Below are positions 1-64,000 of a DNA stretch of 64,000 nt, in pieces. The notes below the pieces were generated by a model, which was given only the letters and a program-made list of their open reading frames with translations, was not told where the DNA came from and did not search any database. Each line of letters begins with the position of its first letter. Position 1 is the first letter of the stretch. Source of the DNA: Endozoicomonas numazuensis (GTDB lineage Bacteria > Pseudomonadota > Gammaproteobacteria > Pseudomonadales > Endozoicomonadaceae); assembly GCF_000722635.1 (NCBI RefSeq), contig NZ_JOKH01000002.1, positions 582,670 through 646,669 of the forward strand, read 5' to 3'. A program made the translations under genes and the position numbers.

Positions 1-746
1 CAGTGAAAAAGCTGACTCGTTCTACTGAATTTTATGCTCGGACGCTATTCTCGGTCAGCCTCCTAGGCGACAAGTGAGCGAAGCCCTGTGAGCCTACAAG
101 TAGTAGGTGATCAGGGTGAGCGAACGCTGGCAACAACATATCATCTTGAAAGGCGATGGGTATATGAAACCCTGAAGGCCTCATTGCCAGAGGATGAGGC
201 CTTGCTGTTTATGGATGCAGTCCATCCAACGCAAGCGACTAAAATCACCTCGGGATGGATTCGTAAAGGGGTTGATAAAATCATCAACACGACGGGGAGC
301 CGTACCCGGTTAAACATTGTTGGTGCGATTGAACTGAACAACTTATCAGGGGCTGTTTTCGATCAGTTCAAGACCGTAAATGGTGAAGCTATTATCACTT
401 TTTTTAGAAACGTTCGGTCTGCTTATGCATCAATGTCAGTGATCCATATGGTGCTTGATGGCGCTGGTTATCATCGCTCAAAAGAGGTCGTTGAGGAGGC
501 TGAAAATTTGGGAATAAAGCTGCATTATCTTCCACCTTACAGCCCAAATCTGAACCCGATTGAACGGTTATGGAAAGTGATGAATGAACATGCCCGAAAT
601 AATCAATACTTCTCCAAGGCGAAAGATTTTCGACAAAAAATCAATCAGTTTTTTGATGAAACATTATCCAAAATAGGTGCTTCTTTAACCAGCAGAATTA
701 ACAATAATTTCGAGATGCTAAAGTCTGCATCTTGAATTCACTTGGG
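1..746 (+). mobile_element. IS630-family insertion sequence, right part
   Basis: The transposase reading frame ends at 735. The sequence becomes homologous to the intact recombinase gene of the right-hand prophage (from about 57635) immediately after a TA dinucleotide at 747-748. IS630 elements insert at TA, so the right end is placed at 746. The left end is outside the window or too degraded to see. The element has interrupted the serine-recombinase gene of a second prophage-like element. Confidence 0.7.
88..735 (+). CDS. IS630-family transposase, N-terminally truncated
   Basis: DDE transposase of the IS630/Tc1 superfamily. The catalytic core is visible: MDAVHPTQ (first Asp), VLDGAGYHRS (second Asp) and LPPYSPNLNPIERLW (final Glu). 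These features are typical of the family C-terminal domain. Only about 215 residues are open (GTG at 88), whereas full IS630 transposases are near 340 residues with an N-terminal HTH. The frame is closed by a TAG at 64-66, so the N-terminal half is missing, frameshifted or recombined. Probably not active by itself. Confidence 0.7.
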   Translation: MSLQVVGDQGERTLATTYHLERRWVYETLKASLPEDEALLFMDAVHPTQATKITSGWIRKGVDKIINTTGSRTRLNIVGAIELNNLSGAVFDQFKTVNGEAIITFFRNVRSAYASMSVIHMVLDGAGYHRSKEVVEEAENLGIKLHYLPPYSPNLNPIERLWKVMNEHARNNQYFSKAKDFRQKINQFFDETLSKIGASLTSRINNNFEMLKSAS

Positions 747-1258
747 TATAGACGTCCACCAGCAGGGCATCAACATCCGCTTCCATCAGGAAGGGATACC
801 GACTATCACTAATGAGTTACAAGGAGACGTGACATGGCCATAAAAGTGACCGGCAAAGCCACCCGCACCTACCTCGAAGACGAGAACTGCATTCTGGTGC
901 ATATCCCCATCAAATTTATCAGCCGCAAGGGCAAAAGCCAGATCACCACTCCCGATGGTCGTCCGGCACTGGAAGAAGTCGATCCAGCCTTGAGGAATGC
1001 TCTGGTCAGGGCACATCGATGGTTGAAGGCTTTGAAATCGGGCAAAGAGCAGCACCTGAAAATGCTGGCCCAGAAAGAAGGGATTACCAGTGTCAGCTAT
1101 GCCTCCAGAATCTTACGCCTGACCACCCTGTCACCAGAAATTCAGGAGGCCATCATTGATGGCAGAAGCTTGGGTGGGCTGACGCTGGCTGATTTTATGA
1201 AGCCCTTCCCCCTGCTCTGGTCAGAGCAGAAGAAGGCTTTGGGGATACCGGAGGATTG
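747..1258. repeat. Long direct repeat A, left copy (pairs with 57635-58146)
   Basis: Recombinase 3-prime end plus the HTH gene, aligned at a constant offset of 56888 with 57635-58146. Similarity stops right after the HTH gene stop codon in both copies. Together with repeat B it shows that two related elements end in the same way. Confidence 0.85.
748..843 (+). pseudogene. C-terminal remnant of serine recombinase
   Basis: Thirty-one codons plus stop match the last residues of the intact recombinase at 56388-57731 (VDVHQQG, QEGIPTITNELQG, TWP-stop). The rest of the gene has been displaced by the IS630 element ending at 746. As in the intact copy, the stop overlaps the ATG of the next gene by 10 bp. 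This shows that a second, related element once ended here. Confidence 0.85.
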
Positions 1259-1259
1259 A
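834..1259 (+). CDS. recombinase-associated HTH protein, left copy
   Basis: A 141-residue protein nearly identical to the one at 57722-58147 (a handful of substitutions such as K/N and V/A). The middle to C-terminal part (LAQKEGITSVSYASRILRLTTLSPEIQEAIIDGR, about residues 80-114) has the pattern of a ParB/KorB-like helix-turn-helix. Such domains are often fused to or encoded just after DUF2924-linked serine recombinases. Start ATG 834 with AAGGAG upstream, translationally coupled to the recombinase end. Role inferred as an accessory or directionality factor for integration; not proven. The partner recombinase gene is destroyed here. Confidence 0.75.
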   Translation: MAIKVTGKATRTYLEDENCILVHIPIKFISRKGKSQITTPDGRPALEEVDPALRNALVRAHRWLKALKSGKEQHLKMLAQKEGITSVSYASRILRLTTLSPEIQEAIIDGRSLGGLTLADFMKPFPLLWSEQKKALGIPED

Positions 1260-1276
1260 TGTACACATTCTCTATT

Positions 1277-1600
1277 TCAAGCAACCTTAAGCGTTACTGA
1301 ACGACCCAGTTTTTGTAGCATGTCCACCAATGCATCAATAGTGAACTTGCTGGCTTTTCCGGTCATCACATCAGAGACTCTGGGTCTGTTCACATTTAAC
1401 AGTCGTGCAGCTTCTTCCTGTTTAAGCTGGCGATCCTTGATGGTGTTTGTGATTTCTGTCATTAACTGAATCTTCAGATCAGCTTTAATCTTCCCTTCCG
1501 CTTCTTCTTTGAGTTTTTTTGCTTCTTCAGGAGCAAAACCCAGATCAGCAAAAACGTTACCACCTGATGGTGTCGTATGTTGAACATTTCTCGCACTCAT
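1277..1600 (-). CDS. higA: HigA-type antitoxin, XRE family
   Basis: A 107-residue protein with an XRE-type helix-turn-helix at about residues 55-90 (LKQEEAARLLNVNRPRVSDVMTG), followed by FTIDALVDMLQKLGRSVTL, typical of HigA-like antitoxins. Its ATG overlaps the stop of the toxin gene by 4 bp. The toxin-first order is characteristic of higBA. Expected to neutralise the toxin and repress the shared promoter. It lies in the variable slot between the recombinase-associated gene and the tRNA flank. Confidence 0.8.
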   Translation of the reverse strand: MSARNVQHTTPSGGNVFADLGFAPEEAKKLKEEAEGKIKADLKIQLMTEITNTIKDRQLKQEEAARLLNVNRPRVSDVMTGKASKFTIDALVDMLQKLGRSVTLKVA

Positions 1601-1950
1601 CCGTCCTTCCTCCTTTTACTTTGTTCTGCCAGAACCTGCTTGTAACGGCGGGTTGCCACCTGCTTGTCGTGCTTACTGGTTTGCTGGGTTTTCTTTTGAA
1701 AACTGTGCAGCACGTATACGGCTTCCTCAAACTTGGCCACATACATCACACGAAAAGCACCACCCTCTTCCGAGATGATAATCTCCCTGACACCCGCTCC
1801 CACTGTCTTGAAGTCCTTCCAGCGTTCGGGATCAAGGTCGTGCTGCACCCGGCTTAACTGATAACCCGCTTCTCGCCTGGCCATGTCTGGGAATTCAAGC
1901 AGGTCTTCCAGGGAGCTACCCATCCAGAGAATCGGTTTTTCGTTATCCAA
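1597..1950 (-). CDS. higB: HigB/Gp49-like RelE-superfamily toxin
   Basis: A 117-residue protein with the pattern of phage-derived Gp49-like/HigB toxins: MARREAGYQLSRVQHDLDP, then VGAGVREIIISEEGGAFRVMYVAKF and VYVLHSFQKKTQQTSKHDKQVA. The basic C-terminal block KKTQQT(S)..D is where the family carries ribonuclease residues. Known members cut mRNA on the ribosome. Upstream (about 1960-2040) is AT-rich and suits a promoter. Paired with higA. It acts as an addiction cassette at the end of a prophage-like element. Confidence 0.8.
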   Translation of the reverse strand: MDNEKPILWMGSSLEDLLEFPDMARREAGYQLSRVQHDLDPERWKDFKTVGAGVREIIISEEGGAFRVMYVAKFEEAVYVLHSFQKKTQQTSKHDKQVATRRYKQVLAEQSKRRKDG

Positions 1951-2313
1951 CAGCTTAGCGCTCTGTATAAAATTTTGTACATTTTAGAACAGAATAGTTC
2001 CTGTGTGGAGAAAAAACAGTAAAAAATAATCAAAAAGTTCGCTGAACGTTCCCTGCACATATCGCTAGTAAAGTGCAAACTAAACACCCGTTTGAATGAC
2101 CAAAAACCGCCTGCAACAGACTGATTATAAAAGGGAATTCAAAGAGCGTACTTCAAAGTGGCCGAAGTACGTTATTTAGAGAAGAGAGAGAAAAAATAGC
2201 CCGAAAATGGCCGAAAATCGCCTTTTTCAAGAATTTCCCAGGTACGCAGTTATAAGACAGTGGAAGATTAAAAAACAGACAGGGAGCCAGAAAAAACCAA
2301 CCCCCAGAACAAC

Positions 2314-2351
2314 AAAAAGCCCTGCTTTCTTCGAGAAATACAGGGCTTTTT
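2314..2351 (-). terminator. Terminator of left tRNA-Arg
   Basis: Perfect 11-bp stem AAAAAGCCCTG/CAGGGCTTTTT, with a further internal TTTCT-TCG-AGAAA stem and a T-run on the minus strand. It lies 5 bp past the tRNA-Arg 3-prime end. The same structure is at 59016-59053. Confidence 0.9.
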
Positions 2352-2356
2352 GAAGA

Positions 2357-2433
2357 TGGCGCACTCGGAAGGATTCGAACCTTCGACCGCTCGGTTCGTA
2401 GCCGAGTACTCTATCCAGCTGAGCTACGAGTGC
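2357..2433 (-). tRNA. tRNA-Arg (ACG), left copy
   Basis: A 77-nt cloverleaf on the minus strand with encoded CCA. The acceptor GCACTCG pairs with CGAGTGC, the anticodon stem CTCGG/CCGAG encloses loop CTACGAA (anticodon ACG), and the T-arm is GGTTCGAATCC. Identical to 59059-59135. Unlike that copy it has no tRNA-Ser directly upstream, so its promoter is unclear. Confidence 0.95.
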
Positions 2434-2457
2434 GTTGTTCTTTTTTCAATTCTGGCG

Positions 2458-2563
2458 GTGGGCGGGGAACCGCCCACAAACATTTATGATAAAGCCACGC
2501 CAACGCTCATTTATCACTGGGCGTTAGGCTACTCGCATTCCCACGCTCGAAACATGGGAATGC
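2458..2563. repeat. Stacked hairpins at the tRNA/toxin-locus junction
   Basis: GTGGGCGG-GGAA-CCGCCCAC (2458-2477, perfect) starts at the point where homology to the right tRNA copy ends. Further on, GCATTCCCA-11 nt-TGGGAATGC (2535-2563) ends just before the stop of the next lipoprotein gene and may serve as its terminator. TGATAAA/TTTATCA also pair between them. No gene is present from 2434 to 2571. Confidence 0.6.
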
Positions 2564-2571
2564 GACAAGGT

Positions 2572-3021
2572 TTATTGATAGCACTCCTTAACTTCTTTCA
2601 GAAATTCGGATTTGACCTTCAAATCGCCAGCCTCACTTTTACACCCCTTGATCAGCCACGGCGGTCTGGGATGATAAGGTACACAAGCAGGTATGTCTGC
2701 AATAACCCCCTTAGCCTCCCCATCCAAAACTTTGATTTGAATGCGCAAAAACTCACCCCAAGAACCGTCAAAACCAGTCAAAACTTGACTTACAACAACA
2801 CGACTTCCTTTTTGCACCAGCTCTGTAGGTGCTCGTTCATCAGTAAGCTGAAACTTTTCGTTTCCTGCGATCATATATGCTCCGACATAGCCATTGTCAT
2901 ATGTCTTCCATAGCTGTTGATCTGATACTAACTCATAGCATTTACCATCTAAGTTACTGGCTATTGGTGAAGCACAACCAGAAAGCAGAGGAATTAATAC
3001 TGATAACAAGAGCCTATACAT
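2572..3021 (-). CDS. small lipoprotein, candidate immunity protein 3
   Basis: Starts at ATG 3021 with AGGAG upstream; 149 residues. The signal peptide ends in a lipobox LLSGC (Cys16), so it is probably exported and lipidated. The mature part carries DGKCYELVSDQQLWKTYDN, LRIQIKVLDGEAKGVIADIPAC and PPWLIKGC, closely matching the proteins at 5187-5630 and 3208-4908. Its ATG overlaps the TGA of an orphan toxin-tip fragment (3021-3122), so translation is likely coupled. The family is unknown to me. A periplasmic immunity role is inferred from repeated pairing with toxin tips. Confidence 0.75.
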   Translation of the reverse strand: MYRLLLSVLIPLLSGCASPIASNLDGKCYELVSDQQLWKTYDNGYVGAYMIAGNEKFQLTDERAPTELVQKGSRVVVSQVLTGFDGSWGEFLRIQIKVLDGEAKGVIADIPACVPYHPRPPWLIKGCKSEAGDLKVKSEFLKEVKECYQ

Positions 3022-3122
3022 CAGTCCAGATCTCCTGGCCAAAGCAATTGATACCCGGGGGTAGACTTAATTGCATGAAAAGCTCCAGTCCATTCAGCAT
3101 AGTTTTCTGATAAAAATTGATT
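3021..3122 (-). pseudogene. orphan Rhs toxin-tip remnant 2
   Basis: About 33 codons between an upstream TGA and a terminal TGA. The residues EWTGAFHAIKSTPGYQLLWP align with the very end of the Rhs toxin (GWSGLFHKIESVPDYDRLMP), preserving the candidate catalytic His. The stop overlaps the start of the next lipoprotein (TGATG). This is the remnant of a displaced toxin/immunity pair. Confidence 0.65.
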
Positions 3123-3141
3123 TCATAGAAATAATCTATAA

Positions 3142-3184
3142 ATATGAAAGCTCCTCAAACTGTATGTCTGAGGAGCTTTCATAT
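3142..3184 (-). terminator. Strong hairpin after disrupted lipoprotein gene
   Basis: A perfect stem of about 16 bp (core ATGAAAGCTCCTCA/TGAGGAGCTTTCAT) with an 11-nt loop, 24 bp past the stop at 3208. The U-tract on the minus strand is weak (ATATTTATA), so it could also be a processing or protective hairpin. Confidence 0.6.
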
Positions 3185-3420
3185 CAAATTTGGATCTCCT
3201 GCCGATACTACATCACATCCAAATCTTCCCGCTGATCACAACCTGAAACGGTGCCCTCATTAAAATAGAGAACATCTGAATCAGGAGGATAAACACTTGT
3301 GACCCATGTAGGTTGAGTCAGTGTGACTGGTGTAGGTATATCTACCAGTAAATTTGAAAAGCGATCATCTTGAATACGGACTTTAACATAAAAGTAATGA
3401 CCGTATGATCCATTCGCACC

Positions 3421-4652
3421 CAGGGCAAACGCATGAACATTTCTTGATCAGTACTTGTTGAAATTTTTCTTGCCACACCCCCGTTGTTCTGGCAAATTCT
3501 CACTTTTTATGCCCTTTCAGTCTCTTCTCGAACGTACTCACCAGTTGCCTGATCCTCGGCAACCTGCCAAATGCACCCATATCATGGGAGAAGTCGTTTT
3601 CATGACCATTGTTGGTCTCCTCTGTGGTGCAGACGACTGGGATAGTATTGTCCAGTGCGCTGAGTGTAAAGAAGACTGGCTTAGCAAGTACCTCAAGCTG
3701 CCGGGAGGCATCCCATCTCACGATACATTCAATCGGATTTACGCACTTCTTGATCCAGCTGAATTTCGTGACCTGTTTACTCGCTGGGTTAAGGATATGC
3801 TGATTGATACACCCTTATCGGGCGTTGTTGCCATTGATGGCAAGACAGTTCGAGGCTCTCGAGATAAATCATCCAGTGCCATTCATATGGTTAATGCCTG
3901 GTCCACAGAAGCAGGTATCAGTCTCGGGCAGTATAAAGTCGATAGCAAGTCTAATGAGATCACAGCTGTGCCCGAGCTACTGGATAAACTGGCCATTGAA
4001 GGTTGTACGGTGACTGCTGATGCCATGAGCTGCCAAAAGCGTATTGCCAGCAAAATTCTCAAGGTCAAAGCAGATTATCTGTTAGCTGTGAAAAACAACC
4101 AGCGCAAACTTTATGGTGAACTGGATCGCTACTTTTCTACTTATTGGGAGAATAATCCGACCGATAGCCCAGATCAGTCTCAATATAGTGAGCAGCGCGA
4201 CAGTAAACATGGTCGCAAGGAACACCGCCGTTGCTGGGTTCTTACTGACCTGTCATCTTGTCCTCAAGCAACTCAATGGCAGGCCAAGACGATTGCAGCC
4301 GTTCAGTTGGATTGTACAAAAGGGAACAAGGGGCGAAGCTTCATTCGCTACTTCATCAGTAGTAAGGTCATGACCGCAGAAGAAGTCCTACTGGCGACAC
4401 GACTCCACTGGCAAGTGGAGAATAACTTGCATTGGGTGTTGGATGTTGCATTTTCAGAAGATCAGTCGCGAGTCAGAAGGGGCAATGCTGCTGAAAACCT
4501 GGCTATAGCAAGGCAAGTAGCTCTCAACCTTCTAAAACAGGATACCTCAATCAAGCTTGGTATAAAGAACAAACGCAAAACGTGTGGCTGGAGTGAGGAA
4601 TACCTCTGTCACATCCTCGGATTGATCAAATAACGTTCATGCGTTTACCCTG
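3421..4652 (+). mobile_element. ISAs1-family insertion sequence, complete
   Basis: A 1232-bp element with 18-bp terminal inverted repeats CAGGGCAAACGCATGAAC (3421-3438) and the complement at 4635-4652, with one mismatch. It is flanked by a perfect 10-bp target duplication CATTCGCACC at 3411-3420 and 4653-4662. The duplication size and transposase type fit the ISAs1 family. Confidence 0.93.
3509..4633 (+). CDS. ISAs1-family transposase
   Basis: 374 residues from ATG 3509 (MPFQSLLE); an earlier in-frame start at 3455 is possible. The DDE_Tnp_ISAs1 pattern is clear: N-terminal PDPRQPAKCTH, then VVAIDGKTVRGSRD (first Asp), TVTADAMSCQK (second Asp) and HWQVENNLHWVLDVAFSEDQ (final Glu). Full length, with intact inverted repeats, so the element may be mobile. 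The stop lies 1 bp before the right inverted repeat. Confidence 0.93.
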   Translation: MPFQSLLERTHQLPDPRQPAKCTHIMGEVVFMTIVGLLCGADDWDSIVQCAECKEDWLSKYLKLPGGIPSHDTFNRIYALLDPAEFRDLFTRWVKDMLIDTPLSGVVAIDGKTVRGSRDKSSSAIHMVNAWSTEAGISLGQYKVDSKSNEITAVPELLDKLAIEGCTVTADAMSCQKRIASKILKVKADYLLAVKNNQRKLYGELDRYFSTYWENNPTDSPDQSQYSEQRDSKHGRKEHRRCWVLTDLSSCPQATQWQAKTIAAVQLDCTKGNKGRSFIRYFISSKVMTAEEVLLATRLHWQVENNLHWVLDVAFSEDQSRVRRGNAAENLAIARQVALNLLKQDTSIKLGIKNKRKTCGWSEEYLCHILGLIK

Positions 4653-4912
4653 CATTCGCACCCAGTATCACTTGTTCAACCATTAATTTAGTTCCTGGAG
4701 ACAACTCTGCAATCAAGCTTTCAGTGTTATTCCATTCAGTTCGATTGGCTAATATATAATAGCTTCTTGCAACAGTATCTATTTTCCAAAGTTTCACGTT
4801 GTCTACAAGCGCCAAACAATGCCCATCGAACTTACTTCGATAAACTTTAGGTGCGCTGATACAAGCACTTAAAAGCAATGTCAGAATCACAACAAATATT
4901 GATTTCATGCTG

Positions 4913-5185
4913 TTACCTATTTGCACTTTGTGACCAAATTTGTTGATAACCTGTTACAGTATCAATTCGATGGTTTGCATTGACCCAATCAAACCAACTA
5001 GGGCTATTTACAGCTTCAGTATTTGGCCTTATGACAGAGAGCGCTCCACCTCCACAGATAATATCTAAATTTCCACAATAGCTTTTGCTACCTGCTGCAG
5101 GATATGCAAAACCAGGTAAAGATAATGTCGTTGCTCCACTGATCCAGCCTTGCCTGTACAAATTATTGACTCTAGCTGCACCTGA
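4913..5185 (-). pseudogene. orphan Rhs toxin-tip remnant 1
   Basis: Encodes NSGAARVNNLYRQGWISGATT and AYPAAGSKSYCGNLDIICGGGAL, about 75% identical by eye to the last 80 residues of the Rhs protein. It then has its own ending with NHRIDTVTGYQQIW. Homology begins just after the GHSLG serine motif, so the nucleophile is lost, and starts two bases past the stop of the preceding lipoprotein. The stop lies 4 bp before the start of the split lipoprotein. Confidence 0.8.
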
Positions 5186-5186
5186 G

Positions 5187-5630
5187 TTATATCTCACATG
5201 GAGAAAGAAAATTGCTATCAATAGCTATTTGATTTGGATCTAAAGTACAGCCCTTAATCCACTTTGGAAGAGGGTGGTACGATGCGCAGGTGGGAATATC
5301 AACTATTTTCCCTTGGTGAAGTCCATCCAACACCTTGAGTTGAATTCTTAAAAACGATCTCGATCCGTTTCCTCCTTTAATTACTCTCTGTACCTCTAAA
5401 CTTGTGTTTTTACCAATGACACCTACTGGACTATTATCATCGGTAAGTTCCGGCTTATCCTGATAACCTAATAAAAAGGGTCCCACGTATACGTTGTCAT
5501 AAGTAGACCACAGTTCCGTTTCGAAATTAGTTCTGTAACAACTACCATCAATTTTACTAGCCTTGATAGTGCTGCAACCCAAAATTTGAGATGCTACGAG
5601 AACTAGAAATAAAGTTCTAAATGTATTCAT
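5187..5630 (-). CDS. small lipoprotein, candidate immunity protein 1
   Basis: ATG 5630; 147 residues. Signal peptide MNTFRTLFLVLVASQILGC with lipobox LGC. The mature part has DGSCYRTNFETELWSTYDNVYVGP, FLRIQLKVLDGLHQGKIVDIPTC and PKWIKGC, shared with the lipoproteins at 2572-3021 and 3208-4908. It lies 77 bp after the Rhs stop on the same strand, the usual place for an immunity gene. A function against the Rhs lipase-like tip is inferred from position and repetition, not from a known family. Confidence 0.78.
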   Translation of the reverse strand: MNTFRTLFLVLVASQILGCSTIKASKIDGSCYRTNFETELWSTYDNVYVGPFLLGYQDKPELTDDNSPVGVIGKNTSLEVQRVIKGGNGSRSFLRIQLKVLDGLHQGKIVDIPTCASYHPLPKWIKGCTLDPNQIAIDSNFLSPCEI

Positions 5631-5707
5631 AAATAATTCATACCATAAGAATTCATGAAGCCTGCTATTAACCAACATACAGGCTTCATGTTAATAATGA
5701 CTGAAAT

Positions 5708-8700
5708 CTAATTTGGCATTAATCTATCGTAATCTGGCACTGATTCTATTTTATGAAACAAACCACTCCAGCCAGATAATGGCGTTTCAACTGATGCTGT
5801 ATCGACCCTTAAATAAGTTAACGCCCCACCACCACAAATAATATCTAAATTACCACAATAGCTCTGAGAACCAGCAGCAGGGTATGCAAAAGCAGGTAAA
5901 GACAAAGTTGTTGCACCACTTATCCAGCCTTGCCTGTACAAATTATTAACTCTAGCTGCCCCTAAACTATGTCCTGTTAAGTGCCCAGTGTGCCCGTCCT
6001 CGATTACTTGAAGGCTAACTGCGTCCAAAAGCCCTTGAGCATTCAACAGCGTGTCATTAATATCCCAAATAGCCCCAATCACTGGTCGTTTATTTCTTGA
6101 GAAGAAACCCTCAACGGTTTTCCTGGATTTCGAGAAAGTAGTCCCAGCCACCTCAAGTCCAACTTTAGAGTTCAAGGCCAGCAGCAAGTTTAGCTCTTGC
6201 AGAGTCAAACCATTTTTCTTAGCTAATCGCTCTACCTCTTTCGCAGCTTTATACTGTGCAATCTCACCTACTGCCTGCTGTGCTATCTGGCTAGGTTCTA
6301 ACCCCCAAGCACTATGAGCAAACGCAAGGACTCTACCTATTTCAGGATCTTTGGCAGCAATAATATTAGTTGAGACCTGAACGGCTGCCTCACTCCAGCT
6401 TCCCGGACTCACCCCCTTAGGGTTGAAGGCCCAATATGAAGCACCCGCTACCACAGCTGCTTTAAATGCCTGACTTGAGCTTGCCCCCATAGCCCGGCTA
6501 AATTGGTACTGCCACGATGCCACGCCAGCAGGACCACCAAACCAACCGGCAAAGAACGTGCCTACCGCATTAACAACGTCGGCTCCAAAAATATCTGCCG
6601 CTACTCGAATTACCCCACGGATAACACGTTTAAATGCCTTACGGATCTTTTTAAATATTTTCCCAAAAATATATCCACTCGGGTCCACCGCATTCAACGG
6701 ATTGTTCAGCACATAGCTGTAACGGTTAAAGCTCTGAGTATTGCCTGCTGCCTGGATGAATGGATCTGCTTGTAAGAAACGGCCCAATTTCGGGTCGTAT
6801 ACTCGACCGTTCATATGGATCAGGCCCACTTCGTCCAATTGCTCGTGGCCGGTGTAGCCTCTTGTCGTATAGTTCGTGTTGAAACCACTGAGCTGACTGT
6901 CCAGAAGATCCTGCCAGTTGGAGGCGTTCCTTCTCTGGCCGAATGGGTCAAAGCTCTGGCGTTGCAGCAGGGTCATGGCGTTGCCGTCCATGATGGTGTG
7001 GGTGCTGCCCAGGTGATCCTTGAACAACAGTTGCACGCTGCTTTCGGTACTGCCGCCGGACTTTTTGGTCGAGGTGTCAATCACCACACCGTTGATGTAA
7101 CGCTTGGTCTCCTTATCGCCATTGGGTCGGGTGATAAATTCTACATTGCCCACGTAGCGGGTAATGGTCGTATTATTGCTCCCATCCGTATCTACCCGTT
7201 TGTAGCGGCTACGGTTGACGTCGTACTGGAACTGGGTGGTGTGGCCGCCTTTGGTGATCCGGGTCGGTTTGTCAAAGGTGCTGTATTCCAAGCTTCGGCC
7301 ACCGCCTGAGGTCATATTGCCGTTGGCGTCATACTGATAACTGATGTTGCCCGTGCTGGTATGGGTCACAGCATGAATACCGGCCCCGTTCTGGCCGTAG
7401 GTGTAGTTACCCACTCCGGTTTTCGAGGTGATGTTGCCCAGACCATTGTACCGGTATTGATCACTCTGACTGCCTATGGTGGCACTGGTCACCCGGTTCA
7501 GGCCGTCGTAACCGAAGGTTTCGGTCAGGGTGCTGCCGGTGCTTTTGTCAATACGATGTTCCAGGTTGCCCACAGCGTCCCAGCTGTAACTGAGATCCTG
7601 AATGTTGCTGCCTGCAAAGCCAGTCTTCAACGTTTCCAGGAAGCCGGTGCGGGGATCAAAGTACTTGGTCTGTTGCATACCGCCGATGGTTTGCACGGTA
7701 GCATTGCCCCGAGCGTCCAGACTGTTGACCCGATACCATTCCCGGTTGCCATTCAGGTCCTGAATGACTTCCATGTAACCCTGTGCGTTATAGACGTATC
7801 GAATGCCACTGCTGGCTCCAGCGGCATCGCGCTTTTCTGAAACCCGACCAAAGCTGTCGTACTTCGTGGACTGGGTGTACATTTCCCCATCAAAGGTGGT
7901 GCCCGCTCCGGTGGGTCGACCATAGCTGTCATAGCTCAGCACCTGACCAAAGCCTGTCACGCTGTCGCTCACTTCCGACAACACACCTTTGGTGCCATCG
8001 TCGTAAGTCCAGGTGGTGTTGCCTTCAATGGTGTTGTTAGCTCTACGGTCGATGCGGGTCAGCTTCCGGCCCAGTAAGTCGTAGGTGAACTGGACTTTCT
8101 GGCCTTTGGCATCGGTTTGCTGGGTCAGCTGACCGAGTACATTGTACTGGTAGCTCCACTGTCCTTTGTCTGCGTCGTCCATACCAGTCTTGCGGCCCAG
8201 ACGGTCGTAAGTGATGGTGGTCACGGCCTGGGCACTGGTGTCCGATGCGTTCTGAAGTGTGCGGGTCAGGTTACCCTGGAGGTCGTACTGGTATTCAATG
8301 GTGTTATTCAGATTATCTGTCACCTGAACCAGCTGGCCAAGGGCGTTATGGACTTCCGTCGTACGATGTCCCTTGGCGTTCGCTTTAACGGTGTTGTAAC
8401 CACTGTAACTGGCGGTTTCACTGTCTCCGTTGGCATTGGTGACCTGAATCGCCCTGCCGAGAATGTCGTATTGAGTGCTGTTCCAGTAAACCGGGCCCCC
8501 TTCATAGTAAGGCTCACTGACTTTCACCGGACGGCTGAGGTTGTCGTACTGGCTGTCAACAATCACCTTCTTGCCATCAAAACCGGTAGCCACCTTTCGG
8601 ATGGTTCGGCCAATCAGGTCCTGAATTTCCCAGGCAGCCGCACCACCCACAGGTGTGACCTGAGTCACCAAAGCCCCCGAGGTGGGACAGCTGACTGGCG

Positions 8701-11700
8701 CATTGCTACAGGTAAAGTAGGCATAATCTTTACCCGCACCGCTGGCATGGCGTTCAGCGATTTTGCGGCCCATAGCGTCGTAGGTAAGGGTACTTTCTAC
8801 ACCATTGATATCTTCTGAGCGGATGACACGACCAAAAGTGTCCCGCTCCAGCACACGCCGGGTCACCTGGTTCAGGGCATTAGTCTGGCTAACCGCATAC
8901 AGACCGTCAGAACTGTAAGCAGTACTACTGGTGCGAGTAGTAATGCCATTACCGCTCACGGTGGAACTGAGTTTATTGCCCCACTCGTCATAGCTATAGG
9001 TGGTGGTCAGGCGGAAGGCTGCATCGTCGGGTTCCACGATTTCTTTGGTCAACAGGCCGGTCGTACCATGATACTGAAAGGCCGATTTCCGTACTTGGGT
9101 AGACGAGCCCTGCCGGGTTGTCACTGTGGAATTGAGCAGCCGACCAAGATGCCATTTGCTGGTGTTGTTGGCGTACTGGCTGACCGTGGTTTTGGTATTG
9201 CTGATCCCGCCTCCGGCGGTGGTGACCGCCATATTGGTCACATTACCATAGCTATCTACAGTCTGGGTGGTGGTCACAGTTTTTAACAGCTTGCTCTTTA
9301 CCGCCAGGTCATAGCTTTTTTCAATCGTTTTTTTCAAATAGGGCTGATGGACCTTGCCGCTTTTTTTACTATCCCATTGATTGGTACTGTCAGAAAGCAA
9401 CTGGCCGGAGGATGTTTTGACCAGGGTTCTTGAAGGCATTCCTATATAAGGGAAGTCCTGCCTATAAGTCGTTTCTGTCACAGTGCCGGTTTGGTTATCC
9501 GTGCTCGTTAACGTTTCAAAACCGAGAAATCCACGACCACCTCCCTGTATCCGGGCACCGGCATAACGATAACTGACAGAACTTTTAGCCGTACTGGCAA
9601 TACTGCCATTGTTATTGGCTGCAGGCGCACTGCTGGCTACCTGACTCACCACATAGGTAGGCGCTGTAAAATCAAAGACTGGTGAGCCTTTGCCCCAGAT
9701 ATTTTTGATTCCGCCGGTACCACGAGTGTACACCCCGGTACCGATCAGGGACTGGTAGGTGATATCGGTTTCGGCCCCCAGACTGCTGGTGATCCGGGTG
9801 ATCACATCCCGACTTTTACCCCCTTTTTTTGCCAGCTGAATATAGGCTGTACTGCCAGTTGCAGAACTCATAGCCACATTCAAAGGCATGGGAGCATCTA
9901 AACAGGATACTGGATAACATCCCCCCCAAGGCGGTGGCGGTGTTGGAGTAGGTGTTGGAGTAGGTGTTGGAGTAGGTGTTGGAGTAGGTGTTGGCGCTGA
10001 GCCACCTACATTGATATAATCCCGAGCCCCATCACCGTTAATATCAACAAAGTAATTGTTATCGCTGCCATAGTACTTGGCATTGATGGCTTTTGGGGCG
10101 TTATAGTTCTGGCCATTCCAAGTCTTGATGTAGGTGTTGCTATTCTTGGCGTAAAAGAGATCAGTCAGGCCATCGTGATTGTAGTCCACGAAACTCAGGC
10201 TTTCAGCAATCGCCTGGTCATTTTTGAGATCAAAACCCAACGTTTTACCTGGAGCAAATCCCCGGCCAGTATTCAGATAAAAGTACTTTCCGTACATCAT
10301 ATCCGGCAGACTGTCACCGTTCAGGTCAACAAATAGAGCGTCCTCTCCCCCGCCAATACCGGAAAAATGATAATAATTATTTGAGCTTCCAGTAGAAGCG
10401 TAAATATCCCAGCCTAACTCCATACGAGGCGTTTCCTGGCAGGTACGAAACTCCCCTTCCAGACACAAAGCATAGGACTTGACCAGATAATCAATACGAC
10501 CATCGCCGTTAACATCCTGACGGAATTTGTCACTGACCTCAGAAATAAAGTTAGTCCAGAGCCCGCTGTTGTTTCCTGGGCCGATCAGATGAAACCGGTT
10601 GGTAATATTCTGCGGTGCAGAGAAAAGATATTGATAGGGAGAGTCTGCTTTCTTGTTTCTGCGGCTATACCTGACCGCTATCTGCTTTTCAGCCACTGAC
10701 ACATTCATAGCACTCAATGGCATAGTGCAACCTCTACCCGGTCTACACCCACCACCAGGTGGAGGCGTTGGTCTGGGACTTGGACTGGGGTTAGAGCTGG
10801 AATCACTTTTTAAAACAGGCTCAGGCTGTGCGGAACTGCCTGCTTTGCTGGCATCGGTATAGACAATGTCCATCATTCCGTCGCCATCCACATCCGCCAG
10901 GGTAGAGCTGGCAGAGGGTATGCCGGTATCGATATACTGACCTACGTAGTCTTGGCCGTCGGACAGGCGTATCTTCCAGTTACCATCCTTGTAGAGCAGA
11001 TCGTGTTTTCCGTCGTAATTAAAGTCCGTCAGGTGCCAGTCCTTGTCCGCATTGATAATGCCGCTTCGATAGAAGGACTGACCCTTTTTAACCAGCTGAC
11101 TACCGTCAGAGACATAGCTGTGAAGATGGTTGGTACCGACCACGATCAGGTCTTCCAGACCATCTCCATTTATGTCCGCAGCACGGGCTTTTTTTGTGCC
11201 ACCGACCACCGCTGCTGTTTTGACTGTTTGATAACCAGCTTCTATGGTTTCCCAGTCAAAGCGAGTTTCAGGGAAGCAATGGCTGCTGTTGCACTCCTGA
11301 ACGCTAGAAATTCGGCTAGTTCCCGTCACTGTGCTGATTTGGTAGCGGAGAATGTGACGACGCAATAACGCCCCAGAAACTTTGACTTCGATCGCTTCCA
11401 GCCGTTTGCCCAGAGTAGCTGATGCGCCTTCTGCATAAAAAACCGCTTTATCGGGCCTGCTGTCGTAATAAACAAAGCCCACCTGATGCTTGCCACCAGC
11501 GTAGGAGATGTTGTTGATGGCGTACTCACCAGTACTGTTATCTTCGGTATAACGGAAGGTGATCGCATTATTGCTATTAAGAACACTGTCCTGGATTTTA
11601 TTAACAGCCCAGACCAAAGGACGGGTGCTACCACCGGCTTCGATACGAGCATCAGTCGTATTGCCGTACTCACTGACACTGCCATCCTTGCGCCAGATCT

Positions 11701-12217
11701 TGAACCATTGGGGATAGCCGGAAACTGCCCCATAAGACACAACTTTAGTCTGGCTATTGATTTCGGTCCGGTACTCAGTGCCATTAGCTCCATAGTTACC
11801 ACTAACCGCCATCAGTCGTTGACCATCCAGACAGAACTTATTATGGCTCTCTGAGGTACTGTCATCTTGCTCCAACGTCGGACGACATCGGGTAATGCTG
11901 GACAATCCGTTCAGGCTCCAGCCCTTACCCAGATGTCCATTCCCACCCTGGCTGTCGTAACTGATTCCAAGCTGCGGTGTTAACCCGGCAATACCGGCAG
12001 GCAGGTTAATAGGAATAGAGTAGGTAGCACTGCCGGATTCATTGACTCTGAATTCACCCGCCGTTGAACCGGTCAGTTCTGGCAAGTCTGGCCAGGTCAG
12101 ACCACTGCCTTGCCCCACGGATGTCATTGACAAGCCAGCAGATAACAAGACCCCCGCTAATATCGAGCGTTTCACTCTTCTTTTTCTGGCAAAGCCCGTT
12201 CGTATATAATCCAACAT
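5708..12217 (-). CDS. Rhs/SpvB-like polymorphic toxin with lipase-like C-terminus
   Basis: 2169 residues from ATG 12217, chosen because GGAAG lies just upstream and a signal peptide follows (basic RKRRVKR then LAGVLLSAGLS). N-terminal SpvB-like region (GEFRVNESGSATYSIPINLPAGIAGLTPQLGISYDS), then seven DxDxDG/FG-GAP-type repeats (e.g. DINGDGLEDL, DVDGDGMMDI, DVNGDGRIDY, DYNHDGLTDL), two Pro-rich linkers, many YD repeats, and the Rhs core end GRFLQADPF..NRYSYVLNNPLNAVDPSGY. After the core (encoded below 6685) comes a tip of about 320 residues with a hydrophobic segment and HLTGHSLGAAR (GHSLG at 2082-2086, a serine-hydrolase elbow) and a late His (about 2155). Likely a secreted phospholipase-type toxin. 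No T6SS adaptor domain is seen; the signal peptide and neighbouring T2SS suggest Sec/T2SS export. Confidence 0.88.
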   Translation of the reverse strand: MLDYIRTGFARKRRVKRSILAGVLLSAGLSMTSVGQGSGLTWPDLPELTGSTAGEFRVNESGSATYSIPINLPAGIAGLTPQLGISYDSQGGNGHLGKGWSLNGLSSITRCRPTLEQDDSTSESHNKFCLDGQRLMAVSGNYGANGTEYRTEINSQTKVVSYGAVSGYPQWFKIWRKDGSVSEYGNTTDARIEAGGSTRPLVWAVNKIQDSVLNSNNAITFRYTEDNSTGEYAINNISYAGGKHQVGFVYYDSRPDKAVFYAEGASATLGKRLEAIEVKVSGALLRRHILRYQISTVTGTSRISSVQECNSSHCFPETRFDWETIEAGYQTVKTAAVVGGTKKARAADINGDGLEDLIVVGTNHLHSYVSDGSQLVKKGQSFYRSGIINADKDWHLTDFNYDGKHDLLYKDGNWKIRLSDGQDYVGQYIDTGIPSASSTLADVDGDGMMDIVYTDASKAGSSAQPEPVLKSDSSSNPSPSPRPTPPPGGGCRPGRGCTMPLSAMNVSVAEKQIAVRYSRRNKKADSPYQYLFSAPQNITNRFHLIGPGNNSGLWTNFISEVSDKFRQDVNGDGRIDYLVKSYALCLEGEFRTCQETPRMELGWDIYASTGSSNNYYHFSGIGGGEDALFVDLNGDSLPDMMYGKYFYLNTGRGFAPGKTLGFDLKNDQAIAESLSFVDYNHDGLTDLFYAKNSNTYIKTWNGQNYNAPKAINAKYYGSDNNYFVDINGDGARDYINVGGSAPTPTPTPTPTPTPTPTPTPPPPWGGCYPVSCLDAPMPLNVAMSSATGSTAYIQLAKKGGKSRDVITRITSSLGAETDITYQSLIGTGVYTRGTGGIKNIWGKGSPVFDFTAPTYVVSQVASSAPAANNNGSIASTAKSSVSYRYAGARIQGGGRGFLGFETLTSTDNQTGTVTETTYRQDFPYIGMPSRTLVKTSSGQLLSDSTNQWDSKKSGKVHQPYLKKTIEKSYDLAVKSKLLKTVTTTQTVDSYGNVTNMAVTTAGGGISNTKTTVSQYANNTSKWHLGRLLNSTVTTRQGSSTQVRKSAFQYHGTTGLLTKEIVEPDDAAFRLTTTYSYDEWGNKLSSTVSGNGITTRTSSTAYSSDGLYAVSQTNALNQVTRRVLERDTFGRVIRSEDINGVESTLTYDAMGRKIAERHASGAGKDYAYFTCSNAPVSCPTSGALVTQVTPVGGAAAWEIQDLIGRTIRKVATGFDGKKVIVDSQYDNLSRPVKVSEPYYEGGPVYWNSTQYDILGRAIQVTNANGDSETASYSGYNTVKANAKGHRTTEVHNALGQLVQVTDNLNNTIEYQYDLQGNLTRTLQNASDTSAQAVTTITYDRLGRKTGMDDADKGQWSYQYNVLGQLTQQTDAKGQKVQFTYDLLGRKLTRIDRRANNTIEGNTTWTYDDGTKGVLSEVSDSVTGFGQVLSYDSYGRPTGAGTTFDGEMYTQSTKYDSFGRVSEKRDAAGASSGIRYVYNAQGYMEVIQDLNGNREWYRVNSLDARGNATVQTIGGMQQTKYFDPRTGFLETLKTGFAGSNIQDLSYSWDAVGNLEHRIDKSTGSTLTETFGYDGLNRVTSATIGSQSDQYRYNGLGNITSKTGVGNYTYGQNGAGIHAVTHTSTGNISYQYDANGNMTSGGGRSLEYSTFDKPTRITKGGHTTQFQYDVNRSRYKRVDTDGSNNTTITRYVGNVEFITRPNGDKETKRYINGVVIDTSTKKSGGSTESSVQLLFKDHLGSTHTIMDGNAMTLLQRQSFDPFGQRRNASNWQDLLDSQLSGFNTNYTTRGYTGHEQLDEVGLIHMNGRVYDPKLGRFLQADPFIQAAGNTQSFNRYSYVLNNPLNAVDPSGYIFGKIFKKIRKAFKRVIRGVIRVAADIFGADVVNAVGTFFAGWFGGPAGVASWQYQFSRAMGASSSQAFKAAVVAGASYWAFNPKGVSPGSWSEAAVQVSTNIIAAKDPEIGRVLAFAHSAWGLEPSQIAQQAVGEIAQYKAAKEVERLAKKNGLTLQELNLLLALNSKVGLEVAGTTFSKSRKTVEGFFSRNKRPVIGAIWDINDTLLNAQGLLDAVSLQVIEDGHTGHLTGHSLGAARVNNLYRQGWISGATTLSLPAFAYPAAGSQSYCGNLDIICGGGALTYLRVDTASVETPLSGWSGLFHKIESVPDYDRLMPN
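9941..9994. repeat. 12-bp tandem repeat encoding a Pro-Thr linker
   Basis: TGTTGGAGTAGG repeated about 4.5 times inside the Rhs gene; on the coding strand it gives (Pro-Thr)n ending in a Pro run. Each unit is 12 bp, so copy-number change would alter linker length without breaking the frame. Confidence 0.85.
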
Positions 12218-12263
12218 TTTTAGCTTCCTGCTAATTCCTGTTTTCTTTTTTTGCGTTTTCAAA

Positions 12264-12305
12264 GAACACCGTTTGCCAATACATCCTTTAGTGGAAACCG
12301 TGTTC
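12264..12305 (-). promoter_or_regulatory. Hairpin in the gspC-rhs intergenic leader
   Basis: Arms GAACACGGTTT and AAACGGTGTTC pair with one mismatch on the minus strand, followed by a short U-rich stretch. It lies in the 99-bp gap between the gspC-like stop (12317) and the Rhs start (12217). It could be a weak terminator or attenuator that uncouples rhs from gspC. Confidence 0.4.
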
Positions 12306-12316
12306 AGACTTTTGTA

Positions 12317-12961
12317 TCAACCTGTCGTCTTTTTCAGGCGTTCTCGTAATTGTTTCAAACGTGTTTGCAGATCGTTTTCAGCGTCACCGACTGTTTTTGT
12401 TTGGGCGTTTTGTTTGGGTTGCCCAGGCCGAAGAATGACTGGCTTGTCCAGGACGGGTTGATATTGATCCGGATTGAGCAACAATTGCTCCAGTTGACCG
12501 TTACGACTCAGAATGACTTTGTCCTGATCGATCCTCTTAATAATCACCCCTGAAGCCAACTCATCAGCTTCTCGAAACAAGTCATTACCCTGGCCGCTGC
12601 TGATAGAGATGGCAGACAGGTTCCGTTGCGTTGAAAAATAGATGGCCTCAAGAGTGTATGAGAATGTGGTAACCGGAGTAACACCTGGTAATACCTGAAC
12701 GACCTCAAGGGCCTCAGGTGATTGATACACACCAAAAAACTGTGTATCCAGCTCAGCCAGAGGCAACGATTCATCTAAGGTTAATTCATCCGAAACCAAA
12801 GCCACGGGCACAACCCAATCTGCATCATGATTAACCAAAACCCAGTCTGCATGGAGTTGATAAGCCAGACTGGCCAGCAAACCAGACAGCAGAATGACGG
12901 GGAATAGCCAGACCGGCTTGATTCGCCAGCCTGTATTTTGAGTAATAGCTAAAGACATCAT
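12317..12961 (-). CDS. gspC: GspC-like T2SS inner-membrane protein
   Basis: About 214 residues from ATG 12961 (the open frame can begin at a TTG at 12976). One N-terminal membrane segment (WLFPVILLSGLLASLAYQL) and then a periplasmic HR-like domain: PLAELDTQFFGVYQ, TLEAIYFSTQRNLSAISIS, GVIIKRIDQDKVILSRNGQLEQLLL. This is the conserved GspC/PilP pattern. The C-terminus is coiled-coil-like and no PDZ domain is visible. GspC bridges GspD to the inner-membrane platform. It is divergent from gspD, unlike the usual gspCD order, and transcribed towards rhs. Confidence 0.75.
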   Translation of the reverse strand: MMSLAITQNTGWRIKPVWLFPVILLSGLLASLAYQLHADWVLVNHDADWVVPVALVSDELTLDESLPLAELDTQFFGVYQSPEALEVVQVLPGVTPVTTFSYTLEAIYFSTQRNLSAISISSGQGNDLFREADELASGVIIKRIDQDKVILSRNGQLEQLLLNPDQYQPVLDKPVILRPGQPKQNAQTKTVGDAENDLQTRLKQLRERLKKTTG

Positions 12962-13207
12962 CCCATGACGCAGCAATATCTGACTCAGATACCGCCTTCA
13001 TTCCTACATTGTATTTTTATTTGCTTTTTTAAACGACTAAAAGCATACGTCAAAAACATCTTATTACAAATGATAAACATTTTCTGTCTTTTATAATGAG
13101 ATAATCAACACATTTACATTTGAAATTTGTCGTTCAGTTGAAAAGAACCGGTCAACTGAATTACCATTCCTAACCAATAATAAATACAAGCAAAGGAACA
13201 TTAAGCT
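12962..13207. promoter_or_regulatory. Divergent gspC/gspD control region
   Basis: An AT-rich 246-bp region with no ORF. A perfect 9-bp inverted repeat TTCAGTTGA-10 nt-TCAACTGAA at 13133-13160 lies about 50 bp before gspD. It could be a regulator binding site or a leader hairpin. Several TATAAT-like stretches occur (e.g. TTATAATGAG near 13091) but no single promoter is compelling. Confidence 0.5.
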
Positions 13208-15160
13208 GTGGATCAAAGGATTGCCAGTGTCCGGCTGTTTCTGGTGCAGTCATTTTTTTTCAGTCTGCTGATCATGCAGAGTTTTTTTGCTGTTGCATCG
13301 GGCAACCCCTCTCCCAATGAACCTGACTCGAATATCCGTATCAACATCAAGAATGGCGAAATCCAGGATTTGATCCGCTGGGTGGCGGAGGCCTCAGGTC
13401 GCAACGTCATCGTAGACCCCCGAGTCAAGGGCAAGGTCTCGGTCATTTCTAATGACAGCATGTCACCCGACGAAGCTTATCAGGCGCTTTTGTCCGTCCT
13501 TCAAGTACACGGTTTTGCCGCTGTGGATAACAACGGCCTGATTAAGATTGTTCCAGAATCGTTAGCACGACAGAATGCCTTGCCCGTTGTGGATAGCAAC
13601 GTGCGTAATACCGATGAGCTGGTCATCCAGATCATCAAACCCAATCATATTGCCGTCAATAAATTGCAGGCTTTGCTGCGACCTTTGTTGCCCCAGTCCA
13701 GTTATCTGGTCACTCATCCTGACAGCAACGCGCTGATCATTGCTGACCGTGCTGCCAATATCGTCAAGCTGCTGGGTATTGTTGAACGCATTGACCAGGC
13801 CAGTGAACGCACGATTGATGTCGTTGAGCTCAAATTCGCCAGTGCCCAGGAGGTAGCCAGGATGATTCAGGCGATCTGGCCTACTCAGGGGCAGGATAAT
13901 GCGGCACAAAGCTATCAGCTGGCCATTGATGAGCGCACCAACAGCCTGCTGGTCTCCGCTGCTGCGACGGAACGAAAGAAGATCCGCCAGATCATCGATA
14001 CCATGGATCGCCCTGCTGACAGCAATGGCAATACTCAAGTGATTTATCTGCACTACCTCAAGGCCAAGGAAGTGGCAGGCATACTGAAAGCGATGGTGGA
14101 GAACATCAAACGAGGTTCAACGGATATCAGCATCAGTAATGCCAGGGTTTCTATTGAACCCGGTGAGACGACCAATGCCCTGATTCTCACCGCACCACAA
14201 ACGCTGATGAGCACCATGCTGGATGTGATCAAAAAGCTGGACATCCGTCGCGCCCAGGTGTTGGTGGAAGCCATTATTGTTGAAGTTAAGGACGAGAGTG
14301 CGTTGGAGCTGGGGGTGCAATGGTCCACCTCCGACTCCGCCAGAGACAGTTCTGGCGTTGTAGCAGGCACCCGTTTTTCTTTTGACGGTTCGGACAGTTT
14401 TGGTCAGTTCTCTGAAGGGAGCTTCGGCACCGGGTTAAGCCTGGGTTTTTATAACAAGGGCTCGCTGAATGCCCTGGTCAAAGCGATGGCGACGGACGAC
14501 GCCTTTAATATTCTCTCTACGCCCACCCTGGTGACTCTGGACAATGAGGAGGCCAAAATCGTCGTGGGCCAGAACGTGCCTTTTATTACCGGCACCACCG
14601 GCGGTTCCGGGACCGGTGACAACCCCTTCCAGACCATTGAACGCAAAGATGTCGGTACCAAACTGGCCATCACGCCCCAGATCAATGGCGGTGACGCCAT
14701 CACCTTGAAGATTCTTCAGGAAATTTCCAGCATCAATACTCAGACCCAGGCGGCTGATGTGGTGACGGACACCCGTTCCATTGAAACCAGCGTCCTGATC
14801 CGGGATGGGGATGTCCTGGTACTGGGCGGCTTGATCACCGATGAGGTGGTCAAGAATACCAGCAAAGTCCCCTTGCTGGGTGATATTCCCTGGCTGGGAC
14901 GACTGTTTACGGCAGACCGCAACACCACCCGCAAGCGCAATCTGATGCTGTTTGTAAAACCCAAGATCATGAAAAACTTTGATGTGGCAACCAGCATTTC
15001 CCAAGGGCGGTATCGTTTTATCCAGGAAGCACAGCGACAGTTTGGTAAAAAGCTGCAAGGGGGTGAAGCACAGGAGGGTGACTACCTGATCTTGCCGGAT
15101 GTGGAGGCACTCAAACCTGAAGCACCCACGTCGTTTATTCAAGACAGTCGCTCAGGGTAA
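13208..15160 (+). CDS. gspD: T2SS outer-membrane secretin GspD
   Basis: 650 residues, GTG start with AAAGGA upstream. A signal peptide (LFFLLIMQSFFAVASG-like) is followed by the N0 domain (IRINIKNGEIQDLIRWVAEASGRNVIVDPRVKGKVSV), N1-N3 repeats (ADRAANIVKLLGIVERID, LIVSAAATERKKI) and the secretin core (VEAIIVEVKDESALELGVQW, NVPFITG, GDVLVLGGLI, KVPLLGDIPWLGRLF). It forms the outer-membrane channel. First gene of a tight operon with spacings of 5 bp or overlaps up to gspM. Confidence 0.97.
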   Translation: MDQRIASVRLFLVQSFFFSLLIMQSFFAVASGNPSPNEPDSNIRINIKNGEIQDLIRWVAEASGRNVIVDPRVKGKVSVISNDSMSPDEAYQALLSVLQVHGFAAVDNNGLIKIVPESLARQNALPVVDSNVRNTDELVIQIIKPNHIAVNKLQALLRPLLPQSSYLVTHPDSNALIIADRAANIVKLLGIVERIDQASERTIDVVELKFASAQEVARMIQAIWPTQGQDNAAQSYQLAIDERTNSLLVSAAATERKKIRQIIDTMDRPADSNGNTQVIYLHYLKAKEVAGILKAMVENIKRGSTDISISNARVSIEPGETTNALILTAPQTLMSTMLDVIKKLDIRRAQVLVEAIIVEVKDESALELGVQWSTSDSARDSSGVVAGTRFSFDGSDSFGQFSEGSFGTGLSLGFYNKGSLNALVKAMATDDAFNILSTPTLVTLDNEEAKIVVGQNVPFITGTTGGSGTGDNPFQTIERKDVGTKLAITPQINGGDAITLKILQEISSINTQTQAADVVTDTRSIETSVLIRDGDVLVLGGLITDEVVKNTSKVPLLGDIPWLGRLFTADRNTTRKRNLMLFVKPKIMKNFDVATSISQGRYRFIQEAQRQFGKKLQGGEAQEGDYLILPDVEALKPEAPTSFIQDSRSG

Positions 15161-15165
15161 AGGTT

Positions 15166-15669
15166 ATGGCTGTTGTTTCATCCCATAAACCCGCACAGTC
15201 TGGATTCACTTTCATTGAACTGATGGTGGTTTTACTGGTTTTGGGTGTGATAGCCAGCCTGGTCACTCTGGCTCCCAGAATGAATCAGTCCCCTGCTGCG
15301 GTGCAGCAAGCTGAGCGCCTCGAAATTTTGTTCAAGTCCGTACGAGACAAAGCCTTCTTCCAGAACCAGACCTATGGCTGGGTTCTGAAGCCGGATGGTT
15401 ATCACTGGCTCCGCTGGAACCAGGATGATGCTCGCTGGGAAGTCTGGGAGGAAGCCGAGTTTCAGTCGGTCACCTTACCTGAAGCTTGGCAGACGACGTT
15501 TGAGCAGGATTTTTCCAGTATCGCAACAAGCCAGCCAGAACCTGCAGTCACAGCCGTCATCTTCCCGGATTATCAGATGACGCCTTTTCGTCTTTCACTC
15601 TCCAATGCTGACCGTTCTCAAACTGCGGTGCTGACCACGGATGGTTTGAATGATGTTGCGATTCAATAA
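15166..15669 (+). CDS. gspH: T2SS minor pseudopilin GspH
   Basis: 167 residues. Type-IV prepilin leader QSG|FTFIELMVVLLVLGVIASLV: cleavage after Gly13, Phe14 as +1, Glu18 as +5. The following globular part (RDKAFFQNQTYGWVL, YHWLRWNQDDARWEVW) fits GspH, which sits at the pseudopilus tip. Its 3-prime end overlaps gspI by 20 bp. Confidence 0.9.
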   Translation: MAVVSSHKPAQSGFTFIELMVVLLVLGVIASLVTLAPRMNQSPAAVQQAERLEILFKSVRDKAFFQNQTYGWVLKPDGYHWLRWNQDDARWEVWEEAEFQSVTLPEAWQTTFEQDFSSIATSQPEPAVTAVIFPDYQMTPFRLSLSNADRSQTAVLTTDGLNDVAIQ

Positions 15670-16057
15670 AGCAGAAGGGTTTACTCTGGTTGAGGTAATG
15701 GTGGCTCTGGCCATCTTTTCCGCAGCAGCCGGTTTACTACTGGTTTCAGAAGGCAACAGCACCCGCTCCGCTCGCTATCTGCACGAAAAGATTCTGGCCA
15801 CTGAACTGGCTGAAAATATCCTGAACCAGAAGCTGGCTATTCCACTGAAAGTCAGTCCAGGCGAAACGAGTTATATGGAAAGTTATCAGGACAGGCAATG
15901 GTCTGTGCGGGAACGATGGGCAGCCACTTCCATGGCAGGCTTTTATCGAATCAAGGTGGATGTGTTTGCCAACGAAGCGCCTGCCGAGAATGAACCGCCC
16001 CTGTCTTCTCTGACCACCTTTATCAAGGAAGCCAGTATCAAGGAGTCAAGATCATGA
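15650..16057 (+). CDS. gspI: T2SS minor pseudopilin GspI
   Basis: 135 residues with prepilin leader KAEG|FTLVEVMVALAIFSAAAGLLL and the GspI motif TELAENILNQKLA. The Gly-Phe cleavage site and Glu5 are present. It nucleates the I-J-K tip complex. ATG lies inside the gspH end; the stop overlaps the gspJ start (ATGA). Confidence 0.93.
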   Translation: MMLRFNKAEGFTLVEVMVALAIFSAAAGLLLVSEGNSTRSARYLHEKILATELAENILNQKLAIPLKVSPGETSYMESYQDRQWSVRERWAATSMAGFYRIKVDVFANEAPAENEPPLSSLTTFIKEASIKESRS

Positions 16058-16668
16058 AACCCCAAGGCTTCACCTTGATTGAGTTGCTGATCGCCCTGTT
16101 TATTTTTTCACTGATCAGTGGTGCGGCCTATCGACTCCTGGTCTCTGTCAGCCAGAGCCATCAGGCGACTGAGCATGTATTGTCTCAGATGGCCCAGGGG
16201 CAAAAAGCTCGACTGATTCTGGAGAACGACTTCAGTCAGCTGTCACCCCGAGCCATCCGTGATGCTTACGGTGAACGTCAACCGGCTCTGATCAGCATGC
16301 CTCAATCCGATTATCTGGTGGAGTTTACCCGGGCAGGCTGGCAAAACCCTCTGAACCAACCCCGCAGTTCAATGCAACGTGTCGCCTATCAATTAGTAAA
16401 TGGGGAGCTGCACCGGCTTTATTGGCAGTGGTTGGACAGGGCGCCCAGTGCCCAGGTAAAAAACCAGGTGCTGATGACTGGGGTCAGTCAGGTCAGCCTG
16501 CGTTTTCTGGATCAACAGCAGCAATGGCATCAACAGTGGTCATCGGATCATGCGGGACAAGCGGCCTTAAGAGCCGTTGAAATGGCCCTAACCTTTCAGG
16601 ACCAGCGAACTCAAATCATGACCTTTGCTGTTACATCCGGAACACTGCCTGTACAGGAGTCGACCTGA
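16054..16668 (+). CDS. gspJ: T2SS minor pseudopilin GspJ
   Basis: 204 residues with short leader MKPQG|FTLIELLIALFIFSLISGAAY and typical GspJ features: ENDFSQLSPRAIRDAYGE, EFTRAGWQNPLNQPRSSMQRVAY. The second-to-last section (AVEMALTFQD) matches the GspJ end. Start ATG overlaps gspI; stop TGA overlaps the gspK ATG. Confidence 0.95.
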   Translation: MKPQGFTLIELLIALFIFSLISGAAYRLLVSVSQSHQATEHVLSQMAQGQKARLILENDFSQLSPRAIRDAYGERQPALISMPQSDYLVEFTRAGWQNPLNQPRSSMQRVAYQLVNGELHRLYWQWLDRAPSAQVKNQVLMTGVSQVSLRFLDQQQQWHQQWSSDHAGQAALRAVEMALTFQDQRTQIMTFAVTSGTLPVQEST

Positions 16669-17645
16669 TGTTAGCCCGTCAACAAGGTATTGCTCTGGTC
16701 TACGTGCTGTTGCTGTTTTCGGTGATCACGGTCATGGCTTCACAGATGATCATCGGTTTGATGAACCAGACCCGGCACAGCAGTCATTACCTGGAACGCT
16801 CCCAGGCCCGTCTTTACGCCTTGGGGGTGGAACAATATCTGGCGACGGTTCTGGAAGCCAACGCTCAGGACGATCTGAAAAAGCAGCGACGGGTCGACGC
16901 TTTGGCAGAAGCCTGGAACCTGACAGCCGTCGCCTTTGAACTGGAACAGGGCTCGGTCGAAATTTCCGTTCAAGATGAACAGGGTCTGCTGAATATGAAT
17001 AATCTGGCAGCCCAGAATACTCTGGCGGTTCAGTCGTTGCGTATCTTTCAGAACCTGCTGGTTAATCATTCTATGGACCCGAATCTGGCGTATCGGGTTC
17101 AGGACTGGGTGGACAGCGACCGGGAGGTTTCCTCTCAGGGCGCGGAAGACAACACCTATCTACTGGCTTCACCGGCTTACCGGACGGCCAATACGACAAT
17201 GACTTCCCTTTCGGAGTTGCGTCTTATCCAAGGATGGTTCAACCAGAGTAGTCATTCAGTTATGCCGGAGTTATCGGCACTACCCGATACCACCCGAATC
17301 AATATTAATACGGCCCCCAGAGACGTTTTATTGGCCTTGTCCAACCAGCTGTCTACAGCCCAGGTTGATGACATTATTCAACAACGACAGACCCAGGGCA
17401 TTGACAGTATGGAAGCCTTGCTGAACATTCCTTCACTCAAACCTCAAGCCAACGATCTGCAAGCGGCTCCTCTGACGTTTTACAGCCAACACTTCAGCGC
17501 ACGCATCAAGGCACGCTTCAGAGACACCGAGTATGAAATGCGCTCATGGTTTCAAGTCAGTGACCGGGGCGAGGTGTTTATCACTCACAGGGAAGTTGGC
17601 TCACCCATGAATCCAGTCTGGTCACAGGGAGTATCGGCCTTATGA
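16668..17645 (+). CDS. gspK: T2SS minor pseudopilin GspK
   Basis: 325 residues, larger than other pseudopilins, as usual for GspK. Leader RQQG|IALVYVLLLFSVITV lacks the +5 Glu, a known trait of GspK. It contains DEQGLLNMNNL, VQDWVDSDREVSSQGAEDNTYL and INTAPRDVLLALS (helix-hairpin-helix-like). It caps the pseudopilus. Overlaps gspL by 4 bp. Confidence 0.95.
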   Translation: MLARQQGIALVYVLLLFSVITVMASQMIIGLMNQTRHSSHYLERSQARLYALGVEQYLATVLEANAQDDLKKQRRVDALAEAWNLTAVAFELEQGSVEISVQDEQGLLNMNNLAAQNTLAVQSLRIFQNLLVNHSMDPNLAYRVQDWVDSDREVSSQGAEDNTYLLASPAYRTANTTMTSLSELRLIQGWFNQSSHSVMPELSALPDTTRININTAPRDVLLALSNQLSTAQVDDIIQQRQTQGIDSMEALLNIPSLKPQANDLQAAPLTFYSQHFSARIKARFRDTEYEMRSWFQVSDRGEVFITHREVGSPMNPVWSQGVSAL

Positions 17646-18982
17646 ATCAACCGTTGTTTATCCGCATTCCTCCGGATCAGTATCCACTGCATGAGCACAC
17701 TCAAATTCAGTGGCAGCTGTTTTCAGAGGGCACGCCCTCTCACTCGGTGTCTATTTCCGAAATCACTTCACTTCGAGCCCAGCTCGATGAGCTCGAGATC
17801 AATGCATCATCCAACCTGGAAGTGATTATTTTTCTCACGGGCAGACTGGTTAATCATCAACGCAAACGAGTGAATAAAAAGCAACACAAGCATTTGGATT
17901 CTGCTCTGCCTTATTTAATGGAAGACGGTTTGACCGATGAGCTTAAGCAGCTGCATTTTGCCCAGTCGGTTCACGATCAACAGGGCAACGACATAGGTCT
18001 CAAGGTATCCAGTATCCGCCATGCAGACATGAAGCCACTGCTGAATTTACTGAACAGCCAGCAACTTTCACCCCAAATCATTGTCGCCGAGTCTGAGCTT
18101 TTCGACATGGATCATGAAGGCCTGAATATCTGGGTTGAACAGGGAGCGGCTCTGGTTCAGCAGCCAGATGACGGCTATCTGGCCATGACCACCACAGCGG
18201 TGCCCTTTGCCCTGTTGAATGCTCAAGAAAATGAGGAATATCCAGCTACTGCTCCTATTACCCTCTGGCATTCGGAAATAGAGGATCATGTCCAAAATGA
18301 AGCAGTAAACAAGGTTGCCAGTTCATTAGCGCAATTTGGCTGGCCTGTAGATAGTCGTACATTACCGGTAACACTCCTGACCCATCTGGCCCAGTGCTTT
18401 CTGTCATGCTCACCATCAACTCTCTGTAACCTTCGCTCGGGGGACTATAAAGACCCCAGCTTCCATCAAAACAAGCATCGCCTGAAAAGCCGACTGTTGA
18501 TGCTGGCAGGCTGTTGGTTATTGCTTGAACTCGGTATTCGGTTAGGTGAAGGCGTGTATTTTCAACATCAGGCAGAACAATACTGGCAAGACAGTGCTAC
18601 CCGTTACCTGCAAAGCTTCCCTCAAGACCGTCAGGTACAGGAAGCAGCCGAGGTACGCCCTGGATCAGTGGATATCCAGACACGATTACAGAGTCGTTTA
18701 AACGCAGCGACCATAGAACCAAATGCGCCTGCCTTTCTGCCATTACTGGCCAAACTCAGCAACACAGATGAGTCAGACTCTCAAGGCCAGATCAAACCGG
18801 AAAGTCTCAGTTTTAATCACTCACAACAAACACTGCAACTTGAAATGGAAACGGACAGCCTGGCCAGTGTCGACCAGTATCTGGCAACACTCAAACAATC
18901 CGGCCTGAAAGCTCAACTGGACAGTGCCAATCAGAGCGATAACCGGGTGATTGCCCGTCTCACTATCGCCCATCCACTATAG
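17642..18982 (+). CDS. gspL: T2SS platform protein GspL
   Basis: 446 residues. Cytoplasmic actin-like N-terminal part with LPYLMEDGLTDELKQLHFA, one membrane segment near residue 286-303 (LLMLAGCWLLLELGIRL) and a periplasmic ferredoxin-like C-terminal domain. It recruits the GspE ATPase to the membrane and pairs with GspM, which follows after 11 bp. Confidence 0.92.
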   Translation: MNQPLFIRIPPDQYPLHEHTQIQWQLFSEGTPSHSVSISEITSLRAQLDELEINASSNLEVIIFLTGRLVNHQRKRVNKKQHKHLDSALPYLMEDGLTDELKQLHFAQSVHDQQGNDIGLKVSSIRHADMKPLLNLLNSQQLSPQIIVAESELFDMDHEGLNIWVEQGAALVQQPDDGYLAMTTTAVPFALLNAQENEEYPATAPITLWHSEIEDHVQNEAVNKVASSLAQFGWPVDSRTLPVTLLTHLAQCFLSCSPSTLCNLRSGDYKDPSFHQNKHRLKSRLLMLAGCWLLLELGIRLGEGVYFQHQAEQYWQDSATRYLQSFPQDRQVQEAAEVRPGSVDIQTRLQSRLNAATIEPNAPAFLPLLAKLSNTDESDSQGQIKPESLSFNHSQQTLQLEMETDSLASVDQYLATLKQSGLKAQLDSANQSDNRVIARLTIAHPL

Positions 18983-18993
18983 GAGAATAAGCA

Positions 18994-19497
18994 ATGAAAC
19001 GTTCTTATTCGCTCAAGATGCCGGATGTACTTCAAGCCTTAAAAAAGCACTTTGTACAACTCTCAAACCGAGACCAGAAAGCGCTGTCCCTGCTGAGCCT
19101 GTTTGTGCTGGCGGTCATGGTCTACCTGTTGCTCTGGCAGCCTCTGAGCCAATGGTCGGTGACGGCAAAACAAGACTTCCAACATCAACGCACGGTGAAC
19201 CAGTGGGTTGCAGGCCATATTCATCAGGCCACGGTTCAGCCCGAGCCTGTGGCAAAGGAGCACTCAGATCTTCCCTCGCTGATCACCCAATCAGCTAAAT
19301 CATTTGAGCTGTCACTGAGTCGTGTGCAACCGGGCAGTAACGGCCTGTCGGTTTGGCTGGAGCAGGCACCCTATCCTGCTTTGCTGCAATGGTTGGAAGA
19401 GCTGGAAATTAATCAACAGCTGAGATTTGAACAGGTTCGTATTGATCGCCTGGAAGCCGGAGGTGAGGTGAAAGCGTTTATTCATATCAGCAGCTAA
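18994..19497 (+). CDS. gspM: T2SS platform protein GspM
   Basis: 167 residues with GGAG upstream. N-terminal cytoplasmic stretch with LSNRDQKALSLLSLFVLAVMVYLLLWQPL (single membrane segment near residues 33-51), the canonical GspM opening, then a periplasmic part ending FEQVRIDRLEAGGEVKAFIHI. It stabilises GspL. Confidence 0.92.
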   Translation: MKRSYSLKMPDVLQALKKHFVQLSNRDQKALSLLSLFVLAVMVYLLLWQPLSQWSVTAKQDFQHQRTVNQWVAGHIHQATVQPEPVAKEHSDLPSLITQSAKSFELSLSRVQPGSNGLSVWLEQAPYPALLQWLEELEINQQLRFEQVRIDRLEAGGEVKAFIHISS

Positions 19498-19545
19498 AAC
19501 CACTATGGATGATTCATCCACAAAAAACTTTCAAGGACGCAAGCA

Positions 19546-19992
19546 ATGAAGCACTCTGGACAACACACGAAACAGCACGGCTTTACCCTGATTGAGATTA
19601 TGGTGGTCGTTGTCATTCTGGGTATTCTGGCTGCACTGGTAGCCCCTAATATACTGAGCCGACCAGACCAGGCTAAAGTCACTGTTGCTCGTTCGGATAT
19701 TGAAGCCATCGCTCAGGCACTGGAGCTGTATCGCCTGGACAACGGCCATTACCCGTCCACGGACCAGGGATTGGAAGCACTGGTTAAAAAACCTACTCTG
19801 TCACCCATTCCCCAACGCTGGAATCCGGAAGGCTACCTCAAGAAAAAGCCAATGGACCCCTGGGGTAATCCTTATCTGTATTTGTACCCTGGTAACCGAG
19901 GCACTTATGACCTGTACTCTCTGGCGGCTGACACCCGCGAAGGCGGCGAAGGCATCCATACGGATATCGGGAACTGGGGAGCCGAATCATGA
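19546..19992 (+). CDS. gspG: T2SS major pseudopilin GspG
   Basis: 148 residues. Leader KQHG|FTLIEIMVVVVILGILAALVAPNIL with Glu5, then ALELYRLDNGHYPSTDQGLEALVKKP, KKKPMDPWGNPYLYLYPG and the Ca-loop-like end SLAADTREGGEGIHTDIGNW: diagnostic of GspG. Its position after gspM rather than before gspH is unusual. It has its own RBS after a 48-bp gap; stop overlaps the gspE start (ATGA). Confidence 0.97.
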   Translation: MKHSGQHTKQHGFTLIEIMVVVVILGILAALVAPNILSRPDQAKVTVARSDIEAIAQALELYRLDNGHYPSTDQGLEALVKKPTLSPIPQRWNPEGYLKKKPMDPWGNPYLYLYPGNRGTYDLYSLAADTREGGEGIHTDIGNWGAES

Positions 19993-21494
19993 TTCAGGAA
20001 ACGCCTCTGCTTAATGAACAAGACAGTCCACCGAAACGCCTGCCGTTTTTCTTCGCCAAGAAACAGGGCATTGTTATTGTCAGGGAGCAAGACAAGTCAA
20101 CGGCCTATTTTCATCAGTATCCCGTTCCAACGGTTTTGACAGAGTTAATGCGCTTCAGTACCGAAGCCCTGCACTATCAACAGGTCAGTGAAGAGCAGTT
20201 TGCCGAACACTTGTCAGCCTGCTACCAAAACGACACCTCTGATGCACTGCAGGATGCTGCGGGTATTAGTGATGAGCTGGACCTCACCCGTCTGGCCGAA
20301 GCGGTGCCTACCTCTGAAGATCTACTGGAACAAAGCGACGATGCGCCTGTCATTCGACTGATCAACGCCTTACTGTCCGAGAGCCTCAAACAGGAAGCGT
20401 CCGATATCCATATTGAAACCTTTGAAAGCTTGCTGATCGTGCGAATCCGTGTGGATGGCGTACTGCGAGAAATCCTCCGGTTACAACGAACAGTGGCCGC
20501 CCTGCTGGTTTCCCGCATCAAGGTGATGGCAAAGCTGGATATTGCTGAAAAGCGCATTCCCCAGGACGGTCGTATTTCACTGAGGGTGGCAGGCAAGGAA
20601 GTGGATGTGCGTGTATCGACACTCCCTTCCAGCAATGGTGAAAGGGTTGTGTTACGTCTACTGGATAAAGCCAAAGGTAAACTCGACTTGAACCACTTGG
20701 GTATTTCTTCAACAGCCCTGGCTGACCTGAAGCAGCTGCTGAAAAAGCCCTATGGCATTCTTCTGGTCACCGGCCCCACCGGATCGGGTAAAACCACCAC
20801 GCTTTACGCCAGTCTGACTTCACTGAATGACCAGTGTCGTAATATTCTGACCGTCGAAGACCCTATTGAATATCAGTTGCAAGGCATTGGCCAGACCCAG
20901 GTCAACACCAAAGTCGATATGACTTTTGCCCGAGGGCTCAGGGCCATATTGCGTCAAGACCCGGATGTTGTCATGGTGGGGGAGATCCGGGATCAGGAAA
21001 CGGCGGAGATTGCTGTCCAGGCCAGCCTGACCGGGCACCTGGTACTCTCCACCTTGCATACCAATACAGCGGTTGGGGCACTCACCCGATTAAAGGATAT
21101 GGGAGTTGAGCCTTTCTTGCTGGCCTCCAGCCTTGTGGGTGTGGTTGCTCAACGTCTGGTCAGGGTGCTTTGTCCGGATTGCAAGGAAGCCTACCCACCC
21201 AGTCCTGCCGAATGCCAACAGCTGTCTATTCCGTTTACACCAGAGCTGCAATTCTACAAAGCCGTTGGGTGCCCAGAGTGCAACCACAATGGCTACAGGG
21301 GAAGAACCGGCATTTATGAAGTGGTGACTGTCGATGAAACCCTGAAACAGATGATTCTGGAAAATCAGGGGGAGCAACGCATTGCGGACTATGTGCATCA
21401 ACACACCTCCAGCATCCTGAATGATGGTCAGCGTAATGTCCTAAGCGGACTGACATCACCGGAAGAAGTCCTGAGAGTCACCGTCAACCAATAA
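19989..21494 (+). CDS. gspE: T2SS assembly ATPase GspE
   Basis: 501 residues. N1E-like region, then RLINALLSESLKQEASDIHIETFE, Walker A GPTGSGKTTT at residues 262-271, Asp box VEDPIEYQL, Walker B DPDVVMVGEIRD, His box LSTLHTNTA and a zinc tetracysteine (CPDC...CPEC). Cytoplasmic hexameric ATPase that powers pseudopilus assembly. Confidence 0.97.
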   Translation: MIQETPLLNEQDSPPKRLPFFFAKKQGIVIVREQDKSTAYFHQYPVPTVLTELMRFSTEALHYQQVSEEQFAEHLSACYQNDTSDALQDAAGISDELDLTRLAEAVPTSEDLLEQSDDAPVIRLINALLSESLKQEASDIHIETFESLLIVRIRVDGVLREILRLQRTVAALLVSRIKVMAKLDIAEKRIPQDGRISLRVAGKEVDVRVSTLPSSNGERVVLRLLDKAKGKLDLNHLGISSTALADLKQLLKKPYGILLVTGPTGSGKTTTLYASLTSLNDQCRNILTVEDPIEYQLQGIGQTQVNTKVDMTFARGLRAILRQDPDVVMVGEIRDQETAEIAVQASLTGHLVLSTLHTNTAVGALTRLKDMGVEPFLLASSLVGVVAQRLVRVLCPDCKEAYPPSPAECQQLSIPFTPELQFYKAVGCPECNHNGYRGRTGIYEVVTVDETLKQMILENQGEQRIADYVHQHTSSILNDGQRNVLSGLTSPEEVLRVTVNQ

Positions 21495-21525
21495 TACCAG
21501 CCGTCAGGGAAGGGAATAAACACAC

Positions 21526-22746
21526 ATGGCCGCCTATGAATTTATTGCCATCACTCCACAGGGAAAGCGGGAAAAGGGAACGCTGGAAGCGGACAGTTCA
21601 AGGCTGATTCGACAGCAACTGAGGGACAAAGACTGGTTGCCACTCTCTGTGCAAGCGGTAGCCGAGCAGAAGAAATCAACAGAGTCAGCTCAACCCTTGT
21701 TTCAACGGGGGTTATCGGCCACCGAGCTGGCCACCCTGACCCGACAACTGGCCACTCTGATTCAGGCGGCCATGCCGGTCGAGGAGTCACTCTATGCCGT
21801 AGCCGCCCAGCAGGAAAAACGACGTATCAAGAATACTTTGTTGGCCATTCGCTCCCGTGTGCTGGAAGGATATACCCTGGCGCAGAGCCTGGAAGCCTTC
21901 CCTGGCATCTTCCCGCCAATGTACCGGGCCACAGTCGCAGCGGGAGAGTCCTCCGGTTATCTTGATCGTGTATTAAACCAGCTGGCCGATTACACCGAAG
22001 CCCGAATGCAGTCGATCCGCAAGATCCAGCAGGCACTGCTGTATCCTTTAATCCTAGTGGTAACGGCCATAGCCATCATCAGCTTTTTGTTAGGTTATGT
22101 GGTGCCTGACGTCATCAAGGTGTTTGTAGACAGCGGTCAGACATTGCCATGGATTACCCGTGCACTGATACACACCAGCGAAAGTTTCCAGAGTTATTGG
22201 CCCTTTCTGTTGGGTATAACCCTGCTGCTTTTTCTGGCAGGGAAAAGTGCCCTGAAAAATAAAAAGCTGCACCTGCTTTGGCATCGTACATTGTTAAAGC
22301 TGCCCATGATCGGTAAGTTTTCCAGAACCGCCAATACAGCCCGTTTTGCCAGTACCCTGAGTATCTTAAGCCGATCAGGCGTTTCATTGGTGGAAGCCCT
22401 GACCATCTCAGCGCAAGTGATCAATAACCTTGCGATGAAACAAGCCGTTGAACAACTGGCCAGCCATGTTAGTGAAGGTACCAGCCTGAACAAAGCCATG
22501 ATGGAAATCGGACTGTTTCCACCATTGATGGTACATATGGTGGCCAGTGGTGAGTCGACCGGCGAACTGGACCAGATGCTGGAGCATATTGCTCATAGCC
22601 AAAGCCAGGAGCTGGAGAATAAAACGGCGATACTGTTAGGGCTGTTCGAACCTCTGATGTTGGTTGTGATGGGTGGGATCGTCATGTTGATTGTGCTGGC
22701 AATTTTATTACCGATTTTAAACATGAACCAGTTACTGGGCTTTTGA
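21526..22746 (+). CDS. gspF: T2SS inner-membrane platform protein GspF
   Basis: 406 residues with two GspF cytoplasmic domains (LATLTRQLATLIQAAMPVEESL and FASTLSILSRSGVSLVEAL) and three membrane segments (about residues 172-192, 222-240 and 378-400, ending LAILLPILNMNQLLGF). Last gene of the operon; no gspN or prepilin peptidase gene follows, so the peptidase must be elsewhere. The prophage begins 20 bp later. Confidence 0.96.
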   Translation: MAAYEFIAITPQGKREKGTLEADSSRLIRQQLRDKDWLPLSVQAVAEQKKSTESAQPLFQRGLSATELATLTRQLATLIQAAMPVEESLYAVAAQQEKRRIKNTLLAIRSRVLEGYTLAQSLEAFPGIFPPMYRATVAAGESSGYLDRVLNQLADYTEARMQSIRKIQQALLYPLILVVTAIAIISFLLGYVVPDVIKVFVDSGQTLPWITRALIHTSESFQSYWPFLLGITLLLFLAGKSALKNKKLHLLWHRTLLKLPMIGKFSRTANTARFASTLSILSRSGVSLVEALTISAQVINNLAMKQAVEQLASHVSEGTSLNKAMMEIGLFPPLMVHMVASGESTGELDQMLEHIAHSQSQELENKTAILLGLFEPLMLVVMGGIVMLIVLAILLPILNMNQLLGF

Positions 22747-22767
22747 AAAGGCACAGGCAGTGCCTTT
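22747..22767. terminator. Bidirectional hairpin between gspF and prophage
   Basis: AAAGGCAC-AGGCA-GTGCCTTT, perfect 8-bp arms, with short T-runs on both sides. It separates the convergent gspF (stop 22746) and the last prophage gene (stop 22766). It marks the left limit of the prophage. Confidence 0.65.
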
Positions 22768-22999
22768 AAACCTCTGCTTCATAGGAGGGTAGATCCGGCA
22801 CCTCGGATTTAATGCTTCCGGCTTCGACCAGGGCTTTGCTTCCCACTGCCACAGTCTCCCCCTGGACAGTAATCTGACTACCATCTCTCAGGGTCACCTT
22901 GCTGGTGCCATTGCCATTTTTGGCTGTCACGGTGACGATGGTTTTTGCCCCTTCAGGAATCAGTGATTTGAACTGCTGCCAGATGTTGGTGGTGGCCAT
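22766..22999 (-). CDS. small phage tail-region protein
   Basis: 77 residues, ATG 22999 with CGGAGA upstream. A beta-rich sequence (TIVTVTAKNGNGTSKVTLRDGSQITVQGETVAVGSKALVEAG) without known motifs. Last gene of the late operon, 12 bp after the preceding tail gene. The alternating pattern suggests a small beta-barrel/OB-like tail component; family not recognised. Confidence 0.7.
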   Translation of the reverse strand: MATTNIWQQFKSLIPEGAKTIVTVTAKNGNGTSKVTLRDGSQITVQGETVAVGSKALVEAGSIKSEVPDLPSYEAEV

Positions 23000-23011
23000 A
23001 GTGTTCTCCGA

Positions 23012-24862
23012 TTAAAAGTGACGCTCGAGTTCTATACTTTGACTGACTTTTCCCTGTCGTGTAGTGATGCTGGAAGACAGACATAGAGCTCGCCAGTTAC
23101 CAGGGACATCCTGCACCTCAAGCAACTGCCCAGGCTCAATCAGCCCGGGTGCGGTATTGCTGTCTGTCAGTGGCATCTCCAGGGTGGTGATACTTTGATG
23201 CCCACCTTTCGCCAGTTCATTCCTGCCTCGCTCAGTGTTTACCTGAGTTTCTGTCAGCCAGTCTTCCAGAATATCCGGTGCAGGATGATCACCTGCAGTG
23301 CCTTGGCGTTTGACGTTGACCGCGACACCGGCATGAGTCCCTGATACATAGACGGCATTGTATTCCGGTTCTGGTCGCCAACTGGCGCTCAGGCCGATGA
23401 CCATGCTGGCCGGTATGATCTTGTCCATGGTGGCGCTGTCCCAGTGCCACGGACTGGCCGGATAGCGAGGCTTGATGTTCAGCTGGTCTGCATCCCGGGA
23501 AGGGATCACTACCGCACCGGCTGTGCTGGCCAGTCGGGTGACTACTGTCATGGCGGTTTCGCTCTGGTAGCTGAAGCTGCCCCCGGGGATAATCCAGTCG
23601 GGTGTGCTGTAATCATCCAGTTCGGGATAGAGCGCAGAAAAGCCAGTGTTGGCCAGTTCTTCAGTGATCGCCTGTTTTGCATTGACGTTGCTGCTGTTGG
23701 ATTTGCTGCGCTGGGGGGCATAAGGTGCTGCCAGCAGTTGTGTACGACTGGTTCCGTAGACCGTGTATTGCTCTTGGCCGAATGCTCTTGTGTCGGTATA
23801 GCGTTCAATGATGAAGACCCATTTCCAGCCATTGATATCGACCTCGATTTGCTTGGGGCCGTCCTGATCGGACTCCACTAATGCCAGGCTACTGGCCCCC
23901 CAAAGTTCCCCACTGAGGCTCCAGCTGAAGCTGTCGACGTCGAGGCTGATGTCCATGTTGCTCATCTCTATCGGTGTCCTGTCGGGCAAAGTCACCACAC
24001 TGATGGTATTCATAAGCAGATAGCTCTCCCTGATCTCGGGCTGTTCCGGTTTTGGCTTTTCAATGACATCAATCTCGCCACCGTACTGACTCTTGATGCC
24101 ATCGTCCTTGGCTTTTCTGCCTGGCCCCCAGGACAGAATGACCGGCTCATCCTGGATGCGGTTACTGCTGAAGGCAGAGTGTTGCTGTGAATCTCTGGGC
24201 TGGATAGCCCGATTGGCAGAACGCTCGCCCAGATTGAAATAGACCGTTGGGGTGGTCACGGGTGAGTAACGTCTGGCTGCAAAGGTGAAGTTCAGCAGTG
24301 TAGGCCCTGACACCTGGTAGCCACTGACCATGATCTGATGTGCAACCCCATACTCATCGCTGCGATCAAAGCGCTCAGTGTTCTGTCGGTCTTTGTAAGT
24401 GGCCTGCTGCCACTGTTCACTGCCCAGCTGCTCCCTGGCCTGGATGCTTTGATCCTGGGTTTCTCTGATGCTGAATTCTTTAGCAGGCGGTTGCCGCCAG
24501 AGACCCTGTTGCTCATTCTTCCGAGCATCGGCTTGCTGGTGACTGATCCTGACCGATTCCTCCAATTCAGGCACCTTGCCCCAGAACAGCCCGAGCTGAG
24601 GCGCTTCCAGAATGTTCGCCTGGTGACTACTTTGCTGAATACGGGCCTGAACCGTCATCGAGTGCTGAAACGCACTACGGGCAGATATCTGGTAGGAGCT
24701 TCCTGTCTGCCACTGACTCTGGCAGGCACTCACGACAGTGGGCGGAGGAATAAAGGCATAGGTGGGCTGTGGATAAAACTCGAAGTGGGAGGCCGGTTGA
24801 TAAGCCTCCCGGGTAAAGTTGAAGTCTTTTGTCTTGCTTGGACTCAGAGGGAAATACGCCAC
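23012..24862 (-). CDS. phage tail tip / baseplate-hub-like protein
   Basis: 616 residues. The N-terminal half is Gln/Ser-rich with low similarity to anything I recognise. The C-terminal half resembles hub proteins (gp27/late-control-D type): SVVTLPDRTPIEMSNMDISLDVDSFSWSLSGELWG, WKWVFIIERYTDTRAFGQEQYTVYGTSRT, PSRDADQLNIKPRYP and a closing GLIEPGQLLEVQD..SSITTRQGKVSQSIELERHF. Abuts the preceding gene with no gap. Function assigned from position and fold-like pattern, so moderate. Confidence 0.65.
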   Translation of the reverse strand: MAYFPLSPSKTKDFNFTREAYQPASHFEFYPQPTYAFIPPPTVVSACQSQWQTGSSYQISARSAFQHSMTVQARIQQSSHQANILEAPQLGLFWGKVPELEESVRISHQQADARKNEQQGLWRQPPAKEFSIRETQDQSIQAREQLGSEQWQQATYKDRQNTERFDRSDEYGVAHQIMVSGYQVSGPTLLNFTFAARRYSPVTTPTVYFNLGERSANRAIQPRDSQQHSAFSSNRIQDEPVILSWGPGRKAKDDGIKSQYGGEIDVIEKPKPEQPEIRESYLLMNTISVVTLPDRTPIEMSNMDISLDVDSFSWSLSGELWGASSLALVESDQDGPKQIEVDINGWKWVFIIERYTDTRAFGQEQYTVYGTSRTQLLAAPYAPQRSKSNSSNVNAKQAITEELANTGFSALYPELDDYSTPDWIIPGGSFSYQSETAMTVVTRLASTAGAVVIPSRDADQLNIKPRYPASPWHWDSATMDKIIPASMVIGLSASWRPEPEYNAVYVSGTHAGVAVNVKRQGTAGDHPAPDILEDWLTETQVNTERGRNELAKGGHQSITTLEMPLTDSNTAPGLIEPGQLLEVQDVPGNWRALCLSSSITTRQGKVSQSIELERHF

Positions 24863-26071
24863 TTAACTCTCCGGCACAATTTCCGGTGTTACCGGACCAT
24901 GAGCCAATGGCCGAGTGTAAGGCTTGGCCTTGAATTGGGCGGTGCCAATGGCCTGGATGCTGTCATCAAACCACCAGACGGGTTCTGTGCTGCTGCCGGT
25001 ACCGGCTACGGTACAGAGGTAGACATAGCCCTGGAAGCTTGCCGGTCGGATCACATCACCGACTTCATAAACCGTATCGGCTTGCCAAACCTCACCGTAG
25101 TCGTCCACTGCCATGACAAACACAGCACTTTCATAGGGACTCGTATCCAGAGAGTAACTGCCACTATCACTGTCGCTAAGTACACTGTTCAAAACAGCAT
25201 GCCTGATTTCCTGACTGCCATCCACTTCCAGCTGAGCTTGAGTAATAGCGAAGACCCGACGAGCCACCGGTTGATCGTCTTCTGTTACTGTGCCCTGGAT
25301 GCGGGTAGTGTTGCCATTGCCGGGAATGATGATACCGCCGCCATTGTTTGAAGTCGGTGGACTGTTGGTATCGACCCAGATAACAGTGGTGTCGTCAGTA
25401 TTAGTCCAGATCAGTTCACTGCTGACGCTTTGACGACTGGTGGTTATTTTCAGCGGATTGTTACTGTCTTCAAAATCCCAGTACCATAAGGTTACATAGG
25501 GACTGCCCGAGGTAGTAAGGGGAATGGCTGTTGTGTTGTATTGATTCATCAGCGTGGCTTTCAGAACCAACAGCCCCTTGGCATTGCCTAACGATGTCCC
25601 TTCCCCTCCCAAAATAGCCCTGAACCAGGTAGAAAAGATCATCATATTTCTATGGTGATAGAGGGTGCCGGTATCAACTGACTGTGTCACTCCGTTAATC
25701 TTTATCACTGTGCGTTCAAGGAATGAATTTCTACTGGGGTTGATCGTGACCACCAGTTCGAACAGTGCGTCAAAAGGGATAGCGTTCACACTATAGGTCC
25801 GAACTCCCAGTCCCCCGTTCTGGGTTCCGAATACTTTGATGACTCCATTCTCAATGTAGATATCCAGAATATAGGTTGAGCCCTGAGAAGAACCGCTCGA
25901 AAAAGTGCGTAATAGAGGGATTTTCTGATCAGACTGACTCGAGTCCACTTGAAGCAGGGCATAAAAGTAAAAGTCTTTAGTAGAGTAAAGGCCGTCATTA
26001 TTATTGGCATTAACCTCCGGACTCTCCAGCCGTCCAAGGATATTCTCTTTAGAAAACCATATGCCCGCCAT
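24863..26071 (-). CDS. phage tail protein with LamG-like and carbohydrate-binding-like regions
   Basis: 402 residues. The N-terminal 200 residues look like a concanavalin/LamG sandwich (FYFYALLQVDSSQ, VIKINGVTQSVDTGTLYHHRNMMIFSTWF). The end has WQADTVYEVGDVIRPASFQGYVYLCTVAGTGSSTEPVWW, the pattern of ChtBD3/CBM5-like modules used in phage tail adhesins. Probably contacts host surface glycans. ATG overlaps the previous stop. Confidence 0.65.
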   Translation of the reverse strand: MAGIWFSKENILGRLESPEVNANNNDGLYSTKDFYFYALLQVDSSQSDQKIPLLRTFSSGSSQGSTYILDIYIENGVIKVFGTQNGGLGVRTYSVNAIPFDALFELVVTINPSRNSFLERTVIKINGVTQSVDTGTLYHHRNMMIFSTWFRAILGGEGTSLGNAKGLLVLKATLMNQYNTTAIPLTTSGSPYVTLWYWDFEDSNNPLKITTSRQSVSSELIWTNTDDTTVIWVDTNSPPTSNNGGGIIIPGNGNTTRIQGTVTEDDQPVARRVFAITQAQLEVDGSQEIRHAVLNSVLSDSDSGSYSLDTSPYESAVFVMAVDDYGEVWQADTVYEVGDVIRPASFQGYVYLCTVAGTGSSTEPVWWFDDSIQAIGTAQFKAKPYTRPLAHGPVTPEIVPES

Positions 26072-29000
26072 CAGTCCGCATCCCCCCGAATCTGCAGTGT
26101 GAACTGGTCACTGGTTTCGGTGCCCTGGCCAGCCAGCACAGTTCGGCAAATCCATACAGGAGCCAAGCAGCCATCGGTATTGAACCGGATCGCATTCCCT
26201 ACAGCCCAGCCAGTCCCCCATCCTTCGGCCTTGATAGAGAAGTAAGGCGTACCCGTTTCCGGATTAATGGGAGCGGCATCGGCAGCCGTCGTTGCGGTAT
26301 CAATAATCCCAAGTTTCTCTTCCACGACCTGGAAAGCGGTAGAAGAAGTGAAAATAATGGCCCACTTGCCGAAGATGGCTCCTTTGTTGGTGACCTCCAG
26401 GGGATAGTTGACGGTGTTGTACTGAGCGGTGGTGTTATCGCCGATGCGTTCATCCGTCCAATTGGGGTTGCCTCCGTCCCAGACTTTTTGACTGAAGAAG
26501 TGATGGACCCTGGCCTGCAAGTCACCATAAACAACAGCACTGCTGACTTGGGTTTCACTGGCCGGTAAGTCCCAGGGCACGGGTGCAATGATGGTGACCT
26601 CACCATTGATCTGAACATCACTGGCCACGCTCATATGTTCGACCCTGTCCTTGATCGTAAACGGCGCTGTCAGACTGTTGCCTTCTACATCCTGGAGCAG
26701 CAGTGGATCGGCAAAGGTGACTTTGCCTTCGGCTCGGTCTGTCGTGTATTGAGCCGGATCAAGAGCAGAACCCTGGCTGTCCTCCACGGTAATCTCGGCT
26801 TGGTGATCCCGGTTCAAGGTGACCACTCGGCCTGCCGTGGGTGTACCGGCGTCAGTAGACTGGGTATGGCTGATCACCACAATATCGCCCGGGCGATAAA
26901 TCGGCACCTGGCCATTAGGCGGCAAACGTACCGGATCAAGACCGATCAGTTCAGCATCCAGGGGCAGGCTGGTTTCCACAATGCAGTTGTAGCGCACACT
27001 CTGGGGGATGACGTAGATGGGCTCGTTATCTGGAGAGCTGCCATCCGTGAAGGTCAACTCACACCAGCCAGTGGTGGTATCCATGGTACCCTGAACTTCA
27101 GAGGTATTAATCTCACCGTTGAAGTCTGCTGTAGCAGTGATGATCTCAGCATTATCCACACGCACAGCAGTGAGCTGCAGGCTACCGGCCCGGATGGGTG
27201 CGCCAGGGGTTCTGAAAGCGATGGCATCGACCTTAAAGCCGCCCGAGATAGTCGCAGCTGCCTGAATGTTGGCTGTGCTCACCGAGCCCGAAGGATAAAC
27301 AGAGAGAGTGGCTATGCCACCGGTGTAATCCAGGGAGCCCACAGAGACACCGGCATTGGTCTGACTGCTGACGTCTTTGTACAAGACACCATCCCGGTCA
27401 AAGTAGAGCTCACCGTCCCATTCCAGGACGACACTGCCGGGCAACAGGGGATCTTCAATCAAAGGCAGCAGGTCGATGGTCAGTTCCGGCGCACTGAGGG
27501 TATCCGTATTCGCCTGGTGGCTAAGGCTGTTACTTTGTGCCTGGCTGGTGACCGTGTTTCCAGAGAAGACTTCTGTCTTGGTGGTGTTAGTGTGAATCAG
27601 CTTGTATTTGTAGGCGCTTTTTTTGAGCGTGTACTCTGGGTAGTTATAGTTCTCTGTCGCCTGCAGAGTAAAGTTGCCGGTTTGATAATCCAGAGTGCCG
27701 GTGATACCACGCCAGTTGCCACTGCCATCATCGTTGTAGCTTTTGAAGCGTTGGCTGGTCGTCTGGTAGGTGGTGTAGTCATCCTTTCTACGGTTGGCAT
27801 GCTGAGGCACATTGCTCTGCCGCTCGACGGCAAACTGAATCTGAACCGATCCTGGCAATAGCGGCGCACCAGCAATGGTACCGGTCATTAAACCAGAGCC
27901 GTCTACAGCTACGTCAACGATGCCACCGGCCACTTCCCCTTCTTCATACTGGATCTCGATCTCGGTGCCCTGATCAGGCAGCGCATCCAGCACAAAGCCC
28001 AGCTCCCCAGAGGCGTAGTGTGCACTGCCTGATCCATCACCAGTCAACAGACCATTGCCCTGGTCGGTCAGAGTTTTGGTTTCACTGTTGCTGAGATAAG
28101 TAATAGTGATGCTGCCGGGTTTGATGCCAGACTTCTCAGTGGTGTGACGGAATGAAAACTTATCCACAGCGACCGAACCGGTTCGCAGAGTGATTTCATC
28201 ATCAGCCTGGGAGATATAACTGAACACCAGCTTGCTGTCGGGATCGGGCAAGCCCTCAAGGGTCACCGCTACACTACCCGTGCTGAAATCCATAGTGCCG
28301 GACCCGGAGCCAGTCAACAAGCCATTACCCGGATCATTCAAATCCTGCCACTTACCCAGAGAGATATAACTGACCACCAGAGTGCCTGGTTTGGGCTTGG
28401 CCTCGGCAAAATTGAAGGTGTAATTAAAGCCCCGGTTCTGGGAAGTAATGGACACCGTTCCACTGATGGCCGCACCGGTGATGCCAGTGGCAGGCTGGTA
28501 TAGGGCAGTGGCCGTACTGGTAAAGTAACTGCTGTTACGCCACACATTCAGCTCACCACTTTCATAGTCAATGGTCAGATTGCTGTAGTTGTTGGCCCCA
28601 CTTTTGTGTACCAGCTGGCCGGTTTTATCGTCTTCAAAAGTGCCACCTTCCAGGGTTAGGGTTATGCTTCCCGGCAAGGCTCCGGTCTGCAAAAAGACCC
28701 GGCTCTGGTTACCGGAAAGATGCACAAAAGAAAGGCTGACATTTCGCTGACTGGAGGCAGTGGCCACCATACGCTTCGCCGTGTAGCCCCCGTACTGATC
28801 CACGACCGGGCTTTCAACCCTTGCGCTGGGAACCAGGGGTGAATATACGCTGTTAACCTTCAGGGTCAGGTCACCCTTATTGATGTCAGCTTTCGTGGCT
28901 TGAATGCCGTAGTAGCGGGAAGTATCTGCGATCTGTGTCGACTGCACAGTGGTTTTCGCTTCACTGGCACCTTCTGAACTCACCAGCATCAGAGTACCTG

Positions 29001-29631
29001 AGGGTGTGGCAATACCGCCGGGAAAGCGGTCAATCAGGGCCGCACTGATTTCCATATCCAGCCGCCGACGTTCAAAGTCGATATAGCTGCCACTCCCGTA
29101 GGCGTAAGTGAAGGTTTCAATGCGGTGCTCGACTTTGGTGATCCGGACATACTGTTCCTTGCTCGTATCGCTGTTATGGAGTCGATAGACTTCGCCGATT
29201 TCCGGCAGGGCTTTTTCTTCACGCTGAATACCGACAATGCTGCGCTGACCCACCAACTGATCACCCAACAGTTCGAAGCTGGCCGAGGTGCCGGGTACCA
29301 CATAGGCTTCAATCCGATCCCGGGCGATACTGCGCTCATCCACCTGGCTGTCGGTGTTGAACAGCAGCACACTGACATTGTCGTCATCCGGTGCGTCGGT
29401 GAGAATAATGTGGCTACCCAGATAAGCGTCGTTATTATCAGTACTGATGCCGATATAGGCTTTTCTCAGGGCTACATCGCCGATGGTCCGGTCAATCCGA
29501 GAGATGTCCTGAAAAAGGTTATTCACATTGCCGTCGATCACCACACTGCCGGTGGCTCGACCTCCGCCATCTTCCTCATCACTGAGGCGCTGGCTTTCAA
29601 AGAGTTTTACATCATCGTTATTGATGGCCAT
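26071..29631 (-). CDS. large repetitive phage tail protein
   Basis: 1186 residues, ATG 29631 with GAGGAG upstream. Contains several degenerate repeats of about 60 residues around G(L)LTGsGSGxxxxxxGxxxxxLxxLPDxxxxxxxxY (e.g. at GLLTGSGSGTMDFSTGSVAVTL and GLLTGDGSGSAHYASGELGF). This beta-sandwich repeat pattern is common in long tail-tip proteins. Between the 127-residue tail gene and the LamG-like gene, so probably a structural arm or central tail-tip protein. No enzymatic motif seen. Confidence 0.7.
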   Translation of the reverse strand: MAINNDDVKLFESQRLSDEEDGGGRATGSVVIDGNVNNLFQDISRIDRTIGDVALRKAYIGISTDNNDAYLGSHIILTDAPDDDNVSVLLFNTDSQVDERSIARDRIEAYVVPGTSASFELLGDQLVGQRSIVGIQREEKALPEIGEVYRLHNSDTSKEQYVRITKVEHRIETFTYAYGSGSYIDFERRRLDMEISAALIDRFPGGIATPSGTLMLVSSEGASEAKTTVQSTQIADTSRYYGIQATKADINKGDLTLKVNSVYSPLVPSARVESPVVDQYGGYTAKRMVATASSQRNVSLSFVHLSGNQSRVFLQTGALPGSITLTLEGGTFEDDKTGQLVHKSGANNYSNLTIDYESGELNVWRNSSYFTSTATALYQPATGITGAAISGTVSITSQNRGFNYTFNFAEAKPKPGTLVVSYISLGKWQDLNDPGNGLLTGSGSGTMDFSTGSVAVTLEGLPDPDSKLVFSYISQADDEITLRTGSVAVDKFSFRHTTEKSGIKPGSITITYLSNSETKTLTDQGNGLLTGDGSGSAHYASGELGFVLDALPDQGTEIEIQYEEGEVAGGIVDVAVDGSGLMTGTIAGAPLLPGSVQIQFAVERQSNVPQHANRRKDDYTTYQTTSQRFKSYNDDGSGNWRGITGTLDYQTGNFTLQATENYNYPEYTLKKSAYKYKLIHTNTTKTEVFSGNTVTSQAQSNSLSHQANTDTLSAPELTIDLLPLIEDPLLPGSVVLEWDGELYFDRDGVLYKDVSSQTNAGVSVGSLDYTGGIATLSVYPSGSVSTANIQAAATISGGFKVDAIAFRTPGAPIRAGSLQLTAVRVDNAEIITATADFNGEINTSEVQGTMDTTTGWCELTFTDGSSPDNEPIYVIPQSVRYNCIVETSLPLDAELIGLDPVRLPPNGQVPIYRPGDIVVISHTQSTDAGTPTAGRVVTLNRDHQAEITVEDSQGSALDPAQYTTDRAEGKVTFADPLLLQDVEGNSLTAPFTIKDRVEHMSVASDVQINGEVTIIAPVPWDLPASETQVSSAVVYGDLQARVHHFFSQKVWDGGNPNWTDERIGDNTTAQYNTVNYPLEVTNKGAIFGKWAIIFTSSTAFQVVEEKLGIIDTATTAADAAPINPETGTPYFSIKAEGWGTGWAVGNAIRFNTDGCLAPVWICRTVLAGQGTETSDQFTLQIRGDAD

Positions 29632-29660
29632 CCATAGCTCCTCTTAAATATCTCCTGTCA

Positions 29661-30044
29661 TCATTCAACGGTCAGTAGTCTGATAACCAAACTGTATTGA
29701 TAATCGTCACCCGGGTAGGCATAAGGCAGAACCTGTCGTGCTTCGATGGGAGAGCCTGCACTGCGATCAAAGATCACTGAATATTGCCTTAAATCGGGAA
29801 GGGTCAGGGTCATAACCTTATTGGCGACCTGGCTCAATGCAAGCAGGTTGACCACCACTGATCTTGAGACCCAGGCAGCGTCCTCACCGCCACTCAGCTC
29901 GATAGGGCGGCCATAGCTTTTGCTTTGCTCCTGGATCAATAGCCCCCCGGTCAGGCTACGATCCTGGCTTTGTACCACCGGATTCCAGTCGAACTCATTG
30001 ATCCATAACAAATCATCGGGCAGTGTGATGCTATCCAGTGTCAT
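29661..30044 (-). CDS. phage minor tail protein
   Basis: 127 residues (MTLDSITLPDDLLWINEFDWNPVVQSQDRSLTGG..QEQSKSYGRPIELSGG..YSVIFDR). Its ATG overlaps the tape-measure stop (TGATG). Resembles short distal-tail/gpM-like proteins that follow the tape measure; family assignment is by position. Confidence 0.65.
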   Translation of the reverse strand: MTLDSITLPDDLLWINEFDWNPVVQSQDRSLTGGLLIQEQSKSYGRPIELSGGEDAAWVSRSVVVNLLALSQVANKVMTLTLPDLRQYSVIFDRSAGSPIEARQVLPYAYPGDDYQYSLVIRLLTVE

Positions 30045-33000
30045 CAGGTTGACCTCATACCAGCATTTTTCAGAGCTTCCAGCAGACGCCTTTCGTCACC
30101 GGGCTTCACGCCAATATCCACTTGGCCACCTGGGTATTCCAGACGAATGACCTTATCAGGAGTGGCTCTTGTTCGGGCTGTAGACCCTTGTGTGGATTGG
30201 CGCTGGGATTGAGTATGCAAGTTTTCCTGACGAGCTTTTTCTTCTCTTTCTCTCCTGGCCGCTTCCTGCTCCTGCTGTTTACGTCTGGACTTGGTTTCTG
30301 CGTAGATAGACTGGTTCAGGCTCAAGGCTTTTTTCAGGTTGCTGATGGATTCGTTATCGCCCTGTTGTTTGGCAATGGTCAGCTGTGCTTCCAGTTCCTG
30401 TTTCCGTGCTTCAAACCGACGACGGTCAATGTCTTCTTGCTTGCCTTGCAGACGATCCAGTTCATCCTGCAGTCCTTCCAAGGTACCTCGAGTGCTGTCA
30501 GCCAAGCGTTCCATACTCGATTCGGCCTGTTCGATGGCACTGTTCAGTCGATCCAGGTCTTGCTGATTGAGCAGGTTCATAGAATCGGCAGCGGCCCTGC
30601 CCTGGCTGGCCAGAGTCTCCGCCGAAATCGAGCCGTCCTGGTAACCTTGCACCAGTTCTTCCAGAGCAATCTTTTGCTCATAGAACTCCGCTTTTACGGC
30701 AGCGGCATTGGTGGCGGTGTTCTGCATCCACCGGCCCAGACCAGTCACATCTGTGCCCACATTAGCCGTCTGTAGCTGGTGCAGCTCTTCTGTGGTTTCT
30801 GCCAGTGCAGCCTTGAGCTGACCAATCTCCCCCAGCGTATCGGTAGTGTCGATTTGAGTCGCTCCCTGCATGGTCAGAAAGGTGTCTTCTGCCTGGGCAC
30901 TCAGACCGTAGAGTTCGGCGGTGATGCTATTGTAAAAGCCCACCAGTCCATCTAATGAGCTGGAGGTCTGGGCTGCCCCTGTCGCTTGCTTGTCACCCGC
31001 TTCTTCTACCGCATCTCCCAGTGACCGAGCCGCATCAGCCGCAGACTCTGCGCCTTCTTCCAGCTCAGCCAGCTTCTGTCGACTGGCTTCCAGGGCTTCG
31101 TTGTATTGTTCCTGGGTCAGGGTGCCATCAGCAAAAGCCTGAGAGAGTTGCACAGCCAAGTCAGACAGCTCGGTACGTGTTTCTGCGGTGTTGATCTGCT
31201 TCAGGGCGTCAGCGGCATCGATGAAGGCTTTTTTGGCGGTCTGGGCTGATTGGACATAGACGGAGTTCAATTTGACCACATCCTGCTCGATGGACTCTGT
31301 CGTTTTCTGGCTCTCGTTGCGGATGGCCTGCTGGATCGTTTGGCTGGATTGAAGCATCGCTTCACCCAGTGTCTGCCAGCTGTTGTTAATGTCCTGCACA
31401 TCTTCTTTTACGGCTTCCCTGAAGCCCGAAGACACCGCTTTCAGCGATTCACTGAAGGACTGGAGTTTCTGAGCTGATTCTGTCGCACCAAACGTATTAA
31501 ACAGACTGCTTAGCCCTTCCGAAACAGAAGAGAGCACTTGGCTGAATACCAGGCCAAAGGCTTTCACCGCCAGAGTAAAACCATTAAAGAACAACTGGAC
31601 AGTATTACCCGTCAAAGTGAATGTATTGTTGAGACTGGCCAGGGTTGAGGCAATACGCTGGCTGGCAGACTGAATACTGGCCACCACACCTTCAAACGTC
31701 AGCCCGGTAAAGTTGGCCTTGATCGCCTCACCCATCTGCACAAAGGCATCACTGATGGATTGCGCCAGTTTCGACAAACGCCCATCTTCAGACATAACAC
31801 TGATCTGGTCTGAAATGCTTTTAAGCTGATCCTTAGCGTAAGACAGAGCACCACTCTGGGCGACTTCATCCAGAAAGTTCTTCCAGCTGTCTTGCAGGTT
31901 GCTGACATAACCGGACAACAGGGACATATTTTCAGCGGCAGCCCCCGACGAACTCTTGCCAATCTCATCAATCAATAGGGCAATAGTATCCCTGCCCAAC
32001 TTACCAGCGGAGGAAAGCTTCTGCAGCTCCTGAACATTTTTCCCCGTGGCTTTTTCCAGCAGCTCCCACACTGGAACACCCCGCTCAACCAGCTGCAGAA
32101 TCTCTTCCCCCTGTAGCTTCTGCTTGGCCCAGGCCTGCCCCACTGCCAGCGAAATCCCATTCAGGCGTTCCATGCCACCACCCAGCTTGGAAGCCTGATC
32201 CACCATGGCCTGCATACTGCCGTCCATGGGATCAAGCCCGAACGCCTTCAGTCGAACAAAAGCATCCGCCACTTGCTCCAGCTGGTAAGGGGTCTCACGA
32301 GTGAACTGCTTGATCCATTGAATGGCTTGCTCCCCTTCAGCCACCGAGCCCATCACAGCATTGAGCTGAACTCGCAAGCGTTCAAACTGATCGCCCGTCC
32401 CCAGTAGTCCCTGAATGGCACGTTTGACGGTATACAAGCCAACACTGGCAGCTACCAAAGCCCCTAACCGCTGCGACAGACGACCCATACTGCCTGATGC
32501 TCGATCCGCATCTCGAGCCAACTGTCGGAAGCCAGAGCGTTTAAATGAGCGAGCAGAGGTTTTCGCCCTGGCATCCACTTTTTGCAAGACTGAGGCCGTC
32601 TCTTTCAGCTCCTTTTGCAGGCGCTGCTGCTGGGCAGAAAGATTACGACTGGAAAGACCCGCCTGTTCCAGACTGCTGCGCAACCCGGCCAGTTTCTGGC
32701 GCTGAGCCTGATAAGCACGACTGGCTGACACCACAGTCTTACGCGCAGACTCCAGGGAACGCTGAAGGGATCGGGAAGGCTTCTCAGTCTGCTGAAACTC
32801 CCTCGCCAGCTTCTCAACCCTAGCCTCCGCTTCCCGGTAGGCTTTGCCTGCATCTCGAACGCCTTCTGTCTGTTTTTGAAAAGACGACAGCAAGCGATCT
32901 TGCTTTTGAAAGTCAGACAGTTTCTGTTTTAGGGTTTGGGCTTCTTTACGGAGGGATTCGAGGGAGGAGGCAGACTGGAGGACAGTTTTGGATAAGGTGT

Positions 33001-33049
33001 CTTTGGCTTTTAGTACCAGCCTCAGGGCAGATTCTTTGATTGAAGTCAT
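30044..33049 (-). CDS. phage tail tape measure protein
   Basis: About 1001 residues from ATG 33049 (GGAGGGAG upstream). Long N-terminal coiled coil (SLESLRKEAQTLKQKLSDFQKQ...), then the tape-measure domain with GDQFERLRVQLNAVMGSVAEGEQAIQWIKQFTRETPYQLEQVADAFVRLKAFGLDP, hydrophobic segments, and a Gln/Glu-rich C-terminal coiled coil. It sets tail length. Directly upstream one expects the gpG/gpGT chaperones, but the plus-strand module 33265-35320 lies there. Confidence 0.93.
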   Translation of the reverse strand: MTSIKESALRLVLKAKDTLSKTVLQSASSLESLRKEAQTLKQKLSDFQKQDRLLSSFQKQTEGVRDAGKAYREAEARVEKLAREFQQTEKPSRSLQRSLESARKTVVSASRAYQAQRQKLAGLRSSLEQAGLSSRNLSAQQQRLQKELKETASVLQKVDARAKTSARSFKRSGFRQLARDADRASGSMGRLSQRLGALVAASVGLYTVKRAIQGLLGTGDQFERLRVQLNAVMGSVAEGEQAIQWIKQFTRETPYQLEQVADAFVRLKAFGLDPMDGSMQAMVDQASKLGGGMERLNGISLAVGQAWAKQKLQGEEILQLVERGVPVWELLEKATGKNVQELQKLSSAGKLGRDTIALLIDEIGKSSSGAAAENMSLLSGYVSNLQDSWKNFLDEVAQSGALSYAKDQLKSISDQISVMSEDGRLSKLAQSISDAFVQMGEAIKANFTGLTFEGVVASIQSASQRIASTLASLNNTFTLTGNTVQLFFNGFTLAVKAFGLVFSQVLSSVSEGLSSLFNTFGATESAQKLQSFSESLKAVSSGFREAVKEDVQDINNSWQTLGEAMLQSSQTIQQAIRNESQKTTESIEQDVVKLNSVYVQSAQTAKKAFIDAADALKQINTAETRTELSDLAVQLSQAFADGTLTQEQYNEALEASRQKLAELEEGAESAADAARSLGDAVEEAGDKQATGAAQTSSSLDGLVGFYNSITAELYGLSAQAEDTFLTMQGATQIDTTDTLGEIGQLKAALAETTEELHQLQTANVGTDVTGLGRWMQNTATNAAAVKAEFYEQKIALEELVQGYQDGSISAETLASQGRAAADSMNLLNQQDLDRLNSAIEQAESSMERLADSTRGTLEGLQDELDRLQGKQEDIDRRRFEARKQELEAQLTIAKQQGDNESISNLKKALSLNQSIYAETKSRRKQQEQEAARREREEKARQENLHTQSQRQSTQGSTARTRATPDKVIRLEYPGGQVDIGVKPGDERRLLEALKNAGMRST

Positions 33050-33199
33050 CGCTCCCTCCTTAGCAAGAAAAGGCAATATTCATGGTGTTAAAGGTATGCT
33101 TAAATCGTGCGGAATATCTAATAGGTTCATTTGAGCCATAATAGCTGTTATACACACTCGTCAAAGCTGGCCAATCAGCTAGAAAACTTTCTATGATTC

Positions 33200-33264
33200 A
33201 AGTCATTGAACATTAAAAGTATGTCGTATAGAGTTACTGCACAGTAACTACTGATGACAGCAAA
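33200..33264 (+). promoter_or_regulatory. Promoter/operator of the inserted two-gene module
   Basis: TTGAAC (33206-33211) and TATAGA (33227-33232) are 15 bp apart, a short but possible sigma70 pair. A near-perfect 18-bp palindrome AGTTACTG-CA-CAGTAACT (33232-33249) overlaps the -10 edge and lies 15 bp before the ATG at 33265, well placed for repression. The rest of 33077-33199 contains no gene I can support. Confidence 0.45.
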
Positions 33265-34218
33265 ATGGGTGAAAAATCGAAAAAAATCGGGGAAATTGGA
33301 GAAAAAATAGTCGAAGAATTTTTCTCCATTATTGGATGGTTTGACCCTCTCTCAAATCAGCCCCTTGATTGCATGAACTCAAAAAAACATGCTCGATCAA
33401 GCTCGAAGAAGGGCTTGAGAGAGACTCACGGCATTGACCTTTTGTACAGCTATAAGAGTCAATTGGAAAGCAATACTGTCATTAGTGTACTTGCATCAGT
33501 AAAAAACTCTGACAACGCCTACAAGAACAATCCAAAAGCTGACTTTAAAAGTCATATTGAAGACTTAGCTCAGGCGCTAGAATGCTATCGAAACTCAGAA
33601 CTTAAATCTGAGCAAAAGCTTCAGTTCAATGGGGTTACAAAAGACAGAGACACAGGTGTTATATTTTGGCTTTCAAGTCATGATGATACTTATGATGATG
33701 TTGTTTCAAAGATAAATAATGTCCGCTTAGACTCTGACTTAGAATTTGATTGCATACATATTGTAGACAATAAACGGATTGACTTTGTTTATGATGTCAT
33801 GACATGGCTCAAGAGCGAGTTTAATGACAAAATTATAAACTATTACTATCCTGAAACGTCATTAAGTTATATTGATAAGTCAATAAAGCGATATGGAAAT
33901 ACCTTGCCTGTTGAATTTTTAACATCCCCCGTTCTTCCATTTATTATAAAAGATGAGAATCCAGAGAAAAACGATGTTTTCTGTATTGCAAGCATTGATG
34001 GGTTTGACAAAGACAGTTTAACCAGATTAATTCAGGCTGCAAGAGAGTATACTCACGAAGTAACATGTGATTATTTGTTCTTGTTCCCTAACTATGTTCC
34101 ATCTCAGCATGAACAATCTGTAATCAAAGCAAAACGTGTTTTTGATAAAGATATTTCAAAGCACATTACGGTTAAAAGTTTTCGACCAGATTACAGGAGT
34201 CTGAGTAATGGAAAATAA
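33265..34218 (+). CDS. GapS4a-like protein, PD-(D/E)XK-type nuclease candidate
   Basis: 317 residues, AT-rich codons unlike the neighbours. The N-terminus KIGEIGEKIVEEFFSIIGW followed by THGIDLLYSYKSQ and ISVLASVKNS gives the order of a PD-(D/E)XK fold: Glu13 in the first helix, Asp58 in GID, and Ser78-Val79-Lys80 in place of the usual (E/Q)xK. The overall pattern and the coupled second gene resemble the two-gene GapS4 anti-phage system as I remember it. The assignment is from memory of the family and needs a profile search. The stop overlaps the next gene by 11 bp. Confidence 0.65.
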   Translation: MGEKSKKIGEIGEKIVEEFFSIIGWFDPLSNQPLDCMNSKKHARSSSKKGLRETHGIDLLYSYKSQLESNTVISVLASVKNSDNAYKNNPKADFKSHIEDLAQALECYRNSELKSEQKLQFNGVTKDRDTGVIFWLSSHDDTYDDVVSKINNVRLDSDLEFDCIHIVDNKRIDFVYDVMTWLKSEFNDKIINYYYPETSLSYIDKSIKRYGNTLPVEFLTSPVLPFIIKDENPEKNDVFCIASIDGFDKDSLTRLIQAAREYTHEVTCDYLFLFPNYVPSQHEQSVIKAKRVFDKDISKHITVKSFRPDYRSLSNGK

Positions 34219-35320
34219 AGATGAGGTTCTATTACCTACAGGTGATTATTTACGTCAGTTGCTTGGCCAGTCAAAAGTAAAAGACAAAGAACTTAAAGAA
34301 TTTTTGAGAAATAGAGGGGTATTCACAGGCTCTAGTAAGAAAGATCATATTGGACCTATTCTAATTAAAACGGGAATGTCTCCCGATGAATATATAGACT
34401 TAAGAGATACTTATCGAACTAAAGAAGAAAGTACAAAATCAAAGAGTAGATCAATAAACTGGCAGTCAGAAAAGAATCTTATTGAATCTATTCCAAATGA
34501 GATCGACTATGAATCTCTACTAAATGATGCATTTGGTGTTTACCAATTATCAAACACTTCAGGATTCACTGCTGCTTCAGGAAATCCTGATCATATCTAT
34601 ATGGATTTTGAAATCACAAGAAATGACGCCATTCAAAACTGGGGGGAAAGTAGTTCTAAGCATAAAGGGAGAGTTGAGTTCAAAAAAGATGCTAAAACTA
34701 AAGTAGTGAGTATCTCAATGACTCATACTGCACCAGAGACTAAAGCATACGCAAATAAAGTAACAGATAATTTAGTTAGGCATTTTAAGGACACAGGTCA
34801 TATAGACCAAGAAGAAAAAATAAAAACAATAAAATTTAATGACTTTACAAATGAAAACCGTGTTAAATTCATGAATGAGTTAACTCAAAAGGTGTCTTAC
34901 TCATTCATAGATTTCTTAGACACTAAAGACATTCACTTTTCTCCAGATAACTTAATATCTAACCCTCCTAGTGATATTGTATGGATGAAAGATAAAATTG
35001 AAGACTTAAAAATAAAAGGAAAAGGTCTTCACTCAACATTTTTCGTTCAAGAGACCAAGTTCCACCCATTCATTCAAATCTTTGGTCTAACATGTGAGTA
35101 TAGTTTTGCAACACGCCTGTATTCTGGATCATGTAGAATATTATTTGAATTCTCTGACAAAGATGAAACAAATCAAAATTCAGAATTAACTCTAAATATC
35201 ACGATGCTAAAGCTAGATTTGAATGACTCTGGAGAGCCTAAATCCAAGGTTAAGAAAGACATTATAGATTCTCTCGAAAAGTTCAAAATGGAAGCCTACG
35301 ATAAGTTCAAACAATCGTAA
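34208..35320 (+). CDS. GapS4b-like partner protein
   Basis: 370 residues, AT-rich, ATG 34208 with AGGAG at 34196-34200 inside the previous gene. The N-terminal 70 residues (LLPTGDYLRQLLGQSKVKDKELKEFLRNRGVFTGSSKKDHIGPILIKTGMSPDEY) look like a SAP/HeH-type helical module. The rest is mixed alpha/beta without catalytic motifs that I recognise. Translation is coupled to the nuclease-like gene. Together they form a two-gene unit that is likely a defence or exclusion system carried by the prophage. Confidence 0.65.
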   Translation: MENKDEVLLPTGDYLRQLLGQSKVKDKELKEFLRNRGVFTGSSKKDHIGPILIKTGMSPDEYIDLRDTYRTKEESTKSKSRSINWQSEKNLIESIPNEIDYESLLNDAFGVYQLSNTSGFTAASGNPDHIYMDFEITRNDAIQNWGESSSKHKGRVEFKKDAKTKVVSISMTHTAPETKAYANKVTDNLVRHFKDTGHIDQEEKIKTIKFNDFTNENRVKFMNELTQKVSYSFIDFLDTKDIHFSPDNLISNPPSDIVWMKDKIEDLKIKGKGLHSTFFVQETKFHPFIQIFGLTCEYSFATRLYSGSCRILFEFSDKDETNQNSELTLNITMLKLDLNDSGEPKSKVKKDIIDSLEKFKMEAYDKFKQS

Positions 35321-35396
35321 GGATAGTAAAAATCCACAGAGGACAGTGACTTCGGTGCTGCCGCTGAAATTAGTATTATATAACTCAAATTTCTGA

Positions 35397-35416
35397 GGCT
35401 CAGACCCTACTGAGCC
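35397..35416. other. Hairpin over the tail-tube stop codon
   Basis: GGCTCAG-ACCCTA-CTGAGCC, perfect 7-bp stem with the minus-strand stop codon (35407-35409) in the loop region. No T-run on either side, so it may be an inefficient terminator or a stabilising 3-prime structure between the late genes and the inserted module. Confidence 0.4.
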
Positions 35417-36150
35417 AGATCCAGCTGCATAAACGAACTCAGCCCATTCCCCGAAATCGACGTATCCGCCAGCACATCCACTTGTAAAGGAATGCTGGCG
35501 AAGTCATCGGAGATAAAGCCCAGGTTCTGTACTGGTGAGAACTTCACCCGATGCACCCGGATGTTGAAGGGCAGACCTTCCTGGGCATCGTTCAACCCTT
35601 CCATAAACAGGGTAAATTCCCGTCCAGACTCTACCAGAGCCTGCACCATATTGGCCTTGAGCGGGGTGTAGCTGACCTTGATGCCCTGGTCGTCAATATC
35701 TCCGCCCTCAATGACCTGAATGCCGGATTTCATTAGTTCGTAGTCGTCGCCTTCTACCAGTGTGGCGTCCTGGCTGTCTTTTACGGTAATGGTTTGCTTC
35801 AGATCCGGTAGTCGCTTGAAGGGAATCAGCTCACCGGCTACACCATGGGTCGTCAGAGCTTCATCGGTGACCGGTGTAGTTGAGGCTGCGGTGACATTAC
35901 CTCTCAGGGCCAGGGAGATATTACTGGCAGTAAAGTCATGGGCCACCAGGTTGGCGGTAATGCCCGACACCCGGCTGATAACATTACGGTTTCCGCCACC
36001 GCCCAGATAGTTTTTCAGCTCTTTACGATCTTCTTCAAAACTGAAGTTAAATTCGCTGACATTGCCAATGGGTAACAGTGGAGCGGATTTGTCATAGGGC
36101 TGAATATGGATACTGCCTGCGCCGATAAAGCTGCGGTCGATAGTGGACAT
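35407..36150 (-). CDS. phage major tail (tube) protein
   Basis: 247 residues, ATG 36150 with AAGGAG upstream. Acidic beta-rich protein (GNVSEFNFSFEEDRKELKNYLGGGGNRNVISRVSGITANLVAHDF, ...LPFNIRVHRVKFSPVQNLGFISDDFASIPLQVDVLAD). This pattern, with an elongated central domain, is typical of gpV-like tube proteins. It follows gpU and is separated from the tape-measure gene by the inserted plus-strand module. Confidence 0.85.
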   Translation of the reverse strand: MSTIDRSFIGAGSIHIQPYDKSAPLLPIGNVSEFNFSFEEDRKELKNYLGGGGNRNVISRVSGITANLVAHDFTASNISLALRGNVTAASTTPVTDEALTTHGVAGELIPFKRLPDLKQTITVKDSQDATLVEGDDYELMKSGIQVIEGGDIDDQGIKVSYTPLKANMVQALVESGREFTLFMEGLNDAQEGLPFNIRVHRVKFSPVQNLGFISDDFASIPLQVDVLADTSISGNGLSSFMQLDLAQ

Positions 36151-36175
36151 AGGAATCTCCTTCCTTGAAGAGGAT

Positions 36176-36577
36176 TTAAAAGACGGTTTCGAGGGTCAGG
36201 GTGATATCTGCAAAAGACAATTGTCCCTGCCTGGGGGCGATATCAAATTGGGTTTCTGAGAAAGTCAGTTTTCGGCATTGCTCTGCCAGGGCTTTATCAC
36301 TGCTCAGGGCTTGCCGAATCGTTCTTGTAAACTCCAGCAAGGCATAAGTCGCCCGGTCATTGGTGGGCACTACAGCACTGAGATTAAAAAGCCACTGATC
36401 TTTACGACGACTGCCCTGCTGTTGCAGCTCGCTGATCGACTCCAGCTGCAGTAAGATGGCTGGCGGCTTCAGATCCTGCTCAACCCCGGTGGCAGCATAG
36501 CCCAGCAATACCTGGCTACACACTGTCTCCAGAACACCGACCAAAAGGCCAACCAATCGTTGTTCTGGATTAAGCAT
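36176..36577 (-). CDS. phage minor tail protein U-like (tail terminator)
   Basis: 133 residues. LVGLLVGVLETVCSQVLLGYAATGVEQDLKPPAILLQLESI and a closing GQLSFADITLTLETVF fit gpU-type tail completion proteins. Position between the gpZ-like and tube genes supports this. Start overlaps the upstream stop by 8 bp. Confidence 0.75.
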   Translation of the reverse strand: MLNPEQRLVGLLVGVLETVCSQVLLGYAATGVEQDLKPPAILLQLESISELQQQGSRRKDQWLFNLSAVVPTNDRATYALLEFTRTIRQALSSDKALAEQCRKLTFSETQFDIAPRQGQLSFADITLTLETVF

Positions 36578-37172
36578 GACCGGCTCCGTTTATGATGAAA
36601 TTGAGTTCCTGCTGCATCAAAGTGGCAAACCGCTCCAGTAAAACCGGCTGGAGCTTTTCCAGTATCTGAATAGCACTGTTGAGGATCGGCAAAGTCTGCT
36701 TTTCCAAAGGCAAGCCCATCCACATCATGCGACCCGACTTTTTAGAGCGTTGGTATTTATGCTTCCAGTTGGCTTTGCGCTTGAAGACCATGGAGTGTGA
36801 AGCGTTGACCAGCTCCATCAAGAAAGCTCCTTCCCAGAAATGCCTGCCGGTTCTGACGCCTTTTTTCGTCTGTCTGGGCTTGCCCAGATAATGAGCCGGT
36901 ATATCCCAGGCACCGATCCAGACCACCAGACTGTAGCCTTCACTCCCCCGCTCTCCTTGCTGAAGTAGATTCACCTTGACCCGACCCAGCTCTTTCAACT
37001 TTTTCTGGGTCATGTTTTGCTCTCGGGCTAATGCTCTCAAGGTTCGTCGCTCGGCAAATCGAGACAGCTTCCTCAGCGACCTTCGGATGGCAAGCTGGAG
37101 GGTTTCCGGTGTGTTCTGGAAGTAGCGGATCAGTTCATCAATACTGTCATCCAGTTCAAGCTCCAGCTTCAT
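36570..37172 (-). CDS. phage minor tail protein Z-like
   Basis: 200 residues; basic. LRRFAERRTLRALAREQNMTQKKLKEL-like start, VVWIGAWDIPAHYLGKPRQTKKGVRTGRHFWEGAFLMEL and MVFKRKANWKHKYQRSKKSGRMMWMGLP fit the gpZ family, which helps join tail and head. The last 17 codons of the upstream connector gene overlap its start. Confidence 0.8.
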   Translation of the reverse strand: MKLELELDDSIDELIRYFQNTPETLQLAIRRSLRKLSRFAERRTLRALAREQNMTQKKLKELGRVKVNLLQQGERGSEGYSLVVWIGAWDIPAHYLGKPRQTKKGVRTGRHFWEGAFLMELVNASHSMVFKRKANWKHKYQRSKKSGRMMWMGLPLEKQTLPILNSAIQILEKLQPVLLERFATLMQQELNFIINGAGHA

Positions 37173-37455
37173 GGAGTGACCACCAGTTCATCTGACCATC
37201 GCCTTTCAGTTTCCGGTCAATGGTCCATTGCTGTTCTGCTGAAATCACCTCATCGCCCCGACTCACCTTTACATCCGTAGCCAAGGCCAATGTAGTGACC
37301 TCTTGCAACACCTGTTCATAAGGGCCGGTAGGCACTAGCTCATGGGCAATAATACCAGTCACTTCCAGAATACTGTCGTTTGACTGTTTCAGGGTGACCG
37401 GCTGACCAAAAGAGGCCAGCACCTGCCGGTTCAGATCCTTCAGTTCATCTTGCAT
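37156..37455 (-). CDS. phage head-tail connector (FII-like)
   Basis: 99 residues (LNRQVLASFGQPVTLKQSNDSILEVTGIIAHELVPTGPYEQVLQEVTTLALATDVKVSRGDEV). The opening ASFG.PVT.....G....V.GI and size match the head-tail attachment protein family. Lies between capsid and gpZ genes and overlaps both. Confidence 0.72.
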   Translation of the reverse strand: MQDELKDLNRQVLASFGQPVTLKQSNDSILEVTGIIAHELVPTGPYEQVLQEVTTLALATDVKVSRGDEVISAEQQWTIDRKLKGDGQMNWWSLHEAGA

Positions 37456-38435
37456 TGGATCACGGCTCTTGGCTTCAGGCAGATGGGCAGCGGGTTGGAC
37501 TGGGTGTGAACCTGTACACCCTTATCGAAGTCGATAATCTTCTGTTTGGCGTACCGGGGCAGGCCGATAGTATTGACGGTTTCGATAAAGTCCGCCGGAG
37601 CAAACCAGGTGCGGAAGATACCGGTACCTTCCGGGATCACATAAGCTTCATCCGGCTGAATAAAAGGCAAATCACCTACCTGTCCCCGGTACTCTTCCCA
37701 GTCGATATCACCGAACCGGAATCCGGCCTTGGGATCGTTGCGCAGCAGAGCACTGTCCTGGTGGCGATGGTAGGCATCTTTCACATAATCGTGCCCAACC
37801 AGACCGTCATAAAAGTCAGCACCACAAAAGCCCCTTAGTCCTGTATAGGGTTGCGCTCCCAAAGCCTTGTCTACCTTCCTGCGAAGAGCCACACACTCCA
37901 GCCGGACATCGGTCTCAGCCACACTGAATTTGAAGGTATGCGTCTGCTGGGTCACCCCGAACTCCTGAAACAGGTCATAAATGACACTGGAGCCATCGGC
38001 ATCCAGAATCTGTCCCTTGATCGCGCCTAGCCTCAGATGCTCCAGAGTGACTTCATGATTGGCGTTCATATCCGACAGCCGCTGATTAACGACGGTACGC
38101 ACACCTTCCAGAGCACTCTCCGAGCCAAAGGCCCGCACATTGCGCACCTCATCCGCAATGATGGTGGAGTCATAAGGGATATGGGGAATCACAAAGCTGC
38201 GTACCTTGCGTTTACCTCCCCGAGCCTGGGCAGCCGGAGCACCCCGCTCAGAGGTAGGCAACAGGATCAGCTCTCCATTCCGGGACTCCACAATAGCCGT
38301 GGTGGTATTGATACCACTTTCAGTAAACAGGCCCAGCTCCCCAATACGACCGGGTTTATAGGGCATATCGTTAAGGGTCGCAGTCAGACTGGTAAGACTG
38401 AAAGCGTCATTATTAAAAATATCCAGCAGGTTCAT
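37440..38435 (-). CDS. phage major capsid protein (lambda gpE family)
   Basis: 331 residues. MNLLDIFNNDAFSLTSLTATLNDMPYKPGRIGELGLF and PHIPYDSTIIADEVRNVRAFGSESALEGVRTVVNQRL are hallmark stretches of Phage_cap_E proteins; near the end FRTWFAPADFIETVNTIGLPRYAKQ. Overlaps the decoration-protein gene by 4 bp. Confidence 0.95.
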   Translation of the reverse strand: MNLLDIFNNDAFSLTSLTATLNDMPYKPGRIGELGLFTESGINTTTAIVESRNGELILLPTSERGAPAAQARGGKRKVRSFVIPHIPYDSTIIADEVRNVRAFGSESALEGVRTVVNQRLSDMNANHEVTLEHLRLGAIKGQILDADGSSVIYDLFQEFGVTQQTHTFKFSVAETDVRLECVALRRKVDKALGAQPYTGLRGFCGADFYDGLVGHDYVKDAYHRHQDSALLRNDPKAGFRFGDIDWEEYRGQVGDLPFIQPDEAYVIPEGTGIFRTWFAPADFIETVNTIGLPRYAKQKIIDFDKGVQVHTQSNPLPICLKPRAVIQCKMN

Positions 38436-38812
38436 CCCTGTTCTCCTGTCCTGAGAATGATGTCCAGTGACGTCAGCTCACTGACAGCCGTCGTCTTTTG
38501 TTCGTCGGTAATCCCTTCGGGCCAGACCAGCAACTCCTGATCAACTTCTGCCAGCCGGGCAATAATGACGCCTTCCCCTCCGGTGGCATCCGTAGTGACA
38601 TGATCCCAAAGCACACCAGCTGCCATTTGCAACCCCGTATCAGCTGCTGGGTCCAAAGGCCCATACACATCCGTGGATGTATTTTTGCCAAGGATGGTAC
38701 CCGGCAGTAGCGTCAGATCGGCAGCCAGTTCAACCAGCTCCCGGCTGATGCTGTTGTTTCCTTCAGACACGATAAATTCGCCAGCATGCACTGGCTCTGT
38801 CATCACAGGCAT
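38432..38812 (-). CDS. phage head decoration protein (gpD-like)
   Basis: 126 residues. VHAGEFIVSEGNNSISRELVELAADLTLLPGTILGK and AAGVLWDHVTTDATGGEGVIIARLAEVDQELLVWPEG match gpD-type capsid stabilising proteins. Located between protease and capsid genes. Confidence 0.9.
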   Translation of the reverse strand: MPVMTEPVHAGEFIVSEGNNSISRELVELAADLTLLPGTILGKNTSTDVYGPLDPAADTGLQMAAGVLWDHVTTDATGGEGVIIARLAEVDQELLVWPEGITDEQKTTAVSELTSLDIILRTGEQG

Positions 38813-38863
38813 GGTTGAGTTCCTTTGAGTGGGAAAGGGGATTATTAGAAAATGAGAGAGGAA

Positions 38864-39847
38864 TCAGGCAGCCGACTGCCCGTTGCGCTTTCGGTAAACA
38901 GCCTGGGTATCCACCAGTGGCTGGATCTTTTTATCCTGGTGATCCGGGGTCAGCTGGTTATTGATGCTTTCATCATCCTGCAAGAGCAGATCAAACAGTT
39001 CAGTGCGTACCTGGGCTTCGGTCTTGCCAGACTGAATATATTTTCCGGCTCGATCTTCACAGTGCGCGGCTGCACATAGAGACTTAATGGTCTCACATTC
39101 CGCCAAACGCGCTTTGACGTCCTCAATACCCTGCTGCTGCCGAACAAAGGTTTCCGCCATTTCCGGGTAGCCTGCCTGATTGCACAGGGTCATCACCGCC
39201 AGCGCATGAGCACCTTTATTATCTTCAGATTCAAAACTGGCAGGTTGAGGCGGATGCATAAAACTGGAGAGATCAAAGTGAGCCGCCATTTTCACTGGCG
39301 CTTCCACACCATCAATCAGGCCATGACCTTCGGCTTCGGTGGCAGTGAACCAGGTCTCCTCGTCCATCAGTTTCAGCATGGCTTCCAGATCCAGTTCACA
39401 CCGATTGCAATAGGTCTGGGCAATCACCTCCGTGGTTTTGTCCAGCATATCCGCCATTTTGCGCAACTCACCGGCATCACCACCGACCCAGCCGAAGGGG
39501 TTGTGGATCATCAGCAGGGCATTCTCGGCCATATGAACCGTGTCGCCTGCCATAGCAATGACACTGGCTATACTGGCCGCCAGTCCTTCAATACGGACAT
39601 GGATAGAGGCATTGTGGTAACGCAGCGCGTTGTAGATGGCTACCCCATCAAACACCGAGCCACCGGGGCTGTTGATCCGAACGGTAATTTCATCTGTATC
39701 CAGATCTTTCAGGTTGCTGACCAGCTGCCGGGCAGAGAGTCCTGCCCAGTCGCCAATCACATCATAAATCAGCAACTCCGCCGGTTGGCCGGACTGGTTC
39801 TTTAATGTGTACCAGGCCCGGTTCTTATTGAGCGGCTTTTTGTTCAT
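38864..39847 (-). CDS. phage head maturation protease, ClpP/S49-like
   Basis: About 327 residues from ATG 39847, overlapping the portal end. ClpP-type serine protease motifs: INSPGGSVFDGVAIYNALRYH, GLAASIASVIAMAGDTVHM (nucleophile Ser) and NALLMIHNPFGWVGGDAGEL (His). It processes the capsid precursor. The C-terminal part (after about residue 200) probably acts as the internal scaffold, as in lambda C/Nu3. Confidence 0.92.
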   Translation of the reverse strand: MNKKPLNKNRAWYTLKNQSGQPAELLIYDVIGDWAGLSARQLVSNLKDLDTDEITVRINSPGGSVFDGVAIYNALRYHNASIHVRIEGLAASIASVIAMAGDTVHMAENALLMIHNPFGWVGGDAGELRKMADMLDKTTEVIAQTYCNRCELDLEAMLKLMDEETWFTATEAEGHGLIDGVEAPVKMAAHFDLSSFMHPPQPASFESEDNKGAHALAVMTLCNQAGYPEMAETFVRQQQGIEDVKARLAECETIKSLCAAAHCEDRAGKYIQSGKTEAQVRTELFDLLLQDDESINNQLTPDHQDKKIQPLVDTQAVYRKRNGQSAA

Positions 39848-41318
39848 CGTTTTCAGGTTCCTCTTCCATGAAGGTGTTATTTGTTTCTTGAGTTCTGGCA
39901 TCACTGTCGTATTGCAGTTCCAGCCCATCGGCCCGTTGATTGTCTGCTGCGATCTCATCGTCAATCTGCTCACTGTCGTAGCCTTGTTCAGACACTACTT
40001 CCGAGCGAGACTTAAAACCGCTGCGAACTGCCAGATTCTGGGACTGCACATCCTGAACCGGATGGATATAGGCCCAGCCCTGGGGAATCCATTTCACCTT
40101 GCGATAGTGAGTTGGGTTTCGATGAAAGTCCGGGGCTGAGATTGCCCCACTGAGTACGGCCAGTTCCAGCCACCGCTTCCAGACCGGGCGACAGAGCTGG
40201 AACACCAAAAGATTATGCTGGATCTGTTGAATACGACGACGAAACTCGTTGAGCACTACCCGTAAAGCCCGATCACTGACGCCTTTCATATCGCCGGACA
40301 GAATCTCATAAGGCAGGCCTATTCCAGCAGAGACCGCCATCAGCTGCTGGCGGATAAAATCCGGGTAGTTACTGGCCGCTCCGGGAGGCGTGTTAAACGT
40401 AATTTCCTCACCCGGCGACAATTCCTGCATAGTACCCGGCTCCATCGCCACCATAGGGACACCTTGCAGGTCATAGACAATGGGACGACCCGTCAACGGA
40501 TCGACCTTTTCCGTTTCGGGAGCCGGTTTGGTAATAAAACCGGTGAACAGGTTGGCGATTTCCTGTCTCAGCAGGGTGGCGTCATCAAACTTGTCCAGGT
40601 GGTACATTCTCAGTAGCACCTGGCTCAACAGGGGTTGCCCCCGCAACTGCCCTGGCCGCAGCGGTTCATAAAGATGCATCACCTGATCGGCAGGCACCCG
40701 TCGCAAGTCGGCGGTATCCAATGTGGTGTAATCCGAAGGATGCTGCTTGTGCATCCAGTAGGCCACCCGCTGTCCGATGGCATTAAACTCAATACCGGCC
40801 CGGATCTTGTGGCCCTTTTTGAGATCATCGTTGTAATCCCAGGGGACAAACTCCGCTTCCAGCAATTGCAGTTGTAACGGCACACTCAATCCATCACCGG
40901 GTTTGCGGGGACGGAAGCGAACAAAACACTCTCCTGCTTCCAGTACCGAGCGCATGGCGAGGGCCTGCTGGCCGTAAAAATCAAGCTGGCCATCGGCATC
41001 GGACTCATCGGTCCAGTCCAGAAACAAAGCCTGTAGTTCTTTACGAAACACGTCATCTTTGGCTTCTGACTTGGGCTTAATGCCGGTGCCGACAATATTA
41101 GCAACCAGCTTTTCCAGCCCGGAAGCCGCCCAGGGATCATTGCGAATCGCGGCCCGGGAACGGTTGATCAGGGTACCAAGGTTTCCGGTCAATGAGTTAT
41201 TGGGGCCGGTAGCAGGTGCGATCCAACTCTGACTTCTTCTCCCCTGGCCAGCAGAGGTATAAGCCAGGTTTTTCAGCTCAGGTAGCAGCCAGCCTGCGAT
41301 GCGATGTCGAAGCTTCAT
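39825..41318 (-). CDS. phage portal protein (lambda gpB family)
   Basis: 497 residues. RSRAAIRNDPWAASGLEKLVANIVGTGIKPKSEA, QALAMRSVLEAGECFVRFRPRKP, GIEFNAIGQRVAYWMHKQHPSDY and LSPGEEITFNTPPGAASNYPDFIRQQLMAVSAGIGLPYEIL SGDM are the Phage_portal_2 core. Forms the dodecameric DNA gate. Starts directly after gpW. Confidence 0.95.
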   Translation of the reverse strand: MKLRHRIAGWLLPELKNLAYTSAGQGRRSQSWIAPATGPNNSLTGNLGTLINRSRAAIRNDPWAASGLEKLVANIVGTGIKPKSEAKDDVFRKELQALFLDWTDESDADGQLDFYGQQALAMRSVLEAGECFVRFRPRKPGDGLSVPLQLQLLEAEFVPWDYNDDLKKGHKIRAGIEFNAIGQRVAYWMHKQHPSDYTTLDTADLRRVPADQVMHLYEPLRPGQLRGQPLLSQVLLRMYHLDKFDDATLLRQEIANLFTGFITKPAPETEKVDPLTGRPIVYDLQGVPMVAMEPGTMQELSPGEEITFNTPPGAASNYPDFIRQQLMAVSAGIGLPYEILSGDMKGVSDRALRVVLNEFRRRIQQIQHNLLVFQLCRPVWKRWLELAVLSGAISAPDFHRNPTHYRKVKWIPQGWAYIHPVQDVQSQNLAVRSGFKSRSEVVSEQGYDSEQIDDEIAADNQRADGLELQYDSDARTQETNNTFMEEEPENDEQKAAQ

Positions 41319-41519
41319 TCAGATGCCTTTGCTGGAATAGATCCCGTACTGCCGGGGTCGCTTCTGCTGTTTAATCAATTCCCGCTCAATGGCCTGAAGT
41401 CGTCTTTCCATCTCGGAGAAACTGGCGTATTCCACCTTGCGGCCTTCGAACTCTACTGTGCGGGTTTCTCTGAGTAGCACAGCTCTCTTCAAAGCCTGGT
41501 ATTCAGCTTCTGTGATCAT
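41319..41519 (-). CDS. phage head-tail joining protein gpW
   Basis: 66 residues (ITEAEYQALKRAVLLRETRTVEFEGRKVEYASFSEMERRLQAIEREL), a textbook gpW family sequence. Sits between terminase and portal as in lambda. The stop abuts the portal start. Confidence 0.93.
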   Translation of the reverse strand: MITEAEYQALKRAVLLRETRTVEFEGRKVEYASFSEMERRLQAIERELIKQQKRPRQYGIYSSKGI

Positions 41520-41522
41520 GCG

Positions 41523-43370
41523 TTATCCATTTAAATAGCTGCTGCGAGAGAATCGCCGGGATCTGGTATGGGTCAAAGCTTCGGGTTCAGAAGCTTCTAT
41601 CATAACTTCTGGCTCCGGACGTTGAGCGGCCAGCTGCTCCAGATTCAATCCCCGGTGTTGCTGCAAGATACGCACAGCAGTCAGAGCATAAACGCGGCAG
41701 TCCAAAGCTTCATTACGTTTCTTGCGAGCATCCCACTCAAAGTAAGCGACTCCATGCTTGTACTTGCGAACCTTCTCTTCTGCGGTGGCCTGCTTGAAGT
41801 AATCTTCATCGAAACAATCTTTCACCGGCCAGTGGCAGTAGCCTGCCCCCGGTTCCAGAATTCGGTAACGTTGGTAAATCAGTTCTTTGGCCGTGTCGGT
41901 GCCCACCAGAGTCAGGTAGACACCTTTCTTGTTCCGTGTCTTGGGGAAAGTGGCAATCGGTTTGCCAGACTGGGACGCCCCTTTAATCGGAATCAGCCAG
42001 TCGGCACCCTGCTTGCGGGAAAAGGCATAAACCTCATCAGTAAAGTGACCGCCGGAATCCATACAGATCTGGGCCAGGTTCATCAAGACGCCGTCCTGCC
42101 GCCGGTAAGCGGTTCTGAGTTTGTCCGCCAGAATCTTCCAGATTTCGGGTCTGCTCAGATCACCATAGAGCCGGATATAATCAATGGACCAGCTCTCCTC
42201 ACCGGCACCCCAGCCCACCACTTCGTACTCCACCCGGTCATCCTGAACATCGATGCCACAGGTCAGTACTTCTACCGGCCAGGGTACTTCAGCGACATAA
42301 TGCTCACGACGCTGGTAAAGCAGCTCATAATCAACGCTTTCACCGGCTTCCTGCCAGGTCTGGCCCAGTACCGTATTGGTCCAGTCTTTTAATAAAACAG
42401 GGTCATCCTTGGCAGCCAGGAAATCCGCCACCGCCTCTTTCCAGCTGTACCAGCCGTTGGGGCTGTAAAGTGAGCTCAGATGATAGCCCCGGATCTTGCC
42501 GTCACTCTCTGCGTTCTGGGGCTCCCACCGCCCATTCTCCAGCAACCTAGGCTTATCATGTTCCTGCATTTGATGCTGACACTGGATGCATTCAAAACAA
42601 GCCGTCTCCGGGTTCTGGTTTTCAAACTTGATCTGCTGCCATTCTATGGGCTGCCTGTGTCCACAATTCACACAAGGCACATAGTATTGCCGCTGATCAC
42701 TGGACTGGTAGGCCGATTCAATCTTGCTGGCTCCGGCAATATTGGGTGTGGAGACCATTAGAATCTTGCGATTACGGGAAAACGTCGCAGTTCGTTTAAT
42801 TGCCAGATTGATAGGGCTACCTTCCCCATCCACATCATCTTCGTAGGCATCTATTTCATCCAGAAACAGAAACCGGGCAGGCATGGAGCGTAGCCCTGTA
42901 GCTGAATTAGCTCCGGTGATGATCAGCACGCCATTGGGAAATTCCTTCACCAGTTGAGTGTTGCCAGAATCTCGTGAACGCGCATCCTTGACTCGCTCAC
43001 GAAGCACGGGCATCTCCTCAATCATGGGGGCAATACGCTGCTTGGAAGTCCGCTTCGCCATATCCAGCGTCGGCAGCACATACATCATGGGGCCGGGGGT
43101 ATGGTGGATTACATAGCCCAGCCAACAGTTGCCGCTCTCAGTTCCTCCCACCTGCGCACCTTTCATGAATGCTACCCGTTCCACATCGGAAGAGGGGGAC
43201 AGGCAATCCATAATCTCTTTGAGGTAGGGTGTCCGAGAGGTTCGCCAGCGACCGGCTTCCTTGGCGGCTTTCATAGGCAGAATGCGGTATTCATCCGCCC
43301 ACTCCGATACCATCAGTCGTGTATCGGGCTTCAGACCCGCAAAAAAACCATCCAGGTAAGGTGAACTCAT
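41523..43370 (-). CDS. phage terminase large subunit (GpA family)
   Basis: 615 residues. ATPase domain with RVAFMKGAQVGGTESGNCWLGY (Walker A-like) and RFLFLDEIDAYEDDVDGEGS (Walker B), a zinc-type CxxC pair (CVNCGHRQP, CFECIQCQ) and the nuclease part CGIDVQDDRVEYEVVGWGAGEESWSIDY with ICMDSGGHFTDEVYAF. Packages DNA at cos or pac sites. Overlaps the small subunit by 4 bp. Confidence 0.97.
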   Translation of the reverse strand: MSSPYLDGFFAGLKPDTRLMVSEWADEYRILPMKAAKEAGRWRTSRTPYLKEIMDCLSPSSDVERVAFMKGAQVGGTESGNCWLGYVIHHTPGPMMYVLPTLDMAKRTSKQRIAPMIEEMPVLRERVKDARSRDSGNTQLVKEFPNGVLIITGANSATGLRSMPARFLFLDEIDAYEDDVDGEGSPINLAIKRTATFSRNRKILMVSTPNIAGASKIESAYQSSDQRQYYVPCVNCGHRQPIEWQQIKFENQNPETACFECIQCQHQMQEHDKPRLLENGRWEPQNAESDGKIRGYHLSSLYSPNGWYSWKEAVADFLAAKDDPVLLKDWTNTVLGQTWQEAGESVDYELLYQRREHYVAEVPWPVEVLTCGIDVQDDRVEYEVVGWGAGEESWSIDYIRLYGDLSRPEIWKILADKLRTAYRRQDGVLMNLAQICMDSGGHFTDEVYAFSRKQGADWLIPIKGASQSGKPIATFPKTRNKKGVYLTLVGTDTAKELIYQRYRILEPGAGYCHWPVKDCFDEDYFKQATAEEKVRKYKHGVAYFEWDARKKRNEALDCRVYALTAVRILQQHRGLNLEQLAAQRPEPEVMIEASEPEALTHTRSRRFSRSSYLNG

Positions 43371-43858
43371 GGTCGACTCAGCTCGTTTAGAATGGTTTCA
43401 AGTTCATCCACCAATAACTGACGAATCTTTGCTGGATCACTCTCTGCAGCCAGGACATCCGCCTGCCGATCAGGAATGCCCAGCAACGCATCCCTCACCA
43501 TCCTGCCCGCACTGAACGCTTCTTCCTTGACCCTGGCTGCATCGGTCAGCTTCCCTGTCTCTTTTTCGTATTCAATCTTCGCCATCTTGGCCTTGAAGGC
43601 TTCCCGCATAGTGCGAGCTGTGACGAAATCCACCGCCTGTCGTGAATCAGTGGGCGCTGCGGGTAGAACACTCTGGCGTGGAGGTTCGGTGCGCAGGACG
43701 GTAGAAGGCTCTGACTGGGCATCAATGGCCGCCAGAGCCGCTTGCGGGTCAACCTTCCCTTTGACCAGCTGGATCTTGCCAGCCTTGACCAGCTTGCTGA
43801 CATATTGCCGACTCCAGCCTTGCTTTCTGGCAAATTCTGACTGCGAAATGAGTGCCAT
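43367..43858 (-). CDS. phage terminase small subunit (Nu1-like)
   Basis: 163 residues. N-terminal winged HTH typical of Nu1-type proteins (ISQSEFARKQGWSRQYVSKLVKAGKIQLVKGKVDPQAALAAI), then a helical oligomerisation part with FSAGRMVRDALLGIPDRQADVLAAESDPAKIRQLLVDELETIL. Recognises the packaging site. Starts the late head operon. Confidence 0.92.
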   Translation of the reverse strand: MALISQSEFARKQGWSRQYVSKLVKAGKIQLVKGKVDPQAALAAIDAQSEPSTVLRTEPPRQSVLPAAPTDSRQAVDFVTARTMREAFKAKMAKIEYEKETGKLTDAARVKEEAFSAGRMVRDALLGIPDRQADVLAAESDPAKIRQLLVDELETILNELSRP

Positions 43859-44011
43859 AGCTGTCTATATGCCTCCTCTGTCCCGCTGTGGCCGGATATG
43901 CCCTCCTGTGTCCGACAAGCTATTGATTATTAATAGCTTTTTCTTGATAACCAGCAGTTATAGAGCCTTACTGTACCTAACGCCAACAAGCATCAAAGAA
44001 AGGAAACAGGC

Positions 44012-44185
44012 ATGAACAAGAAGACCGAACAAGCCCTGGAAGAAATCGCCCAAAAGACCCTGCTGATGGACACCCTCAAAACCCGCGATACCCCGGGAGA
44101 CTTCACAGATGTCGCCGTATGGCAAGTCAGAAGGGCTTTGGAGCAGGCTTATCAACTGGGCCTGAAACAGGGCAAAGAACAATAA
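44012..44185 (+). CDS. DUF6900-type small phage protein
   Basis: 57 residues (MNKKTEQALEEIAQKTLLMDTLKTRD, then GDFTDVAVWQVRRALEQAYQLG), a pattern I associate with the DUF6900 family. ATG 44012 with AAAGGAAA upstream. First gene of a four-gene plus-strand cassette placed against the direction of the flanking lysis and packaging genes. Function unknown. Confidence 0.8.
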   Translation: MNKKTEQALEEIAQKTLLMDTLKTRDTPGDFTDVAVWQVRRALEQAYQLGLKQGKEQ

Positions 44186-44205
44186 CCCCCGAAAGGAGAA
44201 GCACC

Positions 44206-44679
44206 ATGAAAACCACAAAACTCACAGCCACCCAAGAGAGCGTTCTTAAGCAAGCGGCTGAGACAGGAAACCTCCACGCTTCCATGCTTGCCTTAAAAGG
44301 TGGAGCGCGGAAGAAAGTGTTGGACAGCCTGACCAGCAAGGGCTTTCTGATTCGCATGAAAGAGGCTGATACCTTCGACATCAGTCCCCAAGGCAAGGCA
44401 GCTATTGGCCTCCCCGCTGATGATCAGCCTGCCCCCAAGATCCGGCTCGGAACCAAACTCCACAAGGTCATTAAACTGCTGGCTCGGCCCGAAGGCGCTG
44501 CCATCCACGAAATCATGAAAGCCACCGGCTGGCAGCAGCACACGGTTCGCGGCACTCTGGCTGGAGCCCTGAAAAAACGACTGGGGCTGACCATCGAATC
44601 GGAGAAGCCTGAAGGCAAGGACCGCATTTACCGAATCACCGCCGGGCTGGATGCTCTCTTTCAGGGAGAAAGCGCATGA
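44206..44679 (+). CDS. DUF3489 domain protein
   Basis: 157 residues from ATG 44206 (AAAGGAG upstream). The C-terminal half KLHKVIKLLARPEGAAIHEIMKATGWQQHTVRGTLAGALKKRLGLTIESEK is the DUF3489 signature, a helix-turn-helix-like fold. The N-terminal half is a second HTH-like repeat (TATQESVLKQAAETGNLHASMLALKGGARKKVLDSL). Possibly a small DNA-binding regulator. Overlaps the next gene by 4 bp. Confidence 0.88.
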   Translation: MKTTKLTATQESVLKQAAETGNLHASMLALKGGARKKVLDSLTSKGFLIRMKEADTFDISPQGKAAIGLPADDQPAPKIRLGTKLHKVIKLLARPEGAAIHEIMKATGWQQHTVRGTLAGALKKRLGLTIESEKPEGKDRIYRITAGLDALFQGESA

Positions 44680-45017
44680 GCACCCGCTCCCGAATCGCAA
44701 GGCGACTGGCTAACGGTCGCTATTGCTCTATTTACTGCCACTTCGACGGGGATCAGGTGGGCAAGGTGCTTCAAGAGCACTATCCCACCGAAGCGGACGC
44801 CAAGATCATTGTGAATTTTGGCGACTTGTCGTGCATCTCGAAAGACGGCGTTGATGCTTATATGGATCGAGGAGAATCATGGGCCAAGATCCGGCCCCGA
44901 AACAGCGACGACCTCCAGAGCCTGATTGCTCTGGCTTGGGAGACTGGAGCCGAGTACGTTTACTACTGGCAGGACGGTGGTTGGCAGACCCTTTCCATGT
45001 GGGGGCCTCGATCATGA
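44676..45017 (+). CDS. conserved phage protein of unknown function
   Basis: 113 residues (MSTRSRIARRLANGRYCSIYCHFDGDQVGKVLQEHYPT, DDLQSLIALAWETGAEYVYYWQDGGWQTL). Small proteins with this IYCHxDGxxxxxGxxLxxxY pattern occur in many phages and plasmids; function unknown to me. Coupled to both neighbours by ATGA overlaps. Confidence 0.8.
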   Translation: MSTRSRIARRLANGRYCSIYCHFDGDQVGKVLQEHYPTEADAKIIVNFGDLSCISKDGVDAYMDRGESWAKIRPRNSDDLQSLIALAWETGAEYVYYWQDGGWQTLSMWGPRS

Positions 45018-45355
45018 GAGACCCCATACTACTGGCCGTTGAACTCTCAAACGGCCATTTTATGTCCTGCCGCCTGCTCCATCCTGACCGGCATACACTG
45101 CCTACTCTCAATCGCTGGTACCGGGAAATGATTGAGGCCATTTTCCTGATTGAGCTGGGCAACCTTCACGCCATCAACCGCACCCGGGCTGTTGCCATGC
45201 ACAAAGACTGGGGAGAGCCCTGGCCCGACCATCAGCCCCGGTTTTCACCCAACATCAAACACCTTGAAGCCCTGGCCAGAACTCTCAAAGTCAGAGACAC
45301 TCTGCTGAACCAAAACAATCAATGGAAACACCTTGGCAGCACCTCAAGGGGGTAG
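45014..45355 (+). CDS. hypothetical protein, end of plus-strand cassette
   Basis: 113 residues starting at ATG 45014, which overlaps the previous TGA. MRDPILLAVELSNGHFMSCRLLHPDRHTLPTLNRWYREMIEAIFLIELGNLHAINRTRAVAMHKDWGEPW. No motif recognised. The coupling supports expression. Followed by a 295-bp non-coding region rich in TTGACA repeats. Confidence 0.7.
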   Translation: MRDPILLAVELSNGHFMSCRLLHPDRHTLPTLNRWYREMIEAIFLIELGNLHAINRTRAVAMHKDWGEPWPDHQPRFSPNIKHLEALARTLKVRDTLLNQNNQWKHLGSTSRG

Positions 45356-45650
45356 ACAATTCCTCACCTTGCAGGGTTGACATTCACGGTTGACAAGCTG
45401 CCTTTTGTCAACCCAGTTGACAGCCTGAAAGCCCCGTCTTGACTGGCCTCCATCGAATTTCGCCACCCAGTGTCAACCCCGATTTTCACTCTGTCGCTGG
45501 TGCTATTCCGCGCTGATGCATACCCGCACTAGAAGACACCGCCCAGGGACCCCGAAGCAGTCGCCAGAAGCCCTCTATCAAGCGTTCTCTTCAAACTCGA
45601 GACGCTCCCTACATTTAAAAAGAAGCTCTCAGATCGGCTTAAATTGAGTC
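45356..45650. promoter_or_regulatory. Non-coding region with five GTTGACA repeats, possible packaging or operator site
   Basis: GGTTGACA at 45375 and 45388, AGTTGACA at 45415, and the complement TGTCAACC at 45406 and 45471. Two nested perfect inverted repeats result, for example GGTTGACAA-8 nt-TTGTCAACC (45388-45413). No coding sequence is supported in the 295 bp. The location between lysis and terminase fits a cosB-like site or a regulator cluster. Confidence 0.5.
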
Positions 45651-46019
45651 TCAGCCTTTCCATGTTCTTGTCACCTTCTCCAGCCCCCGGCTGGCAATGT
45701 ATCCGCCAATGCCCAGCTGGATAATGCTGAACAGTTTCAGTTCCACGGCTTCTGTGAGGTTTGGTGCTGACCAACCCATCCAGCGACACACGACCAATGC
45801 CGTAAAGATCAGCATTACCATGGGTCGCCAGTTTCTTTGCAGCCAGCTTTCTCCTTGCGCCTCGGCTTTGACGACACTGGCTTGTTGTTCCAGTTCGGCC
45901 AGCTCTCCGCTGAGCAGCATCTCGGTCAGTTCAACCTTGGCTGCTTTGGCTTTGTTCGCATCGGGAAAGAGCTTGTCGATGACCTTCCCGATCACCGGAA
46001 TCGCAGCCACCAGACTCAC
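45651..46019 (-). CDS. GTA-type 3TM holin family protein
   Basis: 122 residues, GTG start overlapping the amidase stop (GTGA). Starts with VAAIPVIGKVIDKLFPDANKAKAAKVELTEMLLSGELAELEQQASVVKAEAQGESWLQRNWRPMVMLIFTALVVCRWMG, a hallmark of the 3TM holins of gene-transfer agents and phages, with a second hydrophobic segment LFSIIQLGIGGYIASRGL. Forms the lysis pore. Confidence 0.88.
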   Translation of the reverse strand: MSLVAAIPVIGKVIDKLFPDANKAKAAKVELTEMLLSGELAELEQQASVVKAEAQGESWLQRNWRPMVMLIFTALVVCRWMGWSAPNLTEAVELKLFSIIQLGIGGYIASRGLEKVTRTWKG

Positions 46020-46459
46020 CGCTTGCCTCCCAGCAATTTTTCCTGTCTGAGCCAGTGATGCACATCAAAGTTGGGACAGGTCTTCACCTTGCTGAAGTGG
46101 TGATGGCCGTGCACGACAGTGTTTGGATAAAGCGCCTGATGACCTGCCACCAGAAACTTCAGCATTCGCTTCTGATCTGGAGTGAAGTTGTCTTCCGGCT
46201 GGTTGTGTTCATCCAGACCACCCACCAGACAGATGCCCACACTCTCGTGGTTGTGGCTTTTGGCATGAGCGCCCCAGTCATCCATGGACCGACCCTGCTT
46301 TACGGAACCGTCCCGTTCAATGACCCAGTGGTAACCAATATCCAGAAAGGCTCGCTCCATGGTGTGCCAGCGTTTAATGTCGTCAAAGGTCACATGTTGG
46401 TTGGCTCGGGTATCCGAACAATGAACGACGATGTAATTGGTTTCCTTACGCTTGCCCAT
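46016..46459 (-). CDS. phage N-acetylmuramoyl-L-alanine amidase (endolysin)
   Basis: 147 residues, ATG 46459. T7 lysozyme/amidase-2 fold: IVVHCSDTRANQHVTFDDIKRWHTMERAFLDIGYHWVIERDGSV, ESVGICLVGG and HGHHHFSKVKTCPNFDV, with the zinc ligands His and Cys in place. Cleaves peptidoglycan for host lysis. Between two membrane proteins, as expected for a lysis cassette. Confidence 0.94.
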   Translation of the reverse strand: MGKRKETNYIVVHCSDTRANQHVTFDDIKRWHTMERAFLDIGYHWVIERDGSVKQGRSMDDWGAHAKSHNHESVGICLVGGLDEHNQPEDNFTPDQKRMLKFLVAGHQALYPNTVVHGHHHFSKVKTCPNFDVHHWLRQEKLLGGKR

Positions 46460-46475
46460 CACTCATCCCCTGAGT

Positions 46476-46751
46476 TTATGATTTGAGAAAGTAAGACAGC
46501 AGCCCAATAGCTGCGGTCAACACAATCCAGCCGAACCGTTCGATATAACCCAGCATCACGCCCCGGCGACTGGCCTGAAACTCCAGCTTCCGGATACGCT
46601 TTTCCTGCTCATCCAGACGTTCATCCTGACGGGAAAGGTTGCTGGTCTGGTGTGTAATCCGCTCCTCGATCATGGCCAGGCGAGACACTGCGTCGCTCAG
46701 CTTGTCGAGCTTTGAATCAATCTGATCCAGTCGCCTTGAGAGATCGTCCAT
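46476..46751 (-). CDS. coiled-coil membrane protein, holin-like
   Basis: 91 residues from ATG 46751. A long amphipathic coiled coil (DDLSRRLDQIDSKLDKLSDAVSRL...QDERLDEQEKRIRKLEFQ) followed by one C-terminal membrane segment (FGWIVLTAAIGLLSYFL). This resembles XhlA-type haemolysin/holin accessories. Its start lies within the end of the methylase gene. Confidence 0.72.
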   Translation of the reverse strand: MDDLSRRLDQIDSKLDKLSDAVSRLAMIEERITHQTSNLSRQDERLDEQEKRIRKLEFQASRRGVMLGYIERFGWIVLTAAIGLLSYFLKS

Positions 46752-47994
46752 CACGGTCTTCCTTGACCTGAGCAAAGGTCAGATTGTTGGATTCAAGATA
46801 TGCTTCCTTGCCGGTGTACTCCTCCCAGCGACGAATGATCACATCGACGTATTTGGGGTCCAGCTCTGTGAGCCGGGCACTGCGGTGAGACTTCTCACAG
46901 GCGATCAATGTTGAGCCGGAGCCACCAAACAGATCCAGCACGATGTCATGAGTCTTGGAAGAATTGCGGATAGCCCGTTCCACCAGTTCTACCGGCTTCA
47001 TGGTAGGGTGCAGGTCGTTCCTGGCAGATTTGCTGTAAAACCAGACATCCCCCTGGTCCCGGGCTCCACACCAGAAGTGTTCATTGCCTTCCTTCCACCC
47101 GTACAGGATCGGTTCGTACTGTCGCTGGTAATCGGAACGTCCAAGGGTAAACGTGTTCTTGGCCCAGATGATAAACGTGGACCATTTGCCACCCGCTTCC
47201 CGAAAGGCTTTCTGCAAAGTATCCAGTTCAGACGACGACATGCAGATATAAATCGCGCCCTTGCAGACCGCGAGCAGGTTGGTCATGGCAGCCAGCAGGA
47301 AGGCATGGAACTCAGAGCCCAGGTTATCGTTTTTGATCCGGCGGTCTTTTTTGGATTTGGTGTTTTTCTCAGGGTTGGCGTAGTCGACGTTGTAGGGCGG
47401 ATCTGTGAACACCATATCCGCCAGCTGGCCTGCCATCAGGGTTTCCACATCGGCCTGCTCGGTAGCACTGCCACACAGTATCCGGTGATTGCCCAGAATC
47501 CAGAGGTCACCGGCCTGGCTGACAGGATGTTCTTCCGGTTCAGGAATCTCATCATCGTCGGTCTGGCCTTCAGGCTCGTCCACCAGCAGCAGACCTTCCA
47601 GTTCTTCATCGGAAAAGCCCATCAGATCCAGGTCAAAATCCAGGGCATCCAGCTCTGCCAGCTCCTGCTTGAGCAGGTCTTCGTCCCAACCTGAGGTGGC
47701 TGTGATCTGGTTGTCTGCAATCACCAGTGCCCGACGCTGGGTTTCACTCAAGTGCCCCAGCACGATCACCGGCACGGTTTCCATCCCCAGTTGCTTGGCC
47801 GCCATCAGACGACCATGACCGGCTACGATGACATCGTCACTGCCCACCAGCACAGGATTGACAAACCCGAACTCCTCGATGGACCGGGCAATCTGGCTCA
47901 CCTGTTCATCGGAGTGAGTCCGGGCATTGTTGGCGTAGGGCACCAAGCTGGCGACCGAGCGATGTTCGATGGCTTCGACAAGGATTCTGGACAT
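46717..47994 (-). CDS. ParB-nuclease domain / DNA methyltransferase fusion
   Basis: 425 residues. N-terminal ParB-like domain (LVPYANNARTHSDEQVSQIARSIEEFGFVNPVLVGSDDVIVAGHGRLMAAKQLGM), then an acidic linker and an N4/N6 methylase with MVFTDPPYNVDYANP (motif IV) and DIVLDLFGGSGSTLIACEKSHR (motif I). Phages use such solitary methylases to modify their DNA against restriction. No cognate endonuclease is near. Confidence 0.95.
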   Translation of the reverse strand: MSRILVEAIEHRSVASLVPYANNARTHSDEQVSQIARSIEEFGFVNPVLVGSDDVIVAGHGRLMAAKQLGMETVPVIVLGHLSETQRRALVIADNQITATSGWDEDLLKQELAELDALDFDLDLMGFSDEELEGLLLVDEPEGQTDDDEIPEPEEHPVSQAGDLWILGNHRILCGSATEQADVETLMAGQLADMVFTDPPYNVDYANPEKNTKSKKDRRIKNDNLGSEFHAFLLAAMTNLLAVCKGAIYICMSSSELDTLQKAFREAGGKWSTFIIWAKNTFTLGRSDYQRQYEPILYGWKEGNEHFWCGARDQGDVWFYSKSARNDLHPTMKPVELVERAIRNSSKTHDIVLDLFGGSGSTLIACEKSHRSARLTELDPKYVDVIIRRWEEYTGKEAYLESNNLTFAQVKEDRDGRSLKATGSD

Positions 47995-48018
47995 GATTCT
48001 TCCGTGATTTCCAGAGAC

Positions 48019-48050
48019 AAAAAAACCTCAGACCGGGGAGGTGTGAGGTT
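48019..48050 (-). terminator. Rho-independent terminator between DUF6362-type gene and methylase
   Basis: On the minus strand AACCTCA...TGAGGTT with an inner ACC/GGT pair is followed by a run of T. It ends the transcript from 48557. The methylase and lysis genes therefore need another promoter or antitermination. Confidence 0.8.
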
Positions 48051-48179
48051 CAGGTGCAATTCGCTTCGAGCTTAGCGTTAATTCTTGTCAAATTTGGCGA
48101 AAGTGTCCAATCTTCCAATTACAGACTTTAAGCGACATTGACAGACAAACACGGCTCTAAACACCCTGAACGGGTCAAA

Positions 48180-48557
48180 TTACCCTGATTTTTTTTGCAA
48201 GATGTGGATAGAAATCCGGTTTATGGCCTTGCACCAGTGCCCATAGGCTGTTTTTCGATTCACACCCAGATCCTTAGCAATCACGCGCCAGGGCAGTCCC
48301 GAAGCACGAAGCCAGATCAGTTTGCGCTCCTCCTCTGTGACCCAGCGAAGCCAGCGCATGCACTGCACCATGCAGTCGATCTCATCCTCAGAAGGCTCGG
48401 GCAGTCTAAGGATCTTGTTTTCACCCTGGTAGACTTCCCAGCGGTTGGGATTGATTTCGGGCCAGAACGCGGAGTAGCGGAGATTAATTCCTGACGACAC
48501 TCGTCGTGCCACCAGCCAGGCTTCCCGATAGCGATTGGCCAGTTCGTTGATGTCCAT
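48180..48557 (-). CDS. DUF6362-type HTH phage protein
   Basis: 125 residues from ATG 48557 with a strong GGAGGAGG upstream. WVTEEERKLIWLRASGLPWRVIAKDLGVNRKTAYGHWCKAI is a sigma-like helix-turn-helix at residues 80-120. I associate this pattern with the DUF6362 family. Its place between replication genes and the late lysis/packaging genes suggests a late-gene regulator; inference only. Confidence 0.8.
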   Translation of the reverse strand: MDINELANRYREAWLVARRVSSGINLRYSAFWPEINPNRWEVYQGENKILRLPEPSEDEIDCMVQCMRWLRWVTEEERKLIWLRASGLPWRVIAKDLGVNRKTAYGHWCKAINRISIHILQKKSG

Positions 48558-48604
48558 TTGGGCCTCCTCCCTGAGTCGATTTCCAGCCGGAAATATCACG
48601 TGTC

Positions 48605-48650
48605 AGTAAGGTTGGAAATTTAAGTTCCAACCTTACTTATATAAGTAAGG
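48605..48650. promoter_or_regulatory. Overlapping palindromes, mutually exclusive hairpins
   Basis: AGTAAGGTTGGAA-7 nt-TTCCAACCTTACT (13-bp perfect arms, 48605-48637) overlaps the perfect 20-bp palindrome CCTTACTTATATAAGTAAGG (48631-48650). The shared CCTTACT segment can pair with only one partner at a time. It lies in the leader of the gene starting at 48557. Confidence 0.7.
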
Positions 48651-48654
48651 GGTT

Positions 48655-48867
48655 CTGGAAATTGGAAACGGGTTATTTTTCAATAAGTTACACGTTTCCA
48701 GAGCCACACCATTTCCTGGAAATTGGAAATACGACACATGTCATTCAATTTCTTATATTTCTTCATGCTTTCAGCCTGTTAGAGCACCTTCTTAAACCTT
48801 TCTCCGTTTCCAAAACTCTGGAAATGTTCTGGAAATGCTGGAAATTGGAAACGCTCTGGAAACGCTC
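48655..48867. repeat. CTGGAAA iteron cluster, possible phage origin
   Basis: CTGGAAATTGGAAA(C/T) occurs three times (48655, 48716, 48838). Further CTGGAAA units occur at 48818, 48829 and 48856, and an inverted TTTCCAG at 48695. Units at 48818, 48829, 48838 and 48856 are spaced 11, 9 and 18 bp. The cluster lies directly downstream of the RepA-type helicase-primase gene in a 270-bp region without genes. Confidence 0.65.
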
Positions 48868-48869
48868 AA

Positions 48870-50975
48870 TCAGTCATTTTTCAGCCGATCAGCACCCTCT
48901 TCGATCCGGCCTTTGCCATCAGCAAATGGTCCCCAGGGTGAGTCCAGCCACTTATGTTCTTTTGATCCCATAAGTGTACCCTTGACCACTCTTGGCGGAC
49001 GTTCACTCAACAGTTCCTGAACCATATTTTCCAGCTTGTGACGAGGCATATGATGGAAGGCTTCAGGAAGGCGATGCCGGTGCTTGAAGACACCATTGAC
49101 TCCAGTATGAGTAAAAGGATGCCCACGACTGGCAGCCATTCTGATGCCGCCAGCCAGCACTCCCAGCAGGTCATAGGTAGAAGGCTGCTGACCTTTCATC
49201 CTTGCGGTCAGATCTTCCAACAAGCCGATGCTGTTGCGTTTATAGGTCCGGATTGTCCGATCCGCCGGGCCATTGGATTTCACCACCGCTCCCTGGTAAA
49301 AACTTCGCGGCTCGGGGATCAGGTTCAACGTCTGACAGGTTTGCTGCACGACCTGATCCTGGGCAGGCCAGAGGGCGTAGGCCATTCGAACACCGTCCAC
49401 CAGCGCACTACTGCCTCGGATGGCATCCCTGGCTTGCTCTGCGTTTTCGATGGGTTTCTGCCCTGGAGGTTTGCGCATATGGTGAACCACAATCACAGTG
49501 GCTCCAGTTTCACTGGCCAGGTTTGCCAACAGCCCTGTCAGGTAGCTGCCCACCGCAGGATCGGCATTCACATCGGCATGGACAAAAGACGATAAAGGAT
49601 CAAAAACCACCAGTTTGAGATCTTCAATGGCCTGTAACTGCCTGACCATCTGGGTAAACTCTGTTGTTGTTCTTGGCCCTTCCGGGGTTTCCCTGACCAT
49701 AGGGAATGGCCCACCTGCATTGGGTAAGGGAATGATGACCAGCTTCTCAGGTGACTTCAGTCTCAAGTCAGTTGGGTCCAGTTTTTCCAGGCGGCGATGC
49801 ACTTCTGCCTGATCATCCTCAGATGTGAAGACGACTGCGGTTCCGTGCTGTAAAACCTTGCCACCAAATACTTCGACCGTGAGACCGTCGCAGCAGGCAA
49901 TTTCCAGCGCCAGTTTCAGGGTGAGCATCCCTTTGCCGGTATCACCCATTGCAGCAAGAATGGACACAACCCCCAATGGAAACGAGCCTTCAATAAGAAA
50001 ATGCTGTTCAGGAGCCTTGCCTTTATAACGAAGCGCACTCCAGTCTGACAGCTGCAGTCCTGCTGACTTAATTGTCTTGCGTTCGGTGCTGGCTAGCCAA
50101 TGATCAATATCAAAGCTTTCCTGAACAGCATCCGCCGCATCCCATTTCTCGGGTTTGTCTGCTGGTGGCTTCACTATGATGACGGATAAAGCACCCACAT
50201 CAGCGATGGCTTTGGCGGCACTGAAGGCATATTCCAGCCCAGCGTCGTCATTATCAGGCCAGAGAGTCACTCGCTTGCCCTTGAGGGGAGACCAGTCCGT
50301 CTTATCTGTAGGTGCCTTGGCACCGTTCATGGCAGTTGTAGCGCAATAACCGCTATCAATCAGCGCCTGGGCTGCTTTCTCTCCCTCCACCAGCAACACT
50401 TCGTCTGCTACCTTGATACCTGGTTGGTTGTAGAGCGGTCTGGGGTTAGGGGCTTTGGTTTTACGGGTCTTTACATCCCAGGGTCTGAACTCTTTACCCT
50501 CTGGTGTATCGTACCGATAGACACAGGCAACCAGATTACCTTCGGCATCGTGGTAGTCCCACTTGCCGGTATGGTGACCGAGATCTTCATACTCTTCCTG
50601 GTGGTTAGCAGTAGCTGGTGGAGTGAATGACGGCATTCCCAGCCAGTCCGCCATAAACTGGATGATCTCGGGAAAATCCCTCTGGGCATCCAGCTTCTGG
50701 TGTTCTGCCGTGAGGCTGATAATGTCACCGCCTCCACCGCTTTCAAAGTCGTGCCAAAGCCCACTGCTCAGTTCCACTTCCAGACTCTTGCCTTTCTTGC
50801 CCTGGATATTACCCAGCACAAACTTCTGGCCTCGCTTTTTTCCATTGGGAAATAGCCAGGCCAGGTACTCTGGTAATCGCTCCTGAATACGACGTTTAAC
50901 GTCTTCTGCATCCAGCTTCTGCGTCGTGCCCTGCTCAGGAGCATCGTTAAAATCAAGCCATTTGTTCTTCATCAT
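48870..50975 (-). CDS. phage primase-helicase, RepA-type
   Basis: About 701 residues from the ATG pair at 50972-50975 (an in-frame start at 51002 is less likely). An N-terminal zinc/primase-like part (YLAWLFPNGKKRGQKFVLG, GKSLEVELSSGLWHDFESGGGGDIISL), a Toprim region (VLLVEGEKAAQALIDSGYCATTAMNGAK.. VTLWPDNDDAGLEYA), then a RecA-fold helicase (FPLGVVSILAAMGDTGKGMLTLKLALEIA, LVVFDPLSSFVHADVNADPAVGSYLTGLL, TVIVVHHMRK). The Walker A ends GKG instead of GK(S/T), an oddity. Drives phage DNA replication. Confidence 0.92.
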   Translation of the reverse strand: MMKNKWLDFNDAPEQGTTQKLDAEDVKRRIQERLPEYLAWLFPNGKKRGQKFVLGNIQGKKGKSLEVELSSGLWHDFESGGGGDIISLTAEHQKLDAQRDFPEIIQFMADWLGMPSFTPPATANHQEEYEDLGHHTGKWDYHDAEGNLVACVYRYDTPEGKEFRPWDVKTRKTKAPNPRPLYNQPGIKVADEVLLVEGEKAAQALIDSGYCATTAMNGAKAPTDKTDWSPLKGKRVTLWPDNDDAGLEYAFSAAKAIADVGALSVIIVKPPADKPEKWDAADAVQESFDIDHWLASTERKTIKSAGLQLSDWSALRYKGKAPEQHFLIEGSFPLGVVSILAAMGDTGKGMLTLKLALEIACCDGLTVEVFGGKVLQHGTAVVFTSEDDQAEVHRRLEKLDPTDLRLKSPEKLVIIPLPNAGGPFPMVRETPEGPRTTTEFTQMVRQLQAIEDLKLVVFDPLSSFVHADVNADPAVGSYLTGLLANLASETGATVIVVHHMRKPPGQKPIENAEQARDAIRGSSALVDGVRMAYALWPAQDQVVQQTCQTLNLIPEPRSFYQGAVVKSNGPADRTIRTYKRNSIGLLEDLTARMKGQQPSTYDLLGVLAGGIRMAASRGHPFTHTGVNGVFKHRHRLPEAFHHMPRHKLENMVQELLSERPPRVVKGTLMGSKEHKWLDSPWGPFADGKGRIEEGADRLKND

Positions 50976-51023
50976 CACAGTCCCTGTCGGGGAAAAGCCC
51001 ACCAGCGGGTGGGCATCAGAGCC

Positions 51024-51677
51024 TTAATCCCACTGGTTGTTGTAGCTTTCAGCCGGATGGGGAGCTGAGTCCGGAGGACTGTAGAGCTGTGATTGCAACT
51101 GTGCCTGAGAATGACCACTCTGCTGACTGGCGGGTGGATGACCCTGGGGAGCCGTCTGGCCAAACATCAGCTGAGCATACTGCTTATGCTCAGGTGTGAT
51201 GGCCTGCTTGATGACATTCTTGGGCTCGTCATACTGATCCTTTTCTGTACTGATCTTGGCGACAAACTCAATACCATCCAACTCTGACAAAGACTGCAGC
51301 TGTCGGGCTTTATAAGCCGGTGGACTGTTATCTTCTGCCTTGATATTACGTGCGGATTGCAAAATACCCCGGACAAATGACCGGCCCATATTTTCCCACT
51401 CAGGGCCTTTGGGGCTGTGCATCCCGATCAGGGACCAGATCTTGCGCCTGGCGTACTGGCCTTCCAGCACGGTGAACTCGGCATTAAGGTAGATGGCTCC
51501 GGTATCACCGCAAGTGGCGTAACCACCCGTCCAGCCCATTTCAGGATTGTCGTAGCCTCCGGGCTTGAGGGTCATGCGTACCTTGACCAGGGTGCCTGAA
51601 GGGATGACATCGTAGCTGCCCTGGTCGGTGGCATCGTTAAAGTCATTCCAGCGTGTCATGGCTCTTTGTTGGCTCAT
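51024..51677 (-). CDS. phage SSB-like protein
   Basis: 217 residues. Beta-rich core (GTLVKVRMTLKPGGYDNPEMGWTGGYATCGDTGAIYLNAEFTVLEGQYARRKIWSLIGMHS), helices, then a Gln/Pro-rich tail (HPPASQQSGHSQAQLQSQ) and an acidic tip YNNQWD. That layout (OB-like core, disordered tail, terminal acidic residues) is what single-strand binding proteins look like. It is next to a Sak4-like ATPase, its usual partner. Assignment moderate. Confidence 0.7.
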   Translation of the reverse strand: MSQQRAMTRWNDFNDATDQGSYDVIPSGTLVKVRMTLKPGGYDNPEMGWTGGYATCGDTGAIYLNAEFTVLEGQYARRKIWSLIGMHSPKGPEWENMGRSFVRGILQSARNIKAEDNSPPAYKARQLQSLSELDGIEFVAKISTEKDQYDEPKNVIKQAITPEHKQYAQLMFGQTAPQGHPPASQQSGHSQAQLQSQLYSPPDSAPHPAESYNNQWD

Positions 51678-51679
51678 GG

Positions 51680-52528
51680 TTATTTCTCCGTTCCTTGAGA
51701 TTGGGATTGAGTTTCAAACTGGACTGGCTGCCTTGATCCGCTGCGGATCTTGGTAAACAACTGTCCGAGGTGAGGCGGTTCGAATACATCCAGGCGTCCG
51801 CTGCGATCCTTGGCCGGGTAGCCATAGGGGTTGAGGGTTTGACAAATAAAGGTACGACGCAGGCTACCTTCTTCATCAGGCAGGCTGGCCAGAGTGATGA
51901 CTTGGTCAACGATGCCGGGCAGCTCCAGACCGGTTTTACTGCCCTCGATCTGGGGCTGGTGGAGCTTGCGGTTAAAGTCGTCCACCCGCTCCTCGAGAAT
52001 GGCAACAAAGACTACATTCTTGCCCCGGGCATGCTGTAGATGAGTTAACGCTGCGATCATTTCCTGCCCATGCAGACCATAAGCTCCCCGAGTATCCGGT
52101 TTGCCAGTTTTCTCGGAGAAAGCCTGGGGCTGGCCCTTGCACCACTGAAAGCAAAGCCGCCCCAGCACCGTGATGGAGTCAATAAAGTAGGTGTCGTACT
52201 TCTCCAAGGATTCAGGGTCACCGTACTTGCGACACACGGCTTCATAGTGGGCTTTCGAATACACCTGATCGTCCCGAAGCGCCGGGTTGGGACCCGCCAG
52301 GTAGACGGCAAAGTTTCGGAACTCCGGCCAGGTGGCCGGGCGAAGAGTATCGCCAGGCCACTCCTGAACCGCTAGGTCACCGGCTTCCAGATCCACAAAC
52401 AAGGTGGTGTCCGGGTTGAGGCTCAGCAGCTGGGTGGTTTTACCCACCCCACTGTTGCCCAGCAGCACACACTTGATGCCCTTGTGCTCCTGGCTGCGTT
52501 GCTGTGAGTTGAGAATGGGAAGGCTCAT
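51680..52528 (-). CDS. Sak4-like RecA-fold ATPase (recombinase)
   Basis: 282 residues from ATG 52528 (GGGAGG upstream). Walker A CVLLGNSGVGKTTQLLSLN, then FVDLEAGDLAVQEW, and KYDTYFIDSITVLGRLCFQWCK (Walker B-like), VFVAILEERVDDFNRKLHQPQ. Matches phage AAA/Sak4 proteins that promote single-strand annealing. Operon with the SSB-like gene and the helicase. Confidence 0.85.
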   Translation of the reverse strand: MSLPILNSQQRSQEHKGIKCVLLGNSGVGKTTQLLSLNPDTTLFVDLEAGDLAVQEWPGDTLRPATWPEFRNFAVYLAGPNPALRDDQVYSKAHYEAVCRKYGDPESLEKYDTYFIDSITVLGRLCFQWCKGQPQAFSEKTGKPDTRGAYGLHGQEMIAALTHLQHARGKNVVFVAILEERVDDFNRKLHQPQIEGSKTGLELPGIVDQVITLASLPDEEGSLRRTFICQTLNPYGYPAKDRSGRLDVFEPPHLGQLFTKIRSGSRQPVQFETQSQSQGTEK

Positions 52529-52992
52529 TTCGAACCTCCCACCAGCTTGTAGGTGCAACGTCCAGGCTTCACTTGCAAGGCTGGCTCAAAGGATCGACGA
52601 ACTTCCTGAGGCCAACAATCAAACTTCTTCTGTGGCACTGAGTAATGAACATCCAGGAACTCAGAAGGATCTTCTCCCTGCTCCTGAATCCGCTGAGCTA
52701 TGGTCTTCAGTTTTTGTTGATCCCAGCTAACTTCCCTGGGCAGATCCACCAGCACTCGTACACCCTCATCTTCAAAGCTGATTTCACCAAACTCCTGCTG
52801 CAGTTGCGCCCGAGCCTGTGAAGCCTTGAAAACGTATTTGTAGGCGACCACTGACTCCAGCCAGTCTTTTTGCAGCTGGAGTTGCGCCAGGGCTTTATCC
52901 GTATCCCTGACCAGCGTCGCCAACTCTTCTCCGGAACGGGCTGCCAATTCAGCGACGCCCAAACCCTGGATGTTTTCCAGCTCACTGCTCAT
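52525..52992 (-). CDS. conserved phage protein of the recombination module
   Basis: 155 residues. Helical N-terminal half (SGEELATLVRDTDKALAQLQLQKDWLESVVAYKYVFKASQARAQLQ) and a C-terminal beta part (GVRVLVDLPREVSWDQQKLKTIAQRI, CWPQEVRRSFEPALQVKPGRCTYKL). Such proteins accompany Sak4-like genes; function unknown. ATG overlaps the upstream stop. Confidence 0.8.
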   Translation of the reverse strand: MSSELENIQGLGVAELAARSGEELATLVRDTDKALAQLQLQKDWLESVVAYKYVFKASQARAQLQQEFGEISFEDEGVRVLVDLPREVSWDQQKLKTIAQRIQEQGEDPSEFLDVHYSVPQKKFDCWPQEVRRSFEPALQVKPGRCTYKLVGGSK

Positions 52993-53285
52993 GACTCACC
53001 CTCCTGATCCACCACCGGTGAGCCTACTGCGTTATAGAGCCGGGACTGCTCGTACTCCAGAACATCTGACAACCGATACAAGATTTTGGACCCGATTCGC
53101 ATAAAGCGGGGACCGGTGCCATCCTGACGCATTCTGGCCAGAGACTTGATGCTGATATTGAGACGCCTGGACAGCTGGAGTGAGTCCAGATGAGCCACCC
53201 GGGTTTCAGGTGTAGGACAAAGTGTAGGAGCAACGGCTCCTGGTACTGAGTCTTGCATGATGACCTCCGTGCTTTTCGTGTTCAT
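52989..53285 (-). CDS. small HTH DNA-binding protein (excisionase/AlpA-like)
   Basis: 98 residues. LDSLQLSRRLNISIKSLARMRQDGTGPRFMRIGSKILYRLSDVLEYEQSRLY is a MerR/excisionase-type winged HTH (HTH_17). First gene of the replication operon; its upstream region and own N-terminal codons carry six TGTAGGA repeats, so autoregulation is plausible. Confidence 0.88.
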   Translation of the reverse strand: MNTKSTEVIMQDSVPGAVAPTLCPTPETRVAHLDSLQLSRRLNISIKSLARMRQDGTGPRFMRIGSKILYRLSDVLEYEQSRLYNAVGSPVVDQEGES

Positions 53286-53350
53286 GCAAGACTGATACTG
53301 GGGGAGTGACTGTAGGAGAAGTGTAGGAGCTGTAGGAGAAACTGTAGGAG
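53211..53350. repeat. TGTAGGAG iterons before the replication operon
   Basis: TGTAGGA(G/C) at 53211, 53223, 53311, 53322, 53331 and 53343, all in the same orientation (CTCCTACA on the coding strand). Four lie upstream of the ATG at 53285, with spacings of 11, 9 and 12 bp, and two are inside the gene. They look like binding sites for an initiator or the HTH protein. Confidence 0.7.
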
Positions 53351-53374
53351 GACGCTTTTTTCTGAAATTAATGC

Positions 53375-53399
53375 AAAAAAAACCGGCTCAGGGGCCGGT
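53375..53399 (-). terminator. Rho-independent terminator of the unknown operon
   Basis: On the minus strand ACCGGC-CCCTGA-GCCGGT followed by eight T. It ends the 55527-53424 operon just before the iterons of the replication operon. Confidence 0.92.
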
Positions 53400-53423
53400 A
53401 TTGATGTCATTGTGATTGGTTGA

Positions 53424-54356
53424 TCACACTTCGGATGTCTGAAACATCTCCAGCTCTTCAAATGCTTTCAACCAACAGCGCCCTGAAGCACCCGGTTCAT
53501 AAGCAATGAATTCCCTCCAGCGAGGTTCTTTATGGAAGAACTGGCTGAGATTGCTGGAACTGGACTCTTCCAGGAGTAATTGGGTCAGAATTCGGGGAGC
53601 ACTTCTTTTACCGGCCTGTACCAACTGATCCACCAGCTGGCATCGAGCTGGTCCACCTTTCAGTAGCCAGGGATCATGGCCTAACACCCTCAGTATTCCG
53701 TTATGCTCATCCCAGATAATCCCTACCCGCTCTAGTCGTGCCTGATCCGGATCAACGTACGAAAGAAACCGGTTATAGTCGACAGCGAGTGACCCTTTAG
53801 GCAATAACTCATCCAGAGGCAGCAGCTGAAACCCCGGAGGTAAAACCATATACCGGGACTTGGGCTTTTGCCTGGAAATCACCACACAGGACGACAAGGG
53901 TTGAGCAAACAAACAATCCGCAATATCGTCAAAATTCGGGTTCAGCTCTCGAATCAGTAATACCGTGACGCCTTTAATCTCTCCCAGCTTCCAGACCCGG
54001 TCATCCAGTAGGGGTTCGACTTGGTCCAGATTGAGCTTTTCAGCCAGCCACTCCGGGAACCACTCCATCCGGAATTTGTACATCCTCAACTCATCGTCCG
54101 TGACCTTATGGCAGCCGTTGTAATAGTAGACAAACTCATCCTTGACCCTGTGCACCTGACGATAGCCGTCCTGCAGATCATCCGGGTAGTCCACCATGAT
54201 CAGTCGGTCATCGGCAGGGCCTTTCGGGATAAAGGCATTATTGCCAATGATGTCCTGCCAGCACTCAGGGTAATAGAACTTCAGCTCACTGATCCGTTCT
54301 TTATTCGTAGCTGCCTCAAAACAACTTTGTAAGAAATCAAACGCTTCTCGCTTCAT
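53424..54356 (-). CDS. unknown phage protein, second gene of a two-gene operon
   Basis: 310 residues from ATG 54356 (the frame can begin at 54413). No family recognised. MKREAFDFLQSCFEAATNKERISELKFYYPECWQDIIG, then an acidic middle and a C-terminal part (LVQAGKRSAPRILTQLLLEESSSSNLSQFFHKEPRWREFIAYEPGASGRCWL) that resembles a winged helix. Its start lies 20 bp inside the partner gene, so the two are translationally coupled. Codon use matches the phage. Confidence 0.75.
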   Translation of the reverse strand: MKREAFDFLQSCFEAATNKERISELKFYYPECWQDIIGNNAFIPKGPADDRLIMVDYPDDLQDGYRQVHRVKDEFVYYYNGCHKVTDDELRMYKFRMEWFPEWLAEKLNLDQVEPLLDDRVWKLGEIKGVTVLLIRELNPNFDDIADCLFAQPLSSCVVISRQKPKSRYMVLPPGFQLLPLDELLPKGSLAVDYNRFLSYVDPDQARLERVGIIWDEHNGILRVLGHDPWLLKGGPARCQLVDQLVQAGKRSAPRILTQLLLEESSSSNLSQFFHKEPRWREFIAYEPGASGRCWLKAFEELEMFQTSEV

Positions 54357-55527
54357 TACCCTTGTCCTTATCTTTATCCTCCAGAAGAATACCCATCTGC
54401 ACCAATAGGTCATGGTTCAGGTAACGCTCACGCTGCGACAAGTCACGCAGGGAGCAACTATTGGGCGCACTGAGCCGTACAACAATGGTTTCTTCCGGCA
54501 GATCATCAGTAGCTTCACAATGAAAGGCCAGGGTAACGCTTCGTATTTTGTATTTCCGGCTATCTTCCAGGCTGACACCGTTATCGTCCAGATTCTGATA
54601 GGCATCGGAACGAAAAGCTTTTCTTGGGGTGGCTTTATAGACAGTAATACCTTGTCCAGGACTGACCTGGGTATCGATCTCTTTGACCACCGCTTCCTTG
54701 ATTCCGAACTTCAGCTCGAAGCTGTCCTCAAAGTTGGGGCGCTGACGGAAGATCTCCAGATTAACCGGCCTGAGCTTCAGCTTTTCAGGACTGTCTTCCT
54801 GATCCAGGACCGACTCACAGAAGGTTTGCTTCAGCACGTCACGAATGACTTTCTGATCTGCATATAACTCGATGATACCGGTCTCCGGCTCATAAGTGAC
54901 CGCATACTCACGAGCCGGGTGGATGGTTTCCAGAATGACATCCTTGCCTTCTTCATCGAGCACCTCAAAACTGACAGGTAGGCCTTCCCGGTAAATAATA
55001 AACTGCAGCACAGTGACCAAAGCATGATGCTCACTATGACGTTGTCGTTTCTGCCGCCTGACCACCAGCTTGTCATTATTGAAATGAGCTCTCAGCTTCT
55101 GCACAAAATCAGCCAGATCAACATCTTTGTCCAGGGGTACTGGAGCAGTGAGATAGTAGCCATCCCACATGCGACCATGATGCCGGTGATACTCCACATA
55201 GCGGATCTCTTCGGCCTTTCTGAAATCGCTCTCATTAGCCGCCAGAAGTCGGAGCGCATTGTCGTAAGGGTTGCTGGTGGTGTTATGGGACAGGTCACTC
55301 ATAACCCGCTGCCCGACCTCACTGGCCAGACCTACAATCCGCGTAGCCAGGTATTCCAGACGAGCCTGGTCGTGCTCATCCAGCTTCAAGACATGTTTGT
55401 AGACTTCTTTGGGAGTAATGATTCGGGTAGTACCCGGAGAGACGGCTTTCAGGTCAATCTTGCAGAGTTCGAAAAAGGTATCTGACTCAAGATCAACGCC
55501 GTGCAGTACTTGATGGACTGCCTTCAT
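54337..55527 (-). CDS. unknown phage protein, first gene of a two-gene operon
   Basis: 396 residues from ATG 55527, preferred because AAGGAG sits 5 bp upstream (the longer frame would need a TTG at 55593). MKAVHQVLHGVDLESDTFFELCKIDLKAV...; HHGRMWDGYYLTAPVPLDKDVDLADFVQKLRAHF; VVRRQKRQRHSEHH; a C-terminal KIRSVTLAFHCEATDDLPEETIVVRL. No known motif. Located between the integration cassette and the replication module, a frequent site of accessory or immunity genes. Confidence 0.75.
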   Translation of the reverse strand: MKAVHQVLHGVDLESDTFFELCKIDLKAVSPGTTRIITPKEVYKHVLKLDEHDQARLEYLATRIVGLASEVGQRVMSDLSHNTTSNPYDNALRLLAANESDFRKAEEIRYVEYHRHHGRMWDGYYLTAPVPLDKDVDLADFVQKLRAHFNNDKLVVRRQKRQRHSEHHALVTVLQFIIYREGLPVSFEVLDEEGKDVILETIHPAREYAVTYEPETGIIELYADQKVIRDVLKQTFCESVLDQEDSPEKLKLRPVNLEIFRQRPNFEDSFELKFGIKEAVVKEIDTQVSPGQGITVYKATPRKAFRSDAYQNLDDNGVSLEDSRKYKIRSVTLAFHCEATDDLPEETIVVRLSAPNSCSLRDLSQRERYLNHDLLVQMGILLEDKDKDKGNEARSV

Positions 55528-55746
55528 ACTGGCTCCTTGCCATGGCGTAAGTTGATCCCTAACTTCAGGTGGAATGATCCAACTTATAGACAATTGATTT
55601 CATGGTCAATAAATCCCTTTGAAAGACAATCCCATCTAAACGAAACAGATGCAGGACAGATCAGGACAAATTGCCCTTTTACAAAAACCACCGAGCTACC
55701 AACAATAAGGAGTAGATCCGCACCACCCAGGGATGGGAGCACAACC

Positions 55747-55950
55747 ATGAACAAAACCCCATCAAGTCACCAGCCGCACCCCAATACCCTGGCTATCTGC
55801 CAGATTCTGGCTGTCGGTATTGAACGTCGCCATAAAAAGCAGCAGGAGCCGGAAAACGCCGAAAGAGAGAAAGAACACTGGACTAATGCCGGAACCAGAG
55901 CCTGTATGTCTCATAAGGTTCAACGACAGGAGTCCAACAATGAAGAATGA
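55747..55950 (+). CDS. short hypothetical protein before DUF2924 gene
   Basis: 67 residues from ATG 55747, with GGGAG 10 bp upstream. Hydrophilic (RRHKKQQEPENAEREKEHW). The stop overlaps the DUF2924 start by 11 bp, which suggests coupling. No family known; may be a leader peptide. Confidence 0.5.
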   Translation: MNKTPSSHQPHPNTLAICQILAVGIERRHKKQQEPENAEREKEHWTNAGTRACMSHKVQRQESNNEE

Positions 55951-56401
55951 ATTATCCGAACAGTCAAGCCTGGCAGCCAAGGTGGCGGCTATTCAGAAGA
56001 TGTCCACCAAGGCACTGCTGGAACTCTGGCCGAAACTCTATGGCACCGATGCGCCCAAGCTGAATAAACGACTGCTACGACAAAGATTATCCTTTCGGAT
56101 TCAGGAGCTGGAACTGGGGAGTCTTTCCGAGAAACACAAGAACCGATTGCAACGGTTGCAACAACCCTCTGCTAAAGACAAGCCTGTGCCCAAGGCCAGA
56201 GTCAACAAGCCACCAGCAGGCACCCGGATTACTAAAGAATATGAAGGGGAAACCCATGAGGTGATAGTCACCAAAGAGGGCTTTGAGTATCGAGGGCAGA
56301 TGTACAGGAGCTTGTCTGGGATCGCCAAGCTGATTACTGGAAGTCACTGGTCAGGGCCGGTGTTCTTTGGATTGAAAGGAAGCAGCCATGGCCAAAAGTA
56401 A
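55940..56401 (+). CDS. DUF2924 protein
   Basis: 153 residues from ATG 55940 (AGGAG upstream). LAAKVAAIQKMSTKALLELWPKLYGTDAPKLNKRLLRQRLSFRIQELELGSLS and later GTRITKEYEGETHEVIVTKEGFEYRGQMYRSLSGIAKLITGSHWSGPVFFGL are the DUF2924 signature. These genes are regularly found just before a serine recombinase, as here (14-bp overlap). Probable DNA-binding partner in integration. Confidence 0.93.
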   Translation: MKNELSEQSSLAAKVAAIQKMSTKALLELWPKLYGTDAPKLNKRLLRQRLSFRIQELELGSLSEKHKNRLQRLQQPSAKDKPVPKARVNKPPAGTRITKEYEGETHEVIVTKEGFEYRGQMYRSLSGIAKLITGSHWSGPVFFGLKGSSHGQK

Positions 56402-57731
56402 AAGTAAGATCAAGGACATCAAACGTTGCGCGGTCTACACCCGTAAATCTTCCGAGGAAGGGCTAGAGCAGGAATTCAATTCACTCCATGCCCAACGGGA
56501 GGCCGGAGAAGCCTACATCACTTCCCAGAAACAGGAAGGCTGGATTCTGGTGCCGGATGAGTACGACGATGGTGGCTTTTCCGGGGGCAATATGGAACGG
56601 CCTGCGCTTCAGCGACTGATGAAAGATGTTGAAGCCGGGAAGATTGATGTGGTGGTTGTTTATAAAGTCGACCGTCTCTCCAGATCACTGGCTGACTTTG
56701 CCCGGCTGGTGGAAGTGTTCGACAAGCACCAAGTTTCGTTCGTGGCGGTGACCCAACAGTTCAATACCACCAGCAGCATGGGACGGCTGACGTTAAACAT
56801 TCTACTGTCGTTTGCCCAGTTTGAACGGGAAGTGACTGGCGAACGAATCAGGGACAAGTTCCTGCTCTCCAAGAAGAAAGGCAAGTGGATGGGCGGTACG
56901 CCTCCATTGGGCTATGACGTGGTGGATCGCAAGCTGATTCCCAATGAAGGGGAAGCGGTGATTATCCGGGAAATCTTCAAGACCTTTATTGAAACCCGCT
57001 CCCAAATTGAAACCGCCGAGCGGATGAACGACATGGGTTTCCGCACCAAACGACTGCCTCGCAAGGACGGCAAAGTAGCCGGTAGTAAGAAGTTCACCCG
57101 CACCGCCATCTACAAGCTGCTGAAGAGCCGCCTCTATATTGGTGAGATCGGCCACAAGGGAGAATGGTATCCCGGAGAGCACAAAGCCCTCATCAAACTG
57201 GAGGTCTGGGCAAAGGTAGAGGCCATTCTTCAGGGCAACAGCTCAAACCGGCAAACAGACAGCCGACACAGGCGCAGCCCTTCGTTTCTGCGGGGTTTTC
57301 TGTTCGGACCAGAACAGGAAGCCCTGATACCCACGGCCACCCGCAGCAAGGGCAAACTCCACCGCTACTACGTCAGCAGCATGGCCCGGAAGCACGGTCA
57401 CAAACACTCACCCCTGCCTACAGTGCCTGCGAAAGAGATTGAGTTTCTGGTAGTGGAGCATCTCCGGGATTTACTGAAGCAACCGGAGATCATTTTCACC
57501 ACCTGGCAGATGCTAACGGATCAGGAAACGCTCAATGAAGATCAGGTCAGGGAAGCCCTGAACGATCTGTCGGATATCTGGAACCTGCTGTTTCCAGAAG
57601 AGCAGCGCCGTTTGATGAAACTGCTGGTCAGTCGTATAGATGTCCACCAGCAGGGCATCAGTATTCGCGTCAATCAGGAAGGGATACCCACCATTACTAA
57701 CGAGTTACAAGGAGAAGTGACATGGCCATAA
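56388..57731 (+). CDS. large serine recombinase (prophage integrase)
   Basis: 447 residues. Resolvase domain: CAVYTRKSSEEGLEQEFNSLHAQREAGEAYI with the nucleophile at Ser21, then VVYKVDRLSRSLADFARLVEVF and LTLNILLSFAQFEREVTGERIRDK. Recombinase domain: IREIFKTFIETRSQIETAERMNDMGFRTKR.. LLKSRLYIGEIGHKGEWYPGEHKALI. No four-Cys zinc ribbon is visible in the C-terminal part. Member of a conserved DUF2924-recombinase-HTH cassette. The homologous left copy is destroyed by an IS. Confidence 0.95.
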   Translation: MAKSKSKIKDIKRCAVYTRKSSEEGLEQEFNSLHAQREAGEAYITSQKQEGWILVPDEYDDGGFSGGNMERPALQRLMKDVEAGKIDVVVVYKVDRLSRSLADFARLVEVFDKHQVSFVAVTQQFNTTSSMGRLTLNILLSFAQFEREVTGERIRDKFLLSKKKGKWMGGTPPLGYDVVDRKLIPNEGEAVIIREIFKTFIETRSQIETAERMNDMGFRTKRLPRKDGKVAGSKKFTRTAIYKLLKSRLYIGEIGHKGEWYPGEHKALIKLEVWAKVEAILQGNSSNRQTDSRHRRSPSFLRGFLFGPEQEALIPTATRSKGKLHRYYVSSMARKHGHKHSPLPTVPAKEIEFLVVEHLRDLLKQPEIIFTTWQMLTDQETLNEDQVREALNDLSDIWNLLFPEEQRRLMKLLVSRIDVHQQGISIRVNQEGIPTITNELQGEVTWP

Positions 57732-58146
57732 AAGTAACCGGAAAAGCCACCCGCACCTACCTCGAAGACGAGAACTGCATTCTGGTGCATATCCCCATCA
57801 AGTTCATCAGCCGCAAAGGTAAGACCCAGATTACCACACCGGATGGTCGTCCTGTGCTGGAAGAGGCCGATCCAGCTTTGAGGAATGCTCTGGTCAGGGC
57901 GCATCGATGGTTGAAGGCATTGGAGTCTGGCAAAGAGCAGCACCTGAATACGCTGGCCCAGAAGGAAGGGATTACCAGTGTCAGCTATGCGTCTCGAATT
58001 CTGCGCCTGACCACCCTGTCACCAGAAATTCAAGAGGCCATCATTGATGGCAGAAGTCTGGGTGGGCTGACACTGGCTGACTTTATGAAGCCTTTCCCCC
58101 TGCTCTGGTCAGAGCAGAAGAAGGCATTGGGGATACCGGAAGACTA
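57635..58146. repeat. Long direct repeat A, right copy
   Basis: Counterpart of 747-1258: last part of the recombinase plus the HTH gene. Homology ends at the stop of the HTH gene, where cargo differs between the copies. Confidence 0.85.
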
Positions 58147-58147
58147 A
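57722..58147 (+). CDS. recombinase-associated HTH protein, right copy
   Basis: 141 residues; ATG overlaps the recombinase stop by 10 bp. KEGITSVSYASRILRLTTLSPEIQEAIIDGR is a ParB/KorB-type HTH; the C-terminal end LTLADFMKPFPLLWSEQKKALG matches regions seen at the C-terminus of some recombinases. Likely supports integration or excision; function inferred. Its stop overlaps the convergent LRAT-like gene by 3 bp. Confidence 0.8.
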   Translation: MAIKVTGKATRTYLEDENCILVHIPIKFISRKGKTQITTPDGRPVLEEADPALRNALVRAHRWLKALESGKEQHLNTLAQKEGITSVSYASRILRLTTLSPEIQEAIIDGRSLGGLTLADFMKPFPLLWSEQKKALGIPED

Positions 58148-58638
58148 TCGGTTTTCTCTGCCGCCTTGGTTAGTGCCACTGCAATGCCAGCGGCCAAGAC
58201 AAAACCACCCAGATATTTCAAAGCCGTAGGTTTTTCTGCCAGAACGGCAACTACAGCTACAGTCGCGACCCCTGCGCCGACACCATTTCTGACTTGAGCT
58301 GAGGTAACTTTCAGCCCACCAGCCCATTTAATGAAATGCTCACAGTTCTTTGTCCGAACACAGTAGTCCCATGAACCAATTTGTGTCCGAGCTCTACCCA
58401 ATAGTTCAGAAAGTGAAGTATTGAATTGAATGTCCGCTACATAAGTCTTTTTACCTTGGGTAACCACATCCCATGTTTCTTCTTGCACAGTGCCTGTTCG
58501 GTCAGTAGCAGAAATGAGCATGTATTGTCCCTTGCCACATTTCCGGTCAGAAACAAGTGACCAATGCTGATAAGGCATAGGGCCAAAATTGAAATCGGTG
58601 ACTACAACATCACCTGGTTGTACTACCATCTGTTGCAC
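58144..58638 (-). CDS. LRAT-like (NlpC/P60 superfamily) protein, cargo gene
   Basis: About 164 residues from GTG 58638, chosen because AGGGAG lies 6 bp upstream (ATG 58629 is an alternative). MVVQPGDVVVTDFNFGPMPYQHWSLVSD provides the LRAT His, and VRTKNCEHFIKWAG provides the NCEHF Cys motif. The C-terminus has hydrophobic segments (AGVATVAVVAVLA; YLGGFVLAAGIAVAL). Family members are acyltransferases or thiol hydrolases; the bacterial ones are poorly known. Placed in the slot that holds HigBA in the left copy. Confidence 0.85.
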   Translation of the reverse strand: MQQMVVQPGDVVVTDFNFGPMPYQHWSLVSDRKCGKGQYMLISATDRTGTVQEETWDVVTQGKKTYVADIQFNTSLSELLGRARTQIGSWDYCVRTKNCEHFIKWAGGLKVTSAQVRNGVGAGVATVAVVAVLAEKPTALKYLGGFVLAAGIAVALTKAAEKTD

Positions 58639-59015
58639 ACAACACTCCCTTGTGATTCGGTTTTTTAATTTGCTCTCCCAGTATCTGTATGGGCGACAGC
58701 TTGGAATTACAACCCCGAACAAGAATGACTATAAAAAGGTTCGTAGAAGGTTCCCCACACATACCGCTACAAAAGTGCAAACTAAACACCCGTTTGAATG
58801 ACCAAAAACCACCGGCAACACACTGATTATAAAGAGGAAATCAAATAGCGTACTTCAAAGTGGCCGAAGTACGTTATTTAGAGAAGAGAGAGAAAAAATA
58901 GCCCAAAAATGGCCAAAAATCGGCTTTTTTAAGAATTTTCCAGGTACGCAGTTATAAGACAGAGGATGATTATAAGGCAGGCAGGGAGCCAGAAAAAACC
59001 AACCTCTAAAACGAC

Positions 59016-59053
59016 AAAAAGCCCTGCTTTCTTCGAGAAATACAGGGCTTTTT
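59016..59053 (-). terminator. Terminator of tRNA-Ser/tRNA-Arg operon
   Basis: Same 11-bp stem AAAAAGCCCTG/CAGGGCTTTTT as at 2314-2351, 5 bp after tRNA-Arg on the minus strand. Confidence 0.9.
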
Positions 59054-59058
59054 GAATA

Positions 59059-59135
59059 TGGCGCACTCGGAAGGATTCGAACCTTCGACCGCTCGGTTCG
59101 TAGCCGAGTACTCTATCCAGCTGAGCTACGAGTGC
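59059..59135 (-). tRNA. tRNA-Arg (ACG), right copy
   Basis: 77 nt, identical to 2357-2433; anticodon loop CTACGAA. Lies 19 bp after tRNA-Ser on the same strand, so it is probably cotranscribed with it. Confidence 0.95.
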
Positions 59136-59154
59136 GTTGTTCTTTTTTCAATTC

Positions 59155-59242
59155 TGGCGGTGAGGGAGGGATTCGAACCCTCGATACGTTTCCGTATACA
59201 CACTTTCCAGGCGTGCTCCTTCGGCCACTCGGACACCTCACC
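59155..59242 (-). tRNA. tRNA-Ser (GGA)
   Basis: 88 nt with encoded CCA. Acceptor GGTGAGG/CCTCACC, anticodon loop CTGGAAA (GGA), long variable arm TATACGGAAACGTA, T-arm GGGTTCGAATCCC. The 3-prime end (GGCGGTG on the plus strand) is exactly where the repeat shared with the left tRNA copy stops. Confidence 0.95.
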
Positions 59243-59283
59243 GTCGCTGTCGTCCGCGTCTGTTGCTGCGAACGGAGCCGTAC

Positions 59284-59311
59284 TTTATAGCAGGTCTGCA
59301 TGAAAGGCAAA
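59284..59311 (-). promoter_or_regulatory. Promoter of tRNA-Ser/tRNA-Arg
   Basis: TTTGCC, 16 bp, TATAAA (-10 at 59284-59289) on the minus strand, followed by a GC-rich discriminator GTACGGCTCCG, typical of stable-RNA promoters. Confidence 0.65.
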
Positions 59312-59345
59312 GCCAAAATGCACTTTTTTTCCGTTTTAAGGGCAA

Positions 59346-60179
59346 TTACTTAACAGACAAACGGTTCAGTCTGAATCGACGCCTCAGAATAGCCTCAAAC
59401 CACGAAACAGGCAGCAGTCTTTTCAGACCCGGTAAGGCTCTGCTGCCGTTACCGACTCTCAAAATACCCTGATGACCTGGCGACTCCAACCATTTCGCGA
59501 TCTCTGACGCCACTTTTTCAGCCGGCGTAGGTCTGTCCTGAGAAGCATTCGCTCTCGCCCTGACACCCTCTTCAATAGGAAAATACAGAGAGCCCTTTGC
59601 AAACACCCGATCCAGGGCAATATTAGCATTCTCAGCAAATCGTGACTGAATCGCTCCGGGGAGGACCGTCAGTACTTTAATGCCAAAAGGTTGAAGTTCC
59701 ATCCTAAGAGCATCAGAAAAAGCATTAAAAGCAGCTTTTGAGGCACAGTAAAGTCCGGAGAAAGGCGTCGTCACCTCTCCTGAAATACTGCCAATATTGA
59801 TGATGACCCCTTCTTTATTGGCACTCATCTCTTGGATGACCTGGTTAGCCAGCAATACCGGAGCAAAAACATTGGTCTCAAACTGTTTCAGAAGTTCTTC
59901 ACGGGGTAACTCAGCCACTGCTCCCATGCCACCATACCCGGCATTATTGATCAGGATATCCACCTTGCCATCCTCTGCCCTTATCTCCTCCAATACCCGG
60001 GTAATCTGCGCTTCATCGGTCACATCCAACTCTGCAGTTTTGATGCCTTGTTCGGACAAAGATTGAATCGACTCCAGATTTCTGGCTGTAGCCCACACTT
60101 TATATTTTCTTTGATTCAACTCCAGGGCAAGCGCAAGGCCAATGCCGGAGGAACAGCCAGTAATCAGTACATTTTTCAT
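59346..60179 (-). CDS. short-chain dehydrogenase/reductase
   Basis: 277 residues from ATG 60179. Classical SDR: cofactor motif TGCSSGIG near the N-terminus, NNAG (INNAGYGGMG), catalytic SxGS...YCASK (Ser, Tyr, Lys) and a C-terminal hydrophobic/basic tail (FEAILRRRFRL). Oxidoreductase with NAD(P); substrate cannot be told. Ends 103 bp before the tRNA-Ser gene. Confidence 0.93.
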   Translation of the reverse strand: MKNVLITGCSSGIGLALALELNQRKYKVWATARNLESIQSLSEQGIKTAELDVTDEAQITRVLEEIRAEDGKVDILINNAGYGGMGAVAELPREELLKQFETNVFAPVLLANQVIQEMSANKEGVIINIGSISGEVTTPFSGLYCASKAAFNAFSDALRMELQPFGIKVLTVLPGAIQSRFAENANIALDRVFAKGSLYFPIEEGVRARANASQDRPTPAEKVASEIAKWLESPGHQGILRVGNGSRALPGLKRLLPVSWFEAILRRRFRLNRLSVK

Positions 60180-60325
60180 TGCTTTATTCTCTGGGGGGCT
60201 ACAGGACAACAGCCATCCCGAACAGGTTACCTATAATAACGCCACAATAAACTCATTTTCTTCTTGCAGGCCAACGTGAACGTCAAGGGTCTCTACCTCC
60301 CTCTTCTGCCCTACTTTGTACTTTC

Positions 60326-60517
60326 TTACTCTTTACCTTTGACATTGCCCTGAGTGATCCGCATTTTTTTATCAGCAACCCTGATACAGGCTCCGTGCAT
60401 CACTACTTCAAACGAAAAGGTGGAAGGTTTTCTCTTCATAAAACGCTTAAGACCACCCAATCTCATGCATTCGGCTGGTCCATGGTGCCTAACAGTCAGG
60501 AACTGGCCATCTTCCAC
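60326..60517 (-). CDS. small protein after rmuC, family uncertain
   Basis: 63 residues with a GTG start and no clear ribosome site. GQFLTVRHHGPAECMRLGGLKRFMKRKPSTFSFEVVMHGACIRVADKKMRITQG has a faint FeoA/SH3-like look. Located 37 bp after the rmuC stop, so may be cotranscribed. The remaining 60210-60325 shows nothing. Confidence 0.4.
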   Translation of the reverse strand: MEDGQFLTVRHHGPAECMRLGGLKRFMKRKPSTFSFEVVMHGACIRVADKKMRITQGNVKGKE

Positions 60518-60554
60518 TAATTAAACACCGTCGTGTATTTTCAGCACAACTTGA

Positions 60555-62045
60555 TCATTCTTCAATATCATCGCTGAAAGCCTGTTCAGACTCGATGGCG
60601 ATATCACTTCCCAAATCTGCGGTTTCCAGCGTCTGTCTGGGTAGCTCTTTTTTAACCCGAACACCTAACGTTAAGAACTGATCGGCCTGAGAGATTAGAT
60701 TACCCCGGCCATGTTTCAGCGTGCCCATTGCATCATCATAAGTGCCTCTGGCACTAGTCAGCTGCTGATCCAACTTTTCCATCTTCTCTACAAAAATACG
60801 AAGTTTGTCGTACACCTGACGAGCCTTGTCTGCCAGCTTACGGGCATTGGCATTCTGCCTCTCAATAGTCCAGAGGTTAGAAACTGTTCTGAGAGTGGCC
60901 AGAAGTGTTGTGGGCGTTACCACGACAATACGTTTCTCAAAAGCTTCATTGAATAACTGCTGGTCATGCTGAAACGCCACCAGAAAAGCCGGTTCAATAG
61001 GCATAAACATGAAGACAAAGTCCGGAGCTTTTATCTCTGGTAGCGAGGGGTAATCTTTTTCGTTGAGACTGCGAATGTGGTTTCTGATGCTCTGTATATG
61101 CCGCTTCAGAGCCACTTCACGCTCGGCATCCGTTTCAGCATTCACATAACTCAGGTAGTCCACCAGAGACACTTTGGAATCGATAATCAGATGCTTTTCT
61201 TCGGGCAGGTAGACGATAAAATCCGGTCGCTTGTTCTGGCCTTCTTCATCTTTAAAATTGGCTTCCCGCTCATACTCCTGCCCTTTGATCAGACCACTGC
61301 TCTCCAGAATCTTTTCAACCTGCAGTTCACCCCAGTTACCCTGGAGTTTCTTGTCGCCTTTCAGAGCTCTGGCCAGGTTGCCTGCTTCATCCGTAATTTT
61401 CTGGTTCAGATGATACAGGGTCTCCAATTGCTGTTTGAGCGCTGCTCGACCTTCGTTGTCCGCTTTTCTGGCTTCTTCCACCTTGTTTCGAAAATCACCC
61501 AGCTGTTCTTTGAAAGGTTTTAACAGATTTTCCAAACTCGCCTGATGCTGCTGTGAAACTGACTTGCTCTTGGCTTCCAGAATTTCATTGGCCAGATTAC
61601 CAAACTCTTCCTTGAGCGCCTGTTTATTCTCTTCTAACTGACGCAGTGACTTTTCGTTTTGCCGTTGTTGCTCTTCCAGCCTGACCTTCAGTTCCCGGAC
61701 CTGTTTTTCTGCTGTAAACCGGGCTTCCTGCTCATCCTGCTGTTTAAGCAAACCATCCCTGAGCAGTTCTTCTCTTTCCTGCACCCGACGCTTCTCATTA
61801 TTCAGAAGCGCTTCAAGCTTTCCTTTTATAATGTGCAGGTCACGATTATCCTGTTGCAGTTTGTTCCTTTCACTGGAAAACTGACCCTGCTCTGCGGTAA
61901 GTTCAGACATTCGGAGTCCCTGTTGCTGCACCTGTGCAGCCAGCTTTGCCATTCCGGCAGCCGCTCTTTGTCTGGCAAACAGCCAGGACAATCCGGAACA
62001 GATCAAGACCAACAGAATGGCCACAGCCATTTCACTTGAAGACAT
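60555..62045 (-). CDS. rmuC: DNA recombination protein RmuC
   Basis: 496 residues from ATG 62045 (the longer frame to 62192 lacks a signal). One N-terminal membrane helix (MAVAILLVLICSGLSWLF), a long coiled coil, then the RmuC domain: ALKGDKKLQGNWGELQVEKILESSGLIKGQEYEREANF, RPDFIVYLPEEKHLIIDSKVSLVDYLSYV, FVFMFMPIEPAFLVAF, VVTPTTLLATLRTVSNLWTIERQNANA. Limits chromosomal inversions; nuclease-like fold. Confidence 0.96.
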   Translation of the reverse strand: MSSSEMAVAILLVLICSGLSWLFARQRAAAGMAKLAAQVQQQGLRMSELTAEQGQFSSERNKLQQDNRDLHIIKGKLEALLNNEKRRVQEREELLRDGLLKQQDEQEARFTAEKQVRELKVRLEEQQRQNEKSLRQLEENKQALKEEFGNLANEILEAKSKSVSQQHQASLENLLKPFKEQLGDFRNKVEEARKADNEGRAALKQQLETLYHLNQKITDEAGNLARALKGDKKLQGNWGELQVEKILESSGLIKGQEYEREANFKDEEGQNKRPDFIVYLPEEKHLIIDSKVSLVDYLSYVNAETDAEREVALKRHIQSIRNHIRSLNEKDYPSLPEIKAPDFVFMFMPIEPAFLVAFQHDQQLFNEAFEKRIVVVTPTTLLATLRTVSNLWTIERQNANARKLADKARQVYDKLRIFVEKMEKLDQQLTSARGTYDDAMGTLKHGRGNLISQADQFLTLGVRVKKELPRQTLETADLGSDIAIESEQAFSDDIEE

Positions 62046-62215
62046 GCACGCACTCTCATCAGTACAGGGTAAATAATCACAACCAGCAGTGACTTGATAA
62101 TCACTGATAGTATTTATGCACATTACGGTATTTTTACCGAAATCAACAGGGTAGCGCTGTCTGACCACAGAGCTTGTCAGAGTAATGGCCAAACCTTTCA
62201 GCTGATTGGTAGTTT

Positions 62216-62689
62216 ATGAACAAGAACCAGATTCAGGAAGCCCTCGTCACGGCAATGGAGCAGCAATGGCATTCCGCATTAAATGCCGCCAACCAGGCCC
62301 ACAAGACCGCCAGTGACAGTGAAAACAAGCCGGAACACCAGTATGACACGCTGGCCCTGGAAGCGGCCTACCTGGCCCACGGCCAGTCTGAAAGAGTGCT
62401 GGAACTGGAACAGAACCTGTTGAAGGCTCGAAAGCTCATCATGAAAGAGTATTCAGTGGACGATCCCATTGGCCTGTGTGCTCTGGCAGTCCTTCAGGAT
62501 GCAAAAAAGCATGAAGAGTACTTTTTTATCAGTCCTGTCGGAGGAGGTATGCAACTATCGATAGCGGGAAAAACCATTACCGTCATCAACCCCGACGCAC
62601 CGGTTTCCAGAAAACTGATCGGTAGCTATCTGGGTGATGAAATAGAACTCCCCACAGGACACTGGCAAGAAATAATAGCCCTCTATTGA
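62216..62689 (+). CDS. GreA/GreB-like protein
   Basis: 157 residues. N-terminal coiled region (HKTASDSENKPEHQYDTLALEAAYLAHGQSERVLELEQNL) and a C-terminal FKBP-like GreA/B domain (YFFISPVGGGMQLSIAGKTITVINPDAPVSRKLIGSYLGDEIEL). This is a known short GreA/B-like family in gammaproteobacteria; it may act on RNA polymerase. Overlaps the next gene by 4 bp. Confidence 0.85.
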   Translation: MNKNQIQEALVTAMEQQWHSALNAANQAHKTASDSENKPEHQYDTLALEAAYLAHGQSERVLELEQNLLKARKLIMKEYSVDDPIGLCALAVLQDAKKHEEYFFISPVGGGMQLSIAGKTITVINPDAPVSRKLIGSYLGDEIELPTGHWQEIIALY

Positions 62690-63180
62690 GCACGACAATG
62701 ACGTCACTGAAACAATTGATCAACAACAAACTGATTCAGCCTGTTATGGGGTTGTTGAAACAGGGTCTGACTCCGGAAGCACTCGCCAGTAGCCTGGCTT
62801 GTGGTGCAGTCATCGCCTCTTTTCCAATCTTTGGTATTACAACAGGAATTTGTATCCTGGTAGCTGCCATATTTCGCCTGAATCAGGTCGCTATCCAGAT
62901 CGCTAACTACTGCGCCTATCCTTTGCAGTTTTTATTATTCATTCCTTTTTTAAAAATGGGAGGATGGCTTTTTGACCTGCCAGCGCTCTCTATTAATCCG
63001 GCCGACGCTTTTTCACTGGCTGGTGAGAACTTTGGCCTTTTTCTAGAGCAATATGGCATTGCTCTTCTTGCTGCCTGCGCGGCCTGGCTGCTGCTGGCCA
63101 TCCCTGCAGCTTTTGTGCTCAGCAAAGTGCTTTCTGTCATACTTCGCAATACATTAACCCGGACTTCCCCCCATGAGTAA
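62686..63180 (+). CDS. DUF2062 membrane protein
   Basis: 164 residues. LTPEALASSLACGAVIASFPIFGITTGICILVAAIFRLNQVAIQIANYCAYPLQFLLFIPFLKMGGWLF is the DUF2062 signature; two to three membrane segments. Start either ATG 62698 or GTG-type at 62686. Function unknown; overlaps the next gene. Confidence 0.9.
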   Translation: MSTTMTSLKQLINNKLIQPVMGLLKQGLTPEALASSLACGAVIASFPIFGITTGICILVAAIFRLNQVAIQIANYCAYPLQFLLFIPFLKMGGWLFDLPALSINPADAFSLAGENFGLFLEQYGIALLAACAAWLLLAIPAAFVLSKVLSVILRNTLTRTSPHE

Positions 63181-63730
63181 AGAGATTGAAGCCGTACGCC
63201 AATGGCTTAAAGAAGTAGTGATTGGTCTGAATCTCTGCCCTTTTGCCGCCTGGCCAGAGCAACACAATCAGATTCGTATCACCCTTTCAACAGACACCAC
63301 AGAAGAAGCTCTATTGGAGACACTGCAGTCTGAGCTGACGCTTGCAGACGAAACACCTGCCAGTGAACTGGAAACGACCCTGATAGTCATTCCGGACATG
63401 CTTCAGCACTTTGATGACTACAACCAGTTTCTTCATCACGTAGACGCCCTGCTGCGGGGCTTTCACTGGGAAGGAAAATTTCAGGTAGCCAGCTTTCACC
63501 CTCAATACTGCTTTGCCGACACCCATCCGGAAGACGATGAGAACCTGACCAACCGGTCTCCTTATCCTCTCCTGCACATTATCCGGGAAGATAGCTTGGA
63601 AAAAGCGATTGCTAACTACCCGGATCCTGATGGTATTCCTGATAGAAACATTGAACAGATGAATACTCTGACAATGGATGAAAAATTGAAGCTATTTCCA
63701 TACCTGTTTGCCAAAGCCGATAAAGATTGA
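63173..63730 (+). CDS. DUF1415 family protein
   Basis: 185 residues. VRQWLKEVVIGLNLCPFAAWPEQHNQIRI, DYNQFLHHVDALLRGFHWEGKFQVASFHPQYCFADTHPEDDENLTNRSPYPLLHIIREDSLEKAI is the family pattern. Conserved in proteobacteria, function unknown. ATG overlaps the DUF2062 stop. Confidence 0.95.
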   Translation: MSKEIEAVRQWLKEVVIGLNLCPFAAWPEQHNQIRITLSTDTTEEALLETLQSELTLADETPASELETTLIVIPDMLQHFDDYNQFLHHVDALLRGFHWEGKFQVASFHPQYCFADTHPEDDENLTNRSPYPLLHIIREDSLEKAIANYPDPDGIPDRNIEQMNTLTMDEKLKLFPYLFAKADKD

Positions 63731-63788
63731 TCTGCAAATTTGTCTGAAACGGGTTGATCGGAACCGGCAGAAATAGAAGACAGAAGGG

Positions 63789-64000
63789 TTAATATTGATC
63801 GGTAATTTCAAACTGGTCTTTAAACAGTTTCCAGATACCCGCATCGGTTTTAACCCACTCTTCCAATGAAATGCACCCCTTTCCCATATTCATGGTCCAG
63901 TTAGCACCCAACTGGACTTTCGTGTCGTCTATTTGCTTCAGCCAGATTTGGTGATACTCAAGGCTTGTGGCACCTGACTGTAGAAAGGGGCGCCAGAAAT
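63789..64000 (-). CDS. partial protein at window edge
   Basis: The last 69 codons of a minus-strand gene that continues past the window: QSGATSLEYHQIWLKQIDDTKVQLGANWTMNMGKGCISLEEWVKTDAGIWKLFKDQFEITDQY-stop. Open to the edge, with ordinary codon use. Family not recognised. Confidence 0.6.
   Translation of the reverse strand, partial: FWRPFLQSGATSLEYHQIWLKQIDDTKVQLGANWTMNMGKGCISLEEWVKTDAGIWKLFKDQFEITDQY

Follow-up and report, generated by a model that had tools for sequence, protein, structure and literature searches.

The window analysed here, a 64,000-nucleotide stretch of Endozoicomonas numazuensis DNA, carries two plus-strand genes, gapS4a (33265..34218, encoding 317 aa) and gapS4b (34208..35320, encoding 370 aa), which overlap by 11 nt. 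They occupy an interval at 33077..35406, here termed slot A, between two minus-strand phage genes to which both are antisense: in phage gene order the major tail (tube) protein gene (35407..36150; phrog_807, E 7.6e-60) comes before the slot and the tape-measure protein gene (30044..33076; PF20155 (TMP_3), E 1.9e-36, and tail PHROGs) comes after it. A preliminary description of this DNA had reported two overlapping AT-rich genes amid tail-tube and tape-measure genes of the opposite strand, and the reading frames were recovered at exactly these coordinates with the two phage families on either side. The two frames are unbroken and of full length, and that of gapS4a keeps the invariant residues described below; the longest open stretch in any of the six frames over 300 base shuffles of the segment was 153 codons. 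The GC content is 0.353 for gapS4a and 0.327 for gapS4b (GC3 0.33 and 0.27), against 0.51-0.54 (GC3 0.57-0.64) for eight other window genes of phage and host, in agreement with the sharp contrast to the surroundings that had been described; the minus-strand phage genes around the pair have a GC of 0.52-0.54.

The pair had been said to recall GapS4a/GapS4b, and the NCBIfam search proposed as a check bore this out. Both proteins score above the curated cut-offs over the full length of the profiles, GapS4a against NF047933 with 361.3 bits (cut-off 270, profile positions 1-302 of 302) and GapS4b against NF047934 with 409.4 bits (cut-off 300, positions 1-355 of 355). The 2023 release of PADLOC, also put forward as a check, gave no match for either protein, and the family is possibly absent from that release; neither protein has a significant match in Pfam or PHROGs or a useful match in a sequence search of the PDB. 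We consider it virtually certain that the two genes belong to GapS4, a known family of which they are a further copy.

The residue order Glu13, GID58, SVK80 that had been read from gene 1 is present in GapS4a, with Asp58 in the sequence THGID and Ser78-x-Lys80 following. When the window protein was aligned with 17 homologues, E10, E13, D58, S78 and K80 were invariant in all 18 sequences; this alignment excludes L068 and L071, which are incomplete, both plasmid sequences, L004 and L073. The serine that had been described as replacing the usual acidic third residue is therefore real, but it is no change peculiar to the window copy. Indeed, since Ser78 is found in 18/18 sequences it appears to be normal for the GapS4a family, and the idea of a copy that is catalytically dead owing to this residue was dropped. 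Not every member of the PD-(D/E)XK superfamily has an acidic residue in the canonical (D/E)xK motif, and as Ser78 stands at this position throughout the alignment, which departs from the canonical motif, we term GapS4a PD-(D/E)XK-like.

The predicted model of GapS4a (pLDDT 83.9) has an alpha-beta-beta-beta-alpha-beta core with the Asp on strand 2 and the x-Lys on strand 3. The PD-(D/E)XK nuclease fold proposed for gene 1 was looked for by structure prediction, and the model has PD-(D/E)XK matches, although a Foldseek search of it against the PDB returned nothing below E 0.001. The top Foldseek rows, to acetyl-CoA carboxylase, were discounted at an rmsd of 14-20. A PD-(D/E)XK-like fold is thus supported at the level of the predicted model, and GapS4a is probably a metal-dependent nuclease. 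Residues 168-308 show a predicted likeness to chain E of RNA polymerases and to EndoMS. Given this likeness of the second half, the protein may contain two nuclease-like folds.

GapS4b was modelled with lower confidence (pLDDT 73.3). Its predicted body, residues 72-366, appears to be two-lobed and matches RdgC and Iml3, such that GapS4b is predicted to resemble these two proteins, whose fold is common to lambda RexA. The likeness to RexA comes through the RdgC and Iml3 fold matches and not by direct comparison with RexA, and RexA and SAP structures are absent from the best 50 structure matches. The best PDB match by Foldseek, at E 1.8e-3, is to an unrelated protein, and matches to phosphoglucomutase, KA1 and plant PR-10 mainly cover one lobe and were set aside. 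An hhalign comparison of 16 GapS4b with 11 RdgC sequences gave a probability of 0.3%, indicating no sequence-profile kinship, and for this reason GapS4b is not filed as an RdgC protein. The GapS4b alignment excludes L057 (split over two pieces), L073 and L074, as well as L068 and L071 (incomplete), the plasmid sequences and L004. A SAP/HeH-like helical module had been proposed at the start of gene 2. This could not be confirmed: neither family is among the six Pfam families matched by any of the 16 GapS4b members at E up to 1, and in the model the first approximately 75 residues form short helices whose pLDDT is under 60. That GapS4b is an RdgC/RexA-like DNA clamp acting as a sensor is a tentative proposal, and on balance a somewhat doubtful one.

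The gene pair lies inside a prophage predicted in IMG/VR (UViG 2574179790_000002), which by coordinate arithmetic spans 22766..58638 of the window; the provirus record contains a 100% identical GapS4a. Around gapS4ab are genes for portal, protease, head decoration, capsid, neck, both terminase subunits and tail proteins, together with a primase/helicase and a Sak4-like annealing protein, and a serine recombinase with Resolvase/Recombinase Pfam domains is encoded at 56388-57731 on the plus strand. Of the late structural genes tested, most have open frames and can be assigned to phage families, one 99-aa gene being without a match. A search for att sites found no shared word longer than 10 bp between the two prophage ends searched. 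Towards opposite ends of the window lie two copies of tRNA-Arg(ACG), at 2357-2433 and 59059-59135, which are identical at 77/77 positions.

Related prophages were found with the major tail protein as query. It has matches in 10/11 genomes of the genus and in 17/293 genomes of the order, and at 10 loci in IMG/VR, two of which are from the record of the present genome. In the nearest relatives, with tail proteins 89-93% identical, slot A is filled with cargo other than GapS4, while relatives at 72-85% are often empty there, with 8-78 bp between the genes; the empty loci are L008-L012, L014, L098-L101, L103 and L104. The Pseudomonas aeruginosa phage Haddon and two Vibrio/Shewanella phages likewise have no gene in this position. 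By eye, some of the empty sites (L010, L011, L012 and L034) show a terminator-like hairpin followed by T runs, and such a hairpin may be the reason why slot A tolerates inserts.

The cargo found in slot A is diverse. In L036, a second prophage of the host genome, the slot contains a transposase, an AHH nuclease (PF14412, E 2.3e-9) and an Imm11-like gene whose PF07791 match (E 0.0065) falls short of the cut-off. L035 has a ThsB-like TIR gene (PF08937, E 1.2e-17) at 4832-5260 on its minus strand with a 207-aa gene at 3733-4356 (also minus), and L038 is a look-alike; these two prophages are from one genome, and the two genes are a possible defence pair. ParE (PF05016) with a candidate antitoxin is found in L037, a YefM/ParE pair in L048 and its look-alike L052 (the tail gene is broken in both), a 188-aa gene without assigned function in L039, and one small antisense gene per prophage, encoding similar proteins of 74-89 aa, in L040-L043. 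L044 contains small ORFs, and L102 a transposase-like ORF (named by eye) and a 179-aa ORF; in two P. aeruginosa phages, Turba and Riah, the slot has a gene annotated as a ricin-type lectin. Like gapS4ab, these cargo genes run antisense to the late operon, the exceptions being L037, L044, the L036 transposase, the 179-aa ORF of L102 and the lectins. Pfam scans covered one member per type (L035 and not L038, L048 and not L052, and for the small genes L042 and not L040, L041 or L043) and omitted the L037 antitoxin candidate and the slot A ORFs of L044 and L102. From these comparisons the tail-tube/tape-measure junction is a variable accessory slot. The suggestion that the pair is a transferred accessory, or moron, is accordingly supported both by its composition and by the related prophages in which the junction is empty or differently filled.

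Nine junctions of the late operon were compared. To enter the counts, a junction had to have both of its gene ends aligned to within 25 residues, giving n = 6 to 29 of 34 loci, and the window itself is outside the counts. A gap of at least 200 bp was present at slot A in 16/28 loci, the others having 0-77 bp, and at the g127-g1186 junction, termed slot B, in 20/26 related loci. The remaining seven junctions gave 0/23, 0/25, 1/26, 3/29, 1/26, 0/6 and 0/7. Three pairs of loci (L006/L036, L007/L039 and L100/L101) share identical tail protein genes and are counted twice here; a hand count without the duplicates gives 14/25 for slot A, the 25 including two P. aeruginosa phages. Since the other seven junctions are nearly constant, we conclude that the late operon has two variable junctions.

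Slot B is empty in the window, where it measures 29 bp (29632..29660). In L039 it holds an AHH nuclease/Imm11-like pair, with Imm11 again just under the cut-off, and because a pair of the same kind is in slot A of L036, this suggests that modules are able to occupy either slot. The gap length at slot B overstates the cargo, as the gaps of L046, L100 and L102 have no ORF of 60 aa or more. Other contents of slot B include an enoyl-CoA hydratase-like gene in L014 and a MerR-methyltransferase in L104. At 9695-10312 on the minus strand of L008, slot B encodes a protein with a C2H2 zinc finger (PF00096, E 1.3e-7), which is eukaryote-like and an unusual domain for a phage. A slot B gene at 14433-16325 on the plus strand of L009 has a leukocidin/hemolysin family match and a weak ricin-type lectin match under the cut-off. 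A family of 159-168 aa with a C-terminal DLEGSP(Y/F)W recurs in slot B of L035, L037 and L044, and its L035 member, the only one scanned, has no Pfam match.

GapS4 is sparsely distributed. The host genome (6.34 Mb in 31 contigs) has one copy each of GapS4a and GapS4b; counting the present genome, GapS4a was found in 2/369 genomes of the class and GapS4b in 1/398 genomes of the phylum. Among 72,556 plasmids, two carry GapS4 (Pantoea and Ewingella), and an alignment query recovered 17 loci in named genome contigs, in which a single-sequence scan had found no relative. The hosts of these 17 include Enterovibrio, Shewanella, Aeromonas, Halomonas and Marinobacter, together with a Desulfobacteraceae MAG, a Desulfobulbaceae MAG, Capnocytophaga, Segatella, Flagellimonas and Arenibacter. 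Three further contigs came from IMG/VR, and GapS4a had no match in 50,697 phage records. In a set of 23 loci, in which L004 and L061 are seemingly one contig, gapS4a is followed by gapS4b in 21, and the remaining two contigs stop inside gapS4a. The 11-nt overlap recurs in 9/18 loci, and 14/18 have an overlap of some length.

Nine structural proteins of the window phage were compared with the same 23 loci, and matches were found only in L072 and L073, to the tape measure alone. The occurrence on plasmids and other contigs, with structural-protein matches at 2/23 loci, indicates that GapS4 homologues are not simply tail genes; homologues found only as structural tail genes had been named as a finding that would refute the reading as a defence module. 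In L072 and L073, GapS4 has a tail-fibre-assembly-like ORF on one side and a sheath-like ORF on the other, and in L074 it lies downstream of tail-fibre-like and umuDC-like ORFs (all names by eye). As these settings differ from that in the window, prophages seem to have acquired GapS4 on more than one occasion and at different sites.

The interval between tail tube and tape measure is one where tail-assembly chaperones often lie, and more distant relatives have co-oriented genes there, some of them annotated as assembly factors: F10 and LESphi3 have two such genes (one in LESphi3 annotated as tail assembly protein E), JBD25 and QH16 also have co-oriented genes, and Suso has a tape measure chaperone. 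Nevertheless, it is hardly credible that gapS4ab are structural or assembly genes of the phage, for example replacements for tail-assembly chaperones. They are on the opposite strand and differ in composition, the 89-93% relatives have unrelated cargo in their place, the 72-85% relatives, Haddon and the two Vibrio/Shewanella phages have nothing, and homologues are found on plasmids. Because the sites of the nearer relatives are empty or differently filled, there is no sign that GapS4 displaced an assembly gene in this lineage, and on these relatives we rejected a structural role. There is very little doubt that gapS4ab are cargo in the slot.

A real GapS4 insertion might nonetheless be a decayed or silent passenger of a defective prophage, with no present function. 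Upstream of gapS4a there is a single weak promoter-like match (33168-33197, 9 of 12), and over 32900-36300 we counted 12 promoter-like sites, where shuffled sequence averaged 8.9 (sd 3.2), and 2 terminator-like sites against 2.5 in shuffled sequence, so that neither count stands out; moreover, in several other prophage copies of the genus tail genes are broken or lacking, for example in L045, L046 and L048-L052. The intact, full-length frames with their invariant residues, the late structural genes, most of which are open and match phage families, and the serine recombinase all argue against decay, and we consider this explanation improbable. Less probable again is a role in addiction, with the pair as a toxin-antitoxin-like or anti-plasmid module that keeps the prophage stable and is not anti-phage. 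Such a role would fit the ParE and YefM/ParE cargo of other slot A loci and the translational coupling of a putative nuclease to a partner, but neither protein is small or antitoxin-like, and the NCBI family names of both, although names only, say antiphage. Our preferred interpretation, that gapS4ab are a moron, a GapS4 anti-phage module which the prophage carries as cargo in the tail-tube/tape-measure accessory slot, is probable, and judged from the sequence an active anti-phage function in this strain is likely.

If so, the module would help to protect the lysogen from competing phages. The opposite orientation and separate composition suggest that gapS4ab would be transcribed in the lysogen from a promoter of their own, opposite to the late operon. 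GapS4b, if it is DNA-clamp-like, could then recognise the DNA of an invading phage, perhaps one of its ends or an intermediate of replication or packaging, upon which GapS4a would cut DNA and stop the infection. The nuclease step follows from motif and predicted fold, the sensing step from fold resemblance only. In an extended and, in our judgement, unlikely version, a RexA/RdgC-type GapS4b ring would load on DNA, perhaps where an incoming or replicating phage exposes ends, and license GapS4a; GapS4 would be a nuclease-armed fold cousin of lambda Rex exclusion, and the junction a dedicated, mostly antisense cartridge slot swapping defence, toxin-antitoxin and toxin-immunity modules.

The GAPS4 system (GapS4a/GapS4b) was reportedly described by Mahata et al. 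in 2024. The window pair resembles GAPS4 in its scores above the curated NCBIfam cut-offs and in a gene order and overlap as in most relatives, and differs in lying antisense in the tail operon of a siphoviral-type prophage; the founding system lies in Gamma-Mobile-Trio islands. GAPS4 is reported to sense free DNA ends. PD-(D/E)XK defence nucleases (McrBC, SduA, Card1/Can2; Upx) have a predicted core similar to that of GapS4a, with conserved Glu, Asp and x-Lys, whereas GapS4a has Ser78 at the acidic position and a second half predicted to be like RNA polymerase chain E/EndoMS. HK97 gp15, which lies just before the tape-measure gene, we take to be an accessory defence gene. According to PMC11077077, RexA is a prophage exclusion protein of the RdgC/Iml3 fold and has the membrane protein RexB as its partner, in contrast to GapS4b with its nuclease-like partner and extra N-terminal region.

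Defence genes at set places in prophages have been described. Rousset et al. (2022; PMC9122126) describe antiviral hotspots of P2/P4-like elements in the gpA-gpQ interval of P2-like phages, in P4-like satellites and beside cos, and others close to integrases elsewhere. Like slot A they are small, high-turnover loci between conserved phage genes with defence modules inside, whereas slot A is inside the late tail operon with mostly antisense cargo; 'tape measure', 'tail tube' and 'major tail' do not occur in the main text of that paper. Tab of JBD26, located between terminase genes (PMC10884400), and Tai, mostly upstream of the packaging module and also in 'novel hotspots' (PMC11364771), are, like gapS4ab, prophage-encoded accessory defence genes, but at different sites. 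A different GAPS type is represented in a Klebsiella prophage, for which the Phold paper reports a GAPS1-like protein. A limited literature search returned no description of a tail-tube/tape-measure slot, which may already be on record, and no paper on the GapS4a/GapS4b system.

These findings now place GapS4 inside prophages, and identify the tail-tube/tape-measure junction as a place to look for further defence genes by comparing related prophages. Should the resemblance of GapS4b to RdgC and RexA prove true, it would provide a testable sensing step for GapS4 and would tie the system, by fold, to the question of how lambda Rex works.
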